Shown: positions 1-64,000, counted from the stretch's first letter. The stretch is 64,000 nucleotides of DNA from Anaeromyxobacter paludicola (GCF_023169965.1 NZ_AP025592.1:558001-622000), one strand, 5' to 3'. Numbers and translations: made by a program. Notes: generated from the sequence alone by a model not told the origin.

Positions 1-843
1 CTTGTTGCCGTGGACGATGACCCGGTCCTCGCAGTGCCAGCGGACGGCGCGCGCCAGCACCCGCCGCTCCAGGTCGCGCCCGAGGGCCTTCAGGTCCTCC
101 ACCGCGTGCCGGTGGGAGACCCGCGCCACGTCCTGCTCGATGATGGGCCCGGCGTCGAGCTCCGCGGTCACGTAGTGGGCCGTCGCGCCGACGATCTTCA
201 CCCCGCGCTCGAAGGCCTGCCGGTACGGGTCGGCGCCGACGAAGGCGGGGAGGAAGGAGTGGTGGATGTTGATGAGCCGGTTCTGGAACCGCGCCGCGAA
301 GTCCTCGGAGACGATCTGCATGTAGCGGGCGAGCACCACCACGTCGGCGTCGGCGAGGAGCTCGAGCATGCGGGCCTCGGCCTGGGGCCGCTGGCTCCGA
401 TCGTTCGGCACGTGCTCGAAGCGCACGCCGAAGCCCTCCACCGCCGCCCGGAGGTCGGGGTGGTTCGAGATCACGAGGGACAGGTCGGCCGCGAGGTCGC
501 CGCGCTGGAACTGCCAGAGCAGCTCGAGCAGCGCGTGGTCGTGCCGGGACACCAGCACCGCCACCTTCTTGCGCTCCGAGCAGAGGTCGAGCCGCCACTG
601 CATCGCGTACGGGCGCGCCACCTGGAGCTCGAACAGCTCGCGCAGCCGGTCCAGGGTCACGTCGAGCCCGCCCGTCTGCAGCTCGAGCCGCATGAAGTAG
701 GCGCCGGGCTCGGCGTCGGTCGAGTGCTGGTCGAGGTCGGTGATGTTGGCCCCGTGGGCGAACAGGAAGCTGGAGATGGCGGCCACGAGGCCGGGCCGGT
801 CGGGGCACTGGATGAGCAGGACGGCGCGGGGATCGGTCTTCAC
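1..843 (-). CDS. purU: Formyltetrahydrofolate deformylase PurU (partial, C-terminus cut by window edge)
   Basis: PurU hydrolyses 10-formyl-tetrahydrofolate to formate and tetrahydrofolate in the cytoplasm, supplying formate to purine synthesis and balancing one-carbon pools. The visible 281 residues hold an N-terminal ACT domain (about residues 5-85, with PDRPGLVAAISSFL and NITDLDQHSTD) followed by a formyltransferase fold. Catalytic-site motifs are visible: SNHPDLR, and NIHHSFLPAF with the conserved His residues, then GATAHYVT and DAGPIIEQD. The family is about 280-290 residues, so only a few C-terminal residues are missing. I chose the GTG at 843 because TAAGG lies about 8 bases upstream and the ACT domain begins right after. 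It is transcribed in the same direction as the urease genes, 79 bases downstream of ureG. The identification is secure; the exact start is less so. Confidence 0.93.
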   Translation of the reverse strand, partial: MKTDPRAVLLIQCPDRPGLVAAISSFLFAHGANITDLDQHSTDAEPGAYFMRLELQTGGLDVTLDRLRELFELQVARPYAMQWRLDLCSERKKVAVLVSRHDHALLELLWQFQRGDLAADLSLVISNHPDLRAAVEGFGVRFEHVPNDRSQRPQAEARMLELLADADVVVLARYMQIVSEDFAARFQNRLINIHHSFLPAFVGADPYRQAFERGVKIVGATAHYVTAELDAGPIIEQDVARVSHRHAVEDLKALGRDLERRVLARAVRWHCEDRVIVHGNK

Positions 844-922
844 GCGCCGGACCTTACCAGCGAGCCGCCGGGGCGCAAGGGGGCGGCGCCGCGGCGGCCG
901 TGAGGGAGCGCTCTCCGGGCCC

Positions 923-1621
<699 letters not shown>

Positions 1622-1623
1622 GT

Positions 1624-2288
1624 TCAGCTCCGGAAGAGCCTCGAGTAGAGCCGGTCGGCCTGGGCCTGGGCGAGCTCGAGGAGGGGTGAGGTGAGGGCGG
1701 CCTCGGAGGGCGAGCGCGCCTCGCAGGCGGCGAGGGCCTCCTCGAGGGCCGGGGCGAGCGCGGCCTGGAGCCCCTGCGCCTCGAGCGGCCCCGCCGCGCC
1801 GAGCCGCACCGCGGCCGAGAGCACGCCGCGCAGGACGAGGAAGAGGTGCAGCCGGCCCGCCTGCAGGCGCTCGAGCCCGAGCGCGCCGGCGACGGCGCCG
1901 AGGGCGACCGGGAGGTGGCCGGGGAGCCCGTCGCGCGCCACCTCCCCGGCGAGGCGCGCCGGCTCGCCGCCGAAGGCCGCGGCCGCGGCGCGCCAGAGCC
2001 CCTGCCCCTGCTCGCGGCTGGCCCGGTTCGCGACCGCGGCCACGAGCTGGGCGTCGAGCCGGCGGTCGAGGGCGGCGTGGGCGGCGGGGTCCGCCTGGGC
2101 CGCCAGGACGAAGGGGAGGGTGAGGTGGCCGGCCTGCCAGAGCGCCTCCACCGCGAAGGCGCGGAGCCCCGCGGCCCCGCGCACGAGCCCGAGCTGCGCG
2201 GCGGCCTCGAGCCCCCCGGAGTGGGCGAAGCCGCCGGCCGGGAAGGCCGAGTCGGCGAGCTGCCAGAGCGCGAGGTCGGCGGCGCGCA

Positions 2289-2289
<1 letters not shown>
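1624..2289 (-). CDS. ureF: Urease accessory protein UreF
   Basis: UreF bridges UreD and UreG in the urease activation complex and works as a gate for UreG GTPase activity. The 221-residue protein is nearly all alpha-helical and begins with the typical [21 protein letters not shown] segment (residues 8-28). It ends in helices containing [15 protein letters not shown] and [10 protein letters not shown]. Length matches the family (about 220-230). The ATG at 2289 overlaps the ureC stop by one base (TGATG), which indicates translational coupling. The reading frame continues open far upstream, but that is only a shadow of ureC. Confidence 0.95.
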
Positions 2290-3997
<1,708 letters not shown>

Positions 3998-4001
<4 letters not shown>

Positions 4002-4765
4002 TCCGCCTCCTCCTGGTGCGCGAAGCCGAGCGCCGCCACCTTCGCCATGGCGGCCTCGAGCCCCTCGGGCGAGACCGGTCCGTCGGCGAGGCCGTTGCCG
4101 CCGCGGATGACGCGCGCGCCGGCGATCTCCACCAGCGGCACCCGCTTCGTCTCGCCCGGCTCGAACCGGACCGCCATGCCGGCCGGGACGTCGAGCCGGC
4201 GGCCGTAGGCGCGCCGCCGGTCGAAGCGGAGGTACGGGTTCGCCTCGACGAAGTGGTAGTGGCTCCCGACCTGGATCGGGCGGTCGGCGAGGTTGGTGAC
4301 GGTGAGCGTGATCGCCTCGCGGCCGGCGTTGAGCGTGAGCTCGCCCGGCGCGGGGAGCAGCTCGCCCGGCACCGGCTCCTCCTCCGCCGGCGCGGCGAAG
4401 ACCGCCGGGTCGGGGACCGGCAGGAAGCTGCCGTGGAGCGCCAGCGCGAGGTCGCCCTGCTCGGCGGCGATGGGGTGGTGGACGGTGACGAGCTTGGTGC
4501 CGTCCTCGAAGGTCCCCTCCACCTGCACCTCCGGCACGAGCTCGGCCACGCCGGGGAGCACCTGGCGCCGGCCGAGCATCCGGCGGCCGAGCTGCATCAG
4601 CTCCTGCACCGAGCGGCCGTCGCGAATCAGCTCGAGGAGCTGGGTGGCGAGGAGCGCCACCGCCTCGGGGTGGTTGAGGCGCAGGCCGCGGGCGAGCCGC
4701 TTCTGCGCCAGGAAGCCGGCCTGGTGGAGCTGGAGCTTGTCGAGCTCGCGTGGACTGAGGTGCAT
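3998..4765 (-). CDS. ureAB: Fused urease gamma-beta subunit (UreA-UreB)
   Basis: These are the structural small subunits of urease, fused in one 255-residue chain. Residues 1 to about 100 are the gamma subunit ([45 protein letters not shown], and [20 protein letters not shown]). From about residue 135 comes the beta subunit ([53 protein letters not shown]). Most bacteria encode these separately; Helicobacter has a similar fusion. The linker is Ala/Pro/Glu-rich. Start choice: the ATG at 4765 has AGGAGG 6 bases upstream and the gamma domain begins there; the open frame further upstream is a shadow of ureD. Confidence 0.96.
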
Positions 4766-4781
4766 TCGGATCCTCCTGGGG

Positions 4782-5588
4782 TCACCACTTGCGCTGGAGC
4801 GGGTCGCCGCCGAGCTCGGCGCCGAGCGGGGAGAGGCAGCGGGCGAGGAGCGCCGCGAGCCGGCCGCGGTCCTCGGCCCCGAACCGGGCCACCACGCCGC
4901 CCGGGACCTCGGCGACCGACCCGAGGAGCCCGTCCGCCGGATCGGCGGCGCGGGCGGCCGCGACGAGGGCGGCGGCGGCGCGGGCGGCGCGCGGCCCGAG
5001 GGCGACGGCGGACGCGACCGCGTCGAGCCGCCCCATCCGCGCGGCCAGCGGCGCGCCCGGCAGGTCCTCGAGCAGGAGCGCGTCCGCGATCGCGAGGGCG
5101 CCGCCGCGCCAGACCTCGAGCCGGCTCTCGACGCGGGAGAAGGCCCAGCGCTCGCCGCGGGCGGCCCGGCCGGAGGCGAGCGCGTCGAGCGCGACCAGGC
5201 TCGCGCCGGGCGCGAGGCGGAAGGACTGGCGCTGCCGGAGCCGGGCGCCGGCGAAGCAGCAGAGCGGGTCGGGCAGGGACGCGAGCAGGGCGCCGTCGCC
5301 GGCCTCGGCGGCGAGCACCTGCTCCGCCGTCGGGCCGGGGGAGCGGTACACCTTCGCGACCGACTGCGTGCCGAGGAAGAGGGTCGCGCCGGGCCCCACC
5401 TCCACCGAGAGCCGCACCCGGTCTCCGGCCACGAGGCCGCCGCCGAGGCTGGAGGTGAAGGCCCAGACGGCGGCCCCGCGCCGCCGCGGGACGAGCAGGT
5501 GGAGCGGCGCCGCGGCGTGCGCGTCGAGCAGCGCGGTCGCGCCGTCGGAGAGCCCCGCCTCGATCCGGCCGGTGCCCGCTCCAACCAT
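4782..5588 (-). CDS. ureD: Urease accessory protein UreD
   Basis: UreD (UreH) binds apo-urease and, with UreF and UreG, forms the nickel insertion complex. The 268-residue form starting at 5588 matches the usual length (260-280) and shows the family landmarks [47 protein letters not shown] and [12 protein letters not shown]. The frame is open up to 5858. A GTG at 5696 would add 36 residues of Ala/Pro-rich sequence with no family similarity that I can see. The ATG has only a weak ribosome site, so the start carries some doubt. It is the first gene of ureD-ureAB-ureC-ureF-ureG. A sigma-54-like promoter lies about 125 bases upstream. Confidence 0.92.
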
Positions 5589-5712
5589 CGCGGCAACCGC
5601 TTCGGGGTGCTCGGCGCCCAGGCAGGCGGCTGCCGCCGGCGCGGGCAGCGCCCGGACCGAGGGTGTGGATGGGGCGGGGTTGTCGAAGGCGATCACGTCT
5701 GAATGGGTCAAG

Positions 5713-5728
5713 GGCAAGGAGCGTGCCT
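5713..5728 (-). promoter_or_regulatory. Sigma-54-type promoter for the urease operon
   Basis: Read on the minus strand the site is AGGCACGCTCCTTGCC, against the sigma-54 consensus TGGCACG-N4-TTGCW. GG and GC are separated by exactly 10 bases and GGCACG is intact. The predicted transcript would begin near 5702, leaving a leader of about 115 bases before ureD. Urease is nitrogen-controlled through sigma-54 or NtrC-dependent circuits in several bacteria, so the placement makes sense. I saw no clear enhancer repeat in the short divergent gap. Confidence 0.6.
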
Positions 5729-5809
5729 TGATCTCGCGCAAGGTCTGGCTCGCCGGAACGTGGAAACCTTCAACAGCCGCAGTGCGACGGCGGGGTGGAG
5801 GGATCGTTG

Positions 5810-7525
5810 ATGCCTCCAGGGGGACGCATGGCGCAAGAGGATCTAGCGGGCGAGCCACGCCCGGAGCCAGTCCGGCTGCCGCCGGAGCCGCACGTCGAGG
5901 TGACGGGGCGGCACGAGCTTCACGCCATCGGGTCGGCCATCCCCTGGCGACACCGGCTCTCGACCAAGCTCCTCGGCATCACCGCGGGGCTCACGCTCGC
6001 GGCCATCGCCGGGCTCGCCTACGTGGAGCTCGAGATCCAGAAGCAGCGGCTCGACGCGGCGACCCGGTCGGTCGCGCTCTTCAGCGAGACCATCAAGAGC
6101 GCCACCCGCCAGTCGATGCTCGACGACCAGCGCCCGCAGGTCTACCAGGCCATGCAGGCGGTCGGGCGGATGGAGGGGATCGAGAAGGTCCGCATGATGA
6201 ACAAGGAGGGGGGCGTCACCTTCTCCTCCGACGAGAGCGAGATCGGGCGGGTGATCGACAAGAAGGCGGAGGCCTGCTACGCGTGCCACGCCGCGGGCCA
6301 GCCGATCGCGCGCGTGCCGCAGGCCTCCCGCGCCCGCATCTACCAGGCGGGCGAGCACCGCGTGATGGGCATGGTGTCGCCCATCTACAACGAGCCCTCC
6401 TGCTGGTCGAAGTCGTGCCACGCGCACTCGCCGGGGCAGCAGCTCCTCGGCGTCATCGACGTGGGCGTGTCGCTCGCCGAGGTGGACACCCAGGTGATGG
6501 CCTTCCGGCGCGGGAGCCTGGCGCTCACCGGCGTGATCGTGCTCTGCCTGGCGGTCTTCTTCTACTTCTTCGCGCGGATCCAGGTGGTCCAGCCGGTGGC
6601 GGCGCTGGTGCACGCCACCCGGCAGGTCGCGACCGACCAGCTCGACGTCGAGCTGCGGATCGACTCGCGGGGGGAGCTCGGCCTGCTCGCCGCCTCCTTC
6701 AACGACATGACGCGCGAGCTGCGCCGGGCCGAGGGCGATCTCCACCGGCTCATGGGCAGCCTGGAGCACGAGGTGGAGGAGCGGACCGCCGCCCTCAAGA
6801 GCGCCCAGGCGCAGCTCATCCAGTCGGAGAAGCTCTCCTCGCTGGGGCGGCTCTCGGCCTCCATCGCCCACGAGATCAACAACCCGCTCGCCGGCATCCT
6901 CACCTTCTCGAAGCTCCTCATCCGCACCCTCGAGCAGGGGCCGCCCAACGACGCCACCCGCCGGAGCTGCATCAAGAACCTGGCGCTGGTGCAGCGCGAG
7001 ACCGAGCGCTGCTCCGCCATCGTCCGCAACCTCCTCGACTTCGCGCGCGAGCGGCCGCTGGCGCTCAAGGAGGTGGACGTGAACAAGGCGGTCGAGGAGT
7101 GCGTCCAGCTGCTCGGCCACCAGTTCATGCTCTCCGGCATGGAGCTCGCGGTCGAGCTCGGGCCGGTGCCGATGGTGGAGGCCGACTTCGGCCAGCTCCG
7201 GCAGGCGTTCGTGAACGTGTCCATGAACGCCTGCGAGGCGATGGCGCGGGGCGGCAAGCTCGTGGTCCGGACGCAGCTGCTCGAGCAGGCGCACCAGGTG
7301 GAGGTGAGCTTCTGCGACACCGGCCCCGGCATCCGGCCCGAGCACCTGGCCAAGATCTTCGACCCGTTCTTCACGACCAAGGAGAGCGGCACCGGCCTCG
7401 GGCTCTCGGTGGTGTACGGCATCGTCCAGCGCCACCACGGGCACGTGGAGGTGAAGAGCGACCTGGGGAAGGGGACCTGCATCCACATCCGGCTGCCGGC
7501 GATGGAGGCGCGGAAGGAGGCCTGA
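5810..7525 (+). CDS. Membrane sensor histidine kinase with c-heme motifs in its sensor domain
   Basis: A 571-residue two-component kinase. Order: cytoplasmic N-terminus, TM1 (about residues 50-70), periplasmic sensor (about 75-230), TM2 (about 237-257), HAMP, dimerisation domain with His 354 in GRLSASIAHEINNPL, and the ATPase domain with N box NVSMNACEAM, DTGPGI and FFTTKESGTGLGLSVV. The sensor contains CYACH (156-160) and a CX4CH motif (198-204), both patterns that bind covalent heme c. It probably senses redox state or a gas through heme (inference). It diverges from ureD. Start: the ATG at 5810 follows GGAGGG at good spacing; the ATG at 5828 is a second option. The likely partner is the NtrC-type regulator at 8109. 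Confidence 0.9.
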   Translation: MPPGGRMAQEDLAGEPRPEPVRLPPEPHVEVTGRHELHAIGSAIPWRHRLSTKLLGITAGLTLAAIAGLAYVELEIQKQRLDAATRSVALFSETIKSATRQSMLDDQRPQVYQAMQAVGRMEGIEKVRMMNKEGGVTFSSDESEIGRVIDKKAEACYACHAAGQPIARVPQASRARIYQAGEHRVMGMVSPIYNEPSCWSKSCHAHSPGQQLLGVIDVGVSLAEVDTQVMAFRRGSLALTGVIVLCLAVFFYFFARIQVVQPVAALVHATRQVATDQLDVELRIDSRGELGLLAASFNDMTRELRRAEGDLHRLMGSLEHEVEERTAALKSAQAQLIQSEKLSSLGRLSASIAHEINNPLAGILTFSKLLIRTLEQGPPNDATRRSCIKNLALVQRETERCSAIVRNLLDFARERPLALKEVDVNKAVEECVQLLGHQFMLSGMELAVELGPVPMVEADFGQLRQAFVNVSMNACEAMARGGKLVVRTQLLEQAHQVEVSFCDTGPGIRPEHLAKIFDPFFTTKESGTGLGLSVVYGIVQRHHGHVEVKSDLGKGTCIHIRLPAMEARKEA

Positions 7526-7556
7526 CGGCCCCGTCCCGCGCGAGAAGGGCGGCCCG

Positions 7557-8105
7557 TTGGCGGCGGACATCCATGTCTGGTGGATCGGCGAGAGGGAGGC
7601 TTCGGCGGGCATGCTCGAGCACGTGCGCGCGCACCTCACCGGCGCCTTCCGGGCGGAGGTGGCGCTCCACCACGACCCGCGCCGGCCCGCCGACGCCTGG
7701 GACGCGCGCCGCCGCCAGCACTCCTCGAAGAAGATGCTCTCCTTCCTGCTCGAGCAGGGCCCGCCGCCGCCGGCGCGCGTCCTCGGGATCACCGACCAGG
7801 ACCTCTTCATCCCCATCCTCACCTTCGTCTTCGGGGAGGCGCAGCTCGGGGGACGCGCGGCGGTGGTCTCGACGGCGCGGCTCGACGACGGGGTGCCGGT
7901 GGTGAGCCCCCGCGTGCTCGCGGAGCGGGTGGCCATCGAGTGCGTGCACGAGGTGGGGCACGCCTACGGACTGCTGCACTGCGCCTCACCCCGCTGCGCC
8001 ATGGGCCGCTCGCCCAGCGTGCGGGACGTGGACGCCAAGAAGCCTCAGCTCTGCCGGGACTGCCTCTCCCGGCTCGCGGAACGGAACGATCGATCGGGAG
8101 GGTGA
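7557..8105 (+). CDS. amzA: Archaemetzincin-type zinc metallopeptidase
   Basis: A 182-residue protein with the archaemetzincin signature HEVGHAYGLLHC followed by CAM and a late CRDC pair. These are the HExxHxxGxxxC zinc site and the structural Cys set (HExxHxxGx3Cx4CxM...CxxC) that defines the family. The cysteines may bind a second zinc. Archaemetzincins are soluble peptidases whose physiological substrates are not well established. The start is a TTG at 7557 with GAAGGG just upstream; no in-frame ATG precedes the fold. It lies 31 bases after the kinase and 3 bases before the response regulator, so the three genes probably form one operon. What a peptidase does inside a two-component operon is unknown. 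Confidence 0.9.
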   Translation: MAADIHVWWIGEREASAGMLEHVRAHLTGAFRAEVALHHDPRRPADAWDARRRQHSSKKMLSFLLEQGPPPPARVLGITDQDLFIPILTFVFGEAQLGGRAAVVSTARLDDGVPVVSPRVLAERVAIECVHEVGHAYGLLHCASPRCAMGRSPSVRDVDAKKPQLCRDCLSRLAERNDRSGG

Positions 8106-8108
8106 ACC

Positions 8109-9530
<1,422 letters not shown>

Positions 9531-9615
9531 CCCGTTGGGAAAGCCCACGGTGATGAATTCGACAACGCGAGGCCCCGGCGACGTACAACCTCGGACGATC
9601 ACGAGCGATAGTGGC

Positions 9616-9667
9616 GGAATTGAACGCAGGGTGCCGTTGAATTGTTGAACGTGTCGCGAAATTGAAC
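9616..9667 (+). promoter_or_regulatory. Repeated TTGAAC motif, candidate enhancer for the 9758 promoter
   Basis: Four TTGAA(C/T) hexamers lie at 9620, 9637, 9645 and 9662. The spacing is regular: 17 bases within each pair and 25 bases between equivalent members of the two pairs. The centre is about 120 bases upstream of the sigma-54-like promoter at 9758-9774, a usual distance for an NtrC-type enhancer. The motif order is seen directly; its use by the adjacent regulator at 8109 is inference. Confidence 0.5.
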
Positions 9668-9757
9668 AGTCTGGCCAGGCTCGCGCGGCTGGCTCGCAAT
9701 AGGGCGAAAAGAGGGCCGTTTCCGGATGACCGGGAGCGGCCCTGCTCTTTTCGGGGA

Positions 9758-9774
9758 TTGGCGCGTTCATTGCG
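9758..9774 (+). promoter_or_regulatory. Sigma-54-type promoter of the ferredoxin/NrfD operon
   Basis: TTGGCGCGTTCATTGCG matches YTGGCACGRNNNTTGCW closely, with GG and GC 10 bases apart and one change in the -24 block (A to G). The transcript should start near 9785. GGAGAG at about 9788 then serves as ribosome site for the ATG at 9799. Confidence 0.65.
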
Positions 9775-9798
9775 AAGGAGGGGCGGTGGAGAGACTGA

Positions 9799-10020
9799 AT
9801 GTCCTGCCCCTACCTCACCGAAGTCAGCATGGTCTTCTGCCGGGCCTACCCGGTGAAGAAGCTCGTCCCGCACGACCGGCTCACCTCCGCGAGCCAGTGC
9901 GAGGGGTCGTTCCAGAGCTGCCCGCTCTTCAAGGAAGCCATGTGCCGCGCAGGGCGGTCGTCCTGCGAGGCAGATGCCCAGCCCTCACCGTCCGTAGATC
10001 CCAAAGGAGCGCAGTCATGA
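9799..10020 (+). CDS. Small Cys-rich protein of unknown function
   Basis: A 73-residue protein with six Cys at 3, 14, 34, 41, 49 and 56. The first four sit in a compact, motif-like segment (SCPYLTEV, FCRAYPVKKLVP, QCEGSFQSCPLF); the C-terminal 25 residues look disordered. No signal peptide is evident, so it is probably cytoplasmic and may bind a metal or an iron-sulfur cluster (inference). It is the first gene after the sigma-54-like promoter and overlaps the following 24-residue ORF by four bases (ATGA). I do not recognise a named family. High GC and the strong promoter and ribosome site support it being real. Confidence 0.7.
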   Translation: MSCPYLTEVSMVFCRAYPVKKLVPHDRLTSASQCEGSFQSCPLFKEAMCRAGRSSCEADAQPSPSVDPKGAQS

Positions 10021-10091
10021 TCCTCGCGTTCGCCGTCAGCTTCGTCGCCGCCGCCGTGGTCGCCGCTTCCGCCATCGCCGCCCACTCCTAG
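10017..10091 (+). CDS. 24-residue single-pass membrane peptide
   Basis: A tiny ORF, MILAFAVSFV...AIAAHS, that is almost wholly one hydrophobic helix. Its ATG overlaps the stop of the Cys-rich gene (ATGA), and AGGAG sits 8 bases upstream within that gene. It ends 39 bases before the ferredoxin gene, which has its own ribosome site (AGGAAAGAGGGGG). Such mini-proteins often act as small subunits of membrane oxidoreductases, for example CydX in cytochrome bd. Here it may belong to the NrfD-type complex encoded just downstream (inference). Coding status rests on position, ribosome site and hydrophobicity only. Confidence 0.55.
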   Translation: MILAFAVSFVAAAVVAASAIAAHS

Positions 10092-10130
10092 CCCGCGCCA
10101 CCCGCCCGAGAAGGAAAGAGGGGGAACACC

Positions 10131-11099
10131 ATGAAGCTCAGTCGCAGAAACTTCCTCAAGGTCGCCGGAGCCACCAGCTCCGCCGCCCTGGTGGCGCCGG
10201 CCCTGGCCCGCGGTGCCGAGAGTCACGAGGAGCACATCGGCGCCATCGTCGGCGCCGACGAGAGCTCCGTCCTCGTGGACACGACCCTGTGCGTCGGCTG
10301 CCGGGCCTGCGAGGCGGCCTGCAGCGAGAAGAACCAGCTCCCGGCCCCGCCGGTGGGTGACAAGGTCCTCGACAAGAAGCGCGAGACCGGCCCGACCGCG
10401 CTCACGGTCGTGAACCGGTTCGACGTGGACGAGACCGGGAAGGAGCTGCAGCAGCAGCCGGAGGGCGACGCGACGAAGCGCGCCCAGCGGTTCGCGAAGA
10501 CCCAGTGCATGCACTGCGTCGCTCCGGGCTGCGCCTCGGCCTGCCCGAACCGCGCGCTCGACAAGAAGCCGAACGGCCCCGTCACCTACGACGCCAGCCG
10601 GTGCATGGGCTGCCGCTACTGCATGGTGGCCTGTCCCTTCGGCGTCCCCAAGTACGAGTACGAGGCGCTGGCGCCGCGGGTGGTGAAGTGCACCTTCTGC
10701 GCCGACCGCCAGGCCCAGGGGCTCAAGCCGGCCTGCACGAGCGTCTGCCCGACCGGCGCGCTCACCTTCGGCCGCCGCGCCGACATGGTCGCCGAGGCGC
10801 GCAAGCGCGTCTACGGCAACCCCGACAAGTACGTCCAGCACATCTACGGCGAGCACGAGGCCGGCGGGACGAACTGGCTCTACATCTCCGACGTCCCCTT
10901 CGAGAAGCTCGCGATGAAGGCGGACGTCATCGACAAGCCCTACCCGGACCTCGTGAAGGGCGCCCTGGGCGTGCCGCCGTTCGTGATGACGCTCTGGCCG
11001 CCGCTCCTGATGGGCTTCTACGTCTTCTCGAACCGCAGGGCCGCCAACAACGCGAAGCACGACGCCGCCCACGGCGACAGCGAGGGTCACCATGAGTAA
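10131..11099 (+). CDS. Tat-exported HybA-like ferredoxin subunit with four 4Fe-4S clusters
   Basis: A 322-residue iron-sulfur protein. A twin-arginine signal (SRRNFLK, residues 4-10, then a hydrophobic stretch) sends it to the periplasm. Sixteen Cys form four clusters: 54/57/60/64, 126/129/134/138, 158/161/164/168 and 187/190/202/206. A C-terminal hydrophobic segment (about 283-300, MTLWPPLLMGFYVFSN) anchors it in the membrane, as in HybA. Together with the following NrfD/HybB-type protein it should form a quinone-linked electron transfer module. It overlaps that gene by 8 bases. It could donate electrons to, or accept them from, the triheme cytochrome in the same operon; the direction cannot be read from sequence. 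Confidence 0.9.
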   Translation: MKLSRRNFLKVAGATSSAALVAPALARGAESHEEHIGAIVGADESSVLVDTTLCVGCRACEAACSEKNQLPAPPVGDKVLDKKRETGPTALTVVNRFDVDETGKELQQQPEGDATKRAQRFAKTQCMHCVAPGCASACPNRALDKKPNGPVTYDASRCMGCRYCMVACPFGVPKYEYEALAPRVVKCTFCADRQAQGLKPACTSVCPTGALTFGRRADMVAEARKRVYGNPDKYVQHIYGEHEAGGTNWLYISDVPFEKLAMKADVIDKPYPDLVKGALGVPPFVMTLWPPLLMGFYVFSNRRAANNAKHDAAHGDSEGHHE

Positions 11100-12312
11100 C
11101 GTGAACGAGAACGCGCTCGAGCCGCGCACCTGGTTCGAGAACAAGATCCTCCTGGGCATGACCGGCAAGGAGTACGTCCGGTCGCTGCTCACCCCCATCA
11201 ACATGCTCGCGGCCTTCGCGGTCGCGTGCGCGGTCTTCATGTTCGTGTGGCGGTTCGGCTGGGGCCTCGCCGCCACCACCAACCTCGACCAGAACACCCC
11301 CTGGGGCATCTGGATCGGGTTCGACATGATGACGGGCATCGTGCTCGCCGCCGGCGGCTTCACCATCGGCGCCACCGTCGAGCTCTTCGGCCTCAAGGAC
11401 TACGCGCCCATCGAGCGGCCGGCCATCCTCACCGGCTTCCTCGGCTACCTGATGTCCATCGCCGGCCTCATCGCCGACCTGGGCCGCCCCTGGAACATGG
11501 TCTTCGTGATGGGCAGCAACGGGACCGCCTCGGTGCTCTTCGAGGTCGCCTGGTGCGTCATGTGCTACTCGAGCGTGCTCTTCCTCGAGTTCACCGTCCC
11601 GATGTTCGAGTGGCTCGGCTGGAGCCGCATCCACCGGGTGGCGAAGAAGCTGCTCCTCGCCCTCACCGTCCTCTCGGTGATGTTCTCCACCATGCACCAG
11701 TCGGCGCTCGGCTCGCTCTTCCTGATGGCGCCGGGCAAGCTCCACCCGCTCTGGTACACGCCCTACATCTTCATCCTCTTCTTCACGACCGCGGTCATCG
11801 CCGGCATCTCGATGGTCATCGTCGAGTCGGGCCTCTCGCACAAGATCTTCCACGCCCAGTTCGAGGGGCAGCACGTGGACGCCGACGCGCTGACGGTCGG
11901 CCTCGGCAAGGCCGGCGCCATCGCGACCTTCGCGTACTTCTTCCTCAAGGTGCAGACGGTCACCGACAACCACGCCTGGGGCTACCTCAAGACGGGCTGG
12001 GGCGCCTGGTGGCTGGTCGAGGTGCTCGGCTTCGTGCTGCTGCCCTCGATCCTCTACGCCTACGGCGCCCGCAACCGCCGCGCCCGGATCGTGCGCATCG
12101 GCGGCGTGTTCGGCGTGCTCGGCATCGCCCTGAACCGGCTCAACGTCTCGGTCATCGCCTACAACTGGAACATCCCGAACCACTACGTGCCGCGCTGGTC
12201 CGAGTTCGTCCTCTCGTTCGGCCTGGTCGGGCTGGGGGTGGTCCTGTTCCGCTTCATCGTGAACCGCATGCCGATCCTCCACCCGGATCCGGCCTACCCG
12301 CAGGAGCACTGA
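11092..12312 (+). CDS. NrfD/HybB-type integral membrane quinone oxidoreductase subunit
   Basis: A 406-residue polytopic membrane protein of the NrfD/PsrC/HybB superfamily. Hydrophobic segments recur through the chain, starting near residue 27 (LTPINMLAAFAVACAVFMFVW). WGIWIGFDMMTGIVLAAGG, DLGRPWNMVFVM and the pair of long helices near residue 220 are typical of the HybB branch. The family binds menaquinone and passes electrons to the partner ferredoxin, here the preceding gene. The start overlaps the upstream gene by 8 bases and the stop is 10 bases before the GcvH-like gene. Confidence 0.9.
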   Translation: MSNVNENALEPRTWFENKILLGMTGKEYVRSLLTPINMLAAFAVACAVFMFVWRFGWGLAATTNLDQNTPWGIWIGFDMMTGIVLAAGGFTIGATVELFGLKDYAPIERPAILTGFLGYLMSIAGLIADLGRPWNMVFVMGSNGTASVLFEVAWCVMCYSSVLFLEFTVPMFEWLGWSRIHRVAKKLLLALTVLSVMFSTMHQSALGSLFLMAPGKLHPLWYTPYIFILFFTTAVIAGISMVIVESGLSHKIFHAQFEGQHVDADALTVGLGKAGAIATFAYFFLKVQTVTDNHAWGYLKTGWGAWWLVEVLGFVLLPSILYAYGARNRRARIVRIGGVFGVLGIALNRLNVSVIAYNWNIPNHYVPRWSEFVLSFGLVGLGVVLFRFIVNRMPILHPDPAYPQEH

Positions 12313-12322
12313 GGAGAACGCC

Positions 12323-13015
12323 ATGATCCACGACTTCCTCTCGATGTACCCCGCGAAGCTGCTCGAGTACGCGACCTGCGTCGGCTACCTCCTCTGCTTC
12401 GTCGGCTTCTGGAAGTACGTCCAGGGCGGCAAGCCGGCGGAGGCCCGCGCCGAGGCCCACGAGCCCGCCACCGTCCGCCAGGCCGTGTCGGAGTGGTTCA
12501 CCGTCCCGGACGGCATCTACCTGCACCCGGGGCACGCCTGGGCCCGCATCTCGGCCGACGGCGTCGTCACGGTGGGTATCGACGACTTCGCCCACAAGCT
12601 CGTCGGCCCGGCGCGCGTGGAGCTCCCGAGCGCCGGCGCGGCGGTGGTCCAGGGCGAGCCGGCCTTCGCCCTGCGCGCCGACACCCGGGCGGTGGACATG
12701 CTGTCGCCGGTGGACGGCACGGTGGTCGAGGTGAACCGCGCGCTCTCGGACAACCCCGAGAAGCTCGACGACACCTACGGCGCGGGCTGGCTCTTCCGCG
12801 TGAAGCCGCCGCGCTTCGCGGCCAACGCCAAGCAGCTCCTGCAGGGCGCCTCGGCGCGGCTGTGGGAGGCGGCGGCCGGCGAGGCGCTGGCGGCGCGGCT
12901 CAGCCCCGAGCTCGGCCAGGTGCTGGCCGACGGCGGCACGCCGGTGCACGGCATCGCGCAGGAGCTCGATCCGGTCCACTGGGACGAGCTCGCCCGCAAG
13001 TTCTTCCTCACCTAG
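12323..13015 (+). CDS. Membrane-anchored GcvH-like protein without the canonical lipoyl lysine (copy 1)
   Basis: A 230-residue protein: one TM helix (about residues 12-31), then a GcvH-like fold at about 58-165 (IYLHPGHAWARISADG, VTVGIDDFAHKLVGPARVELP, LSPVDGTVVEVNRALSDNPE, GAGWLFRVK), then a helical C-terminal part. By motif alignment the lipoylated Lys of glycine-cleavage H protein falls at Thr 121, with Arg 122 next to it. No Lys is available there, so lipoylation as in glycine cleavage looks impossible. No other glycine-cleavage genes are in the window. A structural role or an electron-transfer role in the NrfD complex is inference. It sits 10 bases after the NrfD-type gene and 14 bases before the triheme cytochrome. 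Confidence 0.85.
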   Translation: MIHDFLSMYPAKLLEYATCVGYLLCFVGFWKYVQGGKPAEARAEAHEPATVRQAVSEWFTVPDGIYLHPGHAWARISADGVVTVGIDDFAHKLVGPARVELPSAGAAVVQGEPAFALRADTRAVDMLSPVDGTVVEVNRALSDNPEKLDDTYGAGWLFRVKPPRFAANAKQLLQGASARLWEAAAGEALAARLSPELGQVLADGGTPVHGIAQELDPVHWDELARKFFLT

Positions 13016-13029
13016 GAACGGAGGACGCC

Positions 13030-13377
13030 ATGAGAACGATCCGACTGAGCAGGGCGATGGTGCTGGGGGCGGTGCTGGGGATGGGGTTCGCGACCGCGAG
13101 CCTCGCCGGCGAGCTCAAGAAGCTGCCCGCCGACGTGGTGCTGCCGCAGGGTGAGGGGAGCCCGGGCAAGGTGACGTTCAGCCACGCCTCGCACGTGGAC
13201 GCGGCGAAGCCGAGCTGCGTCACCTGCCACCCGGGGCAGTTCAAGATCCTCGAGAAGGCCAGCACCACGAGCGGTGCGCCGATCAAGCACGCCACCATGG
13301 AGAAGGGTGGCCAGTGCGGCAGCTGCCACGGCAAGGCGGCCTTCGGCTTCGACAGCTGCGACATGTGCCACAAGTAG
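13030..13377 (+). CDS. Periplasmic triheme c7-type cytochrome
   Basis: A 115-residue exported cytochrome. Residues 1-26 are a signal peptide ending ASLA. Three heme motifs follow: CVTCH, CGSCH and CDMCH. FSHASH ahead of the first motif and IKH before the second supply distal His ligands, the pattern of c7-type triheme proteins such as Geobacter PpcA. It is soluble and periplasmic and probably carries electrons between the quinone module and larger cytochromes. GGAGG lies before the ATG at 13030. It lies between the two GcvH-like genes, 14 bases after the first and 19 bases before the second. Confidence 0.92.
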   Translation: MRTIRLSRAMVLGAVLGMGFATASLAGELKKLPADVVLPQGEGSPGKVTFSHASHVDAAKPSCVTCHPGQFKILEKASTTSGAPIKHATMEKGGQCGSCHGKAAFGFDSCDMCHK

Positions 13378-13396
13378 GCGCGGAGGGGAGGACGTC

Positions 13397-14125
13397 ATGG
13401 ACGCGATCGTCAGCTTCCTGCAGGCGGCAGTGACCTTCATCGGCGGCCTCGCCGCGCGCATCGGCATCGTGCTGCTCGCCATGGCGGCGCTCGCCATCCC
13501 GGCCCTCCTGCTGCTGGCGGCGGCGCGCGGCATCCGCCGCCTCCAGCAGCGCCTCCTGGGGCTCACCCCGGTCGGCCACCTCACCTTCCGTCCCGGCCTG
13601 TTCTACGCGCCGGGGCACACCTGGGTGAGGCCCGAGGGGGACGACCTCCGCGTCGGCCTCGACGACCTGGCGCAGAAGATCGTGCCCTGGGCGCTCGCCA
13701 TCGAGCTCCCGCGACCCGGCACCAAGGTGCGCAAGGGCGAGCCCGCGGCGGTGATCTCCTGCGGCGGCAAGCGCATGGTGATCACCGCCCCGGCGAGCGG
13801 CGTGGTCTCGGTCATCAACTCGGCCGTGGCGCACGACCCCTCGCTCGTGAAGAGCGACAGCTACACCCGTGGCTGGCTCTTCCGGATGACGCCCTTCGAC
13901 ACCACCTGGCGCGCGTTCCCGAGCGGCGAGCGGGCGCGCAAGTGGTTCGAGGTGGAGGGGCACCGCTTCGACGCGTACCTCGAGTCGCACCTCGGCATCG
14001 CCGCCGCCGACGGCGGGGCGTACGTGGCGCCGCCGGCGTCCCTCCTCAGCAACGACCAGTGGGACGGGCTCATGCGGACGTTCCTCGAGGCGCCGGCCGG
14101 GCAGGCGGAGGCGAGCGTCAACTGA
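13397..14125 (+). CDS. Membrane-anchored GcvH-like protein (copy 2)
   Basis: A 242-residue protein with a long hydrophobic N-terminus (about residues 8-43, probably one or two TM helices) and a GcvH-like fold at about 65-165: FYAPGHTWVRPEGDDLRVGLDDLAQKI, KGEPAAVISCGGK, APASGVVSVINSAV, RGWLFRM. By eye Lys 125 lies one residue away from the position of the lipoyl Lys (Gly 124 occupies it), so lipoylation is doubtful but not excluded. It ends with a helical tail like copy 1. Last gene of the operon; the terminator follows 142 bases downstream. Sequence identity with copy 1 is low, so this is an old divergence rather than a recent duplication. Confidence 0.85.
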   Translation: MDAIVSFLQAAVTFIGGLAARIGIVLLAMAALAIPALLLLAAARGIRRLQQRLLGLTPVGHLTFRPGLFYAPGHTWVRPEGDDLRVGLDDLAQKIVPWALAIELPRPGTKVRKGEPAAVISCGGKRMVITAPASGVVSVINSAVAHDPSLVKSDSYTRGWLFRMTPFDTTWRAFPSGERARKWFEVEGHRFDAYLESHLGIAAADGGAYVAPPASLLSNDQWDGLMRTFLEAPAGQAEASVN

Positions 14126-14266
14126 AGGTGATCACGCCGCACGCGCCGTCGTTCACGGTGAGGCACGACGGCGCGACGAGAAGTTTCACGGTACGAGACA
14201 TGGGGTCGAAATGACCCGGCAGTAAGGAGGCTTAACGGACAGGTGATCGAATTGCGCAGAAGTTGC

Positions 14267-14311
14267 GGGAAGCGCGCGAGGACCTCTCTTGCGCGCTTCC
14301 CTTTTCCTTTT
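14267..14311 (+). terminator. Intrinsic terminator of the NrfD operon
   Basis: A perfect 11-base stem, GGGAAGCGCGC (14267-14277) with GCGCGCTTCCC (14291-14301), is followed directly by TTTTCCTTTT. It separates the operon ending at 14125 from the cytochrome operon that starts at 14476. Confidence 0.85.
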
Positions 14312-14414
14312 GCCTTACCCGTTTGAGCCGGCGGGCCGATCGAAATTGATCATAGGCAAGAAAAAAGCGCGGAAAACCGGGCGAAAACAAAGGCCCTGCC
14401 TCGACACCGCAATC

Positions 14415-14431
14415 CTGGATGCGGTATTGCT
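14415..14431 (+). promoter_or_regulatory. Candidate sigma-54 promoter of the nine-heme cytochrome operon
   Basis: CTGGATGCGGTATTGCT has the invariant GG and GC 10 bases apart and a perfect TTGCT, but its -24 block after GG departs from consensus. The predicted transcript start near 14442 leaves a leader of about 34 bases with GGGGGGACCAGG before the ATG. Weaker than the promoter at 9758. Confidence 0.4.
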
Positions 14432-14475
14432 CCCCTGCAGCAGTTCAAACGAACCCCATTTTGGGGGGGACCAGG

Positions 14476-15528
14476 ATGCTCAAGACCAGACTCTTTCTTC
14501 TAACGGCCCTGCTGGCCTTCACGGCCAGTAGAGCTCGGGCGGGTATCCCCGCCGAGCAGGACGATTGCCTCGGGTGTCACGGTGGGGACAAGTCCATGAC
14601 CATGGACCTGCCGAGCGGCGAGAAGCTGCCCATCTACGTGGACACCGCGGTCTTCGCCAAGTCGGTGCACGGCGAGATGCTGCGCTGCGCCGACTGCCAC
14701 TCGGACAAGAACGGCTACCCGCACAACTCGAAGCCGTTCAAGAACCGCCGCGACGTGACGGTGGCCTATTACGAGCAGTGCAAGGCCTGCCACTTCGCCA
14801 ACTACACGAAGACGCTCGACGGCGTGCACTTCGCGGTGCTGGCGAAGGGCAACCAGAAGGCCGCCCTCTGCGTGGACTGCCACGGCTCGCACGACATCAC
14901 CCGGCCGACCGAGCCGCGCGCCCGCATCTCGGCCACCTGCGCCGGCTGCCACCAGAAGGAGTCCGACGTCTACGTGAAGAGCGTGCACGGCAAGGCGCTC
15001 GCCGAGCAGAACCAGGACGTCCCGGTCTGCACCGACTGCCACCGCGCCCACGACATCGCCGACCCGCGCGACGGCAAGCTGTCGATGCGCACCCCCGAGG
15101 TCTGCGGCCGCTGCCACACCAACGAGAAGCTGATGGCGAAGTACGGCCTCTCCACCCACGTGGTGGACTCGTACCTCTCCGACTTCCACGGCATGTCGGC
15201 CTCGCTGCAGCGGAAGACCAAGGGCGGCCCGAAGGGCATGGTCGCCGCGGTCTGCACCGACTGCCACGGCGTGCACGACATCCTCTCGGCCAAGGACCCG
15301 ACCTCTCACACCGTGAAGGCGAACCTGGTCCAGACCTGCCGCAAGTGCCACCCCGGCGCCAACGAGAACTTCCCGTCGGCCTGGCTCTCGCACTACCAGC
15401 CGAGCTGGAACAAGGCGAGCCTGGTGTACGGCGTGCAGCTCTTCTACAAGTTCCTCATCCCCTTCATCCTGGGGTCGCTGGCGATCCAGATCGTCATCCA
15501 CCTCTGGCGAGTCGTGGTGAATCGATGA
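14476..15528 (+). CDS. Nine-heme membrane-anchored c-type cytochrome
   Basis: A 350-residue exported cytochrome with a signal peptide (residues 1-22, ending ARA), nine CxxCH motifs (CLGCH, CADCH, CKACH, CVDCH, CAGCH, CTDCH, CGRCH, CTDCH, CRKCH) and a C-terminal TM helix (about 321-344). Many motifs are followed by HD or carry nearby SVHG/FHG His that can be distal ligands. The next gene, overlapping by ATGA, is a cytochrome b. The pair resembles the bc-type menaquinol oxidases of Geobacter: CbcL is a nine-heme domain fused to a cytochrome b, and CbcBA is a two-gene version. I therefore infer a menaquinol-to-periplasm electron outlet. Heme count and topology are seen directly. Confidence 0.92.
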   Translation: MLKTRLFLLTALLAFTASRARAGIPAEQDDCLGCHGGDKSMTMDLPSGEKLPIYVDTAVFAKSVHGEMLRCADCHSDKNGYPHNSKPFKNRRDVTVAYYEQCKACHFANYTKTLDGVHFAVLAKGNQKAALCVDCHGSHDITRPTEPRARISATCAGCHQKESDVYVKSVHGKALAEQNQDVPVCTDCHRAHDIADPRDGKLSMRTPEVCGRCHTNEKLMAKYGLSTHVVDSYLSDFHGMSASLQRKTKGGPKGMVAAVCTDCHGVHDILSAKDPTSHTVKANLVQTCRKCHPGANENFPSAWLSHYQPSWNKASLVYGVQLFYKFLIPFILGSLAIQIVIHLWRVVVNR

Positions 15529-16265
15529 ACGCTCCTGCCCAGCAGCACTCCGAACAGATCGTCCGCTTCAGCTTCAGCCAGCGGCTGGAGCACATCGTCA
15601 CCATCTTCACCTTCACCGGCCTCTGCCTCACCGGGCTCCCGCAGAAGTTCTACGCGAAGGGCTGGGCGCAGTGGATGGTCGAGCACCTCGGCGGCATCGA
15701 CCAGACCCGCTGGATCCACCGGGCCATCGGCATCCTCTTCGTCACGGCCACGGTGGTGCACCTCGTGAACGGCCTCAACGCGCTCCTGTCGCGGCGCAGC
15801 GCCTTCACGATGCTGCTCAACAAGAAGGACTTCGAGGACTGCGTCCTGCAGCTGCGCTACTACCTCGGCCTCACCGACGAGCACCCCCGCTACGACCGCT
15901 TCGACTACAAGCAGAAGTGGGAGTACTGGAGCCTCTTCCTCGGGAACATCATCATGGGCCTCTCGGGCCTGATGCTGTTCTTCCCCACGGTGTTCGCGAA
16001 GGTGCTCCCCGGCCAGCTCATCCCCGCGGCGAAGGTGGCCCACTCGAACGAAGGGCTCATGGCCTTCTTCGTGATCGCGGTGTGGCACATCTACAACGCG
16101 CACCTGCAGCCGGACGTCTTCCCGTTCGACACCAGCATCTTCACGGGCAAGATCAGCCGCGAGCGCATGCTGCACGAGCACCCGCTCGAGCTGGCCCGCA
16201 TCGAGGGGCGCTCCGCCGACGACGATCACGGTCACCACGCGGATGCCTCACGCAAGGTGGGCTGA
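15525..16265 (+). CDS. Diheme cytochrome b membrane subunit
   Basis: A 246-residue membrane protein with about four TM helices (near residues 20-38, 66-86, 130-153 and 178-196). His residues suited to b-heme ligation are present: RLEHI (20s), WIHRAIG, VVHLVNG, VAHSNEG and VWHIYNAH. This is the formate dehydrogenase gamma/Ni-Fe hydrogenase cytochrome b fold. It overlaps the nine-heme gene by ATGA, and its own 3' end overlaps the M48 peptidase gene by 23 bases. The likely role is to oxidise menaquinol and reduce the nine-heme partner (inference from architecture). The C-terminus is His/Asp-rich (DDDHGHHAD). Confidence 0.9.
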   Translation: MNAPAQQHSEQIVRFSFSQRLEHIVTIFTFTGLCLTGLPQKFYAKGWAQWMVEHLGGIDQTRWIHRAIGILFVTATVVHLVNGLNALLSRRSAFTMLLNKKDFEDCVLQLRYYLGLTDEHPRYDRFDYKQKWEYWSLFLGNIIMGLSGLMLFFPTVFAKVLPGQLIPAAKVAHSNEGLMAFFVIAVWHIYNAHLQPDVFPFDTSIFTGKISRERMLHEHPLELARIEGRSADDDHGHHADASRKVG

Positions 16266-17223
16266 GCTCGCCACCCAATCGATCCTCCACACCCTCATCG
16301 CCGCCCTCTACGTCGAGGCGCTGGTGAGGGGGTGGCGGATCCGGCACCCCGACCAGCGGCTCGCCCTGCGCCTCGTGGCGCTGGCGACGCCGCTGGTCGT
16401 CGTTCCGGCCCTGGTGTTCCTCTACCCGGAGCGCCGCAGCACCGCGTTCCTCGACGACGTGGCGCTCTTCGCCGGCCGGCACTGGGACGAGGTGCGGCTG
16501 CTGGGCGCCGGGCTGCACCAGCTCTGGGCGGCCGCGCTCGGCGTGGCCGGCACGCTGCTCTTCCTCATGGACCTCCTGCCGCTCCTGCGCAGGCGGCGCG
16601 ACGAGTGGCGGGGCACCCCGCCGCCGGACGAGGTCGCCCTCCGGGTCGGCGAGCTGGCCCGGCGCCTCGGGCTGCCCCTCCCGGCCATCCACTACCGCGA
16701 GACGCCGCGCCCGCTCCTCTTCGTCACCGGGGTGCGGACGCCGGCCCTCGTCCTCTCCCGCGGCACGCTCGACCTGCTCGACCCCCAGGAGCTGCGGGCC
16801 GCGCTGGCGCACGAGCTCGGGCACCTCGCCCGGCGCGACCCGGCGGTCTCCTGGGCGCTCATGGGCGGCCGCGCGCTGCAGTTCTTCAACCCCGCCTTCC
16901 AGGTGCTCGCCCGGGCCATGGCCAAGGACGCCGAGTGGCGCGCCGACGAGGACGCGGCGCGGCTCTGCGGCGACCGGCTGGCGCTCGCCGCCGCCCTGCT
17001 GAAGCTCTATCGGGCGACCGAGGGGCTGCCGTCGCCGCCGGGCCGCCGCAACCTGCCGCTCGCCGGCGGCCTGGCCGGCCCGCTCGCCGAGGCCCGCGCC
17101 CTCGACATGGAGCGCCGCTGCCGCCGGCTGCTCGCCCCCGCGCCGTATCCAGCCCCGCTCGGCGCGGTCCGGCTCGCGGCCGCTGGCGCCGCCCTCGCGG
17201 TCCTGCTCTACTTCGTCGCATGA
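16243..17223 (+). CDS. M48-family membrane metallopeptidase (BlaR1/HtpX-like)
   Basis: A 326-residue protein with three or four TM helices (about residues 10-28, 40-60, 90-115 and the C-terminal end) and a zinc peptidase core. The core has HELGH at 190-194 and a downstream EWRADEDAA helix (231-239) that supplies the third ligand. LFVTGVRTPALVLSRGTLDLL is typical of the M48 family. It may act in envelope quality control or in regulated proteolysis linked to the following signalling genes (inference). It overlaps the cytochrome b gene by 23 bases and the next ORF by ATGA, so it is part of a run of coupled genes reaching the response regulator at 20295. Confidence 0.85.
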   Translation: MPHARWAELATQSILHTLIAALYVEALVRGWRIRHPDQRLALRLVALATPLVVVPALVFLYPERRSTAFLDDVALFAGRHWDEVRLLGAGLHQLWAAALGVAGTLLFLMDLLPLLRRRRDEWRGTPPPDEVALRVGELARRLGLPLPAIHYRETPRPLLFVTGVRTPALVLSRGTLDLLDPQELRAALAHELGHLARRDPAVSWALMGGRALQFFNPAFQVLARAMAKDAEWRADEDAARLCGDRLALAAALLKLYRATEGLPSPPGRRNLPLAGGLAGPLAEARALDMERRCRRLLAPAPYPAPLGAVRLAAAGAALAVLLYFVA

Positions 17224-17783
17224 CCGCGCCCGCCGACAGGGAGGCCTCGGGGCCGGAGCTGGCGCGCGCCGCGCTGGTGTTCGCGCTCGTGAGCGGCGTG
17301 ACCGTGATCCTCCTCGGCGCGCTCGACGCGCTGCCGTCCGTCCTCCGGGGCGAGGACCGGCGGGTCCACCCGGTCCCGACCGTGCAGGAGGCGGAGCGAC
17401 GGCTCAGGAGCCGCCTCGTGCTCCCGGCCTACTTCCCCGACACGCTCCGCTGGCCGCCGGCGCTCATCCGCGTGCAGTCCTCGCCCCCGGCCGTCGCGAT
17501 GGAGATCCAGGCGCGCGACGGCGAGCCCCGGATGCTGCTCGCGCAGTCGGTCGGCGCCGACGAGGCGCCGCCCTCGCAGCTCGTGCCCCCCTCGCCGGCG
17601 ATCGGCGTGAGCACGGTCGCGGTCGGGAAGCTCCCGGGGAAGCTCGGCCGCGTGGTCGGGCCCGACGGGCGCATCTGGTACGAGCTCAGCTGGGTGACGG
17701 CCGGGCACCGGATGGTCTACCGGTCGGCCGGCTCGCTCGAGGAGCTGCTCAAGATGGCGCGCAGCGCCCGGGAGGCCCCGTGA
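17220..17783 (+). CDS. Hypothetical membrane-anchored protein
   Basis: A 187-residue protein with one N-terminal TM helix (about residues 17-37) and a globular part that should lie in the periplasm. The region 58-110 (RLVLPAYFPDTLRWPPALIRVQ, AVAMEIQARDG) recalls DUF4367-like beta domains, but I cannot assign it with confidence. A pair of aromatic-rich strands follows (GRIWYELSWVTAGHRMVY). It overlaps both neighbours by four bases (ATGA with the peptidase, GTGA with the kinase), so it is co-translated with them. It may be a periplasmic partner or substrate of the peptidase or a helper of the kinase; neither is shown by sequence. Confidence 0.75.
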   Translation: MTAPADREASGPELARAALVFALVSGVTVILLGALDALPSVLRGEDRRVHPVPTVQEAERRLRSRLVLPAYFPDTLRWPPALIRVQSSPPAVAMEIQARDGEPRMLLAQSVGADEAPPSQLVPPSPAIGVSTVAVGKLPGKLGRVVGPDGRIWYELSWVTAGHRMVYRSAGSLEELLKMARSAREAP

Positions 17784-19645
17784 GGACGCCGTTCGAGGCC
17801 GGGGTGCCGCTGGCGCGCACCATCCACTTCCGCGTCTACCTCCTCATGGCGCTGGGGGTCTTCTTCTCCATCGCCGCCATGGCGATCGCCGGCTGGATCA
17901 AGGTGCGCAGCCTCGACGGGCGGCTCATGCAGGGGCGGCTGCGCGCCGCCGAGGCGGTCGCCGAGCACCTCGACGAGCAGCTCCGGCTCGACCTCGAGCT
18001 CCTGCTGCACGTCCCGACGCGCCAGGGCTTCGACCTCGAGGACCGGGAGTCGCGCCCCGAGCGCGAGGCGATGCACGAGGAGTACCTGCACTTCCGCTTC
18101 CCGGGGATGTACCTCGTGAACGCGCAGGGCGAGGTGGTGCAGGAGGAGCCGGCCCGCGGCGGCGCGGCGCCCACCACGCCGCCGTCGCTCGCCGGTCCGT
18201 TCCAGCAGCTGCTCGCCACCGGCCGCCCGGTGGTCTCGAACCTGCTCACGCCCGAGGACGGCGGGCGGCTCTACCAGCTCGTGCCGGTGCGCAACTGGCA
18301 GGGCCGGGTGGTCGGCGCCGTCGGCGGGCGGATGGATCCCACCCTGGCGCGCGCCGTCCGCGTGCTGCGCCACCTGGTCCCGCCGGGGGAGGGGCACGCC
18401 GACCTGCTGGACGGGAACGGGGTGGTCGTCGCCAGCACCGACCCGGCGCGCGCCCGGCGCGCCACCGAGTGCCGCGGCCACCTCGCCGAGCTCATCGCCC
18501 AGAAGAAGCCGGAGGTGGCGACCTGCGGGGGCTGCCACCCGGCGCGGATCTACGGGGCCGAGCAGGTGCGCGCGTTCGCGCCGCTCTCGGCGGCGCCCTG
18601 GGCGGTGGCGGTCTGGCAGCCGCGCGACGCCGTGGTGGCCTCGGGCGGCGAGATGCCGGCCACGTTCCTCGGGGTGGTGCTGGTGGTGGCGTTCTTCTCG
18701 GCGCTCTTCGCCTGGGGCGCGGCCCGCAGCGTGACCGAGCCCATCTACGTGCTGACCGGCGAGGCCGAGCGGATCGCCACCGGCGAGCTCGACGAGCCGA
18801 TCCCCGATCTCGGGACCGACGAGGTGGGCCGCCTCGCGGCCGCGCTCGACCGCATGCGCCGCTCGCTCGCCGGGCTCATCCGCGAGGTGGGCGACGCCAA
18901 CACGGAGCTGGAGAAGCGGGTGGAGGCCCGGACCGCCGAGCTCGCCCAGGTGAACGCCCGGCTCCGGGAGCGGGAGGCGGCGCGCCGGGAGCTGCTCCGC
19001 AAGCTCATCGGGGCCCAGGAGAGCGAGCGCAAGCGCATCGCCCGCGAGCTGCACGACGACACCACCCAGAGCCTGGCGGTGCTGGTGATGGGGCTCGAGG
19101 CCGCCTCCGCGGCCCTCCGGTCCGGCGCCGGCCAGCCGCGGCTCGACGAGGTGAAGGCGCTGGCGGTGCAGACGCTCGAGGAGGTCCACCGGATCATCCG
19201 GGACCTGCGCCCGTCGGTCCTCGACGACCTCGGCTTCTACTCGGCCGTCCGCTGGTACGCCGACAACACGCTCGGCTCGCGCGGGGTGGACGTCCGCTGC
19301 GAGATCGCCGCCACCAGCCGCCGCCTCCCGCCCGAGATGGAGACGGCCCTGTTCCGGGTCTGCCAGGAGGCGCTCAACAACGTGGCGCGGCACGCCCAGG
19401 CGGAGAAGGTGCTGGTGCAGCTCGAGCAGCAGGGCGACGTCCTCCGGATCGAGATCGAGGACGACGGCCGGGGCTTCGACCTCGCGAGCGCCGGGGGAGC
19501 CAGCGGCGGCCGGCCCCACTTCGGCCTCATGGGTATCCGCGAGCGGGTGGAGATCCTCGGCGGCAAGCTGCAGGTAGACTCGGCGCCGGGGCAGGGCACC
19601 CGGCTGTCCATCGAGGTGCCCGTGCCGCCGGAGGTCGAAGCGTGA
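17780..19645 (+). CDS. NarX-type sensor histidine kinase with a c-heme motif in its sensor domain
   Basis: A 621-residue kinase starting with GTG. Layout: TM1 (about 19-40), a long periplasmic domain (about 45-290) of double-Cache type, TM2 (about 294-316), HAMP, coiled coil (about 370-405), HisKA_3 with His 425 in RKRIARELHDDTTQSL, and ATPase domain (FRVCQEALNNVARHAQA, DDGRGFD, FGLMGIRERV). The sensor domain carries CGGCH at 249-253, a covalent heme c motif, with a second Cys at 231. It pairs with the NarL-type regulator that overlaps its 3' end (GTGA). The heme suggests redox, oxygen or nitric oxide sensing (inference). Confidence 0.93.
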   Translation: MRTPFEAGVPLARTIHFRVYLLMALGVFFSIAAMAIAGWIKVRSLDGRLMQGRLRAAEAVAEHLDEQLRLDLELLLHVPTRQGFDLEDRESRPEREAMHEEYLHFRFPGMYLVNAQGEVVQEEPARGGAAPTTPPSLAGPFQQLLATGRPVVSNLLTPEDGGRLYQLVPVRNWQGRVVGAVGGRMDPTLARAVRVLRHLVPPGEGHADLLDGNGVVVASTDPARARRATECRGHLAELIAQKKPEVATCGGCHPARIYGAEQVRAFAPLSAAPWAVAVWQPRDAVVASGGEMPATFLGVVLVVAFFSALFAWGAARSVTEPIYVLTGEAERIATGELDEPIPDLGTDEVGRLAAALDRMRRSLAGLIREVGDANTELEKRVEARTAELAQVNARLREREAARRELLRKLIGAQESERKRIARELHDDTTQSLAVLVMGLEAASAALRSGAGQPRLDEVKALAVQTLEEVHRIIRDLRPSVLDDLGFYSAVRWYADNTLGSRGVDVRCEIAATSRRLPPEMETALFRVCQEALNNVARHAQAEKVLVQLEQQGDVLRIEIEDDGRGFDLASAGGASGGRPHFGLMGIRERVEILGGKLQVDSAPGQGTRLSIEVPVPPEVEA

Positions 19646-20295
19646 GCAAGATCCGGGTCCTGATCGCCGACGACCACGCCATCCTGCGGGAGGGCGTGCG
19701 GGCGCTGCTCAAGGCGGCGGCGGACGTCGAGGTGGTCGGCGAGGCGGCCGACGGGCTGCAGGCGATCGAGAAGTGCCGCGAGCTCGAGCCAGACGTGGTG
19801 CTCATGGACATCGCCATGCCCGGGCTCGGCGGGATCGAGGCGGCGCTCGAGCTCAAGAAGACCGGCTCGCGCACCCGGGTGCTGGTGATGTCGCAGTACG
19901 AGGATCGCGAGTACGTCCGCCGCATGCTCAAGGCCGGGGCCGCGGGGTACGTCCTCAAGAAGTCGGCCGGCGCGGAGCTCGCGAACGCCATCCGCGCCGT
20001 CGCCCGCGGCGGCCTGGTGCTCGACCCGGAGGTCGCCCGCGCCGCGGTGGAGGAGGCGAGCCCGGGCGGCGCGGCGGCCGGCGATCCCTACGAGGCGCTC
20101 ACCGACCGCGAGAAGCAGGTGCTGAAGCTGGTCGCCGAGGGGAAGAGCAACAAGGAGGTCGCGGAGCTGCTCGGCATCAGCGTGAAGACCGCCATGAGCC
20201 ACCGCGAGCGGGTGATGGAGAAGCTCGACGTCCACAACCGCACCGAGCTCGTCCGCTTCGCGCTCAAGCGCGGCGTGATCCGGGTGGACGGCTAG
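19642..20295 (+). CDS. NarL/FixJ-family response regulator
   Basis: A 217-residue regulator with a receiver domain (residues 3-118, phospho-acceptor Asp 56 in LMDIAMPG, DD at 10-11, Lys in VLKKSAG) and a LuxR-type helix-turn-helix (about 150-210, LTDREKQVLKLVAEGKSNKEVAELL, SVKTAMSHRERVMEKL). The start is a GTG at 19642 overlapping the kinase stop, so the two are translated together. Expected to act on ordinary sigma-70-type promoters rather than sigma-54. Confidence 0.95.
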   Translation: MSKIRVLIADDHAILREGVRALLKAAADVEVVGEAADGLQAIEKCRELEPDVVLMDIAMPGLGGIEAALELKKTGSRTRVLVMSQYEDREYVRRMLKAGAAGYVLKKSAGAELANAIRAVARGGLVLDPEVARAAVEEASPGGAAAGDPYEALTDREKQVLKLVAEGKSNKEVAELLGISVKTAMSHRERVMEKLDVHNRTELVRFALKRGVIRVDG

Positions 20296-20334
20296 GCCGG
20301 ACCCGGCCCGCCGCCGGCGCTCAAAGAACGCCGA

Positions 20335-20364
20335 GAGCCGGCCGGGCTCGTGGCCCGCCGGCTC
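20335..20364. terminator. Hairpin between convergent genes
   Basis: GAGCCGGCCGGGC (20335-20347) can pair with GCCCGCCGGCTC (20353-20364) with one bulged base and a 5-base loop. It lies between the response regulator (ends 20295) and the convergent gene ending at 20388. There is no T-run on either side, so termination would be weak or factor-assisted. Confidence 0.4.
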
Positions 20365-20387
20365 CCGCGCTCGAGGCGATGCGCCCG

Positions 20388-20807
20388 CTACTTGCGCTTC
20401 TCCTCGATCTCCTTGGCGAGCTTCTCGATCGACTCGCTGCCGGCCGGGGCGGCGCCGTCCTTCTTCTCGGCCTCGGGCTTGCCCGTGAGGCCGGCCGCGC
20501 CGGGGACGAAGGCGCCGGGGCTGACGGTGGCCGCGAGCTCGGAGGCGCTCTTCCTGGCGCCGCCGGTGACGAGCCCCGCCACGGCCTTCACGGTGAGGTA
20601 GATGCCGATGAAGGGCATGAAGAGCACGAACAGGCCGCCCATGATGGGGGCGAGCAGCATCGCCGCCCAGACCGGCACCTGCGTGAACTGTTCGTGGGCC
20701 GAGCCGGGGAGGGCGCCGCCGTCGGCGGGGATCCCGGTGAGGCTCCAGCGCGACATGCTCCAGTAGTAACCGCTCTTCACGACGGTGCCGCCAGCGTAAC
20801 GGGCCAT
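20388..20807 (-). CDS. Small membrane protein of unknown function (paralog A)
   Basis: A 139-residue protein of unknown family. The N-terminal part has VKSGYYWSMSRW and ADGGALPGSA; a hydrophobic block follows (about 48-80, WAAMLLAPIMGGLFVLFMPFIGIYLTV), then a Lys/Glu-rich tail ending KLAKEIEEKRK. The start at 20807 is preferred over 20813 because AAGGAGA abuts the first ATG but lies about 7 bases before the second. It is clearly homologous to the next gene upstream (20883-21314), sharing GYYW, LPGSA, the block FVLFMPFIGIYL, and ELAATV. No catalytic residues are apparent. Co-transcription with its paralog is likely. Confidence 0.8.
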   Translation of the reverse strand: MARYAGGTVVKSGYYWSMSRWSLTGIPADGGALPGSAHEQFTQVPVWAAMLLAPIMGGLFVLFMPFIGIYLTVKAVAGLVTGGARKSASELAATVSPGAFVPGAAGLTGKPEAEKKDGAAPAGSESIEKLAKEIEEKRK

Positions 20808-20882
20808 GGTCATTCTCCTTCGATTGCGATTGCGTCGATTGCCGAGCCTGGGGTGAGCTGCCGAGCGTCGCGACCTTCGAGC

Positions 20883-21314
20883 CTAGTGCTGCCGCTTCGA
20901 CTCGATCTCCTTCGCGAGCTCCTCGAGCGCCTCCTGCCCGGCGACCTCGGACGGCGGCCCCTTCTCCTCGACCTTGGTCTCCGCGCGCTTGCCGGTGAAG
21001 TGCGCCTCGCCGGGCTGCCAGCCGGGGGTGACGGTGGCGGCGAGCTCGCCGGCCTGACGCTTGAAGATCCGGACCACCGGCTGCACCGCGGCGTTGACCG
21101 CGAGGTAGATGCCGATGAAGGGCATGAAGAGCACGAAGGCGGCGCCGAGCATCGGGGCGAGCACCAGGGCCGCCGCGGTGTTGACCTTCAGGTACTCGTC
21201 GCTGGCGCTGCCGGGCAGGGTCTGGCCGTCCGCCTTCACCGGCTCGAGCGCCCAGTTGTTGAGGTGCCAGTAGTAACCGCCCTTGACCTGCGAGCCGCCG
21301 CTGAGCTTCGTCAT
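20883..21314 (-). CDS. Small membrane protein of unknown function (paralog B)
   Basis: A 143-residue homolog of the gene at 20388-20807. Shared features: VKGGYYWHLNNW near residue 11, ADGQTLPGSA, a hydrophobic block at about 49-80 (AALVLAPMLGAAFVLFMPFIGIYLAV), AGELAATVTPG and a charged tail (EELAKEIESKRQH). The GGAGGAT ribosome site is 4 bases before the ATG. A candidate sigma-54 promoter lies about 75 bases upstream. No signal peptide; the topology suggests two hairpin helices with soluble ends. The pair may be a heteromeric membrane component linked to the respiratory genes nearby (inference). Confidence 0.8.
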   Translation of the reverse strand: MTKLSGGSQVKGGYYWHLNNWALEPVKADGQTLPGSASDEYLKVNTAAALVLAPMLGAAFVLFMPFIGIYLAVNAAVQPVVRIFKRQAGELAATVTPGWQPGEAHFTGKRAETKVEEKGPPSEVAGQEALEELAKEIESKRQH

Positions 21315-21388
21315 GGTATCCTCCGTGCTTCCGATTGACCGTCCGTGCTGTCGAGGCGAGGTGCCTCATCGCTACGGTGCCAATATGG

Positions 21389-21404
21389 CGCAATCGGAGC
21401 GCCC
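21389..21404 (-). promoter_or_regulatory. Candidate sigma-54 promoter for the small membrane protein pair
   Basis: On the minus strand the sequence is GGGCGCTCCGATTGCG, with GG and GC 10 bases apart and TTGC intact but a partial -24 block. The predicted start near 21378 leaves a leader of about 64 bases. Confidence 0.35.
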
Positions 21405-21576
21405 GCGAAATTGGTGCAATCCCCGAGGCCGCGGGGTTTGAGTCCGCAGCCGCGGGCGGTGGCGCGCCGGGGAGCGGGCGCCGCGCGCTCCCGAGGGCGC
21501 GGCCGCGGAGTCCGGAGGGCGCCTCCGGAAAACACCCGAGCCCGGCCGGGGCTCCGGCGTATTCACGAGACAAATC

Positions 21577-21606
21577 GAGCCTGGCCGGAGGGATCCGGCC
21601 AGGCTC
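21577..21606 (-). terminator. Terminator hairpin after the Kelch lipoprotein gene
   Basis: A perfect 13-base stem with a 4-base loop: GAGCCTGGCCGGA (21577-21589) and TCCGGCCAGGCTC (21594-21606). On the minus strand it follows the gene stop at 21665 by about 59 bases and is trailed by GATTTGTC, a weak T-run. Confidence 0.65.
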
Positions 21607-21664
21607 GGGGAAGGCGCCGCGCGAGCGCGGCCTCGGGCCGGGGAGGGGCGTCCCCCGGGGCCGA

Positions 21665-24600
21665 TCAGGGCAGCAGGTAGCGGACCTGCGCCTGGACGAA
21701 GTCCGTCCAGATGTCGCTGGCTTGCGTGCCGCCGGGGCTCGACGAGGGGACCGTGGGCACCGCGAGCAGCGAGAGCCGGCCGCCCGAGAAGAAGCGGGCG
21801 GCGGCGCCCGGCAGGCTCGCCGGGATCGCGCCGGGGACCGCCGTGCCGTTCGCGCCGAGCGGCGCCCAGGCGCGGCCGGTCCAGTCCCAGGCCAGGAGCT
21901 CGGCGCCGTAGGCCGGGCCGGCTCCGCCGTCGCCGGAGCCCGCGCCCACCCAGGTGACGGAGGCGCTCACCACGGTGGCGGCCGGATCCACGGCGAAGGT
22001 GGCGAGGTGGGCCGCGAAGACGCTCGACGGCGCGCGACGGTCGTAGACCCAGAGGTCACCGTAGGTGAAGCCGTCGGTGCCGCCCAGCAGCGCGACGCCG
22101 CCGTCCACCTGGTCGAAGGCCAGGGCCACGGCCTCGCGCGGCAGCACCGGGGCGACTGGATCGGTGACCGGCGTCCAGGCCGGCGCCGGCGCGGAGCCGT
22201 CCCGCTCGAAGAGCCCGCCCAGCCCGTCGTGCAGCACGAGCACCCCGCGCAGCGCGTCGAAGGCGAGCGCCGGCGCGGCGCAGGCGGGGGGCGGAGCGGC
22301 GGCGTCGGCCTGCGACCACCCGCTCTCGCCGAGCGTCCAGGTGTCGGCGAGGCCGGCCTGGCCGTCGGGGGTGCCGCCGAAGAGCACGAGCTGGCCGGCG
22401 CGGCCGTCGAAGGCGAGCGCGGCGGTGGCGCGGGCCGGCGGGCGCTGCGCCGAGAGGAGCTCGGTCCAGTCGGCGCCGTCCCAGCTCCAGGTGTCGTCGA
22501 GCGGCGCGCCGCTCGAGGGATCGGCGCCGCCGAAGAGGACGGTCCTGCCGCGAGACGGGTCGAAGGCGAGCGCGTGCCCGAGCCGCGCCGGGGGCTGGTG
22601 GGCGCTCGTCACGTGCGTGAAGCCGCTCCCGTCCCACTCCCAGGTGCCGCACTGCGCGGGCTGGCCGGGCTCGCAGCCGAAGAGGACCGTCACCGCCCGC
22701 GCGGCGTCGTAGGCGAGGGGGGCCTGCGCCAGGGCGGGGTCCTGGGGCCCGGTCCGCGAGGTCCAGCCGCCCGGCCCGAAGGTCCAGGTGTCCGCCGAGG
22801 TGGGGTACGGGTCCTCCCCGTCGCCGTGGACGAGGAGGGCGCCGCGGGCGGCGTCGAAGGCCATGGGCGCCCGGACGCGTGCCGGGGGCAGCGCGCCGGC
22901 CAGGGCGGTCCAGGACGCCCCGTCGTAGGCGGCCACGAGCAGGGTCGCGCCCGGGCCGTCGTAGCGGTCGCCGCCGACGAGCAGCGTCCGCGCGGAGAAG
23001 GGGTCGTAGACCAGCGAGGCCTCGGCGCGGGCCCCGACGTACACCGGGTCGGTCGGCAGCGGCACGCCGGGGGACCAGCTCACGCCGTCGAACTGCCAGG
23101 TCTCGAGGCCGACGCTCGGCACCGGCGCGCCGCCCACCATCACCGCGACGCCTCGCGCGGAGTCGAACGCCATGGCGGCGAAGCTGCGGGCGGCCGGGGA
23201 CTGCGGCGGGGCGAGCTGGGTCCAGGAGGCGCCGTCGAAGCGCCAGGTGTCGGCGAGGTCGTTGCCGGAGGCGTCGTTCCCGCCGAAGAGGAGCACCTGG
23301 TTCCGCGCGGAGTCGTAGGCCAGCGCGGCGCCGGCGCGGGCTCCCGGGCTGCCGGCCGGCGTGGCCTGCGTCCAGGTCTGGCTCGCGGTGTCGAAGGTCC
23401 AGGTGTCGTCGAAGGTGTTGCCGGCGGCGTCCCGCCCGCCGTAGAGCACGAGCTGCTCGGGGCCCGGGAGCCCCCACCAGAGGAGCCCGGTCATGATGCG
23501 CGGCGGGGGCGCGGTGATCGTCGGGACCTGGGCCCAGGTCAGGCCGTCGTAGATCCAGGTGTCACCGAGCGCGCTCCCGTCGGCGGCCTGGCCGCCGAAG
23601 AGCACCAGCTTCTGCGCCTTCTCGTCGTAGGCGAGCGCGGCGCCCCAGCGCGGCGAAGGCGAGGCGGGAGGGCTCGCCCGCGACCAGCGGGTGCCGTCGA
23701 AGGTGAGGAGCTCGTCGAGGCCCGGCGGGGAGATGGGGCCGTCGTCGCCGCCGAAGGCGAAGAGGGTGGGGGCGGTGGCGCCGGGCGGGAGCCCGAGGGC
23801 GACGCCCGGCCAGGCCCGCGGGCCGCCGGAGAGCCGGCGCCAGCCGGTCCCGGCGGCGCTGACGGGCGAGGCCGAGAGGTGGGCGGTGGCCCCGTCCGGC
23901 GCGGCGGCCGCGGCGAGGTCCTGGGCCGCGACCTCGTCGCCGAGCTGCAGCGCCAGCGCGGGCGAGGCGAGCCGCGGATCGGAGGGAGCGCTGAAGGCGT
24001 AGAGCGCGCCCGTGAGCGGCGCGAGCGGAGCGTGCGGGGCGCGCCCGCCGAGCGTCACCGCCGTCTGCACCGCGCGGGAGGCGACGGCCGCGGCCGCGTT
24101 GCCGGCCTTGTCCACGGCCTCGACCCAGACGTGGTCGAGCGAGGTGTCCCCGAGGGCCTGCTCCGCGAACCCGCCGTCCAGGCCGAGCGCGAAGCCCTGC
24201 GCCAGCACCGCGCCGGACGGGCCGTCGCGGCGCACCGTCACCTGCGCCACCGCGCTCACCGCGTCGCGCACCGCCCCGGAATCGCCGGAGAGGCCGTCGG
24301 GCGTGCCGGCGGGGCGGAGCTGGAAGACGAGGAGGGCGGGGTCGATGGCCGGCGGGGTCTCGTCCCGGCCGTCGAGCGCCTCGACCGCCGCGCCGACCAG
24401 GCCGCACTTGTCGGACCCTGCCGCGAACGCGCGGGGGACGCTCCGGGTGGCGGTGCCGACCTGGACGTCGAGGAAGCCGCCGTCGGCCTCGGCGGCGGTG
24501 GCGCCGAGGAGCGCGCCCGCGGCGTCGGTCACGTGCACGCCCGTGAGCGCGCAGGTCGAGGAGAAGGCGCCCGCGTCGCCGAAGACCGCGTCGGGCGCGG

Positions 24601-25891
24601 TGAGGTCGTTCCGCCGGAGGTGCAGCCGCGCGCCGTCGGCGACCGGCCCGGAGAGAGCCCGGCCCACCAGCGCCTCCACCGGAGCGCCCTCGTTGCCGCA
24701 CTTGTCCACCGCGGCGACCCAGAGCCGGGCCGGGGCCGGGACGGGCGCGCCGACCGGGGTGACGTCGTGGGGGCCGAAGCCGCCGTCCGCGCCCGGCGTG
24801 GCCTCGAACAGCGGCGCGCCGCCCGCGTCCGAGGCGTAGATGCGGAAGATGGCGATGGCGCTCGCGTCGGTGAAGGCGCCGGCCTGCCCGGCGAGCTGGT
24901 CGGGCGTCTGCACGTCGTTGCGCTGGAAGCCGACGAGGGCGCCGTTTCCGAGCGGCCCGGCCACGTCGCGCCCGGCGCCGATGACCGCGGGCGCGGTCTC
25001 GGCGAAGGAGGCGGCCGAGACCGAGGCGTAGACCTCCTTGGGCGCGAACCGCGAGGCGCTGGCGCCGTCGCTGCCGGGGAGGGGCGTCTCGGGGACGGAG
25101 CCGTCGGCCGCGGGGGTGGCCTGGGCGAGCAGCGTGCCCGAGCCGTCGCGGAAGTAGACCGTCGCGCCCTGGGGCGCGGTCACCCCGCCGGCGGCGGCGC
25201 GCACCGCGTCGTTCTCGCCGAGCGGCTTGCGGACGATCTGGAACGCCGAGAGCGTCAGGCCCGGGGCGGTGGGGGTCGGCGGGATGACCTGCTTCGCGAG
25301 CGTCAGGGTCGGGACGGTGGCCTGCGCCTTGTAGGTGACCGCGACCCCGGTGGTGGCGTCGTCGTAGCCGGTGGCGGAGGCCACGACCGAGCGGGCGCCC
25401 GCCGGCACCCCGGTGATCGACCAGCTCCCCGACGCGTCGGGGGTCGCCGCGAGCCGCGTGCCCGCCACCCGCACCTGGACGGCGGTGGGCGACGCGCCGT
25501 CGCCGAGGGCGACCACGCCCGAGAGGGTCCCGGCCGGCGTGAAGTCGAGCTGCACCTGCGAGGCGTAGCCGGCCAGCACGACCGCGGTCGCGGTCAGGCT
25601 CCCCTCGGTGGTGGACGGCGCGACGGCCCGCACCTCGTAGCTGCCGGGGGGGAGGGAGGTGAAGGCGCGCTGGCCGCTCACGGTGGTGATCCCGGAGGCC
25701 GTGGCCGGGCCGGTGATGGTGAGGGCGATGCCGGAGTGATCCGAGAGGCCGGAGAGCCGGGCGGTCACGGCGATCACGCCGTCCTGGGTGGTGTCGCCAC
25801 AGCCCGCGGCGAGCAACGCGAGGGCGCCGGAGAGGACGAGGAGGGCCGACCGGGAGCGGAGCCCATGCGTGCGGGAGGAGGAGAAGGTCAT
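21665..25891 (-). CDS. Large outer-surface lipoprotein with Kelch-type propeller repeats
   Basis: A 1408-residue secreted lipoprotein. Lipobox LAAGC places the lipid-modified Cys at 31. Residues about 110-210 form carboxypeptidase-regulatory-like/beta-sandwich repeats (GTLSGVVALGDGA, GSWSITGVPAGARSV). The middle (210-650) has repeated Cys-containing modules (AVDKCGNEGAPVEAL, AGSDKCGLVGAAVEAL). The last 750 residues are Kelch motifs: LAYD...LVLFGG followed by DTW.(Y/F)DG..W repeated many times. Probably a cell-surface binding or adhesion protein. It ends at a strong hairpin. It diverges from the PKD/TSP3 gene across a 237-base gap with candidate sigma-54 sites on both strands. No ribosome site is obvious before the ATG at 25891. 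Confidence 0.85.
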   Translation of the reverse strand: MTFSSSRTHGLRSRSALLVLSGALALLAAGCGDTTQDGVIAVTARLSGLSDHSGIALTITGPATASGITTVSGQRAFTSLPPGSYEVRAVAPSTTEGSLTATAVVLAGYASQVQLDFTPAGTLSGVVALGDGASPTAVQVRVAGTRLAATPDASGSWSITGVPAGARSVVASATGYDDATTGVAVTYKAQATVPTLTLAKQVIPPTPTAPGLTLSAFQIVRKPLGENDAVRAAAGGVTAPQGATVYFRDGSGTLLAQATPAADGSVPETPLPGSDGASASRFAPKEVYASVSAASFAETAPAVIGAGRDVAGPLGNGALVGFQRNDVQTPDQLAGQAGAFTDASAIAIFRIYASDAGGAPLFEATPGADGGFGPHDVTPVGAPVPAPARLWVAAVDKCGNEGAPVEALVGRALSGPVADGARLHLRRNDLTAPDAVFGDAGAFSSTCALTGVHVTDAAGALLGATAAEADGGFLDVQVGTATRSVPRAFAAGSDKCGLVGAAVEALDGRDETPPAIDPALLVFQLRPAGTPDGLSGDSGAVRDAVSAVAQVTVRRDGPSGAVLAQGFALGLDGGFAEQALGDTSLDHVWVEAVDKAGNAAAAVASRAVQTAVTLGGRAPHAPLAPLTGALYAFSAPSDPRLASPALALQLGDEVAAQDLAAAAAPDGATAHLSASPVSAAGTGWRRLSGGPRAWPGVALGLPPGATAPTLFAFGGDDGPISPPGLDELLTFDGTRWSRASPPASPSPRWGAALAYDEKAQKLVLFGGQAADGSALGDTWIYDGLTWAQVPTITAPPPRIMTGLLWWGLPGPEQLVLYGGRDAAGNTFDDTWTFDTASQTWTQATPAGSPGARAGAALAYDSARNQVLLFGGNDASGNDLADTWRFDGASWTQLAPPQSPAARSFAAMAFDSARGVAVMVGGAPVPSVGLETWQFDGVSWSPGVPLPTDPVYVGARAEASLVYDPFSARTLLVGGDRYDGPGATLLVAAYDGASWTALAGALPPARVRAPMAFDAARGALLVHGDGEDPYPTSADTWTFGPGGWTSRTGPQDPALAQAPLAYDAARAVTVLFGCEPGQPAQCGTWEWDGSGFTHVTSAHQPPARLGHALAFDPSRGRTVLFGGADPSSGAPLDDTWSWDGADWTELLSAQRPPARATAALAFDGRAGQLVLFGGTPDGQAGLADTWTLGESGWSQADAAAPPPACAAPALAFDALRGVLVLHDGLGGLFERDGSAPAPAWTPVTDPVAPVLPREAVALAFDQVDGGVALLGGTDGFTYGDLWVYDRRAPSSVFAAHLATFAVDPAATVVSASVTWVGAGSGDGGAGPAYGAELLAWDWTGRAWAPLGANGTAVPGAIPASLPGAAARFFSGGRLSLLAVPTVPSSSPGGTQASDIWTDFVQAQVRYLLP

Positions 25892-25916
25892 GGTTGGTCG
25901 CGGAGTGTGACGGAGG

Positions 25917-25932
25917 GGCAAGGGAGAATCCA
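25917..25932 (-). promoter_or_regulatory. Candidate sigma-54 promoter for the Kelch lipoprotein gene
   Basis: Minus strand TGGATTCTCCCTTGCC: GG and GC 10 bases apart and TTGC intact, -24 block poor beyond TGG. The predicted start near 25907 leaves about 16 bases of leader. An inverted repeat CCAACTG-N12-CAGTTGG (25930-25955) overlaps the site. Confidence 0.35.
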
Positions 25933-25986
25933 ACTGGGTGTTAACGCGCAGTTGGGTGGGGCAAAGCGCGCGACTTCGGAGGGTCT

Positions 25987-26004
25987 GGAAAACCTGTGGG
26001 TTCC
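25987..26004. repeat. Imperfect inverted repeat, possible activator site
   Basis: GGAAAACC (25987-25994) and GGTTCC (25999-26004) flank TGTG. It lies about 100 bases upstream of the sigma-54-like promoter at 26098, a plausible enhancer position. Evidence is position and symmetry only. Confidence 0.25.
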
Positions 26005-26097
26005 TGTGGCCGGTGTGGGTCTCGTCTCGGAATCCGCAGATAGGCGGGCATTTGCGGGGCCTTGCGTGACGGTGGGTCAACGGGGCGGCATGGGTCC

Positions 26098-26114
26098 GTG
26101 GCGTGATATTTGCA
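26098..26114 (+). promoter_or_regulatory. Sigma-54-type promoter of the PKD/cytochrome/ResB operon
   Basis: GTGGCGTGATATTTGCA matches TGGCACG-N4-TTGCA at five of seven -24 positions and all of TTGCA, with correct 10-base GG-to-GC spacing. The expected transcript start is near 26125, only about 4 bases before the ATG at 26129. Confidence 0.6.
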
Positions 26115-26128
26115 TTTTTCGTGCAACC

Positions 26129-29100
26129 ATGCGTTCCCGTCCGGTGCCCCGTGCCTCGGCTTCGCTCCTCCTGCTCGCCGTTCTCACCGCCGCGCCCTCC
26201 GTCGCGAGGGCGGCCGCCTCGCCCGTCGTGGACGCGGTCACGGTCGACGTCGACCCGGTGCCGAGCAACGCGCCGGCGCGCGTGACCTGCGCCGCGCACG
26301 ACCCGGCGGGCGGCATCCTCGCCTTCGCCATCCGGGTCAGCGCGGGGACGCTCGCGGGCGGAGTCCCGCAGCCCGACGGCTCCTCCCTCGCGACCGTCCC
26401 CATCTCGCCGGCCACCCCCGCGTCCCAGAGCCTGACCTGGCTCACGCCGGACCTCGGGACCGCCGTCACGGTCACCTGCACCGTGACCGGCACGGGGACG
26501 CGCTGGGACGGCAAGACCCACCTGACGGCGGCGCGCTCCATCGTGGTCACCACCACCAGCGCGCAGCCGCCCGTCATCGACGGCCTGATCGCGCCGACGG
26601 GCGACGTCGTGAGCGGCGCGCAGGCCACCTTCCGCATCGCCGCCCACGACCCGCTCGGCGGGACGCTGACCTACGACTGGAGCGCCAGCGGCGGGACCAT
26701 CGCGGCGTCCGGCGACACGGCGATGTGGACCGCGCCGCAGCAGACCGGGAGCTACACCGTCGCCGTGACCGCGACCTCCTCGTCCGGCACCGCCAGGGCC
26801 AGCGCCACCGTCAACGTGGCGACCGCCGCGTTCCAGGGGAGCTTCAGCGCCGGCATCGGCGCGCCGCAGCGGGTCGCCGTCGGCTCCGACGGGCGCACCT
26901 GGGTGGTGGACGCGCAGACCGGTGACGTCGTCTGCTTCACCCCCCGCGGCGAGCTCATGGGGCGGTTCACGCCGCCGGATCGGGCGCTCGCGGTGGCGGC
27001 GACGGCCGCGGGGATCGCCGTCTCGACCGGGCAGGGCAACATCCATTACCTGGATCCCGCGAGCGGCCGGGTCCTCCGGACCATCTCGCCCGGTCCGGTC
27101 GCCTACGGGCTCGCCTACGATCGGACGCGGAACCTGCTGTGGGCGGCCGAGCGCGACATGTCGCGCGTCCGCGCCTTCCTGCCCGACGGGTCGTCCCCGG
27201 TCGTCCTCACGCAGGCCGGCGACGCGACGGCTGGCTTCACGCCCCTTGTCGGCGTGACCGCCGTGGCGGTGGACTCGGTCTCCGGGACGATCTGGGCCGT
27301 CCTGTTCTCGAACGAGACCGGGCTGCTGGCCCACGCCTTCCGCTACGACGGCGCCTGGCTCCGCTCCGCGATCGGCTTCGGCGGCGGGGCGGGTCAGGTG
27401 ACGCGCGCCGGAGGCGCCGCCGTGGACGCGTCGGGCAGCCTCTACGTCACCGACATGTTCCAGGGGCACGTGGCGGTCGTGACGTCGGGCGGCTCGCCGC
27501 TCGGCGCGCTCGGCTCGTTCGGCAGCGGTCCTGGGCAGCTCAACCTGCCCACCGACGTCGCCATCGCGCCCACGGGAGACATCCTCGTCGCGAGCCAGGG
27601 GGTCGGCCGGCTCGAGCGCTTCGGTCGCGGCACTCCGCTGCCGACCTGCCCCAACGACGCCGACTGCGACGGGATGCCCGACGACTGGGAGCTGAAGTAC
27701 GGCTTCGACCCGCACTTCGCCGGCGACGCCCTCCTCGACGCCGACGGGGACGGGCTGACGAACCTCGAGGAGTACCTGCGGGGCACCAATCCCCGGAATC
27801 GCGACACCGACGGGGACGGCGTCTCCGACGGCGACGAGATCGCGATGGGCACGAACCCGCTCGACTCCAGGGACCAGAAGCCCTCGCTCGTGCCCCCGTC
27901 GCCGCGCACCAGCGATCCGGGCCTGGTCCGGTTCTCGGTGACCTTGAAGAGCCGCTCGAGCTGCACGGTGAGCTGGCGGCAGCGGCTCGGCCCGACCGTC
28001 ACCCTGCGCGACGCGACGACCTTCACGCCCTCCTTCGTCGGACGGACCGCGGCGCGTTACCAGTTCGTCGGCTCGGCGCGCTGCGGCAGCGTGGTGACGC
28101 CCGACGCGGTGCTCGAGGCCACCATCCGGAACGTGGCGCCGAGGCCGGACGCCGGCCGGCTCGCGGTGGTGCGGCCCGGCGCCCCGGTGGCGCTCGACGG
28201 CCGGCTCACGGCCGACGCCAACGCCGACACCGTCTCCTACGCGTGGGATCAGACCTCCGGCGCCGCCCTGATCGGACCGAGCGCGGGGGCCATGCTGAAC
28301 CTGCGCGCCCGCCAGCCGGGGTTGTCCACCTTCCGCCTGACCGCGCGCGACGGCGGCGGGCTCAACGCGAGCGCCGAGGTCCCGGTGCTGGTGGTGAGCG
28401 CGCCGGGCGAGGCGCCGGCGGCGCGGGTGACCAGCCCGAGCGCGGGGCAGGTGGGTGTTTCCGTGCAGCTCGACGCCAGCGCGAGCTACGACCCGACCGG
28501 CGGGTCGGCGACGTACGCCTGGCAGCAGGTCGGCGGACCGGCGGTGACCCTCGCCGGCGCCGCGACCGCGACCCCGTCCTTCACGCCGGCCGCCCCGGGC
28601 CGCTACGCCTTCGAGGTGAGCCTCGCGACCAGCCGCTCCCGCTCTCCGGCCGCACGCGCGGAGGTGCTCGTCGGCGCCGGACCGGCGCTCCCGACGGCGG
28701 CGGTGGCGCAGCCCGTCCTCTCCGGCGCGGCCGGCGAGCCGGTCGAGCTCGACGGCAGCCCGAGCGTGGCCGCGGCGGGCGGCGCGCTCGAGTACGCTTG
28801 GCGCCAGGTCTCCGGGCCGGCGGCGGGGCTCACGGACGCGACCCGCGCCGTGGCCACGGTGGTGCCGTTCTACCCGGGCGTCCACATCTTCGAGCTCCTC
28901 GTCACCGAGAACGGCTCGCCCGGCGTCCCGGTCCGGGTCGAGGTGGACGCCTCGGCCCCCGGCCGCGGGATCCCGCAGGCGGCGGTCGCCGCGCCGGGAC
29001 CGGCGACGGTGGACCAGGCGGTGACGCTCGACGGCACCGCCAGCCGCGATCCGGACGGTCACGCGCTCCGCTTCCGGTGGACGCAGACCGGCGGGCCGTG

Positions 29101-29257
29101 GGTGCCGCTCGACGACGCGGCCTCGCAGGCGCCGACCTTCCGGCCCCACCAGCCCGGGACCTACGTCTTCGAGCTGGAGGTGGACGACTACAAGATCCGC
29201 AGCGCGCCCGTCACGGCCACCGTGACGGTCTCGCCCGTGCAGGGGGGGAACCCATGA
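26129..29257 (+). CDS. Secreted surface protein with NHL-like propeller, TSP3 calcium repeats and PKD-like domains
   Basis: A 1042-residue exported protein. Signal peptide 1-29 (SVARAA). Residues about 35-230 are Ig-like repeats, about 235-510 a propeller region with NHL/SMP-like strands (DGRTWVVDAQTGDVVCF, GSLYVTDMFQGHVAVV, LNLPTDVAIAPTGDILVA), and about 512-590 thrombospondin type 3 repeats with Ca-binding DADGDGLTNLEE and DTDGDGVSDGDE. From about 640 to the end come four PKD-like units (YAWDQTSG, YAWQQVGGPAV, YAWRQVSGPAA, FRWTQTGGPWV). Probably scaffolds or anchors the cytochromes that follow, to which it is joined by an ATGA overlap. No ribosome site precedes the ATG. The frame is open far upstream, but that part has no coding character on this strand. 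Confidence 0.88.
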   Translation: MRSRPVPRASASLLLLAVLTAAPSVARAAASPVVDAVTVDVDPVPSNAPARVTCAAHDPAGGILAFAIRVSAGTLAGGVPQPDGSSLATVPISPATPASQSLTWLTPDLGTAVTVTCTVTGTGTRWDGKTHLTAARSIVVTTTSAQPPVIDGLIAPTGDVVSGAQATFRIAAHDPLGGTLTYDWSASGGTIAASGDTAMWTAPQQTGSYTVAVTATSSSGTARASATVNVATAAFQGSFSAGIGAPQRVAVGSDGRTWVVDAQTGDVVCFTPRGELMGRFTPPDRALAVAATAAGIAVSTGQGNIHYLDPASGRVLRTISPGPVAYGLAYDRTRNLLWAAERDMSRVRAFLPDGSSPVVLTQAGDATAGFTPLVGVTAVAVDSVSGTIWAVLFSNETGLLAHAFRYDGAWLRSAIGFGGGAGQVTRAGGAAVDASGSLYVTDMFQGHVAVVTSGGSPLGALGSFGSGPGQLNLPTDVAIAPTGDILVASQGVGRLERFGRGTPLPTCPNDADCDGMPDDWELKYGFDPHFAGDALLDADGDGLTNLEEYLRGTNPRNRDTDGDGVSDGDEIAMGTNPLDSRDQKPSLVPPSPRTSDPGLVRFSVTLKSRSSCTVSWRQRLGPTVTLRDATTFTPSFVGRTAARYQFVGSARCGSVVTPDAVLEATIRNVAPRPDAGRLAVVRPGAPVALDGRLTADANADTVSYAWDQTSGAALIGPSAGAMLNLRARQPGLSTFRLTARDGGGLNASAEVPVLVVSAPGEAPAARVTSPSAGQVGVSVQLDASASYDPTGGSATYAWQQVGGPAVTLAGAATATPSFTPAAPGRYAFEVSLATSRSRSPAARAEVLVGAGPALPTAAVAQPVLSGAAGEPVELDGSPSVAAAGGALEYAWRQVSGPAAGLTDATRAVATVVPFYPGVHIFELLVTENGSPGVPVRVEVDASAPGRGIPQAAVAAPGPATVDQAVTLDGTASRDPDGHALRFRWTQTGGPWVPLDDAASQAPTFRPHQPGTYVFELEVDDYKIRSAPVTATVTVSPVQGGNP

Positions 29258-30360
29258 GAAGGAGCTGGCTCTTCGCCGCCGGCCTGGGCGGGATCGCCCT
29301 CGCCGTCGCCACTCGCGCCCTCGACGCGCCCCACGACGCCACCACCACGCCCGCCGTGGGCTGCACCAGCTGCCACGTCGCCCACGACGCGCCGGGCGGC
29401 TCGCTCACCGGCGTGGCCGGCAACGCGAACCTCTGCTTCAGCTGCCACAACAGCGGGATCGGCGCGCGGCTGGGGTTCCCGTGGGTCCCCGGCGACCAGG
29501 CGGTCCCGGGCGGCGGCGGCCTGTCGCACCGCTGGGACGCCACCGCGGTCAACCCGACCTACGGCGCCCGGATGCCGGCCAACGCCGAGATGGCGAAGCG
29601 GATCACCGCCAACGGCGGCGCCATCAACTGCTCGGTCTGCCACGATCAGCACGACAACCTGTCGAACGGCACCGGCGCGACCCTGCACAGCTCGATCGGC
29701 ATCGGCGTGCCGCAGCGTGCGAACAGCACCCCCTACGCGAACCTGCAGGTGGCGAGCGTCAGCGCCAGCGCGGCGCCCAAGGGGTATCTCGTGAAGGTGA
29801 CCGTGGGCGGCGTCATCGGCGCCGCCAAGTTCCAGTACTCGAACGACAACGGGATCACCTTCAACGGGACCGACCTCGTCACCAGCGCGAGCCCGGTCGC
29901 GACCGACAGCCAGCTCAGCGTCTCCTTCACCGGCACGGGCTCGCTGGTCGCGAACGCCGACCTCTGGCGCTTCTACGTGTCCTACCCGTTCCTCCGGGCG
30001 AGCAACGCCGCCAGCGCGATGTGCGAGGACTGTCACGCCGACCGCGTCCAGAGCGCCGACTGCGTGGAGGGGAGCGCCAGCGCGATGCAGCCGGGCGGCG
30101 GCACGATCAACTGCACCGCGGGGACCGGCAAGGTCTTCAGCCATCCCTCGGGGCCGGGCGTGACCATGAACGCGAGCAGCGTGCGGTACAGCAGCACCGC
30201 CGGCCTGCAGGTGCTCGACCCGTCGGGCGCGATCCAGGCCAGCACCACCTCCACCGCGAGCTTCCGGTTCTTCGGCACCTCGAGCAACGAGCTCCGCTGC
30301 ATGACCTGCCACTACCCGCACAACTCGGACTCGAACGCGCTGACGGAGGACTATCGGTGA
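29254..30360 (+). CDS. Five-heme c-type cytochrome
   Basis: A 368-residue exported cytochrome with a signal-like N-terminus (residues 1-22) and five CxxCH motifs: CTSCH, CFSCH, CSVCH, then after a beta-rich insert of about 100 residues CEDCH and CMTCH. The insert (YLVKVTVGGVIGAAKFQYSNDNG) looks like a carbohydrate- or protein-binding beta sandwich set within the cytochrome. It begins inside the stop of the PKD gene (ATGA) and ends overlapping the next cytochrome (GTGA), so translation of the three is coupled. Probably extracellular or outer-surface (inference from partners). Confidence 0.9.
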   Translation: MRRSWLFAAGLGGIALAVATRALDAPHDATTTPAVGCTSCHVAHDAPGGSLTGVAGNANLCFSCHNSGIGARLGFPWVPGDQAVPGGGGLSHRWDATAVNPTYGARMPANAEMAKRITANGGAINCSVCHDQHDNLSNGTGATLHSSIGIGVPQRANSTPYANLQVASVSASAAPKGYLVKVTVGGVIGAAKFQYSNDNGITFNGTDLVTSASPVATDSQLSVSFTGTGSLVANADLWRFYVSYPFLRASNAASAMCEDCHADRVQSADCVEGSASAMQPGGGTINCTAGTGKVFSHPSGPGVTMNASSVRYSSTAGLQVLDPSGAIQASTTSTASFRFFGTSSNELRCMTCHYPHNSDSNALTEDYR

Positions 30361-33300
30361 GCCGCCTGCTTCCGGGCCGCAAGGACCGCCGCATCGCCGC
30401 CCGCCCGGGGTGGCAATTGGCGCGCCTCGCGCTCGCGGCGGCGGTCCTGGTGATCGCGGGCGCCGCGCAGGCGCAGACCTACAGCTGGCAGATCAGCAAC
30501 GGCACCACCGTCGCGGGCGTGACGACCAACTGGTCGTCGGCCTGCGGCCTGCAGCCGACCGCGACCGCCCTCTACAAGACGACGATGACGACGGCGACCA
30601 TGGCGTGCGCGTCCGACAACCTCGGCACCACGCAGGCCGGGCCGTTCGACATGCTCCTGCTCGTGAAGAGCACCACGTACGCCGCGGCGACGACCGTGAC
30701 CGGCGGTACCGGCAGCAAGTGGGGCCTCGCGAAGAGCGGCACCGGGACGGTCACCTACCGTTTCTCGCTCGGCTACGTGCTCGGCGGCGTCTTCACCGCC
30801 TTCGGCTACGTGGACCAGGCCGCGACGACCACCCAGACGGCGTACACCCCCAACCTGAGCGCGATCTCCGGGGTCGCGCCCGCCGGGTCGGCGCTGGCGC
30901 TCAAGGTGACGGTCCAGACCAACACCGCCGGCAACTCGACGCACGTCTACCTCGGCACCGGGACGAGCTCCGGCGGGACCCTGGTGGTCACCGAGACGGC
31001 CCTCCCGACCGTCACCCTCGCCGACGCCACCTCTCCCACGAGCACCACGCTCGCGCCGGGCGGCTCGGCCACCCCGCTCGACGCCTTCACGCTCCAGGCG
31101 AGCAGCGGCAGCGTCGCGGTGAGCGCGCTCACGGTCAGTCTCGCGGCGGGCTCCTCGGCGGCTCTCGCCCTGGTCGAGGTGACCGACTCCACCGGTGCGA
31201 CCACCTACGGCTCGGTCGCGAACCCCTCGACCGACACCTTCAGCATCCCGCTCACCACGAACATCTCGGCGACCACCACGGCGACCCAGTACCGGCTGCG
31301 CATCACTCCCAAGGCGCACGCCGCCATGCCGGCGCCTCCGGGCGCGACCTACGCCGTGACGGGCATCGTGACCGGCGGCACGGCCACCGGCGCCACCTTC
31401 AGCGGCAGCTCGAGCAGCAGCGCGACCGTCACCATCGACAACCTCTCACCCGGCAACCCCACCGGCGTGGCCGGGACCCCGGGCGGAAACCAGGTGAACC
31501 TCTCCTGGACCAACCCCTCCGACAGCGATCTGGCCCAGGTGGTCGTCCTCCGGAGCAGCGCCGGCGCCATCGCCGACACGCCGGCGGAGGGCGCCTCCTA
31601 CACCGTCGGCCAGACCGTCGGCGCGAGCACGGTGGCCTGCGTGGTCGCGGCGCCCGGGACGAGCTGCTCCGACAACGGGCTGACCAATGGGACGGCCTAC
31701 TATTACGAGGCCTACGCCCGGGACTCGAGCGGGAACTACTCCGCCGGCGGCGCGGCCGCGGGCCCGTACACGCCGGTGTCGGCCGCGGGCACCCTGACCC
31801 TCGCTGCGGGCACCAACCCGGCCGCCGGGAACCTGGTCATCGGCAGCTCGGGCAACCTCGTCGGCAAGGTCAACCTCACCGTGTCGGGCTCTCCGGTGAC
31901 GCTGACCTCGTTCACGGTCACCAACGCGCCGGTGGGCACGCCTGCCGCGGCGGCCGGGACGGACATCTTCTCCGTCACGCTGATGGACGGCACCGGAGCC
32001 GTGGTCGGCACCTCTCGCGGCAGCGGGACGAGCTTCGCCTTTCCGAACCTCTCCTACGCCATCTCCGCTTCCGCCACCTTCAGCGTCCTCGTCAACGTCG
32101 CCTCCACGGCAAACGCCAACGACAAGTTCGCCATGAAGGTCCTCGCCTCGGGGGTGACCGTGGACGCGGGCAGGATCGTGACCGGCAGCGCCACGGGAAA
32201 CGACTTCACGCTCGTGACCACCGGCATGTCGGTCGAGGGCGACGCGACCGCCAACTCGGCCAAGGCGACCGTCTCGATCCTGAACCCGGCCCGCGGCGGC
32301 ACGGTGAGCGGCGCCTTCCGCACGCAGGTCAGGGTGTACAGCCCGAACGGCCTCTCCAAGGTGACCGCCGTCACCGTGACGGCGGCAGGCTCGACCAGCA
32401 GCACGAAGCAGCTCGTGGCCTCCGCCGGCTCGATCGCCTGCCTCAACGCGAACTACGCGAACGACACGCGCTCGGGCGTGTTCGAGAGCAACCCGGGCGG
32501 CACCTGTCTCGTCGCCCACTTCTCCCTCTCCGCCGGTGCCTACACGCTCACCGCGTCCGTGACCAACGACGCCGGCACGGTGACGTCGGCGCCGGTCCCG
32601 CTCACCGTGGTGGGCACGAGGAAGGGCGACGGCAACCTCCTCGGCCGGGACAACGCCGCGCAGCTGTGCAGCGACTGCCACAACGTCCAGACCCACTCGA
32701 GCGAGCAGACCGCGGACGCCATCACCCACACCTCGAAGTACGGCTCCTGGTCCACCACCTGCCGCGACTGCCACGACCCGCACGGCACGCAGAACGTCTA
32801 CCTGTTCCGGGAGCAGGTCACGCCGCCGCAGGTGAACGGGTCCTGGCCCCCGGCGCCGGTCTACTTCTCGAGCAAGGTGGGCGACTCCGGCGCCCCCGGC
32901 GCCACCAGCCGGTCCACCGCCTCCTTCGTGAACTCCGACGGGAGCGGGCCGTGCCAGGCCTGCCACACCCGCACCAACGACGGCAGCGGCGGCGCGCGCT
33001 GGCGCCGGAGCGACGCGGGCGGGAACGTGGACGCCCACTTCACCGCGGCGGCCACCACGCAGCCCTGCACCGACTGCCACAACCACACGGTCGGCTTCAA
33101 GGCGCGGGAGAGCTCGGGCGGCGAGGACTGCAACACCTGCCACAGCGCGGTCTTCAACTCGATGAAGGCGGGCGGCACCGGGGCCCACCAGCACCTCATG
33201 GCCTCCGCGCAGGCGGATCCCTCGAAGACCCAGACCTATCCGAGCTCGGGCTCCACCGTGTACCCGACCACGGTGCCCACCTCGAGCGCCACCGATACGG

Positions 33301-34952
33301 CCCGGCGCTGCCTCATGTGCCACGTGGATCACAGCATCTTCCGGCCGGACCTCAACGCGACCAACGGCGGGCGGGCGCGCAACCTCCGGGTCGCCATCGG
33401 GACGCAGCCGGCCCTCGCGAGCGGGTCCACGTACACCAGCACCGACTTCGACGGGCGCACCAACAGCGGCATCTGCACCTCCTGCCACCAGACGGCGCTC
33501 ACGAAGGCCGTCACCGAGGGCGCCTCGACCAGGACCCCCGTCGTCGCGCCCGCCACCTACGGCGCATCGATGCACGACTACGCGTCGAACCCGGCCTCCA
33601 GCTTCCGGCAGACGGGCGTCGTCAACTACACGGCCAACTGCAGCAAGTGCCACTCCGACACGCTGCGGAAGAACTACCAGGCCACCGCCTACCCGAACAA
33701 GTTCAGCACCCACGGCTCGGCGCAGCCCTCGATCCTGGCGCCGATGGGCGCGTGGGCCTACACCTCCGGCGGCAGCCCGCCGACGGCCGCCCTGGACGAG
33801 GTGTTCTGCTACCAGTGCCACTCGGTCGCCGCCGACGGGCAGGGCGCGAACAGCAGCACGCTCGATTACTACTCGGCCGCCTCGATGGACACCGCCTCCA
33901 AGGCCATCTACCAGGTCATGCAGAAGACCGGCGGCGGCCACCGGGTCTCGAGCTTCACGGGCCAGCACCTCCCCTCGACCGACGACGAGACGCTGAGCTA
34001 CCTCGCGAGCACGCCGCACGTCGCCTGCGCCGACTGCCACAGCCCCCACGCCGCCGGAAACGTGAACCACACGGCCGGCACCAACGCCATCCCGGCCAAG
34101 AGCCCGATCTCCGGGGTGATGGGGGCGACGCCGACCTGGTCGAGCACGTGGTGGGCCGCGGCGAGCGGCTGGACCTACACCACCGCGACCCACGAGTACG
34201 AGGTCTGCTTCAAGTGTCACGCGGGCGCGAACAGCGCCATCGGGACCGGCGGCTGGCTCGGCACGGCGGGCGCCTCGAGCCTGGCCGCGAACGCCTTCAC
34301 GGACGTGGCCCGAGAGTTCAACCCCGCCAACCGGTCTACGCACCCGGTCGCGGCGCCCAACACCGGGCACGCCCTCGTCACCGCGCAGATGGCCGGCGGC
34401 TGGACGGCGGTCGGCACCCAGACCATGTACTGCTCCGACTGCCACGGCACCGACTCCTCCGGCGCCCAGGCCATGGGCCCCCACGGCTCGGCGGCGCCCT
34501 GGCTGCTGAAGGGTGGCTTCTGGCCGACGACGGACGGCAGCAACACCGTCTCGAAGCTCTACAAGCTCAGCAACTCGGGAGCGGGGAGCGGCCTCTTCTG
34601 CCTCGCCTGCCACCCGGCCCCGAACACCACCAACAACGTCCACACCGACTCCGGCCACCACGGGAACACGCCCTGCGTCGGCTGTCACATCGTCATCCCG
34701 CACGGCGGAAAGCTGTCGCGCCTCATCGCCTCCGGGACGTCCAACGGGTCCTCGTCGGTGGCGACCAACATGCCGGCCCGCTACTGCTTCGGGAACAACG
34801 TCAAGAACTGCAACATCGTCAAGTTCACGAAGACCAGCTACACGAGCTATCAGGACAGGAACTGCTACGCTCCGACGGGCAGCCCGGCCCTGGGCGGGAA
34901 CCAGTGCAGCTCGAACCACACCAGCACCGGCTACGGCAGCGAGACCTGGTAG
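30357..34952 (+). CDS. Giant 14-heme cytochrome with N-terminal adhesin-like beta domains
   Basis: A 1531-residue protein starting with GTG at 30357. After a signal peptide (about residues 1-40, ending AQAQ) come some 700 residues of Ser/Thr/Gly-rich beta domains, including a fibronectin type III-like unit (VNLSWTNPSDSDLAQVVVLRS, YYYEAYARDSSGNYS) and invasin/Ig-like units. The last 760 residues carry 14 CxxCH motifs, from CSDCH to CVGCH, spread widely with many free His. The C-terminal 80 residues add Cys not in heme motifs (YCFGNN, NCNIV, NCYAP, QCSSN), likely disulfides. This architecture suggests a surface-displayed cytochrome that also binds minerals, cells or polymer. Coupled to the gene upstream. 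Confidence 0.9.
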   Translation: MSRLLPGRKDRRIAARPGWQLARLALAAAVLVIAGAAQAQTYSWQISNGTTVAGVTTNWSSACGLQPTATALYKTTMTTATMACASDNLGTTQAGPFDMLLLVKSTTYAAATTVTGGTGSKWGLAKSGTGTVTYRFSLGYVLGGVFTAFGYVDQAATTTQTAYTPNLSAISGVAPAGSALALKVTVQTNTAGNSTHVYLGTGTSSGGTLVVTETALPTVTLADATSPTSTTLAPGGSATPLDAFTLQASSGSVAVSALTVSLAAGSSAALALVEVTDSTGATTYGSVANPSTDTFSIPLTTNISATTTATQYRLRITPKAHAAMPAPPGATYAVTGIVTGGTATGATFSGSSSSSATVTIDNLSPGNPTGVAGTPGGNQVNLSWTNPSDSDLAQVVVLRSSAGAIADTPAEGASYTVGQTVGASTVACVVAAPGTSCSDNGLTNGTAYYYEAYARDSSGNYSAGGAAAGPYTPVSAAGTLTLAAGTNPAAGNLVIGSSGNLVGKVNLTVSGSPVTLTSFTVTNAPVGTPAAAAGTDIFSVTLMDGTGAVVGTSRGSGTSFAFPNLSYAISASATFSVLVNVASTANANDKFAMKVLASGVTVDAGRIVTGSATGNDFTLVTTGMSVEGDATANSAKATVSILNPARGGTVSGAFRTQVRVYSPNGLSKVTAVTVTAAGSTSSTKQLVASAGSIACLNANYANDTRSGVFESNPGGTCLVAHFSLSAGAYTLTASVTNDAGTVTSAPVPLTVVGTRKGDGNLLGRDNAAQLCSDCHNVQTHSSEQTADAITHTSKYGSWSTTCRDCHDPHGTQNVYLFREQVTPPQVNGSWPPAPVYFSSKVGDSGAPGATSRSTASFVNSDGSGPCQACHTRTNDGSGGARWRRSDAGGNVDAHFTAAATTQPCTDCHNHTVGFKARESSGGEDCNTCHSAVFNSMKAGGTGAHQHLMASAQADPSKTQTYPSSGSTVYPTTVPTSSATDTARRCLMCHVDHSIFRPDLNATNGGRARNLRVAIGTQPALASGSTYTSTDFDGRTNSGICTSCHQTALTKAVTEGASTRTPVVAPATYGASMHDYASNPASSFRQTGVVNYTANCSKCHSDTLRKNYQATAYPNKFSTHGSAQPSILAPMGAWAYTSGGSPPTAALDEVFCYQCHSVAADGQGANSSTLDYYSAASMDTASKAIYQVMQKTGGGHRVSSFTGQHLPSTDDETLSYLASTPHVACADCHSPHAAGNVNHTAGTNAIPAKSPISGVMGATPTWSSTWWAAASGWTYTTATHEYEVCFKCHAGANSAIGTGGWLGTAGASSLAANAFTDVAREFNPANRSTHPVAAPNTGHALVTAQMAGGWTAVGTQTMYCSDCHGTDSSGAQAMGPHGSAAPWLLKGGFWPTTDGSNTVSKLYKLSNSGAGSGLFCLACHPAPNTTNNVHTDSGHHGNTPCVGCHIVIPHGGKLSRLIASGTSNGSSSVATNMPARYCFGNNVKNCNIVKFTKTSYTSYQDRNCYAPTGSPALGGNQCSSNHTSTGYGSETW

Positions 34953-34965
34953 CCTGAAGAGCGCG

Positions 34966-36291
34966 ATGCAGCAGACGAGTGGGCGGGGGGGGGGCCCTAC
35001 CCAGCGACGTCGATGGAATCCGAAGGCGCTCCGCGCCGCCCTGCGGGCACCCCGCCTGGTGGTGCTCGAGGTGCTCGCCTTCGCCGTCGCCTGCGCCGTC
35101 TACACGCTCGTGCCGCAGGTCGGCGCCGCCGGGCCGGCCGCCCGCGGGCGCTTCGCCGCGCAGCACCCGCTCGCCGCCCCCTGGCTGCGGGCGCTGCGGC
35201 TCGACGCCGTCCTGCACAGCCCGTGGTTCCTGGCCCTCCTCGCGCTCTCCGCGGTGAGCCTCTCGATCGTGGCGCTCGATCAGTGGCGGCGGGCGCTCCG
35301 CCTGTACCGGCGAGCGCCCGAGCCGGGGGCGTTCGGGGCCGCCCAGCACCGCCGGGTGGTGCGCCGGGCGCGGCCCGCGGGGGCCGAGGCGCCCCGGTTC
35401 ACGCGCGAGGGCGCGCTCGGACTCTTCGGCAGCCCCATCTTCCACACGGGGCTCCTGCTCCTGCTGGTGGCCGGCACGGTCCGCGCGCTCGCGGCCGACG
35501 ACGCCACGGCCTACGTCATCGAGGGCGAGTCGCTCGATCCGACGGCGGAGGCCTGGGGCATGCACTGGGGGAGCGCGCTCGCGCCGCCGCTCCGGTTGCC
35601 GGAGCGGGTCCGGCTGGCGGAGCTCCACCCGGAGCTCCACCCCGACGGCGCCCTGCGGGCCCTCTCCGCCGACCTCGCGGTGGGCCAGGACGGCGCGCGC
35701 CGCGCCCGGGTGGCCATCAACGCCCCGCTCGCGCTCGGCGGGGCGCGCCTCTACCTCACCGGCACGTACGGGCTCGCGGTGGAGCTCGGCGTGAGCCAGG
35801 AAGGCGGGGCTTCCGAGGAGCGCGCCTGGGCGGTGATCGAGCCGACCGGCGGCGAGCTCGCCGGGAGCGGTTCCCTCGCGCTGCCCGGCGGGAGGTCGGT
35901 GCTGCTGCGGGCCCGGCGGAGCGCGGGCGGGGCGCTGCCGGGCGAGGTGGAGGTGCGGGTGGTGCGCGGCGGGGCGCTGCTCCTCGCGGGACCGCTCGCG
36001 CCCGGGGCCCCGGTGCCGCTGCCGGGCGGGGGGAAGCTCGCGCTCGCCGACGTCCGCTACTGGGCCGAGCTGCGCGGGAGCCGCGATCCCGGGCTGGGCC
36101 TCGCCTGGACCGGCTTCCTGCTCGCGGTCGCCGGCGTGAGCCTGCTCTTCCTCGCCACCCCCGTGGAGACGGCGGTCATCCCGCTGAGCGGCGGCGAGGA
36201 GGTGCTGGTGGCGCTCAAGGCGGAGCGCTTCGCCCCGCTCTACGCCGAGCGGTTCGAGCGCCTGGTGCGCGACGAGGAGGAGCGAGGATGA
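34966..36291 (+). CDS. resB: Cytochrome c biogenesis protein ResB
   Basis: ResB (Ccs1) forms with CcsA/ResC the System II heme lyase that attaches heme to CxxCH on the outer face of the membrane. The 441-residue product has TM helices near residues 25-45, 80-98, 155-175 and 380-400 with a large periplasmic domain between the third and fourth. Motifs include LRAPRLVVLEVLAFAVACAVYTLVP and FGSPIFHTGLLLLLVAGT, whose His may bind heme. It begins 13 bases after the 14-heme cytochrome and is followed by a lipoprotein and ccsA with four-base overlaps. A dedicated maturation set inside a cytochrome operon suits the heavy heme load. Confidence 0.88.
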   Translation: MQQTSGRGGGPTQRRRWNPKALRAALRAPRLVVLEVLAFAVACAVYTLVPQVGAAGPAARGRFAAQHPLAAPWLRALRLDAVLHSPWFLALLALSAVSLSIVALDQWRRALRLYRRAPEPGAFGAAQHRRVVRRARPAGAEAPRFTREGALGLFGSPIFHTGLLLLLVAGTVRALAADDATAYVIEGESLDPTAEAWGMHWGSALAPPLRLPERVRLAELHPELHPDGALRALSADLAVGQDGARRARVAINAPLALGGARLYLTGTYGLAVELGVSQEGGASEERAWAVIEPTGGELAGSGSLALPGGRSVLLRARRSAGGALPGEVEVRVVRGGALLLAGPLAPGAPVPLPGGGKLALADVRYWAELRGSRDPGLGLAWTGFLLAVAGVSLLFLATPVETAVIPLSGGEEVLVALKAERFAPLYAERFERLVRDEEERG

Positions 36292-36842
36292 GGCGCACGA
36301 AGACGTGGCCCGGGGCGCTCGCGGCCTGCGCCGCCGGGCTGCTCGCGGCCGGCTGCCGGCCCGACGACGGGGCGGAGGCGGTCCGGCTGGTGCAGCGCTA
36401 CGACGCCGCGCTGATCGAGGCCTACAAGGCGGGGGACGCGCGCCTGGTGGAGGGGCTCGCCGGCGAGCGCGAGCTGAAGAAGCTGACCGGCCTCATCGGC
36501 GTGAAGCTCGACACCGGCGTCAACATGGACGCCGAGCTCCGCGAGCTGAAGGTGCTCGAGGTCCGGCGGGAGGGCGACGTGGTCGAGGTGCGCACCGAGG
36601 AGCGCTGGCACTACGCCGATCGCCGCATCGGCACCGGGGCGCAGGTCGGCCAGGCGTCGGACGATCACTACTTCATGCGCTACGACCTCTCCGTCGAGGG
36701 TGGGCGGCGCGTGGTGCGCGAGCTGCACTTCGAGCGACCGCCCGAGGTGGGCCGGACCGACGTCGAGCTCGGCGGAGACTTCCGCCTGCAGCACGGGCTC
36801 CCGCCGGCCGAGGCGAAGGACCCGAAGGGGAGGAATCGATGA
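36288..36842 (+). CDS. Lipoprotein of unknown function between resB and ccsA
   Basis: A 184-residue lipoprotein with lipobox LAAGC (Cys 23). The mature part (about 30-150) reads like a small alpha-beta fold of NTF2/IMS type: VRLVQRYDAALIEAYKAGDARLVEGLAG, then strands VLEVRREGDVVEVRTEERWHYAD and DHYFMRYDLSVEG. The C-terminal 30 residues are Pro/Lys-rich. It overlaps resB and ccsA by four bases on each side. Its place inside a System II pair suggests a helper in apocytochrome handling or heme delivery (inference). I do not recognise a named family. Confidence 0.75.
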   Translation: MRRTKTWPGALAACAAGLLAAGCRPDDGAEAVRLVQRYDAALIEAYKAGDARLVEGLAGERELKKLTGLIGVKLDTGVNMDAELRELKVLEVRREGDVVEVRTEERWHYADRRIGTGAQVGQASDDHYFMRYDLSVEGGRRVVRELHFERPPEVGRTDVELGGDFRLQHGLPPAEAKDPKGRNR

Positions 36843-37666
36843 CCGGCTTCGCGCTCGAGGTGGCGCTGCACTGGGCGGCGGTGGGGCTCTACGTCCTCGC
36901 GTCGCTGGCCTTCGCCCACGCGGTGCTCTTCGAGCATCCGGAGCGGTCGCGCTACGGCGTGTGGCTCGGCGCGGCCGGGCTCGCTCCCCACGCGGCGGCG
37001 CTCGCCTACCGCTGGATCACGAGCGGGCACGGCCCCTACATGGCCCGCTACGAGGTGCTCTCCTCCACCACCTTCGTGGCCATCGCCGTCCTGCTCGGGT
37101 TCTGCGCCCGCCGGCCCCGCTGGCGGGTGCTCGCGATGCTCGGGCTGCCGCTCGCCACCCTCGCGGTGGCCGCGGCGCTTTTCGCGAACCCGGAGGTGCG
37201 CCAGCTCCCGCCCAGCCTGCGCTCCGTCTGGCTCTTCTTCCACGTGCTCTTCGCCAAGCTGTCGGCCGGGGCCTGGCTGCTCTCGGCGGCCACCGCCGCG
37301 CTGGTGCTGGTGCGGCGGGCGCCCGGTCGCGCGCGCACCCTCTCGACGCTGCCCCACGAGGCCGAGCTCGACGCCTACACGGTCCGGTTCGCCGGCTTCG
37401 GCCTGGTCTTCTGGACGGTGACGGTGGCCGCGGGGGCCATCTGGGCCAACCAGTCGTGGGGACGGTACTGGGGCTGGGATCCGGCGGAGACCTGGTCGCT
37501 CATCGCCTGGCTCTGCTACGGCTCTTTCCTGCACGCGCGGCTGCTGCTGCGGCTCCGGGGCGCTCCCGCGGCCTGGGCCGCGCTGGCGTGCTTCCTCGTC
37601 TTCGCGCTCGCGGTCTTCTTCGTGCCGACGCGGGTGGCGTCGCTCCACTCCTCCTACTTCCAGTGA
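36839..37666 (+). CDS. ccsA: Cytochrome c biogenesis protein CcsA (ResC)
   Basis: CcsA moves heme across the membrane and with ResB attaches it to apocytochromes. The 275-residue protein has about eight TM helices and the diagnostic heme-handling WWD motif WANQSWGRYWGWDPAETWSLIAW (wholly inside residues 200-225). Flanking conserved His are in TSGHGPYMARYE, FFHVLFAKLS and LHSSYF. Its 3' end overlaps the convergent gene by 13 bases, so it is the last gene of the operon from 26129. Confidence 0.93.
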   Translation: MTGFALEVALHWAAVGLYVLASLAFAHAVLFEHPERSRYGVWLGAAGLAPHAAALAYRWITSGHGPYMARYEVLSSTTFVAIAVLLGFCARRPRWRVLAMLGLPLATLAVAAALFANPEVRQLPPSLRSVWLFFHVLFAKLSAGAWLLSAATAALVLVRRAPGRARTLSTLPHEAELDAYTVRFAGFGLVFWTVTVAAGAIWANQSWGRYWGWDPAETWSLIAWLCYGSFLHARLLLRLRGAPAAWAALACFLVFALAVFFVPTRVASLHSSYFQ

Positions 37667-39234
37667 GGGGCGGGCTCGCCGGCCGCGGCGTCGAGGGCCT
37701 CGGCGGCGGCGAGATCGCGCGACGCCTCGGGCTCCCGCCCGAGCCGGGCCAGCACCTCCGCGCGGAGCCGGTAGACCTTGCGGAGCCCCACGCCCTTGCG
37801 AGCGGCGATGGCGCCCGAGCGGTCGAGGTCCTCGAGCGCGCCGGCGAGGTCGCCCGCCGCGGCGCGGTCCCGGGCGCGGAACCAGTAGCCGATGCCCAGG
37901 TCGGGATCGACCGCCACGGCCCGGCTCCAGAAGGCGACCCCGTCCCGCCAGTGATCGAGCTGGCGCACCGTCAGGAGCGCGCCGGCGACGAGGAGGGCGG
38001 CGGCCGCCGCGAGCCCGAGGTCGCCCAGCGCCCGCCGCGCCCGGCCCGGCGCCGCCGCCGCGGCGGCGAGGTGCGCCACGAGCGCCCCGGCCACGAGCGC
38101 GAACCCGAGCGAGGGGAGGTAGGTGAAGCGATCCGCGTGCGACTGCGCCGCGACCTGCACGAGGCCGCTCGCCGGCAGCAGCGTGACGCCCGAGTAGGCG
38201 GCGGCGGCCGCGAGCCAGGGGCGCCGCCGCGCCTGCCACGCGACGAGCCCGGCGAGCGCGAGGACCACCGGGACGGCGGCGAGGTGGCGCGGTGACGAGA
38301 GCACCGCCGCCATCCGGTGCGGGTAGAACGGGGCCAGCCGCGCCGGCCACAGGGTGGAGAGGAGGTACTGCTCGACCGCGTAGGCGACGCTCACGAGGCG
38401 CGCCGCCGCCGGCAGGGCCTCGAGGGAGCGGATCACCGGCCGCTGCGCCGCGGCGGTGAGCGCGGCCGAGGCCAGGCTGGCCGCCAGGAACGGCAGCTTC
38501 TCGAGGATCGCGCGCCGCCACCCCGCGCGATCCCCCAGCCGGCCCAGGAGCCCGTCGAGCAGCAGCAGCACCGCCGGCCAGGTCACGACCATCGGCTTCG
38601 AGAGCACGGCGGCGACGAAGAGGGCGAGCGCGAGGGCGTAGGGCGCCGCGGCCGGCCCCCCTTCCTCGCGCCGCCGCGCGTAGCGGAGCCAGGCCCCCGT
38701 CGCGAGCAGGGCGAAGCAGCCGGAGAGCACGTCCTTGCGCTCCACGATCCAGGCCACCGACTCGACCCGCAGCGGGTGGAGCGCCCAGAGGAGCGCGGCC
38801 GCGGCCGCGGCGAGCCCCGCCGCGCGCTGGCCGCCCTGGGCCGGGAGCCAGTCCGGCCGGCGCAGGAGCAGGGCGCGGCCGACGAGGAAGGCGAGCGCCG
38901 CGTCGAGCGCGTGCAGCAGCACGTTCGTGAGGTGGAAGCCGAACGGCCCCGGCCCCCAGAGCGCCGCGTCGAGGCCGAGCGACACCCAGGTGAGCGGGAT
39001 CCAGAGGATGGCGTGGAACTCGGTGAACGCGCTCCAGAGGCCGGGGAGGTGGAACCCGTGGAGCAGCGGGTTGTCCATCAGGTAGACGTCGTCGTCGTAG
39101 CTGACGAACCCGTTCCGCAGCGCCGGCAGGTAGACCAGCACCACCGCCGCCGCGATGGCGAGGGCGGCGAGGGCGGAGCGGAGCGAGGCGCTCCAGGCCG
39201 GGCGCCGCGGTCCGGACTGGCCAGCCGGGATCAC
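37654..39234 (-). CDS. GT-C type membrane glycosyltransferase-like protein with C-terminal TPR (TMTC-like)
   Basis: A 526-residue membrane protein with about 10-11 TM helices and a short helical-repeat end. The first luminal loop has the acidic motif FVSYDDDVYL, which in GT-C/PMT enzymes is the catalytic Asp region; LHPLRVESVAWIVERKDVLSG and SHADRFTYLPSLG are typical of bacterial TMTC-like proteins. The last 100 residues (GYWFRARDRAAAGDLAGALEDLDRSG, AEVLARLGREPEASRDLAAAE) are TPR-like. The family probably transfers a sugar from a lipid carrier onto proteins in the periplasm. It starts with GTG overlapping the radical SAM stop (GTGA). Three further members lie at 41241-46914. Confidence 0.8.
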   Translation of the reverse strand: MIPAGQSGPRRPAWSASLRSALAALAIAAAVVLVYLPALRNGFVSYDDDVYLMDNPLLHGFHLPGLWSAFTEFHAILWIPLTWVSLGLDAALWGPGPFGFHLTNVLLHALDAALAFLVGRALLLRRPDWLPAQGGQRAAGLAAAAAALLWALHPLRVESVAWIVERKDVLSGCFALLATGAWLRYARRREEGGPAAAPYALALALFVAAVLSKPMVVTWPAVLLLLDGLLGRLGDRAGWRRAILEKLPFLAASLASAALTAAAQRPVIRSLEALPAAARLVSVAYAVEQYLLSTLWPARLAPFYPHRMAAVLSSPRHLAAVPVVLALAGLVAWQARRRPWLAAAAAYSGVTLLPASGLVQVAAQSHADRFTYLPSLGFALVAGALVAHLAAAAAAPGRARRALGDLGLAAAAALLVAGALLTVRQLDHWRDGVAFWSRAVAVDPDLGIGYWFRARDRAAAGDLAGALEDLDRSGAIAARKGVGLRKVYRLRAEVLARLGREPEASRDLAAAEALDAAAGEPAPHWK

Positions 39235-40571
39235 GCGCCCGCCGGATCGCTCCGGCCCGCGCCCTGCTCCGCGAGCCAGGCGCGTCGCGCCGTCCGGTGG
39301 GCGCGGCCGATGGGGACCTGCTTCATGAGCGAGAGGAGGTGGACGGTGGGGAACCCGGAGAGCGGCAGCCCCAGGATCCGCCGCGCCACCCGCCCCGGCC
39401 GGTAGAGCTCCTCGCAGAGCTGGTGGTAGGCCGCCTCCCGCCGCGCGGGGGTCATCGCGGGATCGGGGTGCTCGAAGAGCGCGCGCGTCCCGGTGAACTG
39501 GTCCCAGGTCGTCCCCGGCAGCAGGTGCGGACGGTACGCCTCGTAGAGCTCCGTCCCCGGGAACGGGGTAACCAGGGCGGGATGCGCCGCCAGGCCGAGC
39601 CGATCCGAGAGCTCCAGCGCCTGCTGGAACGAGGCGTACGCGTCGGTCCGTCCGCCGAGCACCATGAGCAGCACCACGTCGAGCCCGTGGTCGCGGAGCC
39701 GCTGCAGCGCCGCCAGCCGATCCTGGCCCTGCTTGCCCCAGGCGCCGTAGGCGCGCAGCGTCTCGCCGGAGTCGCTCTCCCAGCCGACCCAGACCGAGCA
39801 GAGCCCGCTCCGGCGCGCGGCGCGGAGGAGCCGCTCGGCCTTCGGGCCCTGGAGCGAGCGCAGGTCGCCGAGCCCGTACCAGCTCTTGCGCGAGCCGCGC
39901 GCGAGCTCCTCGTAGAGGGCGATGGTGCGGTCGACGTCGGAGCCCCAGATGTTGTCGTCGCCGTTGAACCAGACCCGCCCGCAGCGCGTCTCCACCTCCC
40001 GGACCACCTCCGGGATGGGGCGCAGCCGCGCCTCGTTCCCGAACAGCCGGTGGACGTTGCAGAAGGTGCAGCGGTACGGGCAGCCGCGCATGGTGAAGAC
40101 GCCGCGGAACCGGTAGTTGCCCGCGAGCCGGCCGTCCATCGGGACGGGGATCCGATCGAGCGGAAGCGGCACCCCGTGGTAGCGCGGCGCGAGCCGCCCG
40201 GCGCGGGCGTCGCGGAGCACCTCGCCCCAGCACGACTCGGCCTCTCCGACCACCACCGCGTCGGCGTGGCACGCCGCCTCGCCGGGCAGCGCCGTCGGGT
40301 GCACGCCGCCGAGCACGACCCTCAGCCCTCGCGCGCGGCAGGCGTCGGCGAAGCGGTAGGACCAGGGCGCGGTGACCGTCCAGACGCTGACCGCGACCAG
40401 ATCGACCCGGAGCGCCTCGAGGTCGATGGCGCGCTGGTTGGCGTCGAGGAGCAGCACCTCGGCGTCGGGGTCGGCCTGCAAGGTCAGCGCGCCGAGGTAC
40501 TCGAGGATCGGGGGGACGAGCGGGGGTCGGCCCGAGAACGGGAACTCGGGCTGGACGATGGCGACCCGCAT
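39231..40571 (-). CDS. B12-binding domain radical SAM protein
   Basis: A 446-residue enzyme of the BchE/HpnP-like class. The N-terminal 130 residues form a cobalamin-binding domain (VAIVQPEFPFSG, DLVAVSVWTVTAPW, VLGGVHPTALPGEA). The radical SAM barrel follows with CPYRCTFC (Cys at about 165, 169 and 172), binding the 4Fe-4S cluster, and strands WFNGDDNIWG, SVWVGWESDSGETL and LLMVLGGRTDAY. The substrate is unknown: such enzymes methylate or rearrange unactivated carbons in hopanoids, tetrapyrroles or antibiotics. ATG at 40571. It is coupled to the GT-C gene downstream, so the pair may modify a lipid-linked sugar or another envelope molecule (inference). Confidence 0.85.
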   Translation of the reverse strand: MRVAIVQPEFPFSGRPPLVPPILEYLGALTLQADPDAEVLLLDANQRAIDLEALRVDLVAVSVWTVTAPWSYRFADACRARGLRVVLGGVHPTALPGEAACHADAVVVGEAESCWGEVLRDARAGRLAPRYHGVPLPLDRIPVPMDGRLAGNYRFRGVFTMRGCPYRCTFCNVHRLFGNEARLRPIPEVVREVETRCGRVWFNGDDNIWGSDVDRTIALYEELARGSRKSWYGLGDLRSLQGPKAERLLRAARRSGLCSVWVGWESDSGETLRAYGAWGKQGQDRLAALQRLRDHGLDVVLLMVLGGRTDAYASFQQALELSDRLGLAAHPALVTPFPGTELYEAYRPHLLPGTTWDQFTGTRALFEHPDPAMTPARREAAYHQLCEELYRPGRVARRILGLPLSGFPTVHLLSLMKQVPIGRAHRTARRAWLAEQGAGRSDPAGA

Positions 40572-40813
40572 CGAGCACCAGAGTAGGCGGAGCAGCGGCC
40601 CCGGGCAAGCGCGCGCGGGTGTCGCGCCGAGCCGGCGTCGGGGGCTCCGCGGCGAGCCGGCCGCGCGCCCGCGGGGCGCGTCCGCGGCTTCACGTAGGGT
40701 CCACGTCGCAGTCGTCGCGCGCGGCGCCGGCCGGACGCGCCAGTCCCGCTGGCGCGCGCCCCTTCGTGCTAGATTCGACCGCGATCCCTCCCCGTTCTCC
40801 GTAGAGGTGGCGC

Positions 40814-41236
40814 ATGGCAAGACGTCTTCGCCCGATGCTGGCCGTGGCCGCGCTGGCGCTCACCGCCTGCGCCGGGCCGGCCTTCGTGCCCTACCCGGAG
40901 GCGGAGGTGGCGGGCGTGAAGAGCCCGCACGCCTTCCGCGGAAAGCCGCTCTGCCAGGGCTGCCACCAGCCGGGCCGTCGCGAGCTGCGCGCCGACCCGG
41001 TGGCGCTCTGCAAGGGCTGCCACCCGCTGCACCGCGGCAATCACCCGGTGGAGGTGGTCCAGGCCCAGCCGGTCGCGGGCCTCCCGCTCTCGCCCGGCCG
41101 CAAGGTGGCGTGCCACAGCTGCCACGACCCGCACGGCGGGGCGAAGCAGCCGCACCTGCTGCGGCTCGAGGCCAACGCGCTCTGCGCGGCATGCCACCAG
41201 AGCCTCGCGGGCAACGCGCACCACAAGGCGCGCTAG
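40814..41236 (+). CDS. Tetraheme c-type lipoprotein
   Basis: A 140-residue lipoprotein with lipobox ALTAC (Cys 19) and four CxxCH motifs: CQGCH, CKGCH, CHSCH and CAACH. His-rich stretches between them (HPLHRGNHPVEV, CHDPHG) supply distal ligands, as in doubled-CxxCH cytochromes. Probably outer-membrane anchored, relaying electrons across the periplasm or at the surface. GAGGTG precedes the ATG. It is a single gene: the convergent operon ends 4 bases downstream and the upstream neighbour is divergent. The 242-base upstream gap shows no convincing sigma-54 site. Confidence 0.92.
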   Translation: MARRLRPMLAVAALALTACAGPAFVPYPEAEVAGVKSPHAFRGKPLCQGCHQPGRRELRADPVALCKGCHPLHRGNHPVEVVQAQPVAGLPLSPGRKVACHSCHDPHGGAKQPHLLRLEANALCAACHQSLAGNAHHKAR

Positions 41237-41240
41237 CCTT

Positions 41241-43133
41241 CTACTCCCCGCATCCCAGCGCCGGCTGGCGCGCGTCGGCGCGGCGCGGGTCGGCGCCCGG
41301 GAGCGTCCGGTAGTAGGCCCACCAGCGGCAGGCCTCGGCCGCGTCCCCGATCGCCTCCTCGGTCACGGCCACGTTGTGGGCCATCACCGGCGCGTCGGGG
41401 TCGAGCGAGACGGCGGCGAGGAACTCGCGGAGCGCCTGCTCCGGCCGGCCGAGCGCGAGCAGCACCTCGCCGAGGGTGTTGTGCGCGCCGGCGTGGCCGG
41501 GGCTCGCCGCGATCGCCTGGCGCGCGTAGCGCTCCGACTGCGCCTCGAGGCCGACGGCGTGCAGGGCGATGGCGTAGTTGTTGAGGAGGTCGGGGTCGCC
41601 GGGGCTCCAGGCGAGCCCCTGCGACAGGGCCTGCGCCGCCTCCTGCATGCGGCGCTGCTGGATGAGCACCGCCCCCAGGTTCCGGTACAGCTCGGGCGGG
41701 CGGGTGGTCCCGTCGCGCGCGAGCGCCAGCGCGAACCGGAACTCGGCCTCGGCCTCCGGCAGCCGCCCGGCGAGGAAGAGCGCCTGGCCGTAGTTGGCGT
41801 GGGTGCGCGACTTGCCGGGCCCCTTCGCGACGGCGTCCCTCCAGAGCGACACCCGGTCGCGCCAGACCTGGTTGCGCGCCAGGAGGGCGCCGAACAGGGC
41901 CCCGCCGGCGACGAGGACCAGGACCGGGCCGAGGCGTCGCGCGCGAGGCCCGAGCGCCTCCGACCCGATCGCCGCGGTCGCCAGCGCCGGGCCGAGGAGG
42001 GCGAGGTAGACCCGGTGCTCCACCATGAGGTCGGCGAGCGGCACGACGCTCGAGGTCGGCGCGAGCAGGAGCAGGAACCAGCAGCTTCCGAAGGCCGCGA
42101 GGCGCGACGCCTTCGCAGGATGGCTGGGAGATCGCGCCAGCGTCGCGAGCGCCCAGGCGAGGCCGGCGAGGACGAGCGCCAGCGCGGCGAGCGTGGGGGC
42201 GTCGAGCGCCCGGCTCGGGGCGAAGGCGTGATCGATGCTCTGCCCGGCGGGCCAGAGCGCGAGCCGCAGGTAACCGGCGATGGCCCGGGGCTGGCTCAGG
42301 AGGTAGTCGCGGGCGGTCAGCCCCGGGACGTCGAAGCCGACGTCGGCCCGGCCGGAGAAGCGCCGCAGGTTGAGCCAGGCGAAGAGGGCGCCGACCGCCG
42401 CCAGCGGCGCGGCGAGGAGGCCGGCGCGCCGCAGCGCGCCGGCGCGGCCCGCGCGTCCCGGGAAGGCGAGGGCGTGGAGCAGCAGCGCCGCCGGGAGCGT
42501 CACCGCGACGAGCTTCGAGCCGAGCCCGGCGACGTAGGCGGCGAGCCCCGCCACGAGGAGCCCGGCGCGTCCGGCGGCGGTCACGGCGCGCTCGCAGCGG
42601 AGCAGGAGGAGGAGCCCGGCCAGGAAGAAGGCCGAGGCGAGCGCCTCCGAGCGCTGCACGACGTAGCTCACCGCCTCGGTCTGGAGCGGGTGCAGGGCGA
42701 AGATCCCGGCGGCGGCGAGCGCCACGCCGGGCCGGTCCCCCCATCCGGCGCGCCGCAGCGTCTCGCGCGCGAGCGCGAAGGCGAGCAGCGTCGCCGCCAG
42801 GTGCACGAGCACGTTGCCGGCGTGCCACGGCTCGGGCCGGAGCCCGAAGAGCTCGTGGGTGACCGCGAAGGTGAGGTCGGTCACCGGGCGGCCGTCGGCG
42901 AGGAAGGATGGGAGGAAGCGCTCGCGGAGGAACGCGGGGAGATCCTTCATCGCCGGGTTGGCGGTGATGGCCCGCTCGTCGTCGAACTGGAAGCCGCCGC
43001 CGAGCGCCGGGGCATAGCCGGCGGCGGTGACCGCGAGGAGGCAGAGGAGCGGCCCCGCCCGGCGGAGCAGCGAGACACGGGCCCCGGAGCGCGCGGGAGC
43101 GGGCCCGGACGGCGCCGGCAGGGGGGAGGTCAC
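41241..43133 (-). CDS. TMTC-like GT-C membrane protein with TPR repeats (tandem copy 3, operon end)
   Basis: A 630-residue protein with about 10 TM helices followed by a TPR domain (about residues 425-600: SRTHANYGQALFLAGRLPEAEAEF, PELYRNLGAVLIQQRRMQEAAQAL, GAHNTLGEVLLALGRPEQALREF). The first luminal loop holds FQFDDERAI, the acidic GT-C motif, then FALHPLQTEAVSYVVQRSEAL and LADLMVEHRVYLALLG. The C-terminus has a short Cys/Trp-rich module (ACRWWAYYRTLPGAD...GCGE) shared with its two neighbours. It starts with GTG overlapping the previous stop (GTGA). Predicted to glycosylate secreted proteins, most likely the cytochromes of the same operon (inference). Confidence 0.8.
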   Translation of the reverse strand: MTSPLPAPSGPAPARSGARVSLLRRAGPLLCLLAVTAAGYAPALGGGFQFDDERAITANPAMKDLPAFLRERFLPSFLADGRPVTDLTFAVTHELFGLRPEPWHAGNVLVHLAATLLAFALARETLRRAGWGDRPGVALAAAGIFALHPLQTEAVSYVVQRSEALASAFFLAGLLLLLRCERAVTAAGRAGLLVAGLAAYVAGLGSKLVAVTLPAALLLHALAFPGRAGRAGALRRAGLLAAPLAAVGALFAWLNLRRFSGRADVGFDVPGLTARDYLLSQPRAIAGYLRLALWPAGQSIDHAFAPSRALDAPTLAALALVLAGLAWALATLARSPSHPAKASRLAAFGSCWFLLLLAPTSSVVPLADLMVEHRVYLALLGPALATAAIGSEALGPRARRLGPVLVLVAGGALFGALLARNQVWRDRVSLWRDAVAKGPGKSRTHANYGQALFLAGRLPEAEAEFRFALALARDGTTRPPELYRNLGAVLIQQRRMQEAAQALSQGLAWSPGDPDLLNNYAIALHAVGLEAQSERYARQAIAASPGHAGAHNTLGEVLLALGRPEQALREFLAAVSLDPDAPVMAHNVAVTEEAIGDAAEACRWWAYYRTLPGADPRRADARQPALGCGE

Positions 43134-45031
43134 GGGGCGCACCCCAGCGACCGGAGGTGCTCCTGGGCCAGCCCCGGCTCGGCGCCGGCCATGCCGGCGT
43201 AGGCCCGCCAGAGCCCGCAGGACTCGGGAGCGGGCGCGCCGGCCTCCCGGGCGAGGGCCACGTCCCGGAGCCGCGACGGCTCCCGCGGCTCGAGCCGCCA
43301 GGCCTCCTCGAGCTCGCGGCTCGCCTCGTCCGTCCGGCCGAGCGCGAACAGGGCGCGGCCGAGGTCGGCGCGGGCCGAGGCGAGCCCGGGGGCCGCCAGC
43401 ACGGCGCGACGCGCCCGCTCCTCCGCCTCCGGGTAGCGCTGCAGCGCGAAGAGGGCCTCGGAGGCGCTCGCGAGCAGGAGCGGGTCCTCGGGCGCGCGCG
43501 CGAGCTCCGGCGCGAGCGCGGCGAGGGCCTCCCCGGGCCGGTCCTCGGCCAGGAGCACGGCGGCGAGGTTGGTGGCGAGGTGCGCCGGGGGCGTGGTGCC
43601 GTCGGAGGCGAGCGCGCTGGCCCGCCGGAGCTCCGCCTCGGCCTCGGCGTAGCGGCCGGCGAGGTAGAGCGTGAGCCCGTGGTTGGCGCGCGGCCTCGAC
43701 TTGGCCGGCGCCTTCGCGGCGGCGTCGGCCCAGAGCGCCTCGGGCGAGGCCCAGGCCAGGTTGCGGTGCAGGAGCGCCCCGGCGAGCGCCGCGCCGAGCG
43801 CGACCGGCACGAGGAGGGCGAGCCGGGTCGAGAACGGCGCGGGGAGCGCCGACCGGAGCCGGGCGAGCGCGAGCTCGCCGGCCACGGCGGCGGCGAGCGC
43901 CGGGCCGAGCAGCGCCAGGTAGACGCGGTGCTCGACCATCAGATCCGCGAGCGGGACCACGCTCGAGGTCGGCGAGAGCAGCAGGAAGAACCAGAGGACG
44001 CCCGCGCCGGCGAGCCGGGCCCGGACCGCGGCGGGCTCCGCGGCCGGGCGGCGGCGGGCCCAGAGGAGGGCGGTGAGCGCCGCCGCGCCGAGGGCCGCCA
44101 GGACGAGCAGGGCGCCGGCGGTCGCCGGGTCGAGACCGCGGCTCACCCGCACCGCGTGGTCCATGCTCTGCCCGGATGGCCAGGCGAAGAGCCGGAGGTA
44201 GCCGAGGACGACCCGGAGCTGCGTGAGCAGGTACTCGCGGGGCGAGAGCCCGGCGATGTCGAAGCCGACGTCGGACCGGCCGCGGTAGCGGTGGAGGCTC
44301 GACCCGGCGAAGAGGGCCGCCGCGGCGGCGAGCGGCGCCGCGCGCGCGAGCGCGCCCGCCCATCGGCCCCGGGCCCCCGCGCCCCCGGGGGGCGCCGGCG
44401 AGGCGGCCCAGAGCAGGAGCCACGCGGCCGGCAGCGTGAGCGCGACTGGCTTGCTCGCGAGCGCGGCGACGAAGGCCGCGAGCGCCGCCGCCGCGAGGAG
44501 CGCCGACCGCGCGCGGCTCGGGGCCTCCTCGGACGCGAGCAGCAGGAGGAGCGCGGCGAGGTAGAGCAGGGACGCGAGCACCTCGGCCCGCTGCGCGACG
44601 TAGCTCACGGCCTCGGTCTGGAGCGGGTGGAGCGCGAAGATCGCCGCCGCGACGGCCGGCAGGACCCCGGGATCCGGGCGGCCGGCGCGCCGGACCAGGG
44701 CCGACACCCACCGCGCCGCGAGCAGGCTCGTCGCGAGGTGGAGCAGGAGGTTCACCGCGTGGAGCCAGCGGACGTCGAGCCCGGTCAGACGGAGCTGGAG
44801 CGCGAAGGTGAGGTCCGTGAGCGGGCGCCCGTCGGGGCCGAAGGCCTGGACGAAGCGGTCCCGCAGGAACGCGCCCAGGTCCGCCAGGGCCGGGTTGCGG
44901 GCGATGGCGCGGACGTCGTCGAACTGGAACGCGCCGCCGAGGGCCGGGAGGTAGCACGCGGCCGCGAGGGCGAGCGCGGCGAGCAGCCAGGGGCGGGCCG
45001 CCCGGGCGGGATCGTTCAGCGGGCCGGGCAT
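43130..45031 (-). CDS. TMTC-like GT-C membrane protein with TPR repeats (tandem copy 2)
   Basis: A 633-residue paralog of the genes on both sides. Luminal acidic motif FQFDDVRAI near residue 40, then FALHPLQTEAVSYVAQRAEVL, SDVGFDIAGLSPREYLLTQ, and PLADLMVEHRVYLALLG in the later helices. TPR units occupy about residues 425-600 (PRANHGLTLYLAGRYAEAEAELRR, ASARADLGRALFALGRTDEASRELEE). The C-terminus ends with a Cys module (ESCGLWRAY...SLGCAP) equivalent to the one in copy 3. Its start overlaps the end of copy 1 by 16 bases. Strong Ala/Leu bias reflects the GC content. Confidence 0.8.
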   Translation of the reverse strand: MPGPLNDPARAARPWLLAALALAAACYLPALGGAFQFDDVRAIARNPALADLGAFLRDRFVQAFGPDGRPLTDLTFALQLRLTGLDVRWLHAVNLLLHLATSLLAARWVSALVRRAGRPDPGVLPAVAAAIFALHPLQTEAVSYVAQRAEVLASLLYLAALLLLLASEEAPSRARSALLAAAALAAFVAALASKPVALTLPAAWLLLWAASPAPPGGAGARGRWAGALARAAPLAAAAALFAGSSLHRYRGRSDVGFDIAGLSPREYLLTQLRVVLGYLRLFAWPSGQSMDHAVRVSRGLDPATAGALLVLAALGAAALTALLWARRRPAAEPAAVRARLAGAGVLWFFLLLSPTSSVVPLADLMVEHRVYLALLGPALAAAVAGELALARLRSALPAPFSTRLALLVPVALGAALAGALLHRNLAWASPEALWADAAAKAPAKSRPRANHGLTLYLAGRYAEAEAELRRASALASDGTTPPAHLATNLAAVLLAEDRPGEALAALAPELARAPEDPLLLASASEALFALQRYPEAEERARRAVLAAPGLASARADLGRALFALGRTDEASRELEEAWRLEPREPSRLRDVALAREAGAPAPESCGLWRAYAGMAGAEPGLAQEHLRSLGCAP

Positions 45032-46914
45032 GACAGCTCCGCGAGGTGCCGGCGCGTCGCCGCCGCCTCGGCGGGCGCGAGGGAGAGGAAGCGCCGCCAG
45101 GCGTCGCAGGCGCCGGGCCGGCCGAGCCGCTCCCGGGCCAGCGCGAGGTTGTAGACGCGCGCCGGGACGTCGGGGTCCACGGACACCGCCGCCTCGAACT
45201 CCCGCAGCCCCTCCTCGAGCCGGCCCTCGGCGAAGCGCACCTCGCCGAGCGTGTTGTGGGCCCCGCCGTGGTCCGGCTCCAGCGCGAGCGCCCGGCTCGC
45301 GTGCGTCGCGGCCGACGGGAGCCGCCCGAGCTCGAGCTCGAGGATGCCCAGGTTGTTCTCGAGGTCGGCGTCGAGCGGCGAGAGCGCCGCCGCCTCCTGG
45401 AGCACGGTCGAGGCCTCCTGCAGCCGGCCGAGCTGGATGAGGGTGGCCGAGAGGTTGCGGAGCACCTCCGGCCGCGAGGCGTTCGGCTCGGGCGGGAGGG
45501 CGAGGGTGCGCGCGTACTCGGCCGCGGCCTCCTCGAGCCGGCCCGCCTGCTGGAGGGCGAAGCCGAGGTTCATGTGCGGGCGGGCGCGGGACGGCGCGGC
45601 GGCGACCGCCTCGCGCCAGAGCGCCTCGTCGGAGCGCCAGACCCGGTTCCGGGCGGAGGTGGCGCCCGCGGCGGCGGCGAGCAGCGCGAGCCCGGCGCAG
45701 GCCACGAGCGGGCGCGGGACGCCGCCGGGGCGCGAGAGGAGGGTGAGCCCGGCCGCGCCGGCCGCGAGCACCAGGCCGAGGCTCGCGAGGTAGACCCGGT
45801 GCTCCATCATCACGTCCGCGAGGGGCAGCACGGTGGAGGTGGGCGCCAGCAGGAGGAAGAACCAGAGCGTACCGAAGGCGGCCAGCCGCGCCGCGGCCGC
45901 CGCCGGCCCGGGGCGGCCGCGGAGCCGGAGCGCGGCCGCCCCGGCGAGGACGAGGAGCGCGAGGAGCAGGGCGCCGCACCCGGCGGTGGCCGGGTCGAGC
46001 CCGCGCGCCGGCGCGAGGTCGTGCTCCAGGGTCTGGCCCACCGGCAGGAGCAGGAGCCGGAGGTAGCCCACCACGGCGCGGGCCTGCGAGAGCAGGTACG
46101 TGCCCGGCGAGAGGCCGGGGATGGCGAAGCCGGCGTCGCTCCGGCCGGACGCGGGGCCGACGGCGCGCAGCTGCGCGAACGCGAAGAGCGCCCCGAGGGC
46201 GAGGAGCGGGGCGGCGAGGGCGAGCCGGAGGCGCCAGGGGCGCGGCCCGGCGTCCGGCCCGCCGAGACAGGCGCGGAAGAGGAGGAAGGCCAGCGGCGCC
46301 GTGATCGCCACCGGCTTGGCGGCCATCGCGAGCGCGAAGCAGGCGAGGGCGAGCGCCGCCGCGGCGAGCCGGCCGGCCGGGCGCCGGGCCTCCTCGGCCC
46401 GGAGCAGGAGCAGGACGACGGCCAGGGCGAGGGCGGAGGCGAGCACCTCCGACCGCTGCGCCAGGTAGCTCACCGACTCCGCCTGCACGGGGTGCAGCCC
46501 GAACAGCGCCGCGCAGAAGGCGGCCAGCCAGGGCGCGTCCTCGCCCGAGGCGGCGCGCAGGGCCCGGCGCGCCAGGGCCCAGGCGAGCGCGACGGCCGCG
46601 AGGTGGAGGACGAGGCTGGTGAGGTGGAAGCGCGGCCCCGACAGCCCGGCGAGCCGGTAGTCGAGGGCGAAGGTCAGATCGGTGAGGGGGCGCCCATCGG
46701 CGAGGAGCCGCTGCCAGAAGGGGCCGGCCAGGAAGGCGGCGAGGTCCTTGATGGCGCGGTTGTCGAGGATCGCGCTCCGGTCGTCGTAGTGGAACCCGCC
46801 CGCGAGGGCGCCGCGCCACGCCAGCGCGCAGGAGGCGAGCAGGCACGCCAGCGGGGCGGCGCGCTTCCAGGTGGGGCTCGGGTCGGCGGCGGGCGGGGTG
46901 GAGCGGGGGCTCAC
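45016..46914 (-). CDS. TMTC-like GT-C membrane protein with TPR repeats (tandem copy 1)
   Basis: A 632-residue member of the same family, starting with GTG within the stop of the tetraheme gene (GTGA). Features: luminal FHYDDRSAI, then FGLHPVQAESVSYLAQRSEVL, SDAGFAIPGLSPGTYLLSQ, PLADVMMEHRVYLASLG, and TPRs from about residue 420 (PHMNLGFALQQAGRLEEAAAEYAR, GGAHNTLGEVRFAEGRLEEGLREFEA). It ends with CDAWRRFLSL...LSCPAR, the shared Cys module. In animals TMTC proteins are O-mannosyltransferases for cadherins; bacterial relatives are poorly studied. Direct coupling to a Ser/Thr-rich cytochrome points to that protein as substrate (inference). Confidence 0.8.
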   Translation of the reverse strand: MSPRSTPPAADPSPTWKRAAPLACLLASCALAWRGALAGGFHYDDRSAILDNRAIKDLAAFLAGPFWQRLLADGRPLTDLTFALDYRLAGLSGPRFHLTSLVLHLAAVALAWALARRALRAASGEDAPWLAAFCAALFGLHPVQAESVSYLAQRSEVLASALALAVVLLLLRAEEARRPAGRLAAAALALACFALAMAAKPVAITAPLAFLLFRACLGGPDAGPRPWRLRLALAAPLLALGALFAFAQLRAVGPASGRSDAGFAIPGLSPGTYLLSQARAVVGYLRLLLLPVGQTLEHDLAPARGLDPATAGCGALLLALLVLAGAAALRLRGRPGPAAAAARLAAFGTLWFFLLLAPTSTVLPLADVMMEHRVYLASLGLVLAAGAAGLTLLSRPGGVPRPLVACAGLALLAAAAGATSARNRVWRSDEALWREAVAAAPSRARPHMNLGFALQQAGRLEEAAAEYARTLALPPEPNASRPEVLRNLSATLIQLGRLQEASTVLQEAAALSPLDADLENNLGILELELGRLPSAATHASRALALEPDHGGAHNTLGEVRFAEGRLEEGLREFEAAVSVDPDVPARVYNLALARERLGRPGACDAWRRFLSLAPAEAAATRRHLAELSCPAR

Positions 46915-47732
46915 TTGTTGTGACAGCTGCGGCAGAGCCCGTCCCCGGTGCCTTCCAGGACGCGGAGGAAGGTGCCGTTGGCGTTGTTGTGCGGATCGTG
47001 GCAGGTGGTGCACTCCACGCCGAGGCCGCCCGTGGAGCTGTCGCGGATGAGGTTGATGAGCTTCCCCGACTGGACGCCGTTGTTGGGCGCGGCGGTGCAG
47101 TAGGTGCTCGGCGAGAGGCAGCCGGTGGTGAGCGGGGCGTAGTAGTTGCCGGTGGTCCCGTCGGCCGGTCCGGCCTTGCTGGTGATCCCGTTGTAGCTGC
47201 TGGTCTGGGCGGCGTAGGGGATGCCGACCGGGTGCTGCGCGCTCATGTCGCCGCTGTTCCCGACCACGTAGGTCGAGTCGGTCGCCAGCGAGAGCTTGTT
47301 GGCGGTCACGCCGGTCATCGGGATGCTGGTGCTCACCCCGCCGGAGTTCATCACCGCGCCGAGCTCGACCGTGCCGTCGTGGCAGGCGAGGCAGCGCTTC
47401 GTCTCGGCGCGCATCGACGAGGGGAGGGGCGTGCCGGCGCTGGTGGTGAGCTGGCCGCCCGAGCCGTTCGAGTTGTAGCTCGAGACGGTGGTGTCCTTGT
47501 GGTTCCACAGCCCGCGGGTCGTGCTGGCGTTGTGCGGCGTGTGGCAGAACTTGCAGACGTCGTTGTCCGCCGCGTTCAGGGCCTTGATGCCGCTCGAGTT
47601 GGCGCTCGAGTAGCTCAGGTCGTGCGAGGTGTTGCGGATGCCGGCGCGCGCGGGGGCCGGCGCCGCGAGCGCCGCCCAGACGGCGAGGGCGGGGAGGAGG
47701 GCGAGGAGGCGAGGTGCGTGGTCGCGCGGCAT
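46911..47732 (-). CDS. Secreted tetraheme c-type cytochrome, candidate filament subunit (copy 1)
   Basis: A 273-residue exported cytochrome: signal peptide about 1-30 (PAPARA), then CKFCH, CLACH, CTTCH and CRSCH. The mature part (about 243 residues, four hemes, a long Ser/Thr/Gly-rich segment between the second and third hemes) is close in size and heme number to OmcE, the tetraheme protein that forms extracellular filaments in Geobacter. It shares with the gene at 55150 the order HDLS, CxFCHxPHN, CLxCHDG, HPVG, CHxPHNxANGTFLR and a terminal CHxK. Two extra Cys (GCLSPSTYC) may form a disulfide. It is flanked by the 12-heme gene (9-base gap) and a GT-C gene (overlap). Confidence 0.88.
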   Translation of the reverse strand: MPRDHAPRLLALLPALAVWAALAAPAPARAGIRNTSHDLSYSSANSSGIKALNAADNDVCKFCHTPHNASTTRGLWNHKDTTVSSYNSNGSGGQLTTSAGTPLPSSMRAETKRCLACHDGTVELGAVMNSGGVSTSIPMTGVTANKLSLATDSTYVVGNSGDMSAQHPVGIPYAAQTSSYNGITSKAGPADGTTGNYYAPLTTGCLSPSTYCTAAPNNGVQSGKLINLIRDSSTGGLGVECTTCHDPHNNANGTFLRVLEGTGDGLCRSCHNK

Positions 47733-47741
47733 GGCCGTCCC

Positions 47742-49484
47742 CTAGTAGGCGCGCTCGTCGTGCTGCGCGCCGTGGCAGCTCACCGAGCAGGTGCCGCTGC
47801 GCGCGCCGCGGCTGGTGTAGCGGAGGGCTCCGCGCGGGCCGGGGCGCGCCACCGAGACGTCGTAGTCCATCAGGTGCGCGCCGCCCTGGCTGCTCGCGGC
47901 CGCCGCGGTGACGCCGTGCGCGTTGTGGCAGACGGAGCAGGGCGTGCTCTGGTCCACCACGTGGCGGGCGTGGAGCTTGAACCCGGACTGCGACGAGAGC
48001 AGCACCGTCCGGTCGTGGCACTTGTAGCAGAGCGCGTACGCGTCCGGGCTCTCCGGGGTGCGATCGGCGGTGGCGTAGTTCCGCTCGAGCAGGTGCGGGT
48101 AGATCGAGCCGTGCGGGCCCTTCGGCACCGTGCCCGTGCCGGCGCCGTTCGAGGCGTGGCAGTCGCTGCAGTAGATCTGGCTCGCGGTGGTGAGCCCCTT
48201 CACCAGGCTCGGCACGTCGGCGCTGTGCCCCGGGCCGATCACCGGGTGGGAGGAGGGCGAGGAGGGGTCGAAGACCCGGCGCAGGTTCACCTCGGTCACG
48301 AGGCGGCGCACGGTGCCGCCGGAGCTGCCGCCCCGGCCCTGCGGCTGGTTCATGCTGTCGGCGTGGCACTTGAAGCAGACTTCGTACTCGTAGTTGACGG
48401 GCTCGACCCGCTGGCCGTTCCGGTCGATGCCCCAGACGCCGGCGAGCGCCCCGGAGGCGCGCGGCGCGGTCGCGTCCACCGCGCTGACCGAGTGCGGGTC
48501 GTGGCAGTCCACGCAGGCGACGTGGCGCGGGATCCCGGCGTTCGGCTCGGGCAGCCGGTTGGAGGCGCTCTGCGGCCCTTCGCTCGCCTCGTGGCCGGAC
48601 GGGCCGGAGCTGGGCGCGGCGTGGGACCAGGGCTTCGCCATCTCGCGGTTCACGTCGAGCGGCGCGGTCCGGCCGTCGTGGCAGTCGAGGCAGACCTTGT
48701 CGTCGCCGTCGGCCCGGCCGCCCTTGACCAGCCGGGCGCCGCGCGCGTTGTGCTGGGCGTGGCAGGCGGCGCAGCCCTTCTCGGCCATGTCCGACACCAC
48801 CGCGGGGTTGACCGAGCGGATGCCGAAGTTCCGGGTCTGGAGCTGGTGGGAGCTGCTGGGCCAGTTCGGGAGCGTGTGGCAGGAGGAGCAGATGGCCGAT
48901 CGCTTGTTCGACTTGACCAGGAACTTCGGCTGTTCCGGATCGCCGTCCTCGCTGTGCGGGTCGTGGCAGGAGGTGCACTGCACGTTGCCGCCCCGGTCGA
49001 GCTTGACCGCATCGCCGCGCACCGGATCGCGGGTCTTCCCGGCCGGCATGGGCTTGAAGGAGACGGGGTGCGAGCCGGAGAGGTCGCTGCCGAGGTAGGC
49101 GGGGCGGTTGGTCGGGATCCGCCCGCCCGGCCCGGTCCCGAGCATGGGGATGGAGCCGCCGGAGACGGTCTGGCCGATGGCGATCGTGCCGTCGTGGCAG
49201 GAGAGGCAGGTCCGCGAGGCGCCGCTCGCGGACTGGGCGCCCTGGGAGGCCATGGTGCTGCTGCGGTAGTGCTGGTGGAGCGCCTGCGAGCGCGGCCGGT
49301 TCTCGGTCCCGGACGCGCCCTTGTGCGGCGTGTGGCAGAAGATGCACGCCCGCTTCTCGGTGGTGGAGCGGATCGAGCCCGGACCGGTGGCGGAGAGGTT
49401 GTGGCGGCTCTCGAGGAGCCCGGACTTCGCGGCTGCCAGCCCGGGGGCCAGCGCGAGCAGCGCGAGCAGGAGGATCCGTTTCAT
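47742..49484 (-). CDS. Twelve-heme c-type cytochrome
   Basis: A 580-residue exported cytochrome with signal peptide (1-19, LAAA), 11 CxxCH motifs (CIFCH at 47-51 through CSVCH) and one CX3CH (CSVSCH) near the C-terminus. Its first four hemes repeat the tetraheme plan of the neighbours: SRHNLS, CIFCHTPHK, CLSCHDG, HPVSF, CTSCHDPH, CSSCH. It therefore looks like a tetraheme unit extended by eight hemes. In porin-cytochrome conduits a cytochrome of similar size lies inside or under the barrel; the barrel encoded at 50485 is a candidate partner (inference). Its start overlaps the NHL lipoprotein stop (ATGA). Confidence 0.9.
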   Translation of the reverse strand: MKRILLLALLALAPGLAAAKSGLLESRHNLSATGPGSIRSTTEKRACIFCHTPHKGASGTENRPRSQALHQHYRSSTMASQGAQSASGASRTCLSCHDGTIAIGQTVSGGSIPMLGTGPGGRIPTNRPAYLGSDLSGSHPVSFKPMPAGKTRDPVRGDAVKLDRGGNVQCTSCHDPHSEDGDPEQPKFLVKSNKRSAICSSCHTLPNWPSSSHQLQTRNFGIRSVNPAVVSDMAEKGCAACHAQHNARGARLVKGGRADGDDKVCLDCHDGRTAPLDVNREMAKPWSHAAPSSGPSGHEASEGPQSASNRLPEPNAGIPRHVACVDCHDPHSVSAVDATAPRASGALAGVWGIDRNGQRVEPVNYEYEVCFKCHADSMNQPQGRGGSSGGTVRRLVTEVNLRRVFDPSSPSSHPVIGPGHSADVPSLVKGLTTASQIYCSDCHASNGAGTGTVPKGPHGSIYPHLLERNYATADRTPESPDAYALCYKCHDRTVLLSSQSGFKLHARHVVDQSTPCSVCHNAHGVTAAAASSQGGAHLMDYDVSVARPGPRGALRYTSRGARSGTCSVSCHGAQHDERAY

Positions 49485-50485
49485 GAGTGGCCCTCCACGA
49501 TCTGGAACTGCTGCAGGCGGCGGTTGAGGGCGTCGGCGACGAACAGCCGGTCGCCCGAGACGGCGAGCCCGGCGGGGAACCGCAGCTCGCCCGGCCCGTC
49601 GCCCTCCTCGCCGGCGGCGTACTGGAAGCGCCCCTCGCGGTCGAAGACCAGCACCACGTCCCACTGGGCGTCGCTGACGTAGAGGTTGCCACGCCCGTCG
49701 GCGGCCACCCCCTTCGGCCGACCGAACTGCCCCTCTTCGTCGCCCGCCTCCCCGAAGCTGCCGAGCCAGCTGCCTTCCAGCGTGACCCGGACGATCCGGA
49801 AGTTCAGCGCGTCCACCACCGCGAGGGTCCCGCCGGGCTGGGCGGCGATGCCGGTCGGGAAGTTGAACTCACCCTCGCCCTCGCCCCGGCGGCCGAACCG
49901 GAACAGCTCACGCCCCTCCAGCGAGAGGACGACCACCGCATGGGCCGGCGGATCGGCGACGTAGAGCCGGCTCGCCGCGACGGCGAGACCGGTGGGGCGC
50001 TGCAGCGCGACCGGCAGCTTGCGGCACTCGCCCTCGGGCGTGATCCGGAACACCGCCGGCCCGTCGGCGACGTAGCGGTTCCCCGACGCGTCCTGGGCCA
50101 CCGCGATGGGGGCCTCCCAGGGGTGGCTCGGACAGGGGATCTCGCTGGAGGTGCCGCTCTGCCAGTTCACGCTGAGGACGCTCGGGCCATCGGGGTCGGC
50201 TACCAACAGGGTATCACCTTCGGCCGCCAGGCCGAACGGTCGCCGGAGCACGGGCGCCGCCCCGCCCGGCTCGGTTCCGGTGACGGCGCCGAGCACGCGC
50301 TCCCACCAGGAGGGTTCGCGCAAGGGGCGGGTGGCGACCCAGCCTTCCCAGCGCAGCCGCGCGGCCGCGGGGGGCGCGGGCCAGGCCGGCCGCGGCGCCT
50401 CCGGGATGGGCCGTGCGGCCGCGTGGGCGCAGCCGGACAGCAGGGCGAGCGCGAGCGCCGCCGCGCCGGGGCCAGACCGCCTCAT
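49481..50485 (-). CDS. NHL-repeat lipoprotein of a cytochrome cluster (copy 1)
   Basis: A 334-residue lipoprotein with lipobox LLSGC (Cys 19). From about residue 85 to the end it is a six-bladed NHL propeller: RPFGLAAEGDTLLVADPDG, RPTGLAVAASRLYVADPP, FPTGIAAQPGGTLAVVDALNFR, RPKGVAADGRGNLYVSDAQWDVV, FPAGLAVSGDRLFVADALNRR. NHL proteins are recurrent neighbours of outer-surface cytochromes in Geobacter-type bacteria; their role is unproven. The relative at 56142 sits in the other cytochrome cluster. Its ATG overlaps the barrel gene stop by one base and its own stop overlaps the 12-heme ATG. Confidence 0.9.
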   Translation of the reverse strand: MRRSGPGAAALALALLSGCAHAAARPIPEAPRPAWPAPPAAARLRWEGWVATRPLREPSWWERVLGAVTGTEPGGAAPVLRRPFGLAAEGDTLLVADPDGPSVLSVNWQSGTSSEIPCPSHPWEAPIAVAQDASGNRYVADGPAVFRITPEGECRKLPVALQRPTGLAVAASRLYVADPPAHAVVVLSLEGRELFRFGRRGEGEGEFNFPTGIAAQPGGTLAVVDALNFRIVRVTLEGSWLGSFGEAGDEEGQFGRPKGVAADGRGNLYVSDAQWDVVLVFDREGRFQYAAGEEGDGPGELRFPAGLAVSGDRLFVADALNRRLQQFQIVEGHS

Positions 50486-52212
50486 CAGAAGGAGGCCCCG
50501 AACGACCGCGAGATCCGGGCCATGAAGAGGTTGCCGCGCTGGGTGATGCCGGAGCTGCCGCCGGTCGAGTACTGGTCCTCGAGCGAGAAGGTGACCGCTC
50601 CGATGTTGTAGCCGAGGGTGCCGGTCAGGCCGGTCTCGGAGTTGGTCGCGCGCTCCGGCGCGCTGGTCGTGACGTACCGGGCGGAGGCGTTGAGCGAGAG
50701 GCTCTTCGCAGGGGTGACGCCGGTGGAGACGGAGGCGTACGCCGAGTGGGAGTTGTAGGCGACCGGGATGAAGAGCCCGTCCGCGATCCCGGCCGGCTGG
50801 CCGGAGAGGCCGTCGGTCAGGCCGGCGCTGAGCGAGACCCGCCAGATGCGCCAGGAGGTCGAGCTCAGCAACGAGACGTTCCGGCTGAAGCTCGTGCCGA
50901 GCAGGGGATCCTGCTGGCGCGAGGCGCTGGCGGTCAGGTTGTTCTGGAGGCGCACGCCGGCGCCGACGTCGACGTCGGCGTTGGCGGTGACCGTGTGCGA
51001 GAAGGTCCAGCCGCTCACGGCCGAGAGGTTGGTGCTGTAGGAGCCGCTGTACCCGAGCATGCCGACCAGCCGCTCCCAGCGCCGCGAGACGCTGGTCGTC
51101 GCGCTGGCTCCGTAGCCGCCGTTGGTGCCGGTCTGGTCGTGCAGGAGCCCCACGTTGAGCTGGCCGCCGGCGTTGTACTGCCAGGGGCCCCGGATCGAGA
51201 ACCAGTTCACCCCGCCGCCGATCTGCTCGCCGCTGGCCCGGCGGTTGGTGTCCCCGAGCCGCTCCTGGTTGTTGTTGAACCCGAGGTTGGCGTTGAACGA
51301 GAGGGAGCGCGTGTAGGCGTAGCCGACGTTGGTCGAGACGCCGTGGTTCAGGTACTCGCGATCGAGGGCCGACGGCGCGCTCACCACCCCGTGGTGGTAG
51401 TTGTAGGCGAGCTGCGTCGTGACGACCGGGTTGAGCTTCCAGCTCAGCGAGGTGCCGAAGGCGTTGTCGTCGATCCGGGGGTTGTTGCTCGCCTGCAGGG
51501 TGGGGTCGCGCAGGAGGTAGTTGTCGTTGACCCGGAGCTGGATGTCCTTGGAGATCTCGCTGGTCTCCTGCAGGTTGAGGTAGTGGAGACGGTAGTTGTT
51601 CTCCGAGTAGTTGCCGCTGTTCCAGCTGGTGTTGTAGGCGGCCGCGTAGGTGTGGGGCCCGAGCGTCTGGTTGAGGCTCGCCGCCATGCTCGTGGAGTCG
51701 GTCTTGTTGTTGAGCCCCGCGAAGCCGGTGTTCTCGGTGGTGGTGTGCATCACCGTCGCCCCGACCGTGGGCAGGTTCGCAATCTGGAGGCCCAGGTTGG
51801 CGGTCTCGTTGGAGCTGAAGGTCGTGCCGGTGGTGGCGGACGCGCCATCGCTCGTGAAGTCGTAGCGGTTGCGCGAGGCGCCGATGCCCAGGGACAGCGG
51901 GGAGCGGCGGAACAGGCTGGCGGACCCGGCGTAGGTGAAGTTCTGGCCCGTGGAGCTGGCCTCGCTGTAGAGCGTGCGGGTGTGCCGGTAGTCGAGGTTG
52001 CCGCTCAGGTCGAGGAGGTCCTGGCGGATGGGGCTGCCGTGGACCGCGATCGAGCCGCCGAGATCCCACACCGGCGCGGCCGAGTGGCTGTCGGCGCTCC
52101 AGGTGTCGGAACGCCAGTACTCCGCGTTGATGGCGCCGGAGACGTCGAAGGCGAGGCACGGGGTGGCGACGGCGGCCGCCAGCAGCGCGGGGAGGACGAG
52201 GGAGCGGCTCAT
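50485..52212 (-). CDS. Outer-membrane beta-barrel protein, candidate porin of an electron conduit
   Basis: A 575-residue exported protein: signal peptide 1-21 (PCLA), then alternating amphipathic strands for the whole mature chain, rich in Asn, Ser, Thr and Tyr (LGYSGSYSTNLSAV, LNVGLLHDQTGTNGG, AYNTSWNSGNYSENNYRLHYLNL). It ends in SRSFGASF, a C-terminal Phe typical of outer-membrane barrels. I estimate 24-28 strands, similar to MtrB/PioB and the Geobacter porins, but there is no clear family motif (MtrB often has an N-terminal CxxC; none here). It is coupled to NHL and 12-heme genes downstream, which supports a porin-cytochrome complex (inference). Confidence 0.82.
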   Translation of the reverse strand: MSRSLVLPALLAAAVATPCLAFDVSGAINAEYWRSDTWSADSHSAAPVWDLGGSIAVHGSPIRQDLLDLSGNLDYRHTRTLYSEASSTGQNFTYAGSASLFRRSPLSLGIGASRNRYDFTSDGASATTGTTFSSNETANLGLQIANLPTVGATVMHTTTENTGFAGLNNKTDSTSMAASLNQTLGPHTYAAAYNTSWNSGNYSENNYRLHYLNLQETSEISKDIQLRVNDNYLLRDPTLQASNNPRIDDNAFGTSLSWKLNPVVTTQLAYNYHHGVVSAPSALDREYLNHGVSTNVGYAYTRSLSFNANLGFNNNQERLGDTNRRASGEQIGGGVNWFSIRGPWQYNAGGQLNVGLLHDQTGTNGGYGASATTSVSRRWERLVGMLGYSGSYSTNLSAVSGWTFSHTVTANADVDVGAGVRLQNNLTASASRQQDPLLGTSFSRNVSLLSSTSWRIWRVSLSAGLTDGLSGQPAGIADGLFIPVAYNSHSAYASVSTGVTPAKSLSLNASARYVTTSAPERATNSETGLTGTLGYNIGAVTFSLEDQYSTGGSSGITQRGNLFMARISRSFGASF

Positions 52213-54608
52213 CGGCTGGCCCCGGTCACGAGGGTGGCCGGGAGCTCCGTCCGGTAGGGCGCCGCGCTCGGCGGGAGGATCCAGCCGGTCGCCGCCTCGC
52301 GGAGGCAGGTGGCGAGCTTCGCGCCGCCGATGGTCTCGTCCGCGGAGGCCTGGGAGAGGATGCCGTCGGCCGACACCACCAGCCGGATCGCGCCGCGGGT
52401 GGCGCGGGCGTCGGCGGCGGCCGCGCAGCGGTCGAGGTCGGCCTGGTGCGAGGCGAGCGCCTCGCGCAGCCGGCGCCGCCCCGCGGCGTCCGCGGTGAGG
52501 AGGTCGGCCGCGGCCTTCGCCTGGCGGGCCGAGACGGCGGGACCGCCGCGGAGCGCCGAGACCACGACGTCCACGTGGGCCGTGCTCGCCCGGACCGAGG
52601 TCTGGACCACCACCGCGCGGGCCTGCACGCCGTTCGCCACCAGCGCCGCCCGGACCTCGTCGGCGCGCCGGGCGGCCTCGGGCAGCGTGGCCTCGTCGCG
52701 GGCCCGGGCGCGGACCAGCACGGTCACGCCGTCGCGGGCCAGCCGGGCGATGCCCAGGAGGGCCTCGCGATCGAGGTCCTGCATCGCGGCGGAGGCGTCC
52801 GCGAAGTAGATCGCCGTGCCGGCGAGCACGGTCGCCTCGCCGAGATCGACGGCCGGGACGGGCGCCGCGGCGGCCTGGCTCTGCGTGAGCTCGAGGCGCG
52901 TGGGCTCGCCGAGCTGCAGCTTCGGGCGGCCGGCGGCCAGCGGGGCGGTCGCGCTCGGGGCCGGGACGCCCGCCGCGGGGGCGCCCGCCGGCGGCTTGGG
53001 GGCGCCCGGGGCGACCGTCGCGGCGGCGAGGCTGCTGGCGGCGGCGAGCCGCTGCTCGGCCAGCGCCAGGCGATCGGCGTGCACGCCGAGCCGCTTCTCG
53101 AAGCTGTCGAGCCGCTCGGACCCGACCCGCAGGGAGCGCTCGACCGCGTCCTGCCGCTCGTAGCGGGCCGCCAGCAGCTCCTCCACGTTCGAGAGGGCCG
53201 CGTTGCGCTGGAAGACGAGCTGCCGCCGGAGCTCCAGCAGGCGCGCGGAGCTGGTCTCTTGCGCGCGAGCGCTCGAGAGCCGCTGCAGCTCGGCGCGCAG
53301 GGTGGCGTCCCGGGCGCGGGCCGTGACCTCGCGCTGGGAGGCCGCCTCGGAGATGGCGCGCAGGGCCTGCTGCTGCGCCTGCATGTCCTGCTCGGCGTTG
53401 CGGAACTGGCCCTCGCTGACGACGAGCTGCCGCTCGCGGTCACTGGGCGTCCCGGGGCGCACGCTCCGCTCGCGGGCGTCGAGGGCCTTCTGCTTCTCGG
53501 CGAGCTTCTGCTCGCGCCGGGCGAGCTCCTGGACCCGCGTCGCCTGCTCCTTGTCGCGCGCGTTCAGCCCGGCCTCGGCGGTGGCGAGGCGGCGCTCGCG
53601 CGCGTCGAGCTGCTCGGAGCGGCGATCGAGGTCGCGCCCCGCCTGCTCATCCGGCGAGAGCGTGACCTGCCGGACGGAGCTGCGGGAGGGCGCGGCCTGC
53701 TGCGCCGCGACCGGCGCGGTGGTGGAGGCGACCACGAGGCCGTACTGGAGGTGGCGCGGATCCTGGTCTGCGGCGCCCGGCCCGCGCAGCTTCATGCGGA
53801 AGTGCGGGCGATCGTCGAGGAACACGGGACCCTGGGGCTTGCCCTTGGCCGCGCTCGCGGCCGCCGGCTTGGCGGGCCCCTGCCGCACGCTCCGGCGCGA
53901 GCGGGTCGGCGAGGCGAAGCCGAAGCCGAGGCTGAAGCGGACGCCGCTCTCCTGCGGCAGCCAGGACAGGCCGAGCGAGACGCCCGTGATCGGGGTGAGG
54001 TTGTAACGCACCGACGCGCCGAACAGCGAGCCGCCCGGATTGGTGAGCCCCTCGGCGACGAGCTCCGTCTTGCCGTTCAGGGAGAGCGACGCGGCGAGGC
54101 CGGCGGAGATCCCGCTGGCGCCGGGGCGGCCGAGGCCGGCCACGCCGGCGAACCCGGCGAAGCGGACCCGGTTCGTCTCCTGGGTCGAGGCGATGAGGTG
54201 GGTGGCGCCGCTCGCGTGCCAGTTGAAGCGCTCGGCCACCGCGTCGATGGCGAGGGCCGGGAATCCCTCGGTCGCGTCGGTCAGGTGGAGCTTGAGGGCG
54301 GTGTTGAAGAGGAGCGGGGAGGGGTGCGGGTCGCCGGGGCTGCCCCACTCGCGGAGCGAGAAGCCGAGGTCGAAGCCGTGCCCGGTCCCGCCGACGATGG
54401 AGAAGGGCATCGGGCCGATGTCGGGCGGGCCCGAGGGATGCCGATCCAGCCGTAGCTCACCCCCGACCAGTCCCTGTCCGGCCGGCAGCGTCTCGGCGTC
54501 CGGGACGTCGAGCAGGCCGGTCGTGCCGCCCCGCGCAGGGAACGGGCTGCCCCAGGCGGCCGAGGCGGACGCGAGCAGGACGGTAGCGGCGACGAGCCGG
54601 AGGGACAC
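52209..54608 (-). CDS. YjbH-like barrel plus coiled-coil envelope protein with AgmX/PglI-like C-terminus
   Basis: A 799-residue exported protein (GTG start, signal peptide ending AAWG). Residues about 25-240 resemble YjbH/exopolysaccharide outer-membrane proteins (GGTTGLLDVPDAETLPAGQGLVGGELR, GFDLGFSLREWG, ALAIDAVAERFNWHASGATHLIAS). About 320-530 is coiled coil. About 600-700 is a beta-alpha domain of OmpA-like look (ATVLAGTAIYFADASAAMQDLDREALLGIARL). The last 85 residues (GAIRLVVSADGILSQASADETIGGAKLATCLREAATGWILPPS) resemble the AgmX/PglI C-terminal domain of myxobacteria. It may organise secretion or surface assembly for the operon. It follows the HTH gene by 4 bases. Confidence 0.75.
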   Translation of the reverse strand: MSLRLVAATVLLASASAAWGSPFPARGGTTGLLDVPDAETLPAGQGLVGGELRLDRHPSGPPDIGPMPFSIVGGTGHGFDLGFSLREWGSPGDPHPSPLLFNTALKLHLTDATEGFPALAIDAVAERFNWHASGATHLIASTQETNRVRFAGFAGVAGLGRPGASGISAGLAASLSLNGKTELVAEGLTNPGGSLFGASVRYNLTPITGVSLGLSWLPQESGVRFSLGFGFASPTRSRRSVRQGPAKPAAASAAKGKPQGPVFLDDRPHFRMKLRGPGAADQDPRHLQYGLVVASTTAPVAAQQAAPSRSSVRQVTLSPDEQAGRDLDRRSEQLDARERRLATAEAGLNARDKEQATRVQELARREQKLAEKQKALDARERSVRPGTPSDRERQLVVSEGQFRNAEQDMQAQQQALRAISEAASQREVTARARDATLRAELQRLSSARAQETSSARLLELRRQLVFQRNAALSNVEELLAARYERQDAVERSLRVGSERLDSFEKRLGVHADRLALAEQRLAAASSLAAATVAPGAPKPPAGAPAAGVPAPSATAPLAAGRPKLQLGEPTRLELTQSQAAAAPVPAVDLGEATVLAGTAIYFADASAAMQDLDREALLGIARLARDGVTVLVRARARDEATLPEAARRADEVRAALVANGVQARAVVVQTSVRASTAHVDVVVSALRGGPAVSARQAKAAADLLTADAAGRRRLREALASHQADLDRCAAAADARATRGAIRLVVSADGILSQASADETIGGAKLATCLREAATGWILPPSAAPYRTELPATLVTGASR

Positions 54609-54612
54609 GCGG

Positions 54613-55059
54613 TCAGTCTCGCGGGGAGGGAGAGCGGGGGGGGGCGGTGCGCGGCGGGCGGGTGAGACCGAACTGGCTCAAGGTCCGCTCGACGCTGCGG
54701 ACCGAGACGGCGTGACCTTGCCGCGCGAGGTCGTCGGCGATGGCGGCGGCGCTGCGCTCGGGCTCCTTCAGGCGCGCCGTGACGATGAACTGGACTACGG
54801 CCATGGGGCGGCGCCAGGGGCCGCGCGGGCCGGGAGGCCGGGCCAGGAGCCCGCTCAGTCCCTGCTCACGGAAGCGCCGGAGCTTCTCGTAGTAGGTGCT
54901 GCGCGAGCGGCCGAACTCGGCCAGGACCACCGGGAGCGGGCGGCCGCTGGTCTCGCCCTCGATGAGCATCGCCAGGTCGGCGGCCGCCTCGTCCTCCGGC
55001 CGGACCTGGAGGGCGCCGCCGGGGCCCTTGATCTCGCGGATGGAAGTTCTTCTGAGCAT
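54613..55059 (-). CDS. Winged-helix/helix-turn-helix protein, transposase-like DNA-binding domain
   Basis: A 148-residue basic protein. Residues about 35-75 are a helix-turn-helix (RPLPVVLAEFGRSRSTYYEKLRRFREQGLSGLL, HTH_29 style), and about 85-135 a second winged-helix-like segment (ERSAAAIADDLARQGHAVSVRSVERTLSQFGL). Such tandem domains occur at the N-terminus of IS630-type transposases and in orphan regulators derived from them. No catalytic DDE domain follows and no inverted repeats flank it, so it is more likely a regulator. As first gene of the operon it may control the cytochrome genes behind it (inference). Confidence 0.7.
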   Translation of the reverse strand: MLRRTSIREIKGPGGALQVRPEDEAAADLAMLIEGETSGRPLPVVLAEFGRSRSTYYEKLRRFREQGLSGLLARPPGPRGPWRRPMAVVQFIVTARLKEPERSAAAIADDLARQGHAVSVRSVERTLSQFGLTRPPRTAPPRSPSPRD

Positions 55060-55103
55060 GGTGCGAGCGCCGGTTCCGAGAGATTCTGGCGGAGTCCTGA
55101 GGC

Positions 55104-55141
55104 GGAAAAAGCGCGGAGCGCATCGCGCCCCGCGCTTTTCC
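55104..55141 (-). terminator. Intrinsic terminator after the tetraheme cytochrome gene
   Basis: On the minus strand GGAAAAGCGCGG pairs with CCGCGCTTTTTCC across a 13-base loop, with the T-run built into the descending arm. It begins 9 bases after the stop at 55150. It separates this gene from the operon starting at 55059, whose own promoter must lie in the remaining short gap or depend on read-through. Confidence 0.75.
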
Positions 55142-55149
55142 CTAGGAGC

Positions 55150-55911
55150 TTACTTCTGGTGGCAGGTGAGGCAGAGGGCGCTGCCGGCGTTCGAGGCGCG
55201 GAGGAACGTGCCGTTCGCCGTGTTGTGCGGCTCGTGGCAGCTGGCGCACTCGATCTGGAGGGCGTTGCCGGAGTTCAGGTAGAGCGGGAGGGCCTTGCCG
55301 GCCGTGCCGTTGTTCACGCAGCCGCCGCCGCTGTTGGTGCTGCAGCCGGTGTTGGTGGCGCCGTAGTACTGGTTGGCGCCCACCGGGGCGGTGGTGCCGG
55401 TCTGGCCGGGGAAGGGCACGCCGACCGGGTGGTTCTTGCGGAGGTCGCCGCCGACGCCGATGTCGTACGGGCTCGTGCCGACGATCTTGCCGCCGCTGGT
55501 GCGGCTCGCCTGGTCGGTGATGGCGATGGTGGTCGCCGAGCCGCCCATGTTCATGACGTCGCCGAGGGCGATCGAGCCGTCATGGCAGCTGAGGCAGCGG
55601 AGGGAGCCGTTCGCGCTGAACTGAGCGGCGGTGGTCGGCAGGGTGGTGCCCTGCGAGGTCTTGCCGTTGTTGATGGAGTCGGTCCAGGTGTAGGTCGAGG
55701 TCGGGTTCTTGCGGTTCCAGAGCGCCAGGGTGGTCTGCGCGTTGTGCGGAACGTGGCAGAAGATGCAGACCTGGTCGACCGAGGTCGCCTTCACGGCGCC
55801 GCTGGTGGAGTTCGAGGACGAGAGGTCGTGCCGGCTGTTCTTGATCTGAGCCTGCCCGGCGAGCGGCATCACCAGCGCGACCACCGCGAGAAACTTCAGA
55901 AGATTACGCAT
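55150..55911 (-). CDS. Secreted tetraheme c-type cytochrome, candidate filament subunit (copy 2)
   Basis: A 253-residue exported cytochrome. The signal peptide (about 1-22, GQAQ) precedes CIFCH, CLSCH, CASCH and CLTCH. It is a clear paralog of the protein at 46911: HDLS near the mature N-terminus, CIFCHVPHNAQTTLALWN, CLSCHDGSIALGDVMN, HPVGVPFPGQT, CHEPHNTANGTFLR and a terminal CHQK. The loop between hemes 2 and 3 is Gly/Ser/Thr-rich with two extra Cys. Four hemes in about 230 mature residues is the size of the filament-forming OmcE. It has its own sigma-54-like promoter, a good ribosome site (GGAGGGAG) and a terminator, so it can be made in large amounts independently. Confidence 0.9.
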   Translation of the reverse strand: MRNLLKFLAVVALVMPLAGQAQIKNSRHDLSSSNSTSGAVKATSVDQVCIFCHVPHNAQTTLALWNRKNPTSTYTWTDSINNGKTSQGTTLPTTAAQFSANGSLRCLSCHDGSIALGDVMNMGGSATTIAITDQASRTSGGKIVGTSPYDIGVGGDLRKNHPVGVPFPGQTGTTAPVGANQYYGATNTGCSTNSGGGCVNNGTAGKALPLYLNSGNALQIECASCHEPHNTANGTFLRASNAGSALCLTCHQK

Positions 55912-56028
55912 TTACTGCTCCCTCCGATGGGGCGACTCAGGCCCCGAGGCTTGGCTGCGGTGGGCACCATGCCCGACCGCTTTTCGGCGCCGCCCGCAGG
56001 AACGAAGCCGGTCGCCGATTCGGAAGGT

Positions 56029-56044
56029 TGCAACGCGTGTGCCG
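56029..56044 (-). promoter_or_regulatory. Sigma-54-type promoter of the tetraheme cytochrome gene
   Basis: Minus strand CGGCACACGCGTTGCA agrees with TGGCACG-N4-TTGCA at five of seven -24 positions and fully at -12, with correct spacing. The predicted start near 56019 gives a leader of about 108 bases before the ATG at 55911. Confidence 0.55.
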
Positions 56045-56141
56045 CTCGGCTACAGCGAGAAACGTTGGGGTTTTTTGCTGCCGCCCTTCCTCTTTGGGTG
56101 TTATCGCCCAGGTGTGCGCGTCGTCCCCCACCCGACCTGAC

Positions 56142-57263
56142 TCAATGGGCCTGGGCGGACGCTCCCGTCGCCGGCTCAGCGCCCGCGCTGCCGCCGGTGA
56201 CCGGGCCGCCGGCGCCGTCCTCGGAGGCCGCCGCGGAGTCCTCGGCCTTGGTGTTGATGAGGTCGTACACGTTCACGCGGGCGTAGTGCTCGTTGCACAC
56301 GTAGATGCGGTTGGTCTTCCGGTCCACGGCGAGGCAGCTCGGGATGTCGAAGTACTCGAGCGCGTTGACGTAGCCGCCGAAGTACATGAGCGGCTGGAAG
56401 TCCCGGTTGAAGATCTGGACCACCGAGTGCTCGCCGTCGGCGACGTAGAGGTTGCCGAACCCGTCGAAGTCGATGCCCTTGATGCGGGCGAAGGTGCCGA
56501 GCCCGGTGCCCGGCTGGCCGTAGGTCCGCAGGAACTTCCCCTCCGCGTCGAACACCTGCATCCGGAAGTTCATGGTGTCGCCGACGTACAGGTTGCCCTG
56601 GGCGTCGAGCGCGAGGTAGCTCGGGAAGTTGAACTGGCCCTCGTCGCTGCCTCTCCCGTTGCCCACCTCGCGCAGCTTCTCGCCGGCCAGGGAGTAGACG
56701 AGGACGCGGTGCAGGTCCGAGTCGACCTTGGCCGTGTCCGCCACGTAGAGGATCTTGCGCGCGCGGTCGATGACGAGCCCGGTGGGGCGCACCAGGTCCT
56801 TGTCGCCGAAAGCCCGGAGCCGCTTGCCGGCCTTGTTGAAGACGCGGACGAGCCGCGTCGTGGGCTCGGTGACGTAGACGTTCTCCTCGCCGTCGAGCGC
56901 CACGTTGAACGGGAAGGCGAACGGGTCCTCGGGGGCGAAGCGGGCCAGGGACTTCTTCTCGAGGTCGGCGACCACGACCGAGCAGCCCTGGTAGTCGGCG
57001 ACGTAGATCCGCTTGCCGTCGTCCGAGATCGCGAGCCCCATCGGCTGCTGCAGGGTGATGCTGTTGTCGCCGCCGATCACGCCGCGCTGGAACTTGGCCC
57101 AGCCCGAGTCGTCCAGATCGGCGTTGGTCCGGAAGGCCCGGACGAACTTGATGCGCGCCACCTCGGGCGGGTCGGGCCAGACGACCTCGGACTTCTTCTG
57201 CTGCGCCGCGCAGGCGAGGGCGAACGTGGCGAGGAGGGGGAGGAGACGGATCTTCTGGTTCAT
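56142..57263 (-). CDS. NHL-repeat lipoprotein of a cytochrome cluster (copy 2)
   Basis: A 373-residue lipoprotein with lipobox FALAC (Cys 18). The NHL propeller spans about residues 60-335: QQPMGLAISDDGKRIYVADYQG, FPFNVALDGEENVYVTEP, RPTGLVIDRARKILYVADTA, FPSYLALDAQGNLYVGDTMNFRMQVFD, RIKGIDFDGFGNLYVADGEHSVVQIF, IPSCLAVDRKTNRIYVCNEHYARVNVYD. The tail is Ala/Gly/Glu-rich and probably unstructured. It begins 8 bases after the isomerase stop. Its role in cytochrome export or assembly is inferred from recurrence beside multiheme genes, here twice in one window. Confidence 0.9.
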   Translation of the reverse strand: MNQKIRLLPLLATFALACAAQQKKSEVVWPDPPEVARIKFVRAFRTNADLDDSGWAKFQRGVIGGDNSITLQQPMGLAISDDGKRIYVADYQGCSVVVADLEKKSLARFAPEDPFAFPFNVALDGEENVYVTEPTTRLVRVFNKAGKRLRAFGDKDLVRPTGLVIDRARKILYVADTAKVDSDLHRVLVYSLAGEKLREVGNGRGSDEGQFNFPSYLALDAQGNLYVGDTMNFRMQVFDAEGKFLRTYGQPGTGLGTFARIKGIDFDGFGNLYVADGEHSVVQIFNRDFQPLMYFGGYVNALEYFDIPSCLAVDRKTNRIYVCNEHYARVNVYDLINTKAEDSAAASEDGAGGPVTGGSAGAEPATGASAQAH

Positions 57264-57271
57264 GGGGGCGG

Positions 57272-58474
57272 CTACCTCGTTGCGACGTGCTGGGTTGCGA
57301 CCTGCTGCAGGACCGCGTCGTCCACGGTGATCCGGGCCTTGGCGCGGAGCTCGTCGAGGAGCTTCACCGCCGCCGCGTCCCGCTGCGCGGGGGCGGTCTC
57401 GGCGCCGCCGCGCAGCCGCTCGAGGAGGGTGCGCGCGAGCACCATCCGGCGGGCGCCGGCGCGCCGCAGCGCGACCTCGGGATCCTTGTCGAAGCCGCGC
57501 TGGCGGGCCGCGCCGTCGAGCAGCTTGCGATCGATGACGCTCCACGCCACCTGGGCCTTCACCTTCGGGCCGGAGAGGTGTCCGCCCTCGATCCCGCGCG
57601 AGAGCGAGAGCAGGTCCGGGAGGATGTCGGCGTAGCGCACCGGCGCGCCGTTCACGGTGGCGAGGACGTGCCGGCCCTCCTCCGGGCTGGGGCGCAGCCT
57701 CGCGCCCATGCCCCGCAGGAACTCCTCGTCGAGCTTCACGCCCCCCTTGGCGCGCAGCGCGGTGAGGTAGTGGTGGCGCATCTGGGCGGCGCTCTGCTGG
57801 CGCACGAAGCGCTCGAGGCCGGCCCGCTTCTCGGCGTACTCCTGCTCCGCGCCGATGCTGCGCGCCGTGACCTTGAAGACCGCGACGCCGAGCTGGAGCG
57901 TCACCGGGCCCATCACCTTGCCGATGGGGGCCTGGAAGGCCGCCGCCGCCAGCGCCGGGTCGAGGTCGCCGCGGGCCACGTCGCCGCGGTCGCCGCCGTT
58001 CGGGGCGCTGCGGACGTCGAGCGAGTTGCGCGCCTCGGCCGCGAAGGAGCCGCCCTTCGCCAGCCGGTCGAGGATGGCCCGGGCCTGCGGCTCGGTCGAG
58101 ACCACGATCTCGTGGAGGCGCACCACGTCGGCGCGCGAGTGGAAGAACTCGCGGAGCGTCGCCTCGTCCACGCGGACGGCGCCGTCCACCTCCTTCGCGA
58201 GGAAGCGCTCGGTGGCGAGCCGCTGCAGCTCGGCGTCGATCGCCGCGGCGACCGCCGGGTCCTTCGGGAGCCCGCGCCGCTCGGCCTCGCCCGCGAGGAG
58301 GACCTCGGCGGCGAGCACGTCCACCGCCTCGGCGGGCGTGCCGGAGGCGGCGGCGCCCCGGGAGCCCCGGAGCTGGTCCTGCACCTCGGCGGCGAGGATG
58401 GGCTGCTGGTCCACGCGGGCGGCGACCGCCTCGCCGGAGAGGGCGAGCGTCGTCGCCAGGATCAAGGAGAGCAT
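57272..58474 (-). CDS. Periplasmic PpiC/SurA-like peptidyl-prolyl isomerase
   Basis: A 400-residue exported parvulin-type foldase. Signal peptide about 1-18, then a SurA-like N-terminal helical region (PILAAEVQDQLRG, DVLAAEVLLAGEAERRGLP). The parvulin domain lies at about 115-215 (VRLHEIVVSTEPQARAILDRLAKGGSFAAEARN, GGDRGDVARGDLDPALAAAAFQAPIGKVMGPVTLQLGVAVFKV). A second chaperone-like region follows. Foldases of this type assist outer-membrane and secreted proteins. It lies 14 bases after the 21-heme gene and 8 bases before the NHL lipoprotein, so it is probably dedicated to this cytochrome (inference). Confidence 0.88.
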   Translation of the reverse strand: MLSLILATTLALSGEAVAARVDQQPILAAEVQDQLRGSRGAAASGTPAEAVDVLAAEVLLAGEAERRGLPKDPAVAAAIDAELQRLATERFLAKEVDGAVRVDEATLREFFHSRADVVRLHEIVVSTEPQARAILDRLAKGGSFAAEARNSLDVRSAPNGGDRGDVARGDLDPALAAAAFQAPIGKVMGPVTLQLGVAVFKVTARSIGAEQEYAEKRAGLERFVRQQSAAQMRHHYLTALRAKGGVKLDEEFLRGMGARLRPSPEEGRHVLATVNGAPVRYADILPDLLSLSRGIEGGHLSGPKVKAQVAWSVIDRKLLDGAARQRGFDKDPEVALRRAGARRMVLARTLLERLRGGAETAPAQRDAAAVKLLDELRAKARITVDDAVLQQVATQHVATR

Positions 58475-58488
58475 GCGGCCACCTTACC

Positions 58489-60648
58489 TCAAGGCAGGCT
58501 GCCGCCGGAGCCCGGCTCGTCGCCACCGCCCGCGCCCGGCATGTCGGCGCCGGAGCCCGGCTCGTCGCCGCCGCCGGCGCCCGGCATGTCGGCGCCCGCG
58601 CCAGGAGCGTCGGCGCCCGCGCCCGGGAGGTCGGAGCCGGCGCCCGGCTCGGGCGCGCCGCCGCCAGGGCCGCCGGCGCCGGGTCCACCGGCACCCGGCG
58701 CGCCGCCGCCCGGGCCGCCGCCGCCGGCGGAGCCCTGGTTCGCCTTGGCCCGCGAGATGACGTTCTTGAGCTCGGGGTGCTTGCCGGTGCGGTCGCCGTG
58801 GCAGGCGTCGCACGACTCCATCGCGTTGTCGCCCACGTAGAAGAGGCGGGGGCTGTCCGAGCCGTGCGGGTTGTGGCAGCTGGCGCAGGTGAAGGCGTGG
58901 TCGGGGCGCCGCGGGTCGATGGGCCCGCCCACCACGTGCCCCTTCGGCACCATCGCCGTGACGTGGCGGCCGTCGGGCTTGTCCGGGTGGCAGGAGATGC
59001 AGAGCGCGTTCACGTTCTTGGGGAGCAGGAACTTCTGCCCGGCGCCGTGCGGATCGTGGCAGACCGCGCAGCCGTAGCGGTCGAGCGCCGCGTGGCGGAC
59101 CTTCACGTTGTCCACCACCTTGTGGCACGAGTAGCAGGCCGCCTTGCCCTCGCCGCGGGTGAGCACGTTCCGGTTCTGGGCCCCGTGCGCGTTGTGGCAC
59201 TCGTCGCACTTGCCCTCGCCGACCGGCTTGTGGACGGCGGCGCGGCCGGTGACGTCGTCCTGGTGGCAGGTGAAGCAGACGTCCTTCAGGGCCGGCTTGG
59301 AGAGGAGGGCGCGGTTGTCGGTGGTGTGCGGCAGGTGGCACACCGCGCAGTCGCCGACCCGCAGCGCGCTGTGCGTGTAGCGCTGCGTGTCCTTGCGGTT
59401 GTGGCACTTGTAGCAGAGGTCGGCGGGCGGCTGGCGCAGCAGCTTCAGGTTGTCGCCGGAGTGTCCCGAGACGTGGCAGTCCTGGCACTCGCCCTTCACC
59501 ACCGACTTGTGCTGGACCTTCTTCGTGAAGTCGATGCGCGCCTTCTCGCTCGGCGTCCCCTTGCCCTTGGGCGAGCGGGCGTCGTGGCACTTGAGGCAGA
59601 GCTGCTTGCCGGGGAGGAGCACCACGCGCGGCAGCTCGGCGTTGTGCGAGTCGTGGCAGTCGAGGCACTTGCCCTCGGCCACCGGCGCGTGCTTGACCGG
59701 CCGGGTCAGGAGCGGCTCGACCTCGTGACAGGCGAAGCAGACCTGGTCGCGCGGCTTCTTGAGGAGCCCCTTGTGGTCGCTCGAGTGCGGGTCGTGGCAG
59801 ACGAGGCACTCGCCCTGGCGGACGGCGGTGTGGACCGCCTTGCCCTGGTCCATGCGCTTGTGACACCCGTAGCAGAGCTCGGGCTGGTTCTTCTTGAGGA
59901 GGAAGGCGTTCTTCCCGCCGTGCCCCGCGTCGTGGCAGTCCTGGCACTCGTTCTTCTCGAGCGCGCGGTGGACGACGCGCTTCGAGAGGTCGATGCGGCG
60001 CTCGGTGCCGGGGGGCGACCGGTTCGAGTGGCAGCGCAGGCAGAGCGCCTTGCCGCTGGCGCGCAGCAGCACCGGCTGATCGGCGCCGTGCGGGTCGTGG
60101 CACTGGGCGCAGCGGCCCTTGTTGAGCACGTCGTGACGGACGGTCAGGGACGAGGCCTTCTTCATCACCTCGCCGTGGCACTCCGTGCAGAGCTCCTGGA
60201 CCGGCTTCGCGAGCTGCCAGGCCTGGACCGACTGCGACTGGCAGCGCCCGCGCTTCTTGCCGCCGGTGGCCGGCACGTGGCACCCGGCGCAGGCCCGCTT
60301 CTGGGTGGCGGGGTGGGGGAGCCGGCGGGCGCTGTAGTCGTGGCAGGCGGCGCAGTTGTCGGTGAGGCCGGCGGTGGCGCGGGTGCCGACGCCGGACCGC
60401 ACGGACGGGGTCGCCGTGAGCGGGGTGGGGGCGGGCGCCGCGGCCGGCTTGGCGGCGGGGGGCGAGGTCCGGGCCGGGGGGGCGGGGGTGCCCTGCGCGG
60501 TGGCCAGCCCGGCCGCGAGCAGGGTGGCCGCGGCCGCGGCGAGCAGCGCCGGGCCGACCGGACGCGCGGACCGGGCGGCGTGGCGACGCGGGGCGGCGCA
60601 TGGCTTGCGGGCGGTCGTGGCGGGCGCGGGACTCTTCCTGAAGCGCAT
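58489..60648 (-). CDS. Twenty-one-heme c-type cytochrome
   Basis: A 719-residue exported protein with 21 CxxCH motifs between about residues 95 and 620, spaced at 20-35 residues in a regular doubled pattern (CHDPHG, then CxxCH) and with Lys-rich linkers. After an Arg-rich start, a long hydrophobic segment (about 34-51) acts as signal or anchor. The region before the first heme is Pro/Ala-rich. The last 75 residues are a Gly/Pro/Ala/Asp tail with a 15-residue repeat. The start at 60648 is preferred to the frame start at 60729 because the promoter at 60694 would otherwise lie inside the gene; the ribosome site is weak. Probably a long molecular wire in the periplasm or at the surface. Confidence 0.88.
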   Translation of the reverse strand: MRFRKSPAPATTARKPCAAPRRHAARSARPVGPALLAAAAATLLAAGLATAQGTPAPPARTSPPAAKPAAAPAPTPLTATPSVRSGVGTRATAGLTDNCAACHDYSARRLPHPATQKRACAGCHVPATGGKKRGRCQSQSVQAWQLAKPVQELCTECHGEVMKKASSLTVRHDVLNKGRCAQCHDPHGADQPVLLRASGKALCLRCHSNRSPPGTERRIDLSKRVVHRALEKNECQDCHDAGHGGKNAFLLKKNQPELCYGCHKRMDQGKAVHTAVRQGECLVCHDPHSSDHKGLLKKPRDQVCFACHEVEPLLTRPVKHAPVAEGKCLDCHDSHNAELPRVVLLPGKQLCLKCHDARSPKGKGTPSEKARIDFTKKVQHKSVVKGECQDCHVSGHSGDNLKLLRQPPADLCYKCHNRKDTQRYTHSALRVGDCAVCHLPHTTDNRALLSKPALKDVCFTCHQDDVTGRAAVHKPVGEGKCDECHNAHGAQNRNVLTRGEGKAACYSCHKVVDNVKVRHAALDRYGCAVCHDPHGAGQKFLLPKNVNALCISCHPDKPDGRHVTAMVPKGHVVGGPIDPRRPDHAFTCASCHNPHGSDSPRLFYVGDNAMESCDACHGDRTGKHPELKNVISRAKANQGSAGGGGPGGGAPGAGGPGAGGPGGGAPEPGAGSDLPGAGADAPGAGADMPGAGGGDEPGSGADMPGAGGGDEPGSGGSLP
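58507..58596. repeat. Tandem 45-base repeat in the 3' end of the 21-heme gene
   Basis: Two nearly identical 45-base units (58507-58551 and 58552-58596) encode a 15-residue Gly/Pro/Asp/Glu-rich unit; degenerate copies follow to about 58735. The repeat is in frame, so copy number changes would only alter tail length. Confidence 0.8.
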
Positions 60649-60693
60649 CAGCGGATCATCCGGTCGAGAGGTGGTTTTCCAAGTGGCTCCGCC

Positions 60694-60709
60694 TGCAATT
60701 GGGGTGCCG
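60694..60709 (-). promoter_or_regulatory. Sigma-54-type promoter of the 21-heme cytochrome operon
   Basis: Minus strand CGGCACCCCAATTGCA fits TGGCACG-N4-TTGCA at five of seven -24 positions with a perfect -12 block and correct spacing. The predicted start near 60683 leaves about 35 bases of leader before the ATG at 60648. Confidence 0.6.
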
Positions 60710-60984
60710 CGGCGGGGTGGTGGGTGCATGTGCGAAGAAGGTCGCCGGAGCCGGGCGGTGCGCCGGGTCGAACGGCACCTGCGCCCGGCGCCAAACCGGC
60801 GCTGCCACGTGAGGGGCCGCGCCGGCGCGGCGGTCCGGCCAGCGACCGATTCCAGGCGCCGTTGCGGAGGATGGCTCCGCGGGGGGAAGATCGCCTCCCC
60901 GGGTCACCGGAGCTCCGGCAATTCTTGCGCGAGTTGGCGACGGGACGGCGTGCCGGCGCAAGTTCAGCCGGCGGAAAACCGGGC

Positions 60985-60999
60985 TGCACGATCCGTGCA
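60985..60999. promoter_or_regulatory. NtrC-like inverted repeat, candidate enhancer
   Basis: TGCACG-ATC-CGTGCA is a perfect dyad of 6-base arms. It resembles the enteric NtrC site TGCACC-N5-GGTGCA, with a shorter spacer. It lies about 90 bases upstream of the plus-strand promoter and about 280 bases upstream of the minus-strand promoter, so it could serve both. Confidence 0.45.
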
Positions 61000-61079
61000 T
61001 AGGTCAAGTGACGCGACGATGGGCCGAAAAACCCAACTTTCGCGGCGGCGACCCCCAGATCGCGCGATTTCACCCACCT

Positions 61080-61096
61080 GTGGTCCGGACCTTGCG
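61080..61096 (+). promoter_or_regulatory. Sigma-54-type promoter of the third kinase/regulator operon
   Basis: GTGGTCCGGACCTTGCG matches TGGCACG-N4-TTGC at five of seven -24 positions, with TTGC intact and GG-GC spacing of 10. The predicted start near 61107 gives a 31-base leader. An operon that encodes an NtrC-type protein being itself under sigma-54 suggests autoregulation. Confidence 0.5.
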
Positions 61097-61137
61097 ATAC
61101 TAGGGAGGCCTCGCGCGGCCGGTCCGCGCCGACGCCC

Positions 61138-62648
61138 ATGATGCCCTTCCTGCGACAGCTCTGGCGCAGCCTCGCCTCCAGCCTCCGGGCCCGGATCCTC
61201 CTCCCGACGGCGGTGCTCTTCGCCGTCGTGCTCGCGGCGATGGTGGTGGCGGCGGTGCAGGTCTACGGGGCCGACATGGAGCGGGGGCTGCACGACCGGG
61301 CCGAGTTCTTCGCCGGGATGATCACCAGCGGCGTCACCAACGTGATGCTGCAGGGCACGCCGGAGCAGCTGCCCGAGATGCTCGCCATGGTGGCGCGCCA
61401 CCGGGCCGACCTCGAGACGGTGAGCGTCATCCGGGGCGACGGCGAGGTCCGGGTCTCTTCGGAGGGATCCCTCGTCGGCACCCGCCCCTGGGGCGACCTG
61501 CGCAAGATCTCCGGCATCTCGGTGTTCGCCGCCCCCGGCGGGAACGAGGGCCAGTACGCGGTGCTGCAGCCCATCCCCAACGCCGAGGCGTGCGCCGGCT
61601 GCCACGGCGCCGAGTCGCACGTGAACGGCTGGCTCGACCTGCGGTTCACGCGCGCGCCGGCCCTCCAGCTCAAGGCGAAGCTCGGCCACACGCTCGCGTT
61701 CAGCGCGACGGTGGCCTTCGTGGTGCTCCTCGCCATCGCCTGGTGGCTCCAGGGCCGCGAGTCGATCGCGCCCCTGCGGCGGCTGGTCGGGGCGATGCGC
61801 CAGGCGGAGTCGGGCGACCTCGCGGTGCGCGCGGACAACGGCCGCCCCGACGAGCTCGGGGTCGCGGCCCGGGGCTTCGACGCCATGCTGGCGGCCCTGC
61901 GCCGCAGCCAGGCCGAGCTCGAGGCGTTCTACCGGGAGCGCATGGTGCGCGCCGACCGCTTCGCGGCCGTGGGCGAGCTCGCGACCGGCCTCGCCCACGA
62001 GATCAAGAACCCGCTGGCGGGGCTCTCGGGCGCGCTCGAGCTCCTCGCCGAGGACCTCGCCGCCTCGCCGCGGCAGGCCGAGATGGTGGGCGAGATGCGC
62101 CACCAGGTGGCGCGGCTCGGCCACACCATGGAGAGCCTCCTCAGCTTCGCGCGGCCGCCGAAGGCGCGCCTGCGCACCACCGACGTGAACGCCACGCTCG
62201 AGAAGGTGCTCTTCCTCATCCGCCAGCAGCGCAAGGCGGCGTCCATCGACGTGCGCCCCGAGCTCGGGCCGGGGCTCCCGGCGGTGCTGGCCGATCCGAA
62301 CCAGCTCGAGCAGGTCTTCCTCAACCTCTGCCTCAACGCGTGCCAGGCGATGAACGGGGAGGGCGCGCTCACCGTCCGCTCGTTCCTCTCCGAGGAGCGC
62401 GTCACGGTGGAGATCGCCGACACCGGCCCGGGCATCCCGGCCGACCTGCGCCCGCACCTCTTCAAGCCGTTCTTCACCACGAAGCGCGAGGGCAACGGGC
62501 TCGGGCTCGCCATCAGCGCGCGCATCGTGGCCGAGCACGGCGGCAACATCGGCTACCGCTGCCCACCGGGCGGCGGGACCGTCTTCGCCATCACCCTTCA
62601 GCAGGCGCGGCCAGGGCAGGGCCCGGAGCGCGCCACGGAGCACGCCGC

Positions 62649-62652
<4 letters not shown>
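61138..62652 (+). CDS. Sensor histidine kinase with a c-heme motif in its sensor domain
   Basis: A 504-residue kinase: TM1 (about 20-41), periplasmic domain (about 45-182), TM2 (about 183-203), HAMP, dimerisation domain with His 287 in GELATGLAHEIKNPL, ATPase domain (FLNLCLNACQAM, DTGPGIP, FFTTKREGNGLGLAI). The sensor carries CAGCHGAESHVNGWLDL with CAGCH at 152-156, just before the second membrane helix. This is the arrangement of heme-binding sensor domains known from Geobacter-type chemoreceptors. It overlaps the regulator gene by four bases. Either of two adjacent ATG codons may be the start; no good ribosome site is seen. Confidence 0.92.

Positions 62653-64000
<1,348 letters not shown>

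Follow-up and report, generated by a model that had tools for sequence, protein, structure and literature searches.

Why should one bacterial operon combine multiheme cytochromes with three consecutive membrane glycosyltransferases? The question is raised by a locus within the window, the 64,000-nucleotide stretch of the Anaeromyxobacter paludicola genome analysed here; the genome is a single high-GC contig of 4.59 Mb, and its nearest named relatives, as judged by the locus, are Myxococcales MAGs. A sequence-only reading of the window had proposed that nine genes encode a surface cytochrome apparatus served by dedicated TMTC-type GT-C glycosyltransferases. The nine reading frames are indeed present on the minus strand between positions 41241 and 55059, transcription running from 55059 to 41241, and the codon-position GC pattern supports their coding status. 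Their order was given correctly, as was the statement that neighbouring genes overlap or lie at most 9 bases apart, the junctions ranging from +9 bp to -16 bp. In the direction of transcription, the gene of a small HTH protein is followed by those of a 799-aa protein (4 bp), an outer-membrane barrel (-4 bp), an NHL lipoprotein (-1 bp), a 12-heme cytochrome (-4 bp), a tetraheme protein (+9 bp) and the glycosyltransferases GT1 (-4 bp), GT2 (-16 bp) and GT3 (-13 bp, or -4 bp if the GT3 start is taken at 43133).

The nine-gene interval stands, but the coherent locus is larger and continues upstream to position 60729. The gene of a second tetraheme protein, OmcE-a (55150-55911), lies 90 bp upstream of the nine-gene operon, outside the interval first delimited. 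Further upstream, also on the minus strand, are the genes of NHL/beta-propeller protein 2 (56142-57263; Pfam NHL, E 3.5e-19), a PPIC-type peptidyl-prolyl isomerase (PPIase, 57272-58474; Pfam Rotamase, E 2.4e-10) and, in the upstream operon, a multiheme cytochrome with 21 CxxCH motifs (58489-60729, exact start uncertain; Pfam Paired_CXXCH_1 in ten stretches). The relatives have the same upstream neighbours: orthologues of the 21-CxxCH cytochrome occupy the same place in four loci (L043, L124, L126 and L131), and the PPIC-type PPIase recurs beside OmcE-type loci (24 matches). The intergenic region separating OmcE-a from the nine genes (55060-55149) holds a terminator- or attenuator-like minus-strand hairpin with a U-tract; its 18-bp stem has a predicted stability of -43.3 kcal/mol (z -2.69), equalled by one of 200 shuffles. 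Given so strong a hairpin in front of the HTH gene, the nine genes are probably transcribed separately from OmcE-a or else by read-through. The hairpin may serve to keep the filament subunit well in excess of the conduit proteins.

Several other genes of the window lie outside the locus. Convergent with the operon end is the gene of a small cytochrome with four CxxCH motifs (40835-41236, plus strand). A fourth GT-C, which has no TPR domain (37654-39144), is encoded 86 bp downstream of the gene of a B12-binding radical SAM protein (39231-40571). Radical SAM matches recur beside other OmcE-type loci, and in L126 a small four-heme protein also adjoins a radical SAM gene. A separate cytochrome cluster (29254-34952, plus strand) encodes a five-CxxCH protein and then a 1531-aa protein with 14 CxxCH motifs.

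The two tetraheme proteins give the locus its character. The one encoded within the operon, OmcE-b (46911-47732, minus strand), has the four CxxCH motifs attributed to it from the outset, and both tetrahemes combine four CxxCH motifs with full-length homology, revealed by a PDB sequence search, to the nanowire subunit OmcE (7tfs_A). OmcE-a is the closer homologue (E 2.4e-39 over the whole length, compared with 7.8e-19 for OmcE-b), and the two are 41% identical to each other. The second-best PDB match of both is 9yuq_N, a "putative multiheme cytochrome c" present in 16 chains (E 2.6e-16 for OmcE-b). OmcE-a contains exactly eight histidines, the number required by four bis-His hemes; each of them, including the N-terminal His of the HDL motif, is conserved in 85-90 of the 90 aligned relatives. 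In OmcE filaments a heme of one subunit is ligated by a His of the neighbouring subunit (PMC9473688), and surface glycans, proposed to form a coat that insulates the wire, have been reported for both OmcE and OmcS (PMC9473688, PMC11077965). OmcE-a and OmcE-b may likewise polymerise into a filament, as their homology suggests, homology by itself being no proof of polymerisation. As a candidate acceptor of sugar the tetraheme is favoured by this kinship with proteins reported to be glycosylated, but not by the richness in Ser and Thr for which it was first singled out. That argument was rejected, since Ser/Thr content does not separate tetrahemes linked to a GT-C gene (22.2%, n=4) from unlinked ones (19.7%), and the barrel, with 22.6%, equals the tetrahemes.

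The 12-heme cytochrome (47742-49484, minus strand) appears to be built on the same module. Its residues 25-203 can be aligned with OmcE-a over almost the full length of the latter (BLASTP E 4e-19), the HDL/HNL histidine included, so that the protein looks like an OmcE module extended by eight more hemes. The original count of 12 hemes is upheld: 11 motifs are CxxCH, and the twelfth, CxxxCH, was counted as a conserved motif because 57 of the 65 relatives having 11 CxxCH motifs also have a CxxxCH near the C-terminus. The OmcE-like head could serve as the base of a filament or as its adaptor. In the literature covered we found no description of an OmcE module in a conduit cytochrome, though earlier mention in the primary nanowire papers is possible.

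A large outer-membrane barrel is encoded beside these multiheme cytochromes (50485-52212, minus strand). Its AF2 model (mean pLDDT 85.8) has 28 strands, and its best PDB match is MtrB (6r2q_B; Foldseek E 8.6e-10, VIA-align Z 17.6 over 450 residues); TonB-dependent receptors equal MtrB in Z but over shorter alignments of 258-380 residues. The adjoining NHL beta-propeller protein 1 (49481-50485, minus strand; Pfam NHL, E 5.8e-17) has a lipobox. Together with the 12-heme protein, the putative porin and the lipoprotein would make up a porin-cytochrome conduit broadly of the Pcc/OetABI type. NHL, OmcE-type and 12-heme genes are found in recurring combinations in loci of Myxococcota, Nitrospirota, Planctomycetota, Bacteroidota and Proteobacteria.

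The first two genes of the operon encode less familiar products. The small HTH protein (54613-55059, minus strand; HTH_32, E 4.1e-9) matches the IS481 model with its N-terminal part only (E 1.5e-13); it resembles the DNA-binding half of an IS481/IS630 transposase, has no DDE domain, and is kept in nine related loci. With no catalytic domain, it looks like a regulator domesticated from a transposase. The 799-aa protein (52209-54608, minus strand) is of the secreted or outer-membrane type, with a coiled coil and a weak OmpA-like domain, and its family is kept in 12 related loci. Its earlier description as YjbH-like found no support, the sub-threshold OmpA match (E 0.026) being the sole Pfam hit and NCBIfam returning nothing useful.

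The three glycosyltransferases, GT1 (45016-46914), GT2 (43130-45031) and GT3 (41241-43142, the start being 43142 or 43133), are all encoded on the minus strand, and each joins a TMTC-like GT-C part to TPR repeats. They share 47-53% identity and form a single clade (support 100/98), which identifies them, as judged from their sequences, as a local tandem expansion. The GT-C fold claimed for them is borne out by the AF2 model of GT3 (pLDDT 90.3, pTM 0.87), whose membrane part, followed by TPR repeats, matches STT3 (Z 19.4), ArnT (Z 18.5) and Pmt4 (Z 18.1), matches seen through VIA realignment, as the Foldseek list itself was dominated by TPR proteins. All three have the TMTC motifs used for comparison (PMC7801869), namely Asp-Asp and Arg-Pro in the first loop, the donor Lys and the Arg of Glu-His-Arg-x-Tyr. 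The acidic pair of the catalytic loop, which in GT3 is residues 51/52 and on whose conservation the initial proposal depended, is seen in all linked GT-Cs that the alignment covers at this point; the donor-binding Lys is replaced by Asn in four OmcE-adjacent Geobacteraceae copies (L057, L191, L193 and L194). None of the three gave a Pfam TMTC match or an NCBIfam name, GtrII being their sole weak Pfam match, and the GT-C domain alone matched nothing among PDB profiles. As sequence does not reveal which sugar is transferred, we do not claim the label "mannosyltransferase" for GT1-3. The genome also encodes a homologue of polyprenyl-phosphate sugar synthases that shares 54% identity with one encoded beside a Geobacteraceae GT-C and could supply the donor of GT1-3.

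Does this company of genes recur elsewhere? A scan with the tetraheme alignment, taking one genome per species, yielded 80 OmcE-type loci, which were then searched with a GT-C profile; six of them contain TMTC-like genes. GT-C genes were found in related cytochrome loci of three phyla, as the sequence-only reading required. A Nitrospirota locus (L101) encodes on one strand OmcE, a GT-C, a PPIase, a barrel-like protein, an NHL protein, a 12-heme protein and another GT-C. In the family of the window organism, the GT-C gene follows directly after the tetraheme gene in L124 and L123 and after the 12-heme gene in L125; the conduit is encoded in L126 and L131 too, where no GT-C accompanies it. The window gene order is repeated in a Myxococcales MAG (L043), with one GT-C gene on the opposite strand between those of NHL2 and OmcE. 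When TMTC-like genes were counted genome-wide, at least one lay within 10 kb of an OmcE-type locus in 4 of the 15 Myxococcota genomes, where 0.28 would be expected, and in 5 of the 19 named genomes, where 0.47 would be.

The linkage was also counted in Geobacteraceae. A strong OmcE orthologue occurs in 14 of 48 genomes, a set that does not include G. sulfurreducens and in which the best identity to OmcE is 64%. A TMTC-like GT-C is encoded no more than 10 kb from nine of these 14 loci, where chance would give 0.48, which yields P of about 4e-11, a value that, like the other linkage P values, assumes uniform gene placement and independent genomes and ignores shared ancestry. The single TMTC-like gene of one genome (G082) lies in a same-strand run encoding OmcE, a barrel-like protein, a GT2 and the GT-C, in which each of the last two genes overlaps its predecessor; the order is the same or nearly the same in G086, G085 and Geomobilimonas luticola. 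In six of these genomes, all six OmcE loci had a GT-C within 10 kb, as opposed to one of the 18 other doubled-CxxCH cytochrome loci among the matches listed (Fisher P 5e-5), and on this count an association of GT-Cs with any cytochrome was rejected. As a separate observation, Geobacter sp. OR-1 (G066, L060) has 24 TMTC-like matches, many of them clustered away from OmcE (contigs C51 and C60). In the window organism's own genome, at about 2.69 Mb, a further TMTC-like GT-C is encoded directly downstream of a three-heme protein (L182:9313-11127, 11225-11977), so that GT-C/cytochrome pairs may extend beyond OmcE there.

A single vertical origin of the linkage was rejected by a tree of 53 GT-C domains, in which the OmcE-linked members are polyphyletic, with 10 label changes, at least 8 of them forced by well-supported branches. 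The association was thus made several times, or was repeatedly made and lost, which suggests repeated recruitment of GT-Cs to OmcE loci, and such repetition is not expected under passive hitch-hiking. Most OmcE-type loci, including most of those in Phycisphaerae, Rhodocyclales and Bacteroidota and several in the window organism's own family, are without a GT-C gene in the 10 kb to either side; the GT-C is therefore an accessory rather than a core part.

We consider it probable that the locus is an OmcE-type nanowire locus with its own outer-membrane conduit and dedicated O-glycosyltransferases. OmcE-a and OmcE-b would be exported by the Sec route and receive their hemes in the periplasm. GT1-3, residing in the inner membrane, would use their TPR domains to bind the periplasmic subunits and would transfer sugar from a polyprenyl-phosphate donor to Ser/Thr residues on the surface of the OmcE-type subunits before polymerisation. 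The subunits would then leave the cell and polymerise as a glycosylated filament, and electrons would reach it through the 12-heme protein sitting in the MtrB-like barrel; the OmcE-like head of the 12-heme protein may act as the dock for the filament base. The surface cytochrome apparatus with dedicated TMTC-type GT-Cs is retained here by inference, shorn of its Ser/Thr argument and of the YjbH-like label. Only tentatively, and with somewhat less than even confidence, do we propose the more general statement that TMTC-type O-glycosyltransferases, recruited many times independently, sugar-coat OmcE-type nanowires, and that the OmcE-like head of the 12-heme protein is the first "subunit", joining the filament electrically to the cell.

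The GT-Cs might instead act on a surface polysaccharide or lipid, as ArnT and GtrII do, and owe their location to shared biofilm or metal-reducing conditions. ArnT ranks high among the structural matches (Z 18.5), GtrII is the single weak Pfam match of the window GT-Cs, and the neighbours of the Geobacteraceae GT-Cs include other sugar genes. We nevertheless regard this as unlikely: in the window and in the Nitrospirota locus the GT-C genes are flanked by cytochrome genes or immediately follow them, and other sugar genes are absent; the linkage is specific for OmcE among cytochrome loci, and a protein substrate fits the TPR domains. Less plausible still is that the sugar goes to another operon product, be it the 12-heme protein, the barrel or the 799-aa protein, and not to the tetraheme. 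Such an acceptor would agree with G001 and the far end of L101, where a GT-C gene comes directly after the 12-heme gene, and with the Ser/Thr content of the barrel, which matches that of the tetrahemes; yet OmcE is a known site of surface glycosylation (PMC9473688), and a tetraheme gene directly followed by a GT-C gene is found in the window, L123, L124 and L101.

It also seems very improbable that the GT-C domains are non-catalytic and serve as membrane/TPR scaffolds for assembly or export of the nanowire. TPR domains are typical scaffolds and the donor Lys is missing from the four linked Geobacteraceae copies, but the Asp-Asp pair, His-Pro and Arg motifs are retained in the window copies and nearly all others. 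A chance neighbourhood of functionally unconnected genes can hardly be credited: TMTC-like genes are common, numbering 1 to 24 in most genomes searched, but the enrichment, the specificity and the repeated recruitment already disfavour it.

OmcE nanowires, Pcc/OetABI conduits, propeller/PPIase cytochrome operons and TMTC-like prokaryotic proteins are each already known singly. Full-length prokaryotic TMTC homologues have been noted, with no function assigned and as not yet well characterised (PMC7801869), and nanowire assembly is listed as unresolved (PMC12307469). We found no paper naming the enzymes that glycosylate OmcS or OmcE nanowires and no description in the literature covered of TMTC-like GT-Cs within nanowire operons, for which prior mention in the primary papers (Nat Microbiol 2022, Cell 2023) is possible. 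The locus and its relatives offer concrete, testable candidate genes for the nanowire-coating enzymes, and if the proposal is true, prokaryotic TMTC homologues gain a class of substrates. The OmcE module in the 12-heme conduit protein, in turn, hints at a way of connecting a filament electrically to the outer membrane.

Animal TMTC1-4 (CAZy GT105) and the GT-C/PMT O-mannosyltransferases have the GT-C fold and C-terminal TPR repeats in common with the window enzymes, as well as the loop-1 Asp-Asp, the donor Lys and the Arg before the late helix (motifs from PMC7801869); the window enzymes are bacterial, are encoded within an electron-transfer operon, and are TMTC-like in fold and motifs. Likened by gene content, the four-gene operon of SEEP-SRB1, Geobacter and Anaeromyxobacter (PMC5539420) has a similar core of beta-propeller, PPIase and two large cytochromes, with 26 and 16 hemes compared with 21 and 12 here. 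A large barrel encoded with multiheme cytochromes is common to MtrCAB, Geobacter Pcc, OetABI (PMC4245776, PMC10553843) and the present locus, where the barrel has 28 predicted strands, finds its best PDB match in MtrB and is joined to an OmcE-type module. The OmcE filament of Geobacter sulfurreducens (PDB 7tfs) is built of a tetraheme whose homology to those described here spans the full length and includes the eight His, and an NHL gene lies upstream in related OmcE loci, as it does here. For that filament a surface glycan has been reported; filament and glycan are predictions for the present locus, which differs in having two paralogues, a 12-heme protein that incorporates an OmcE module, and three tandem TMTC-like GT-Cs within the operon.
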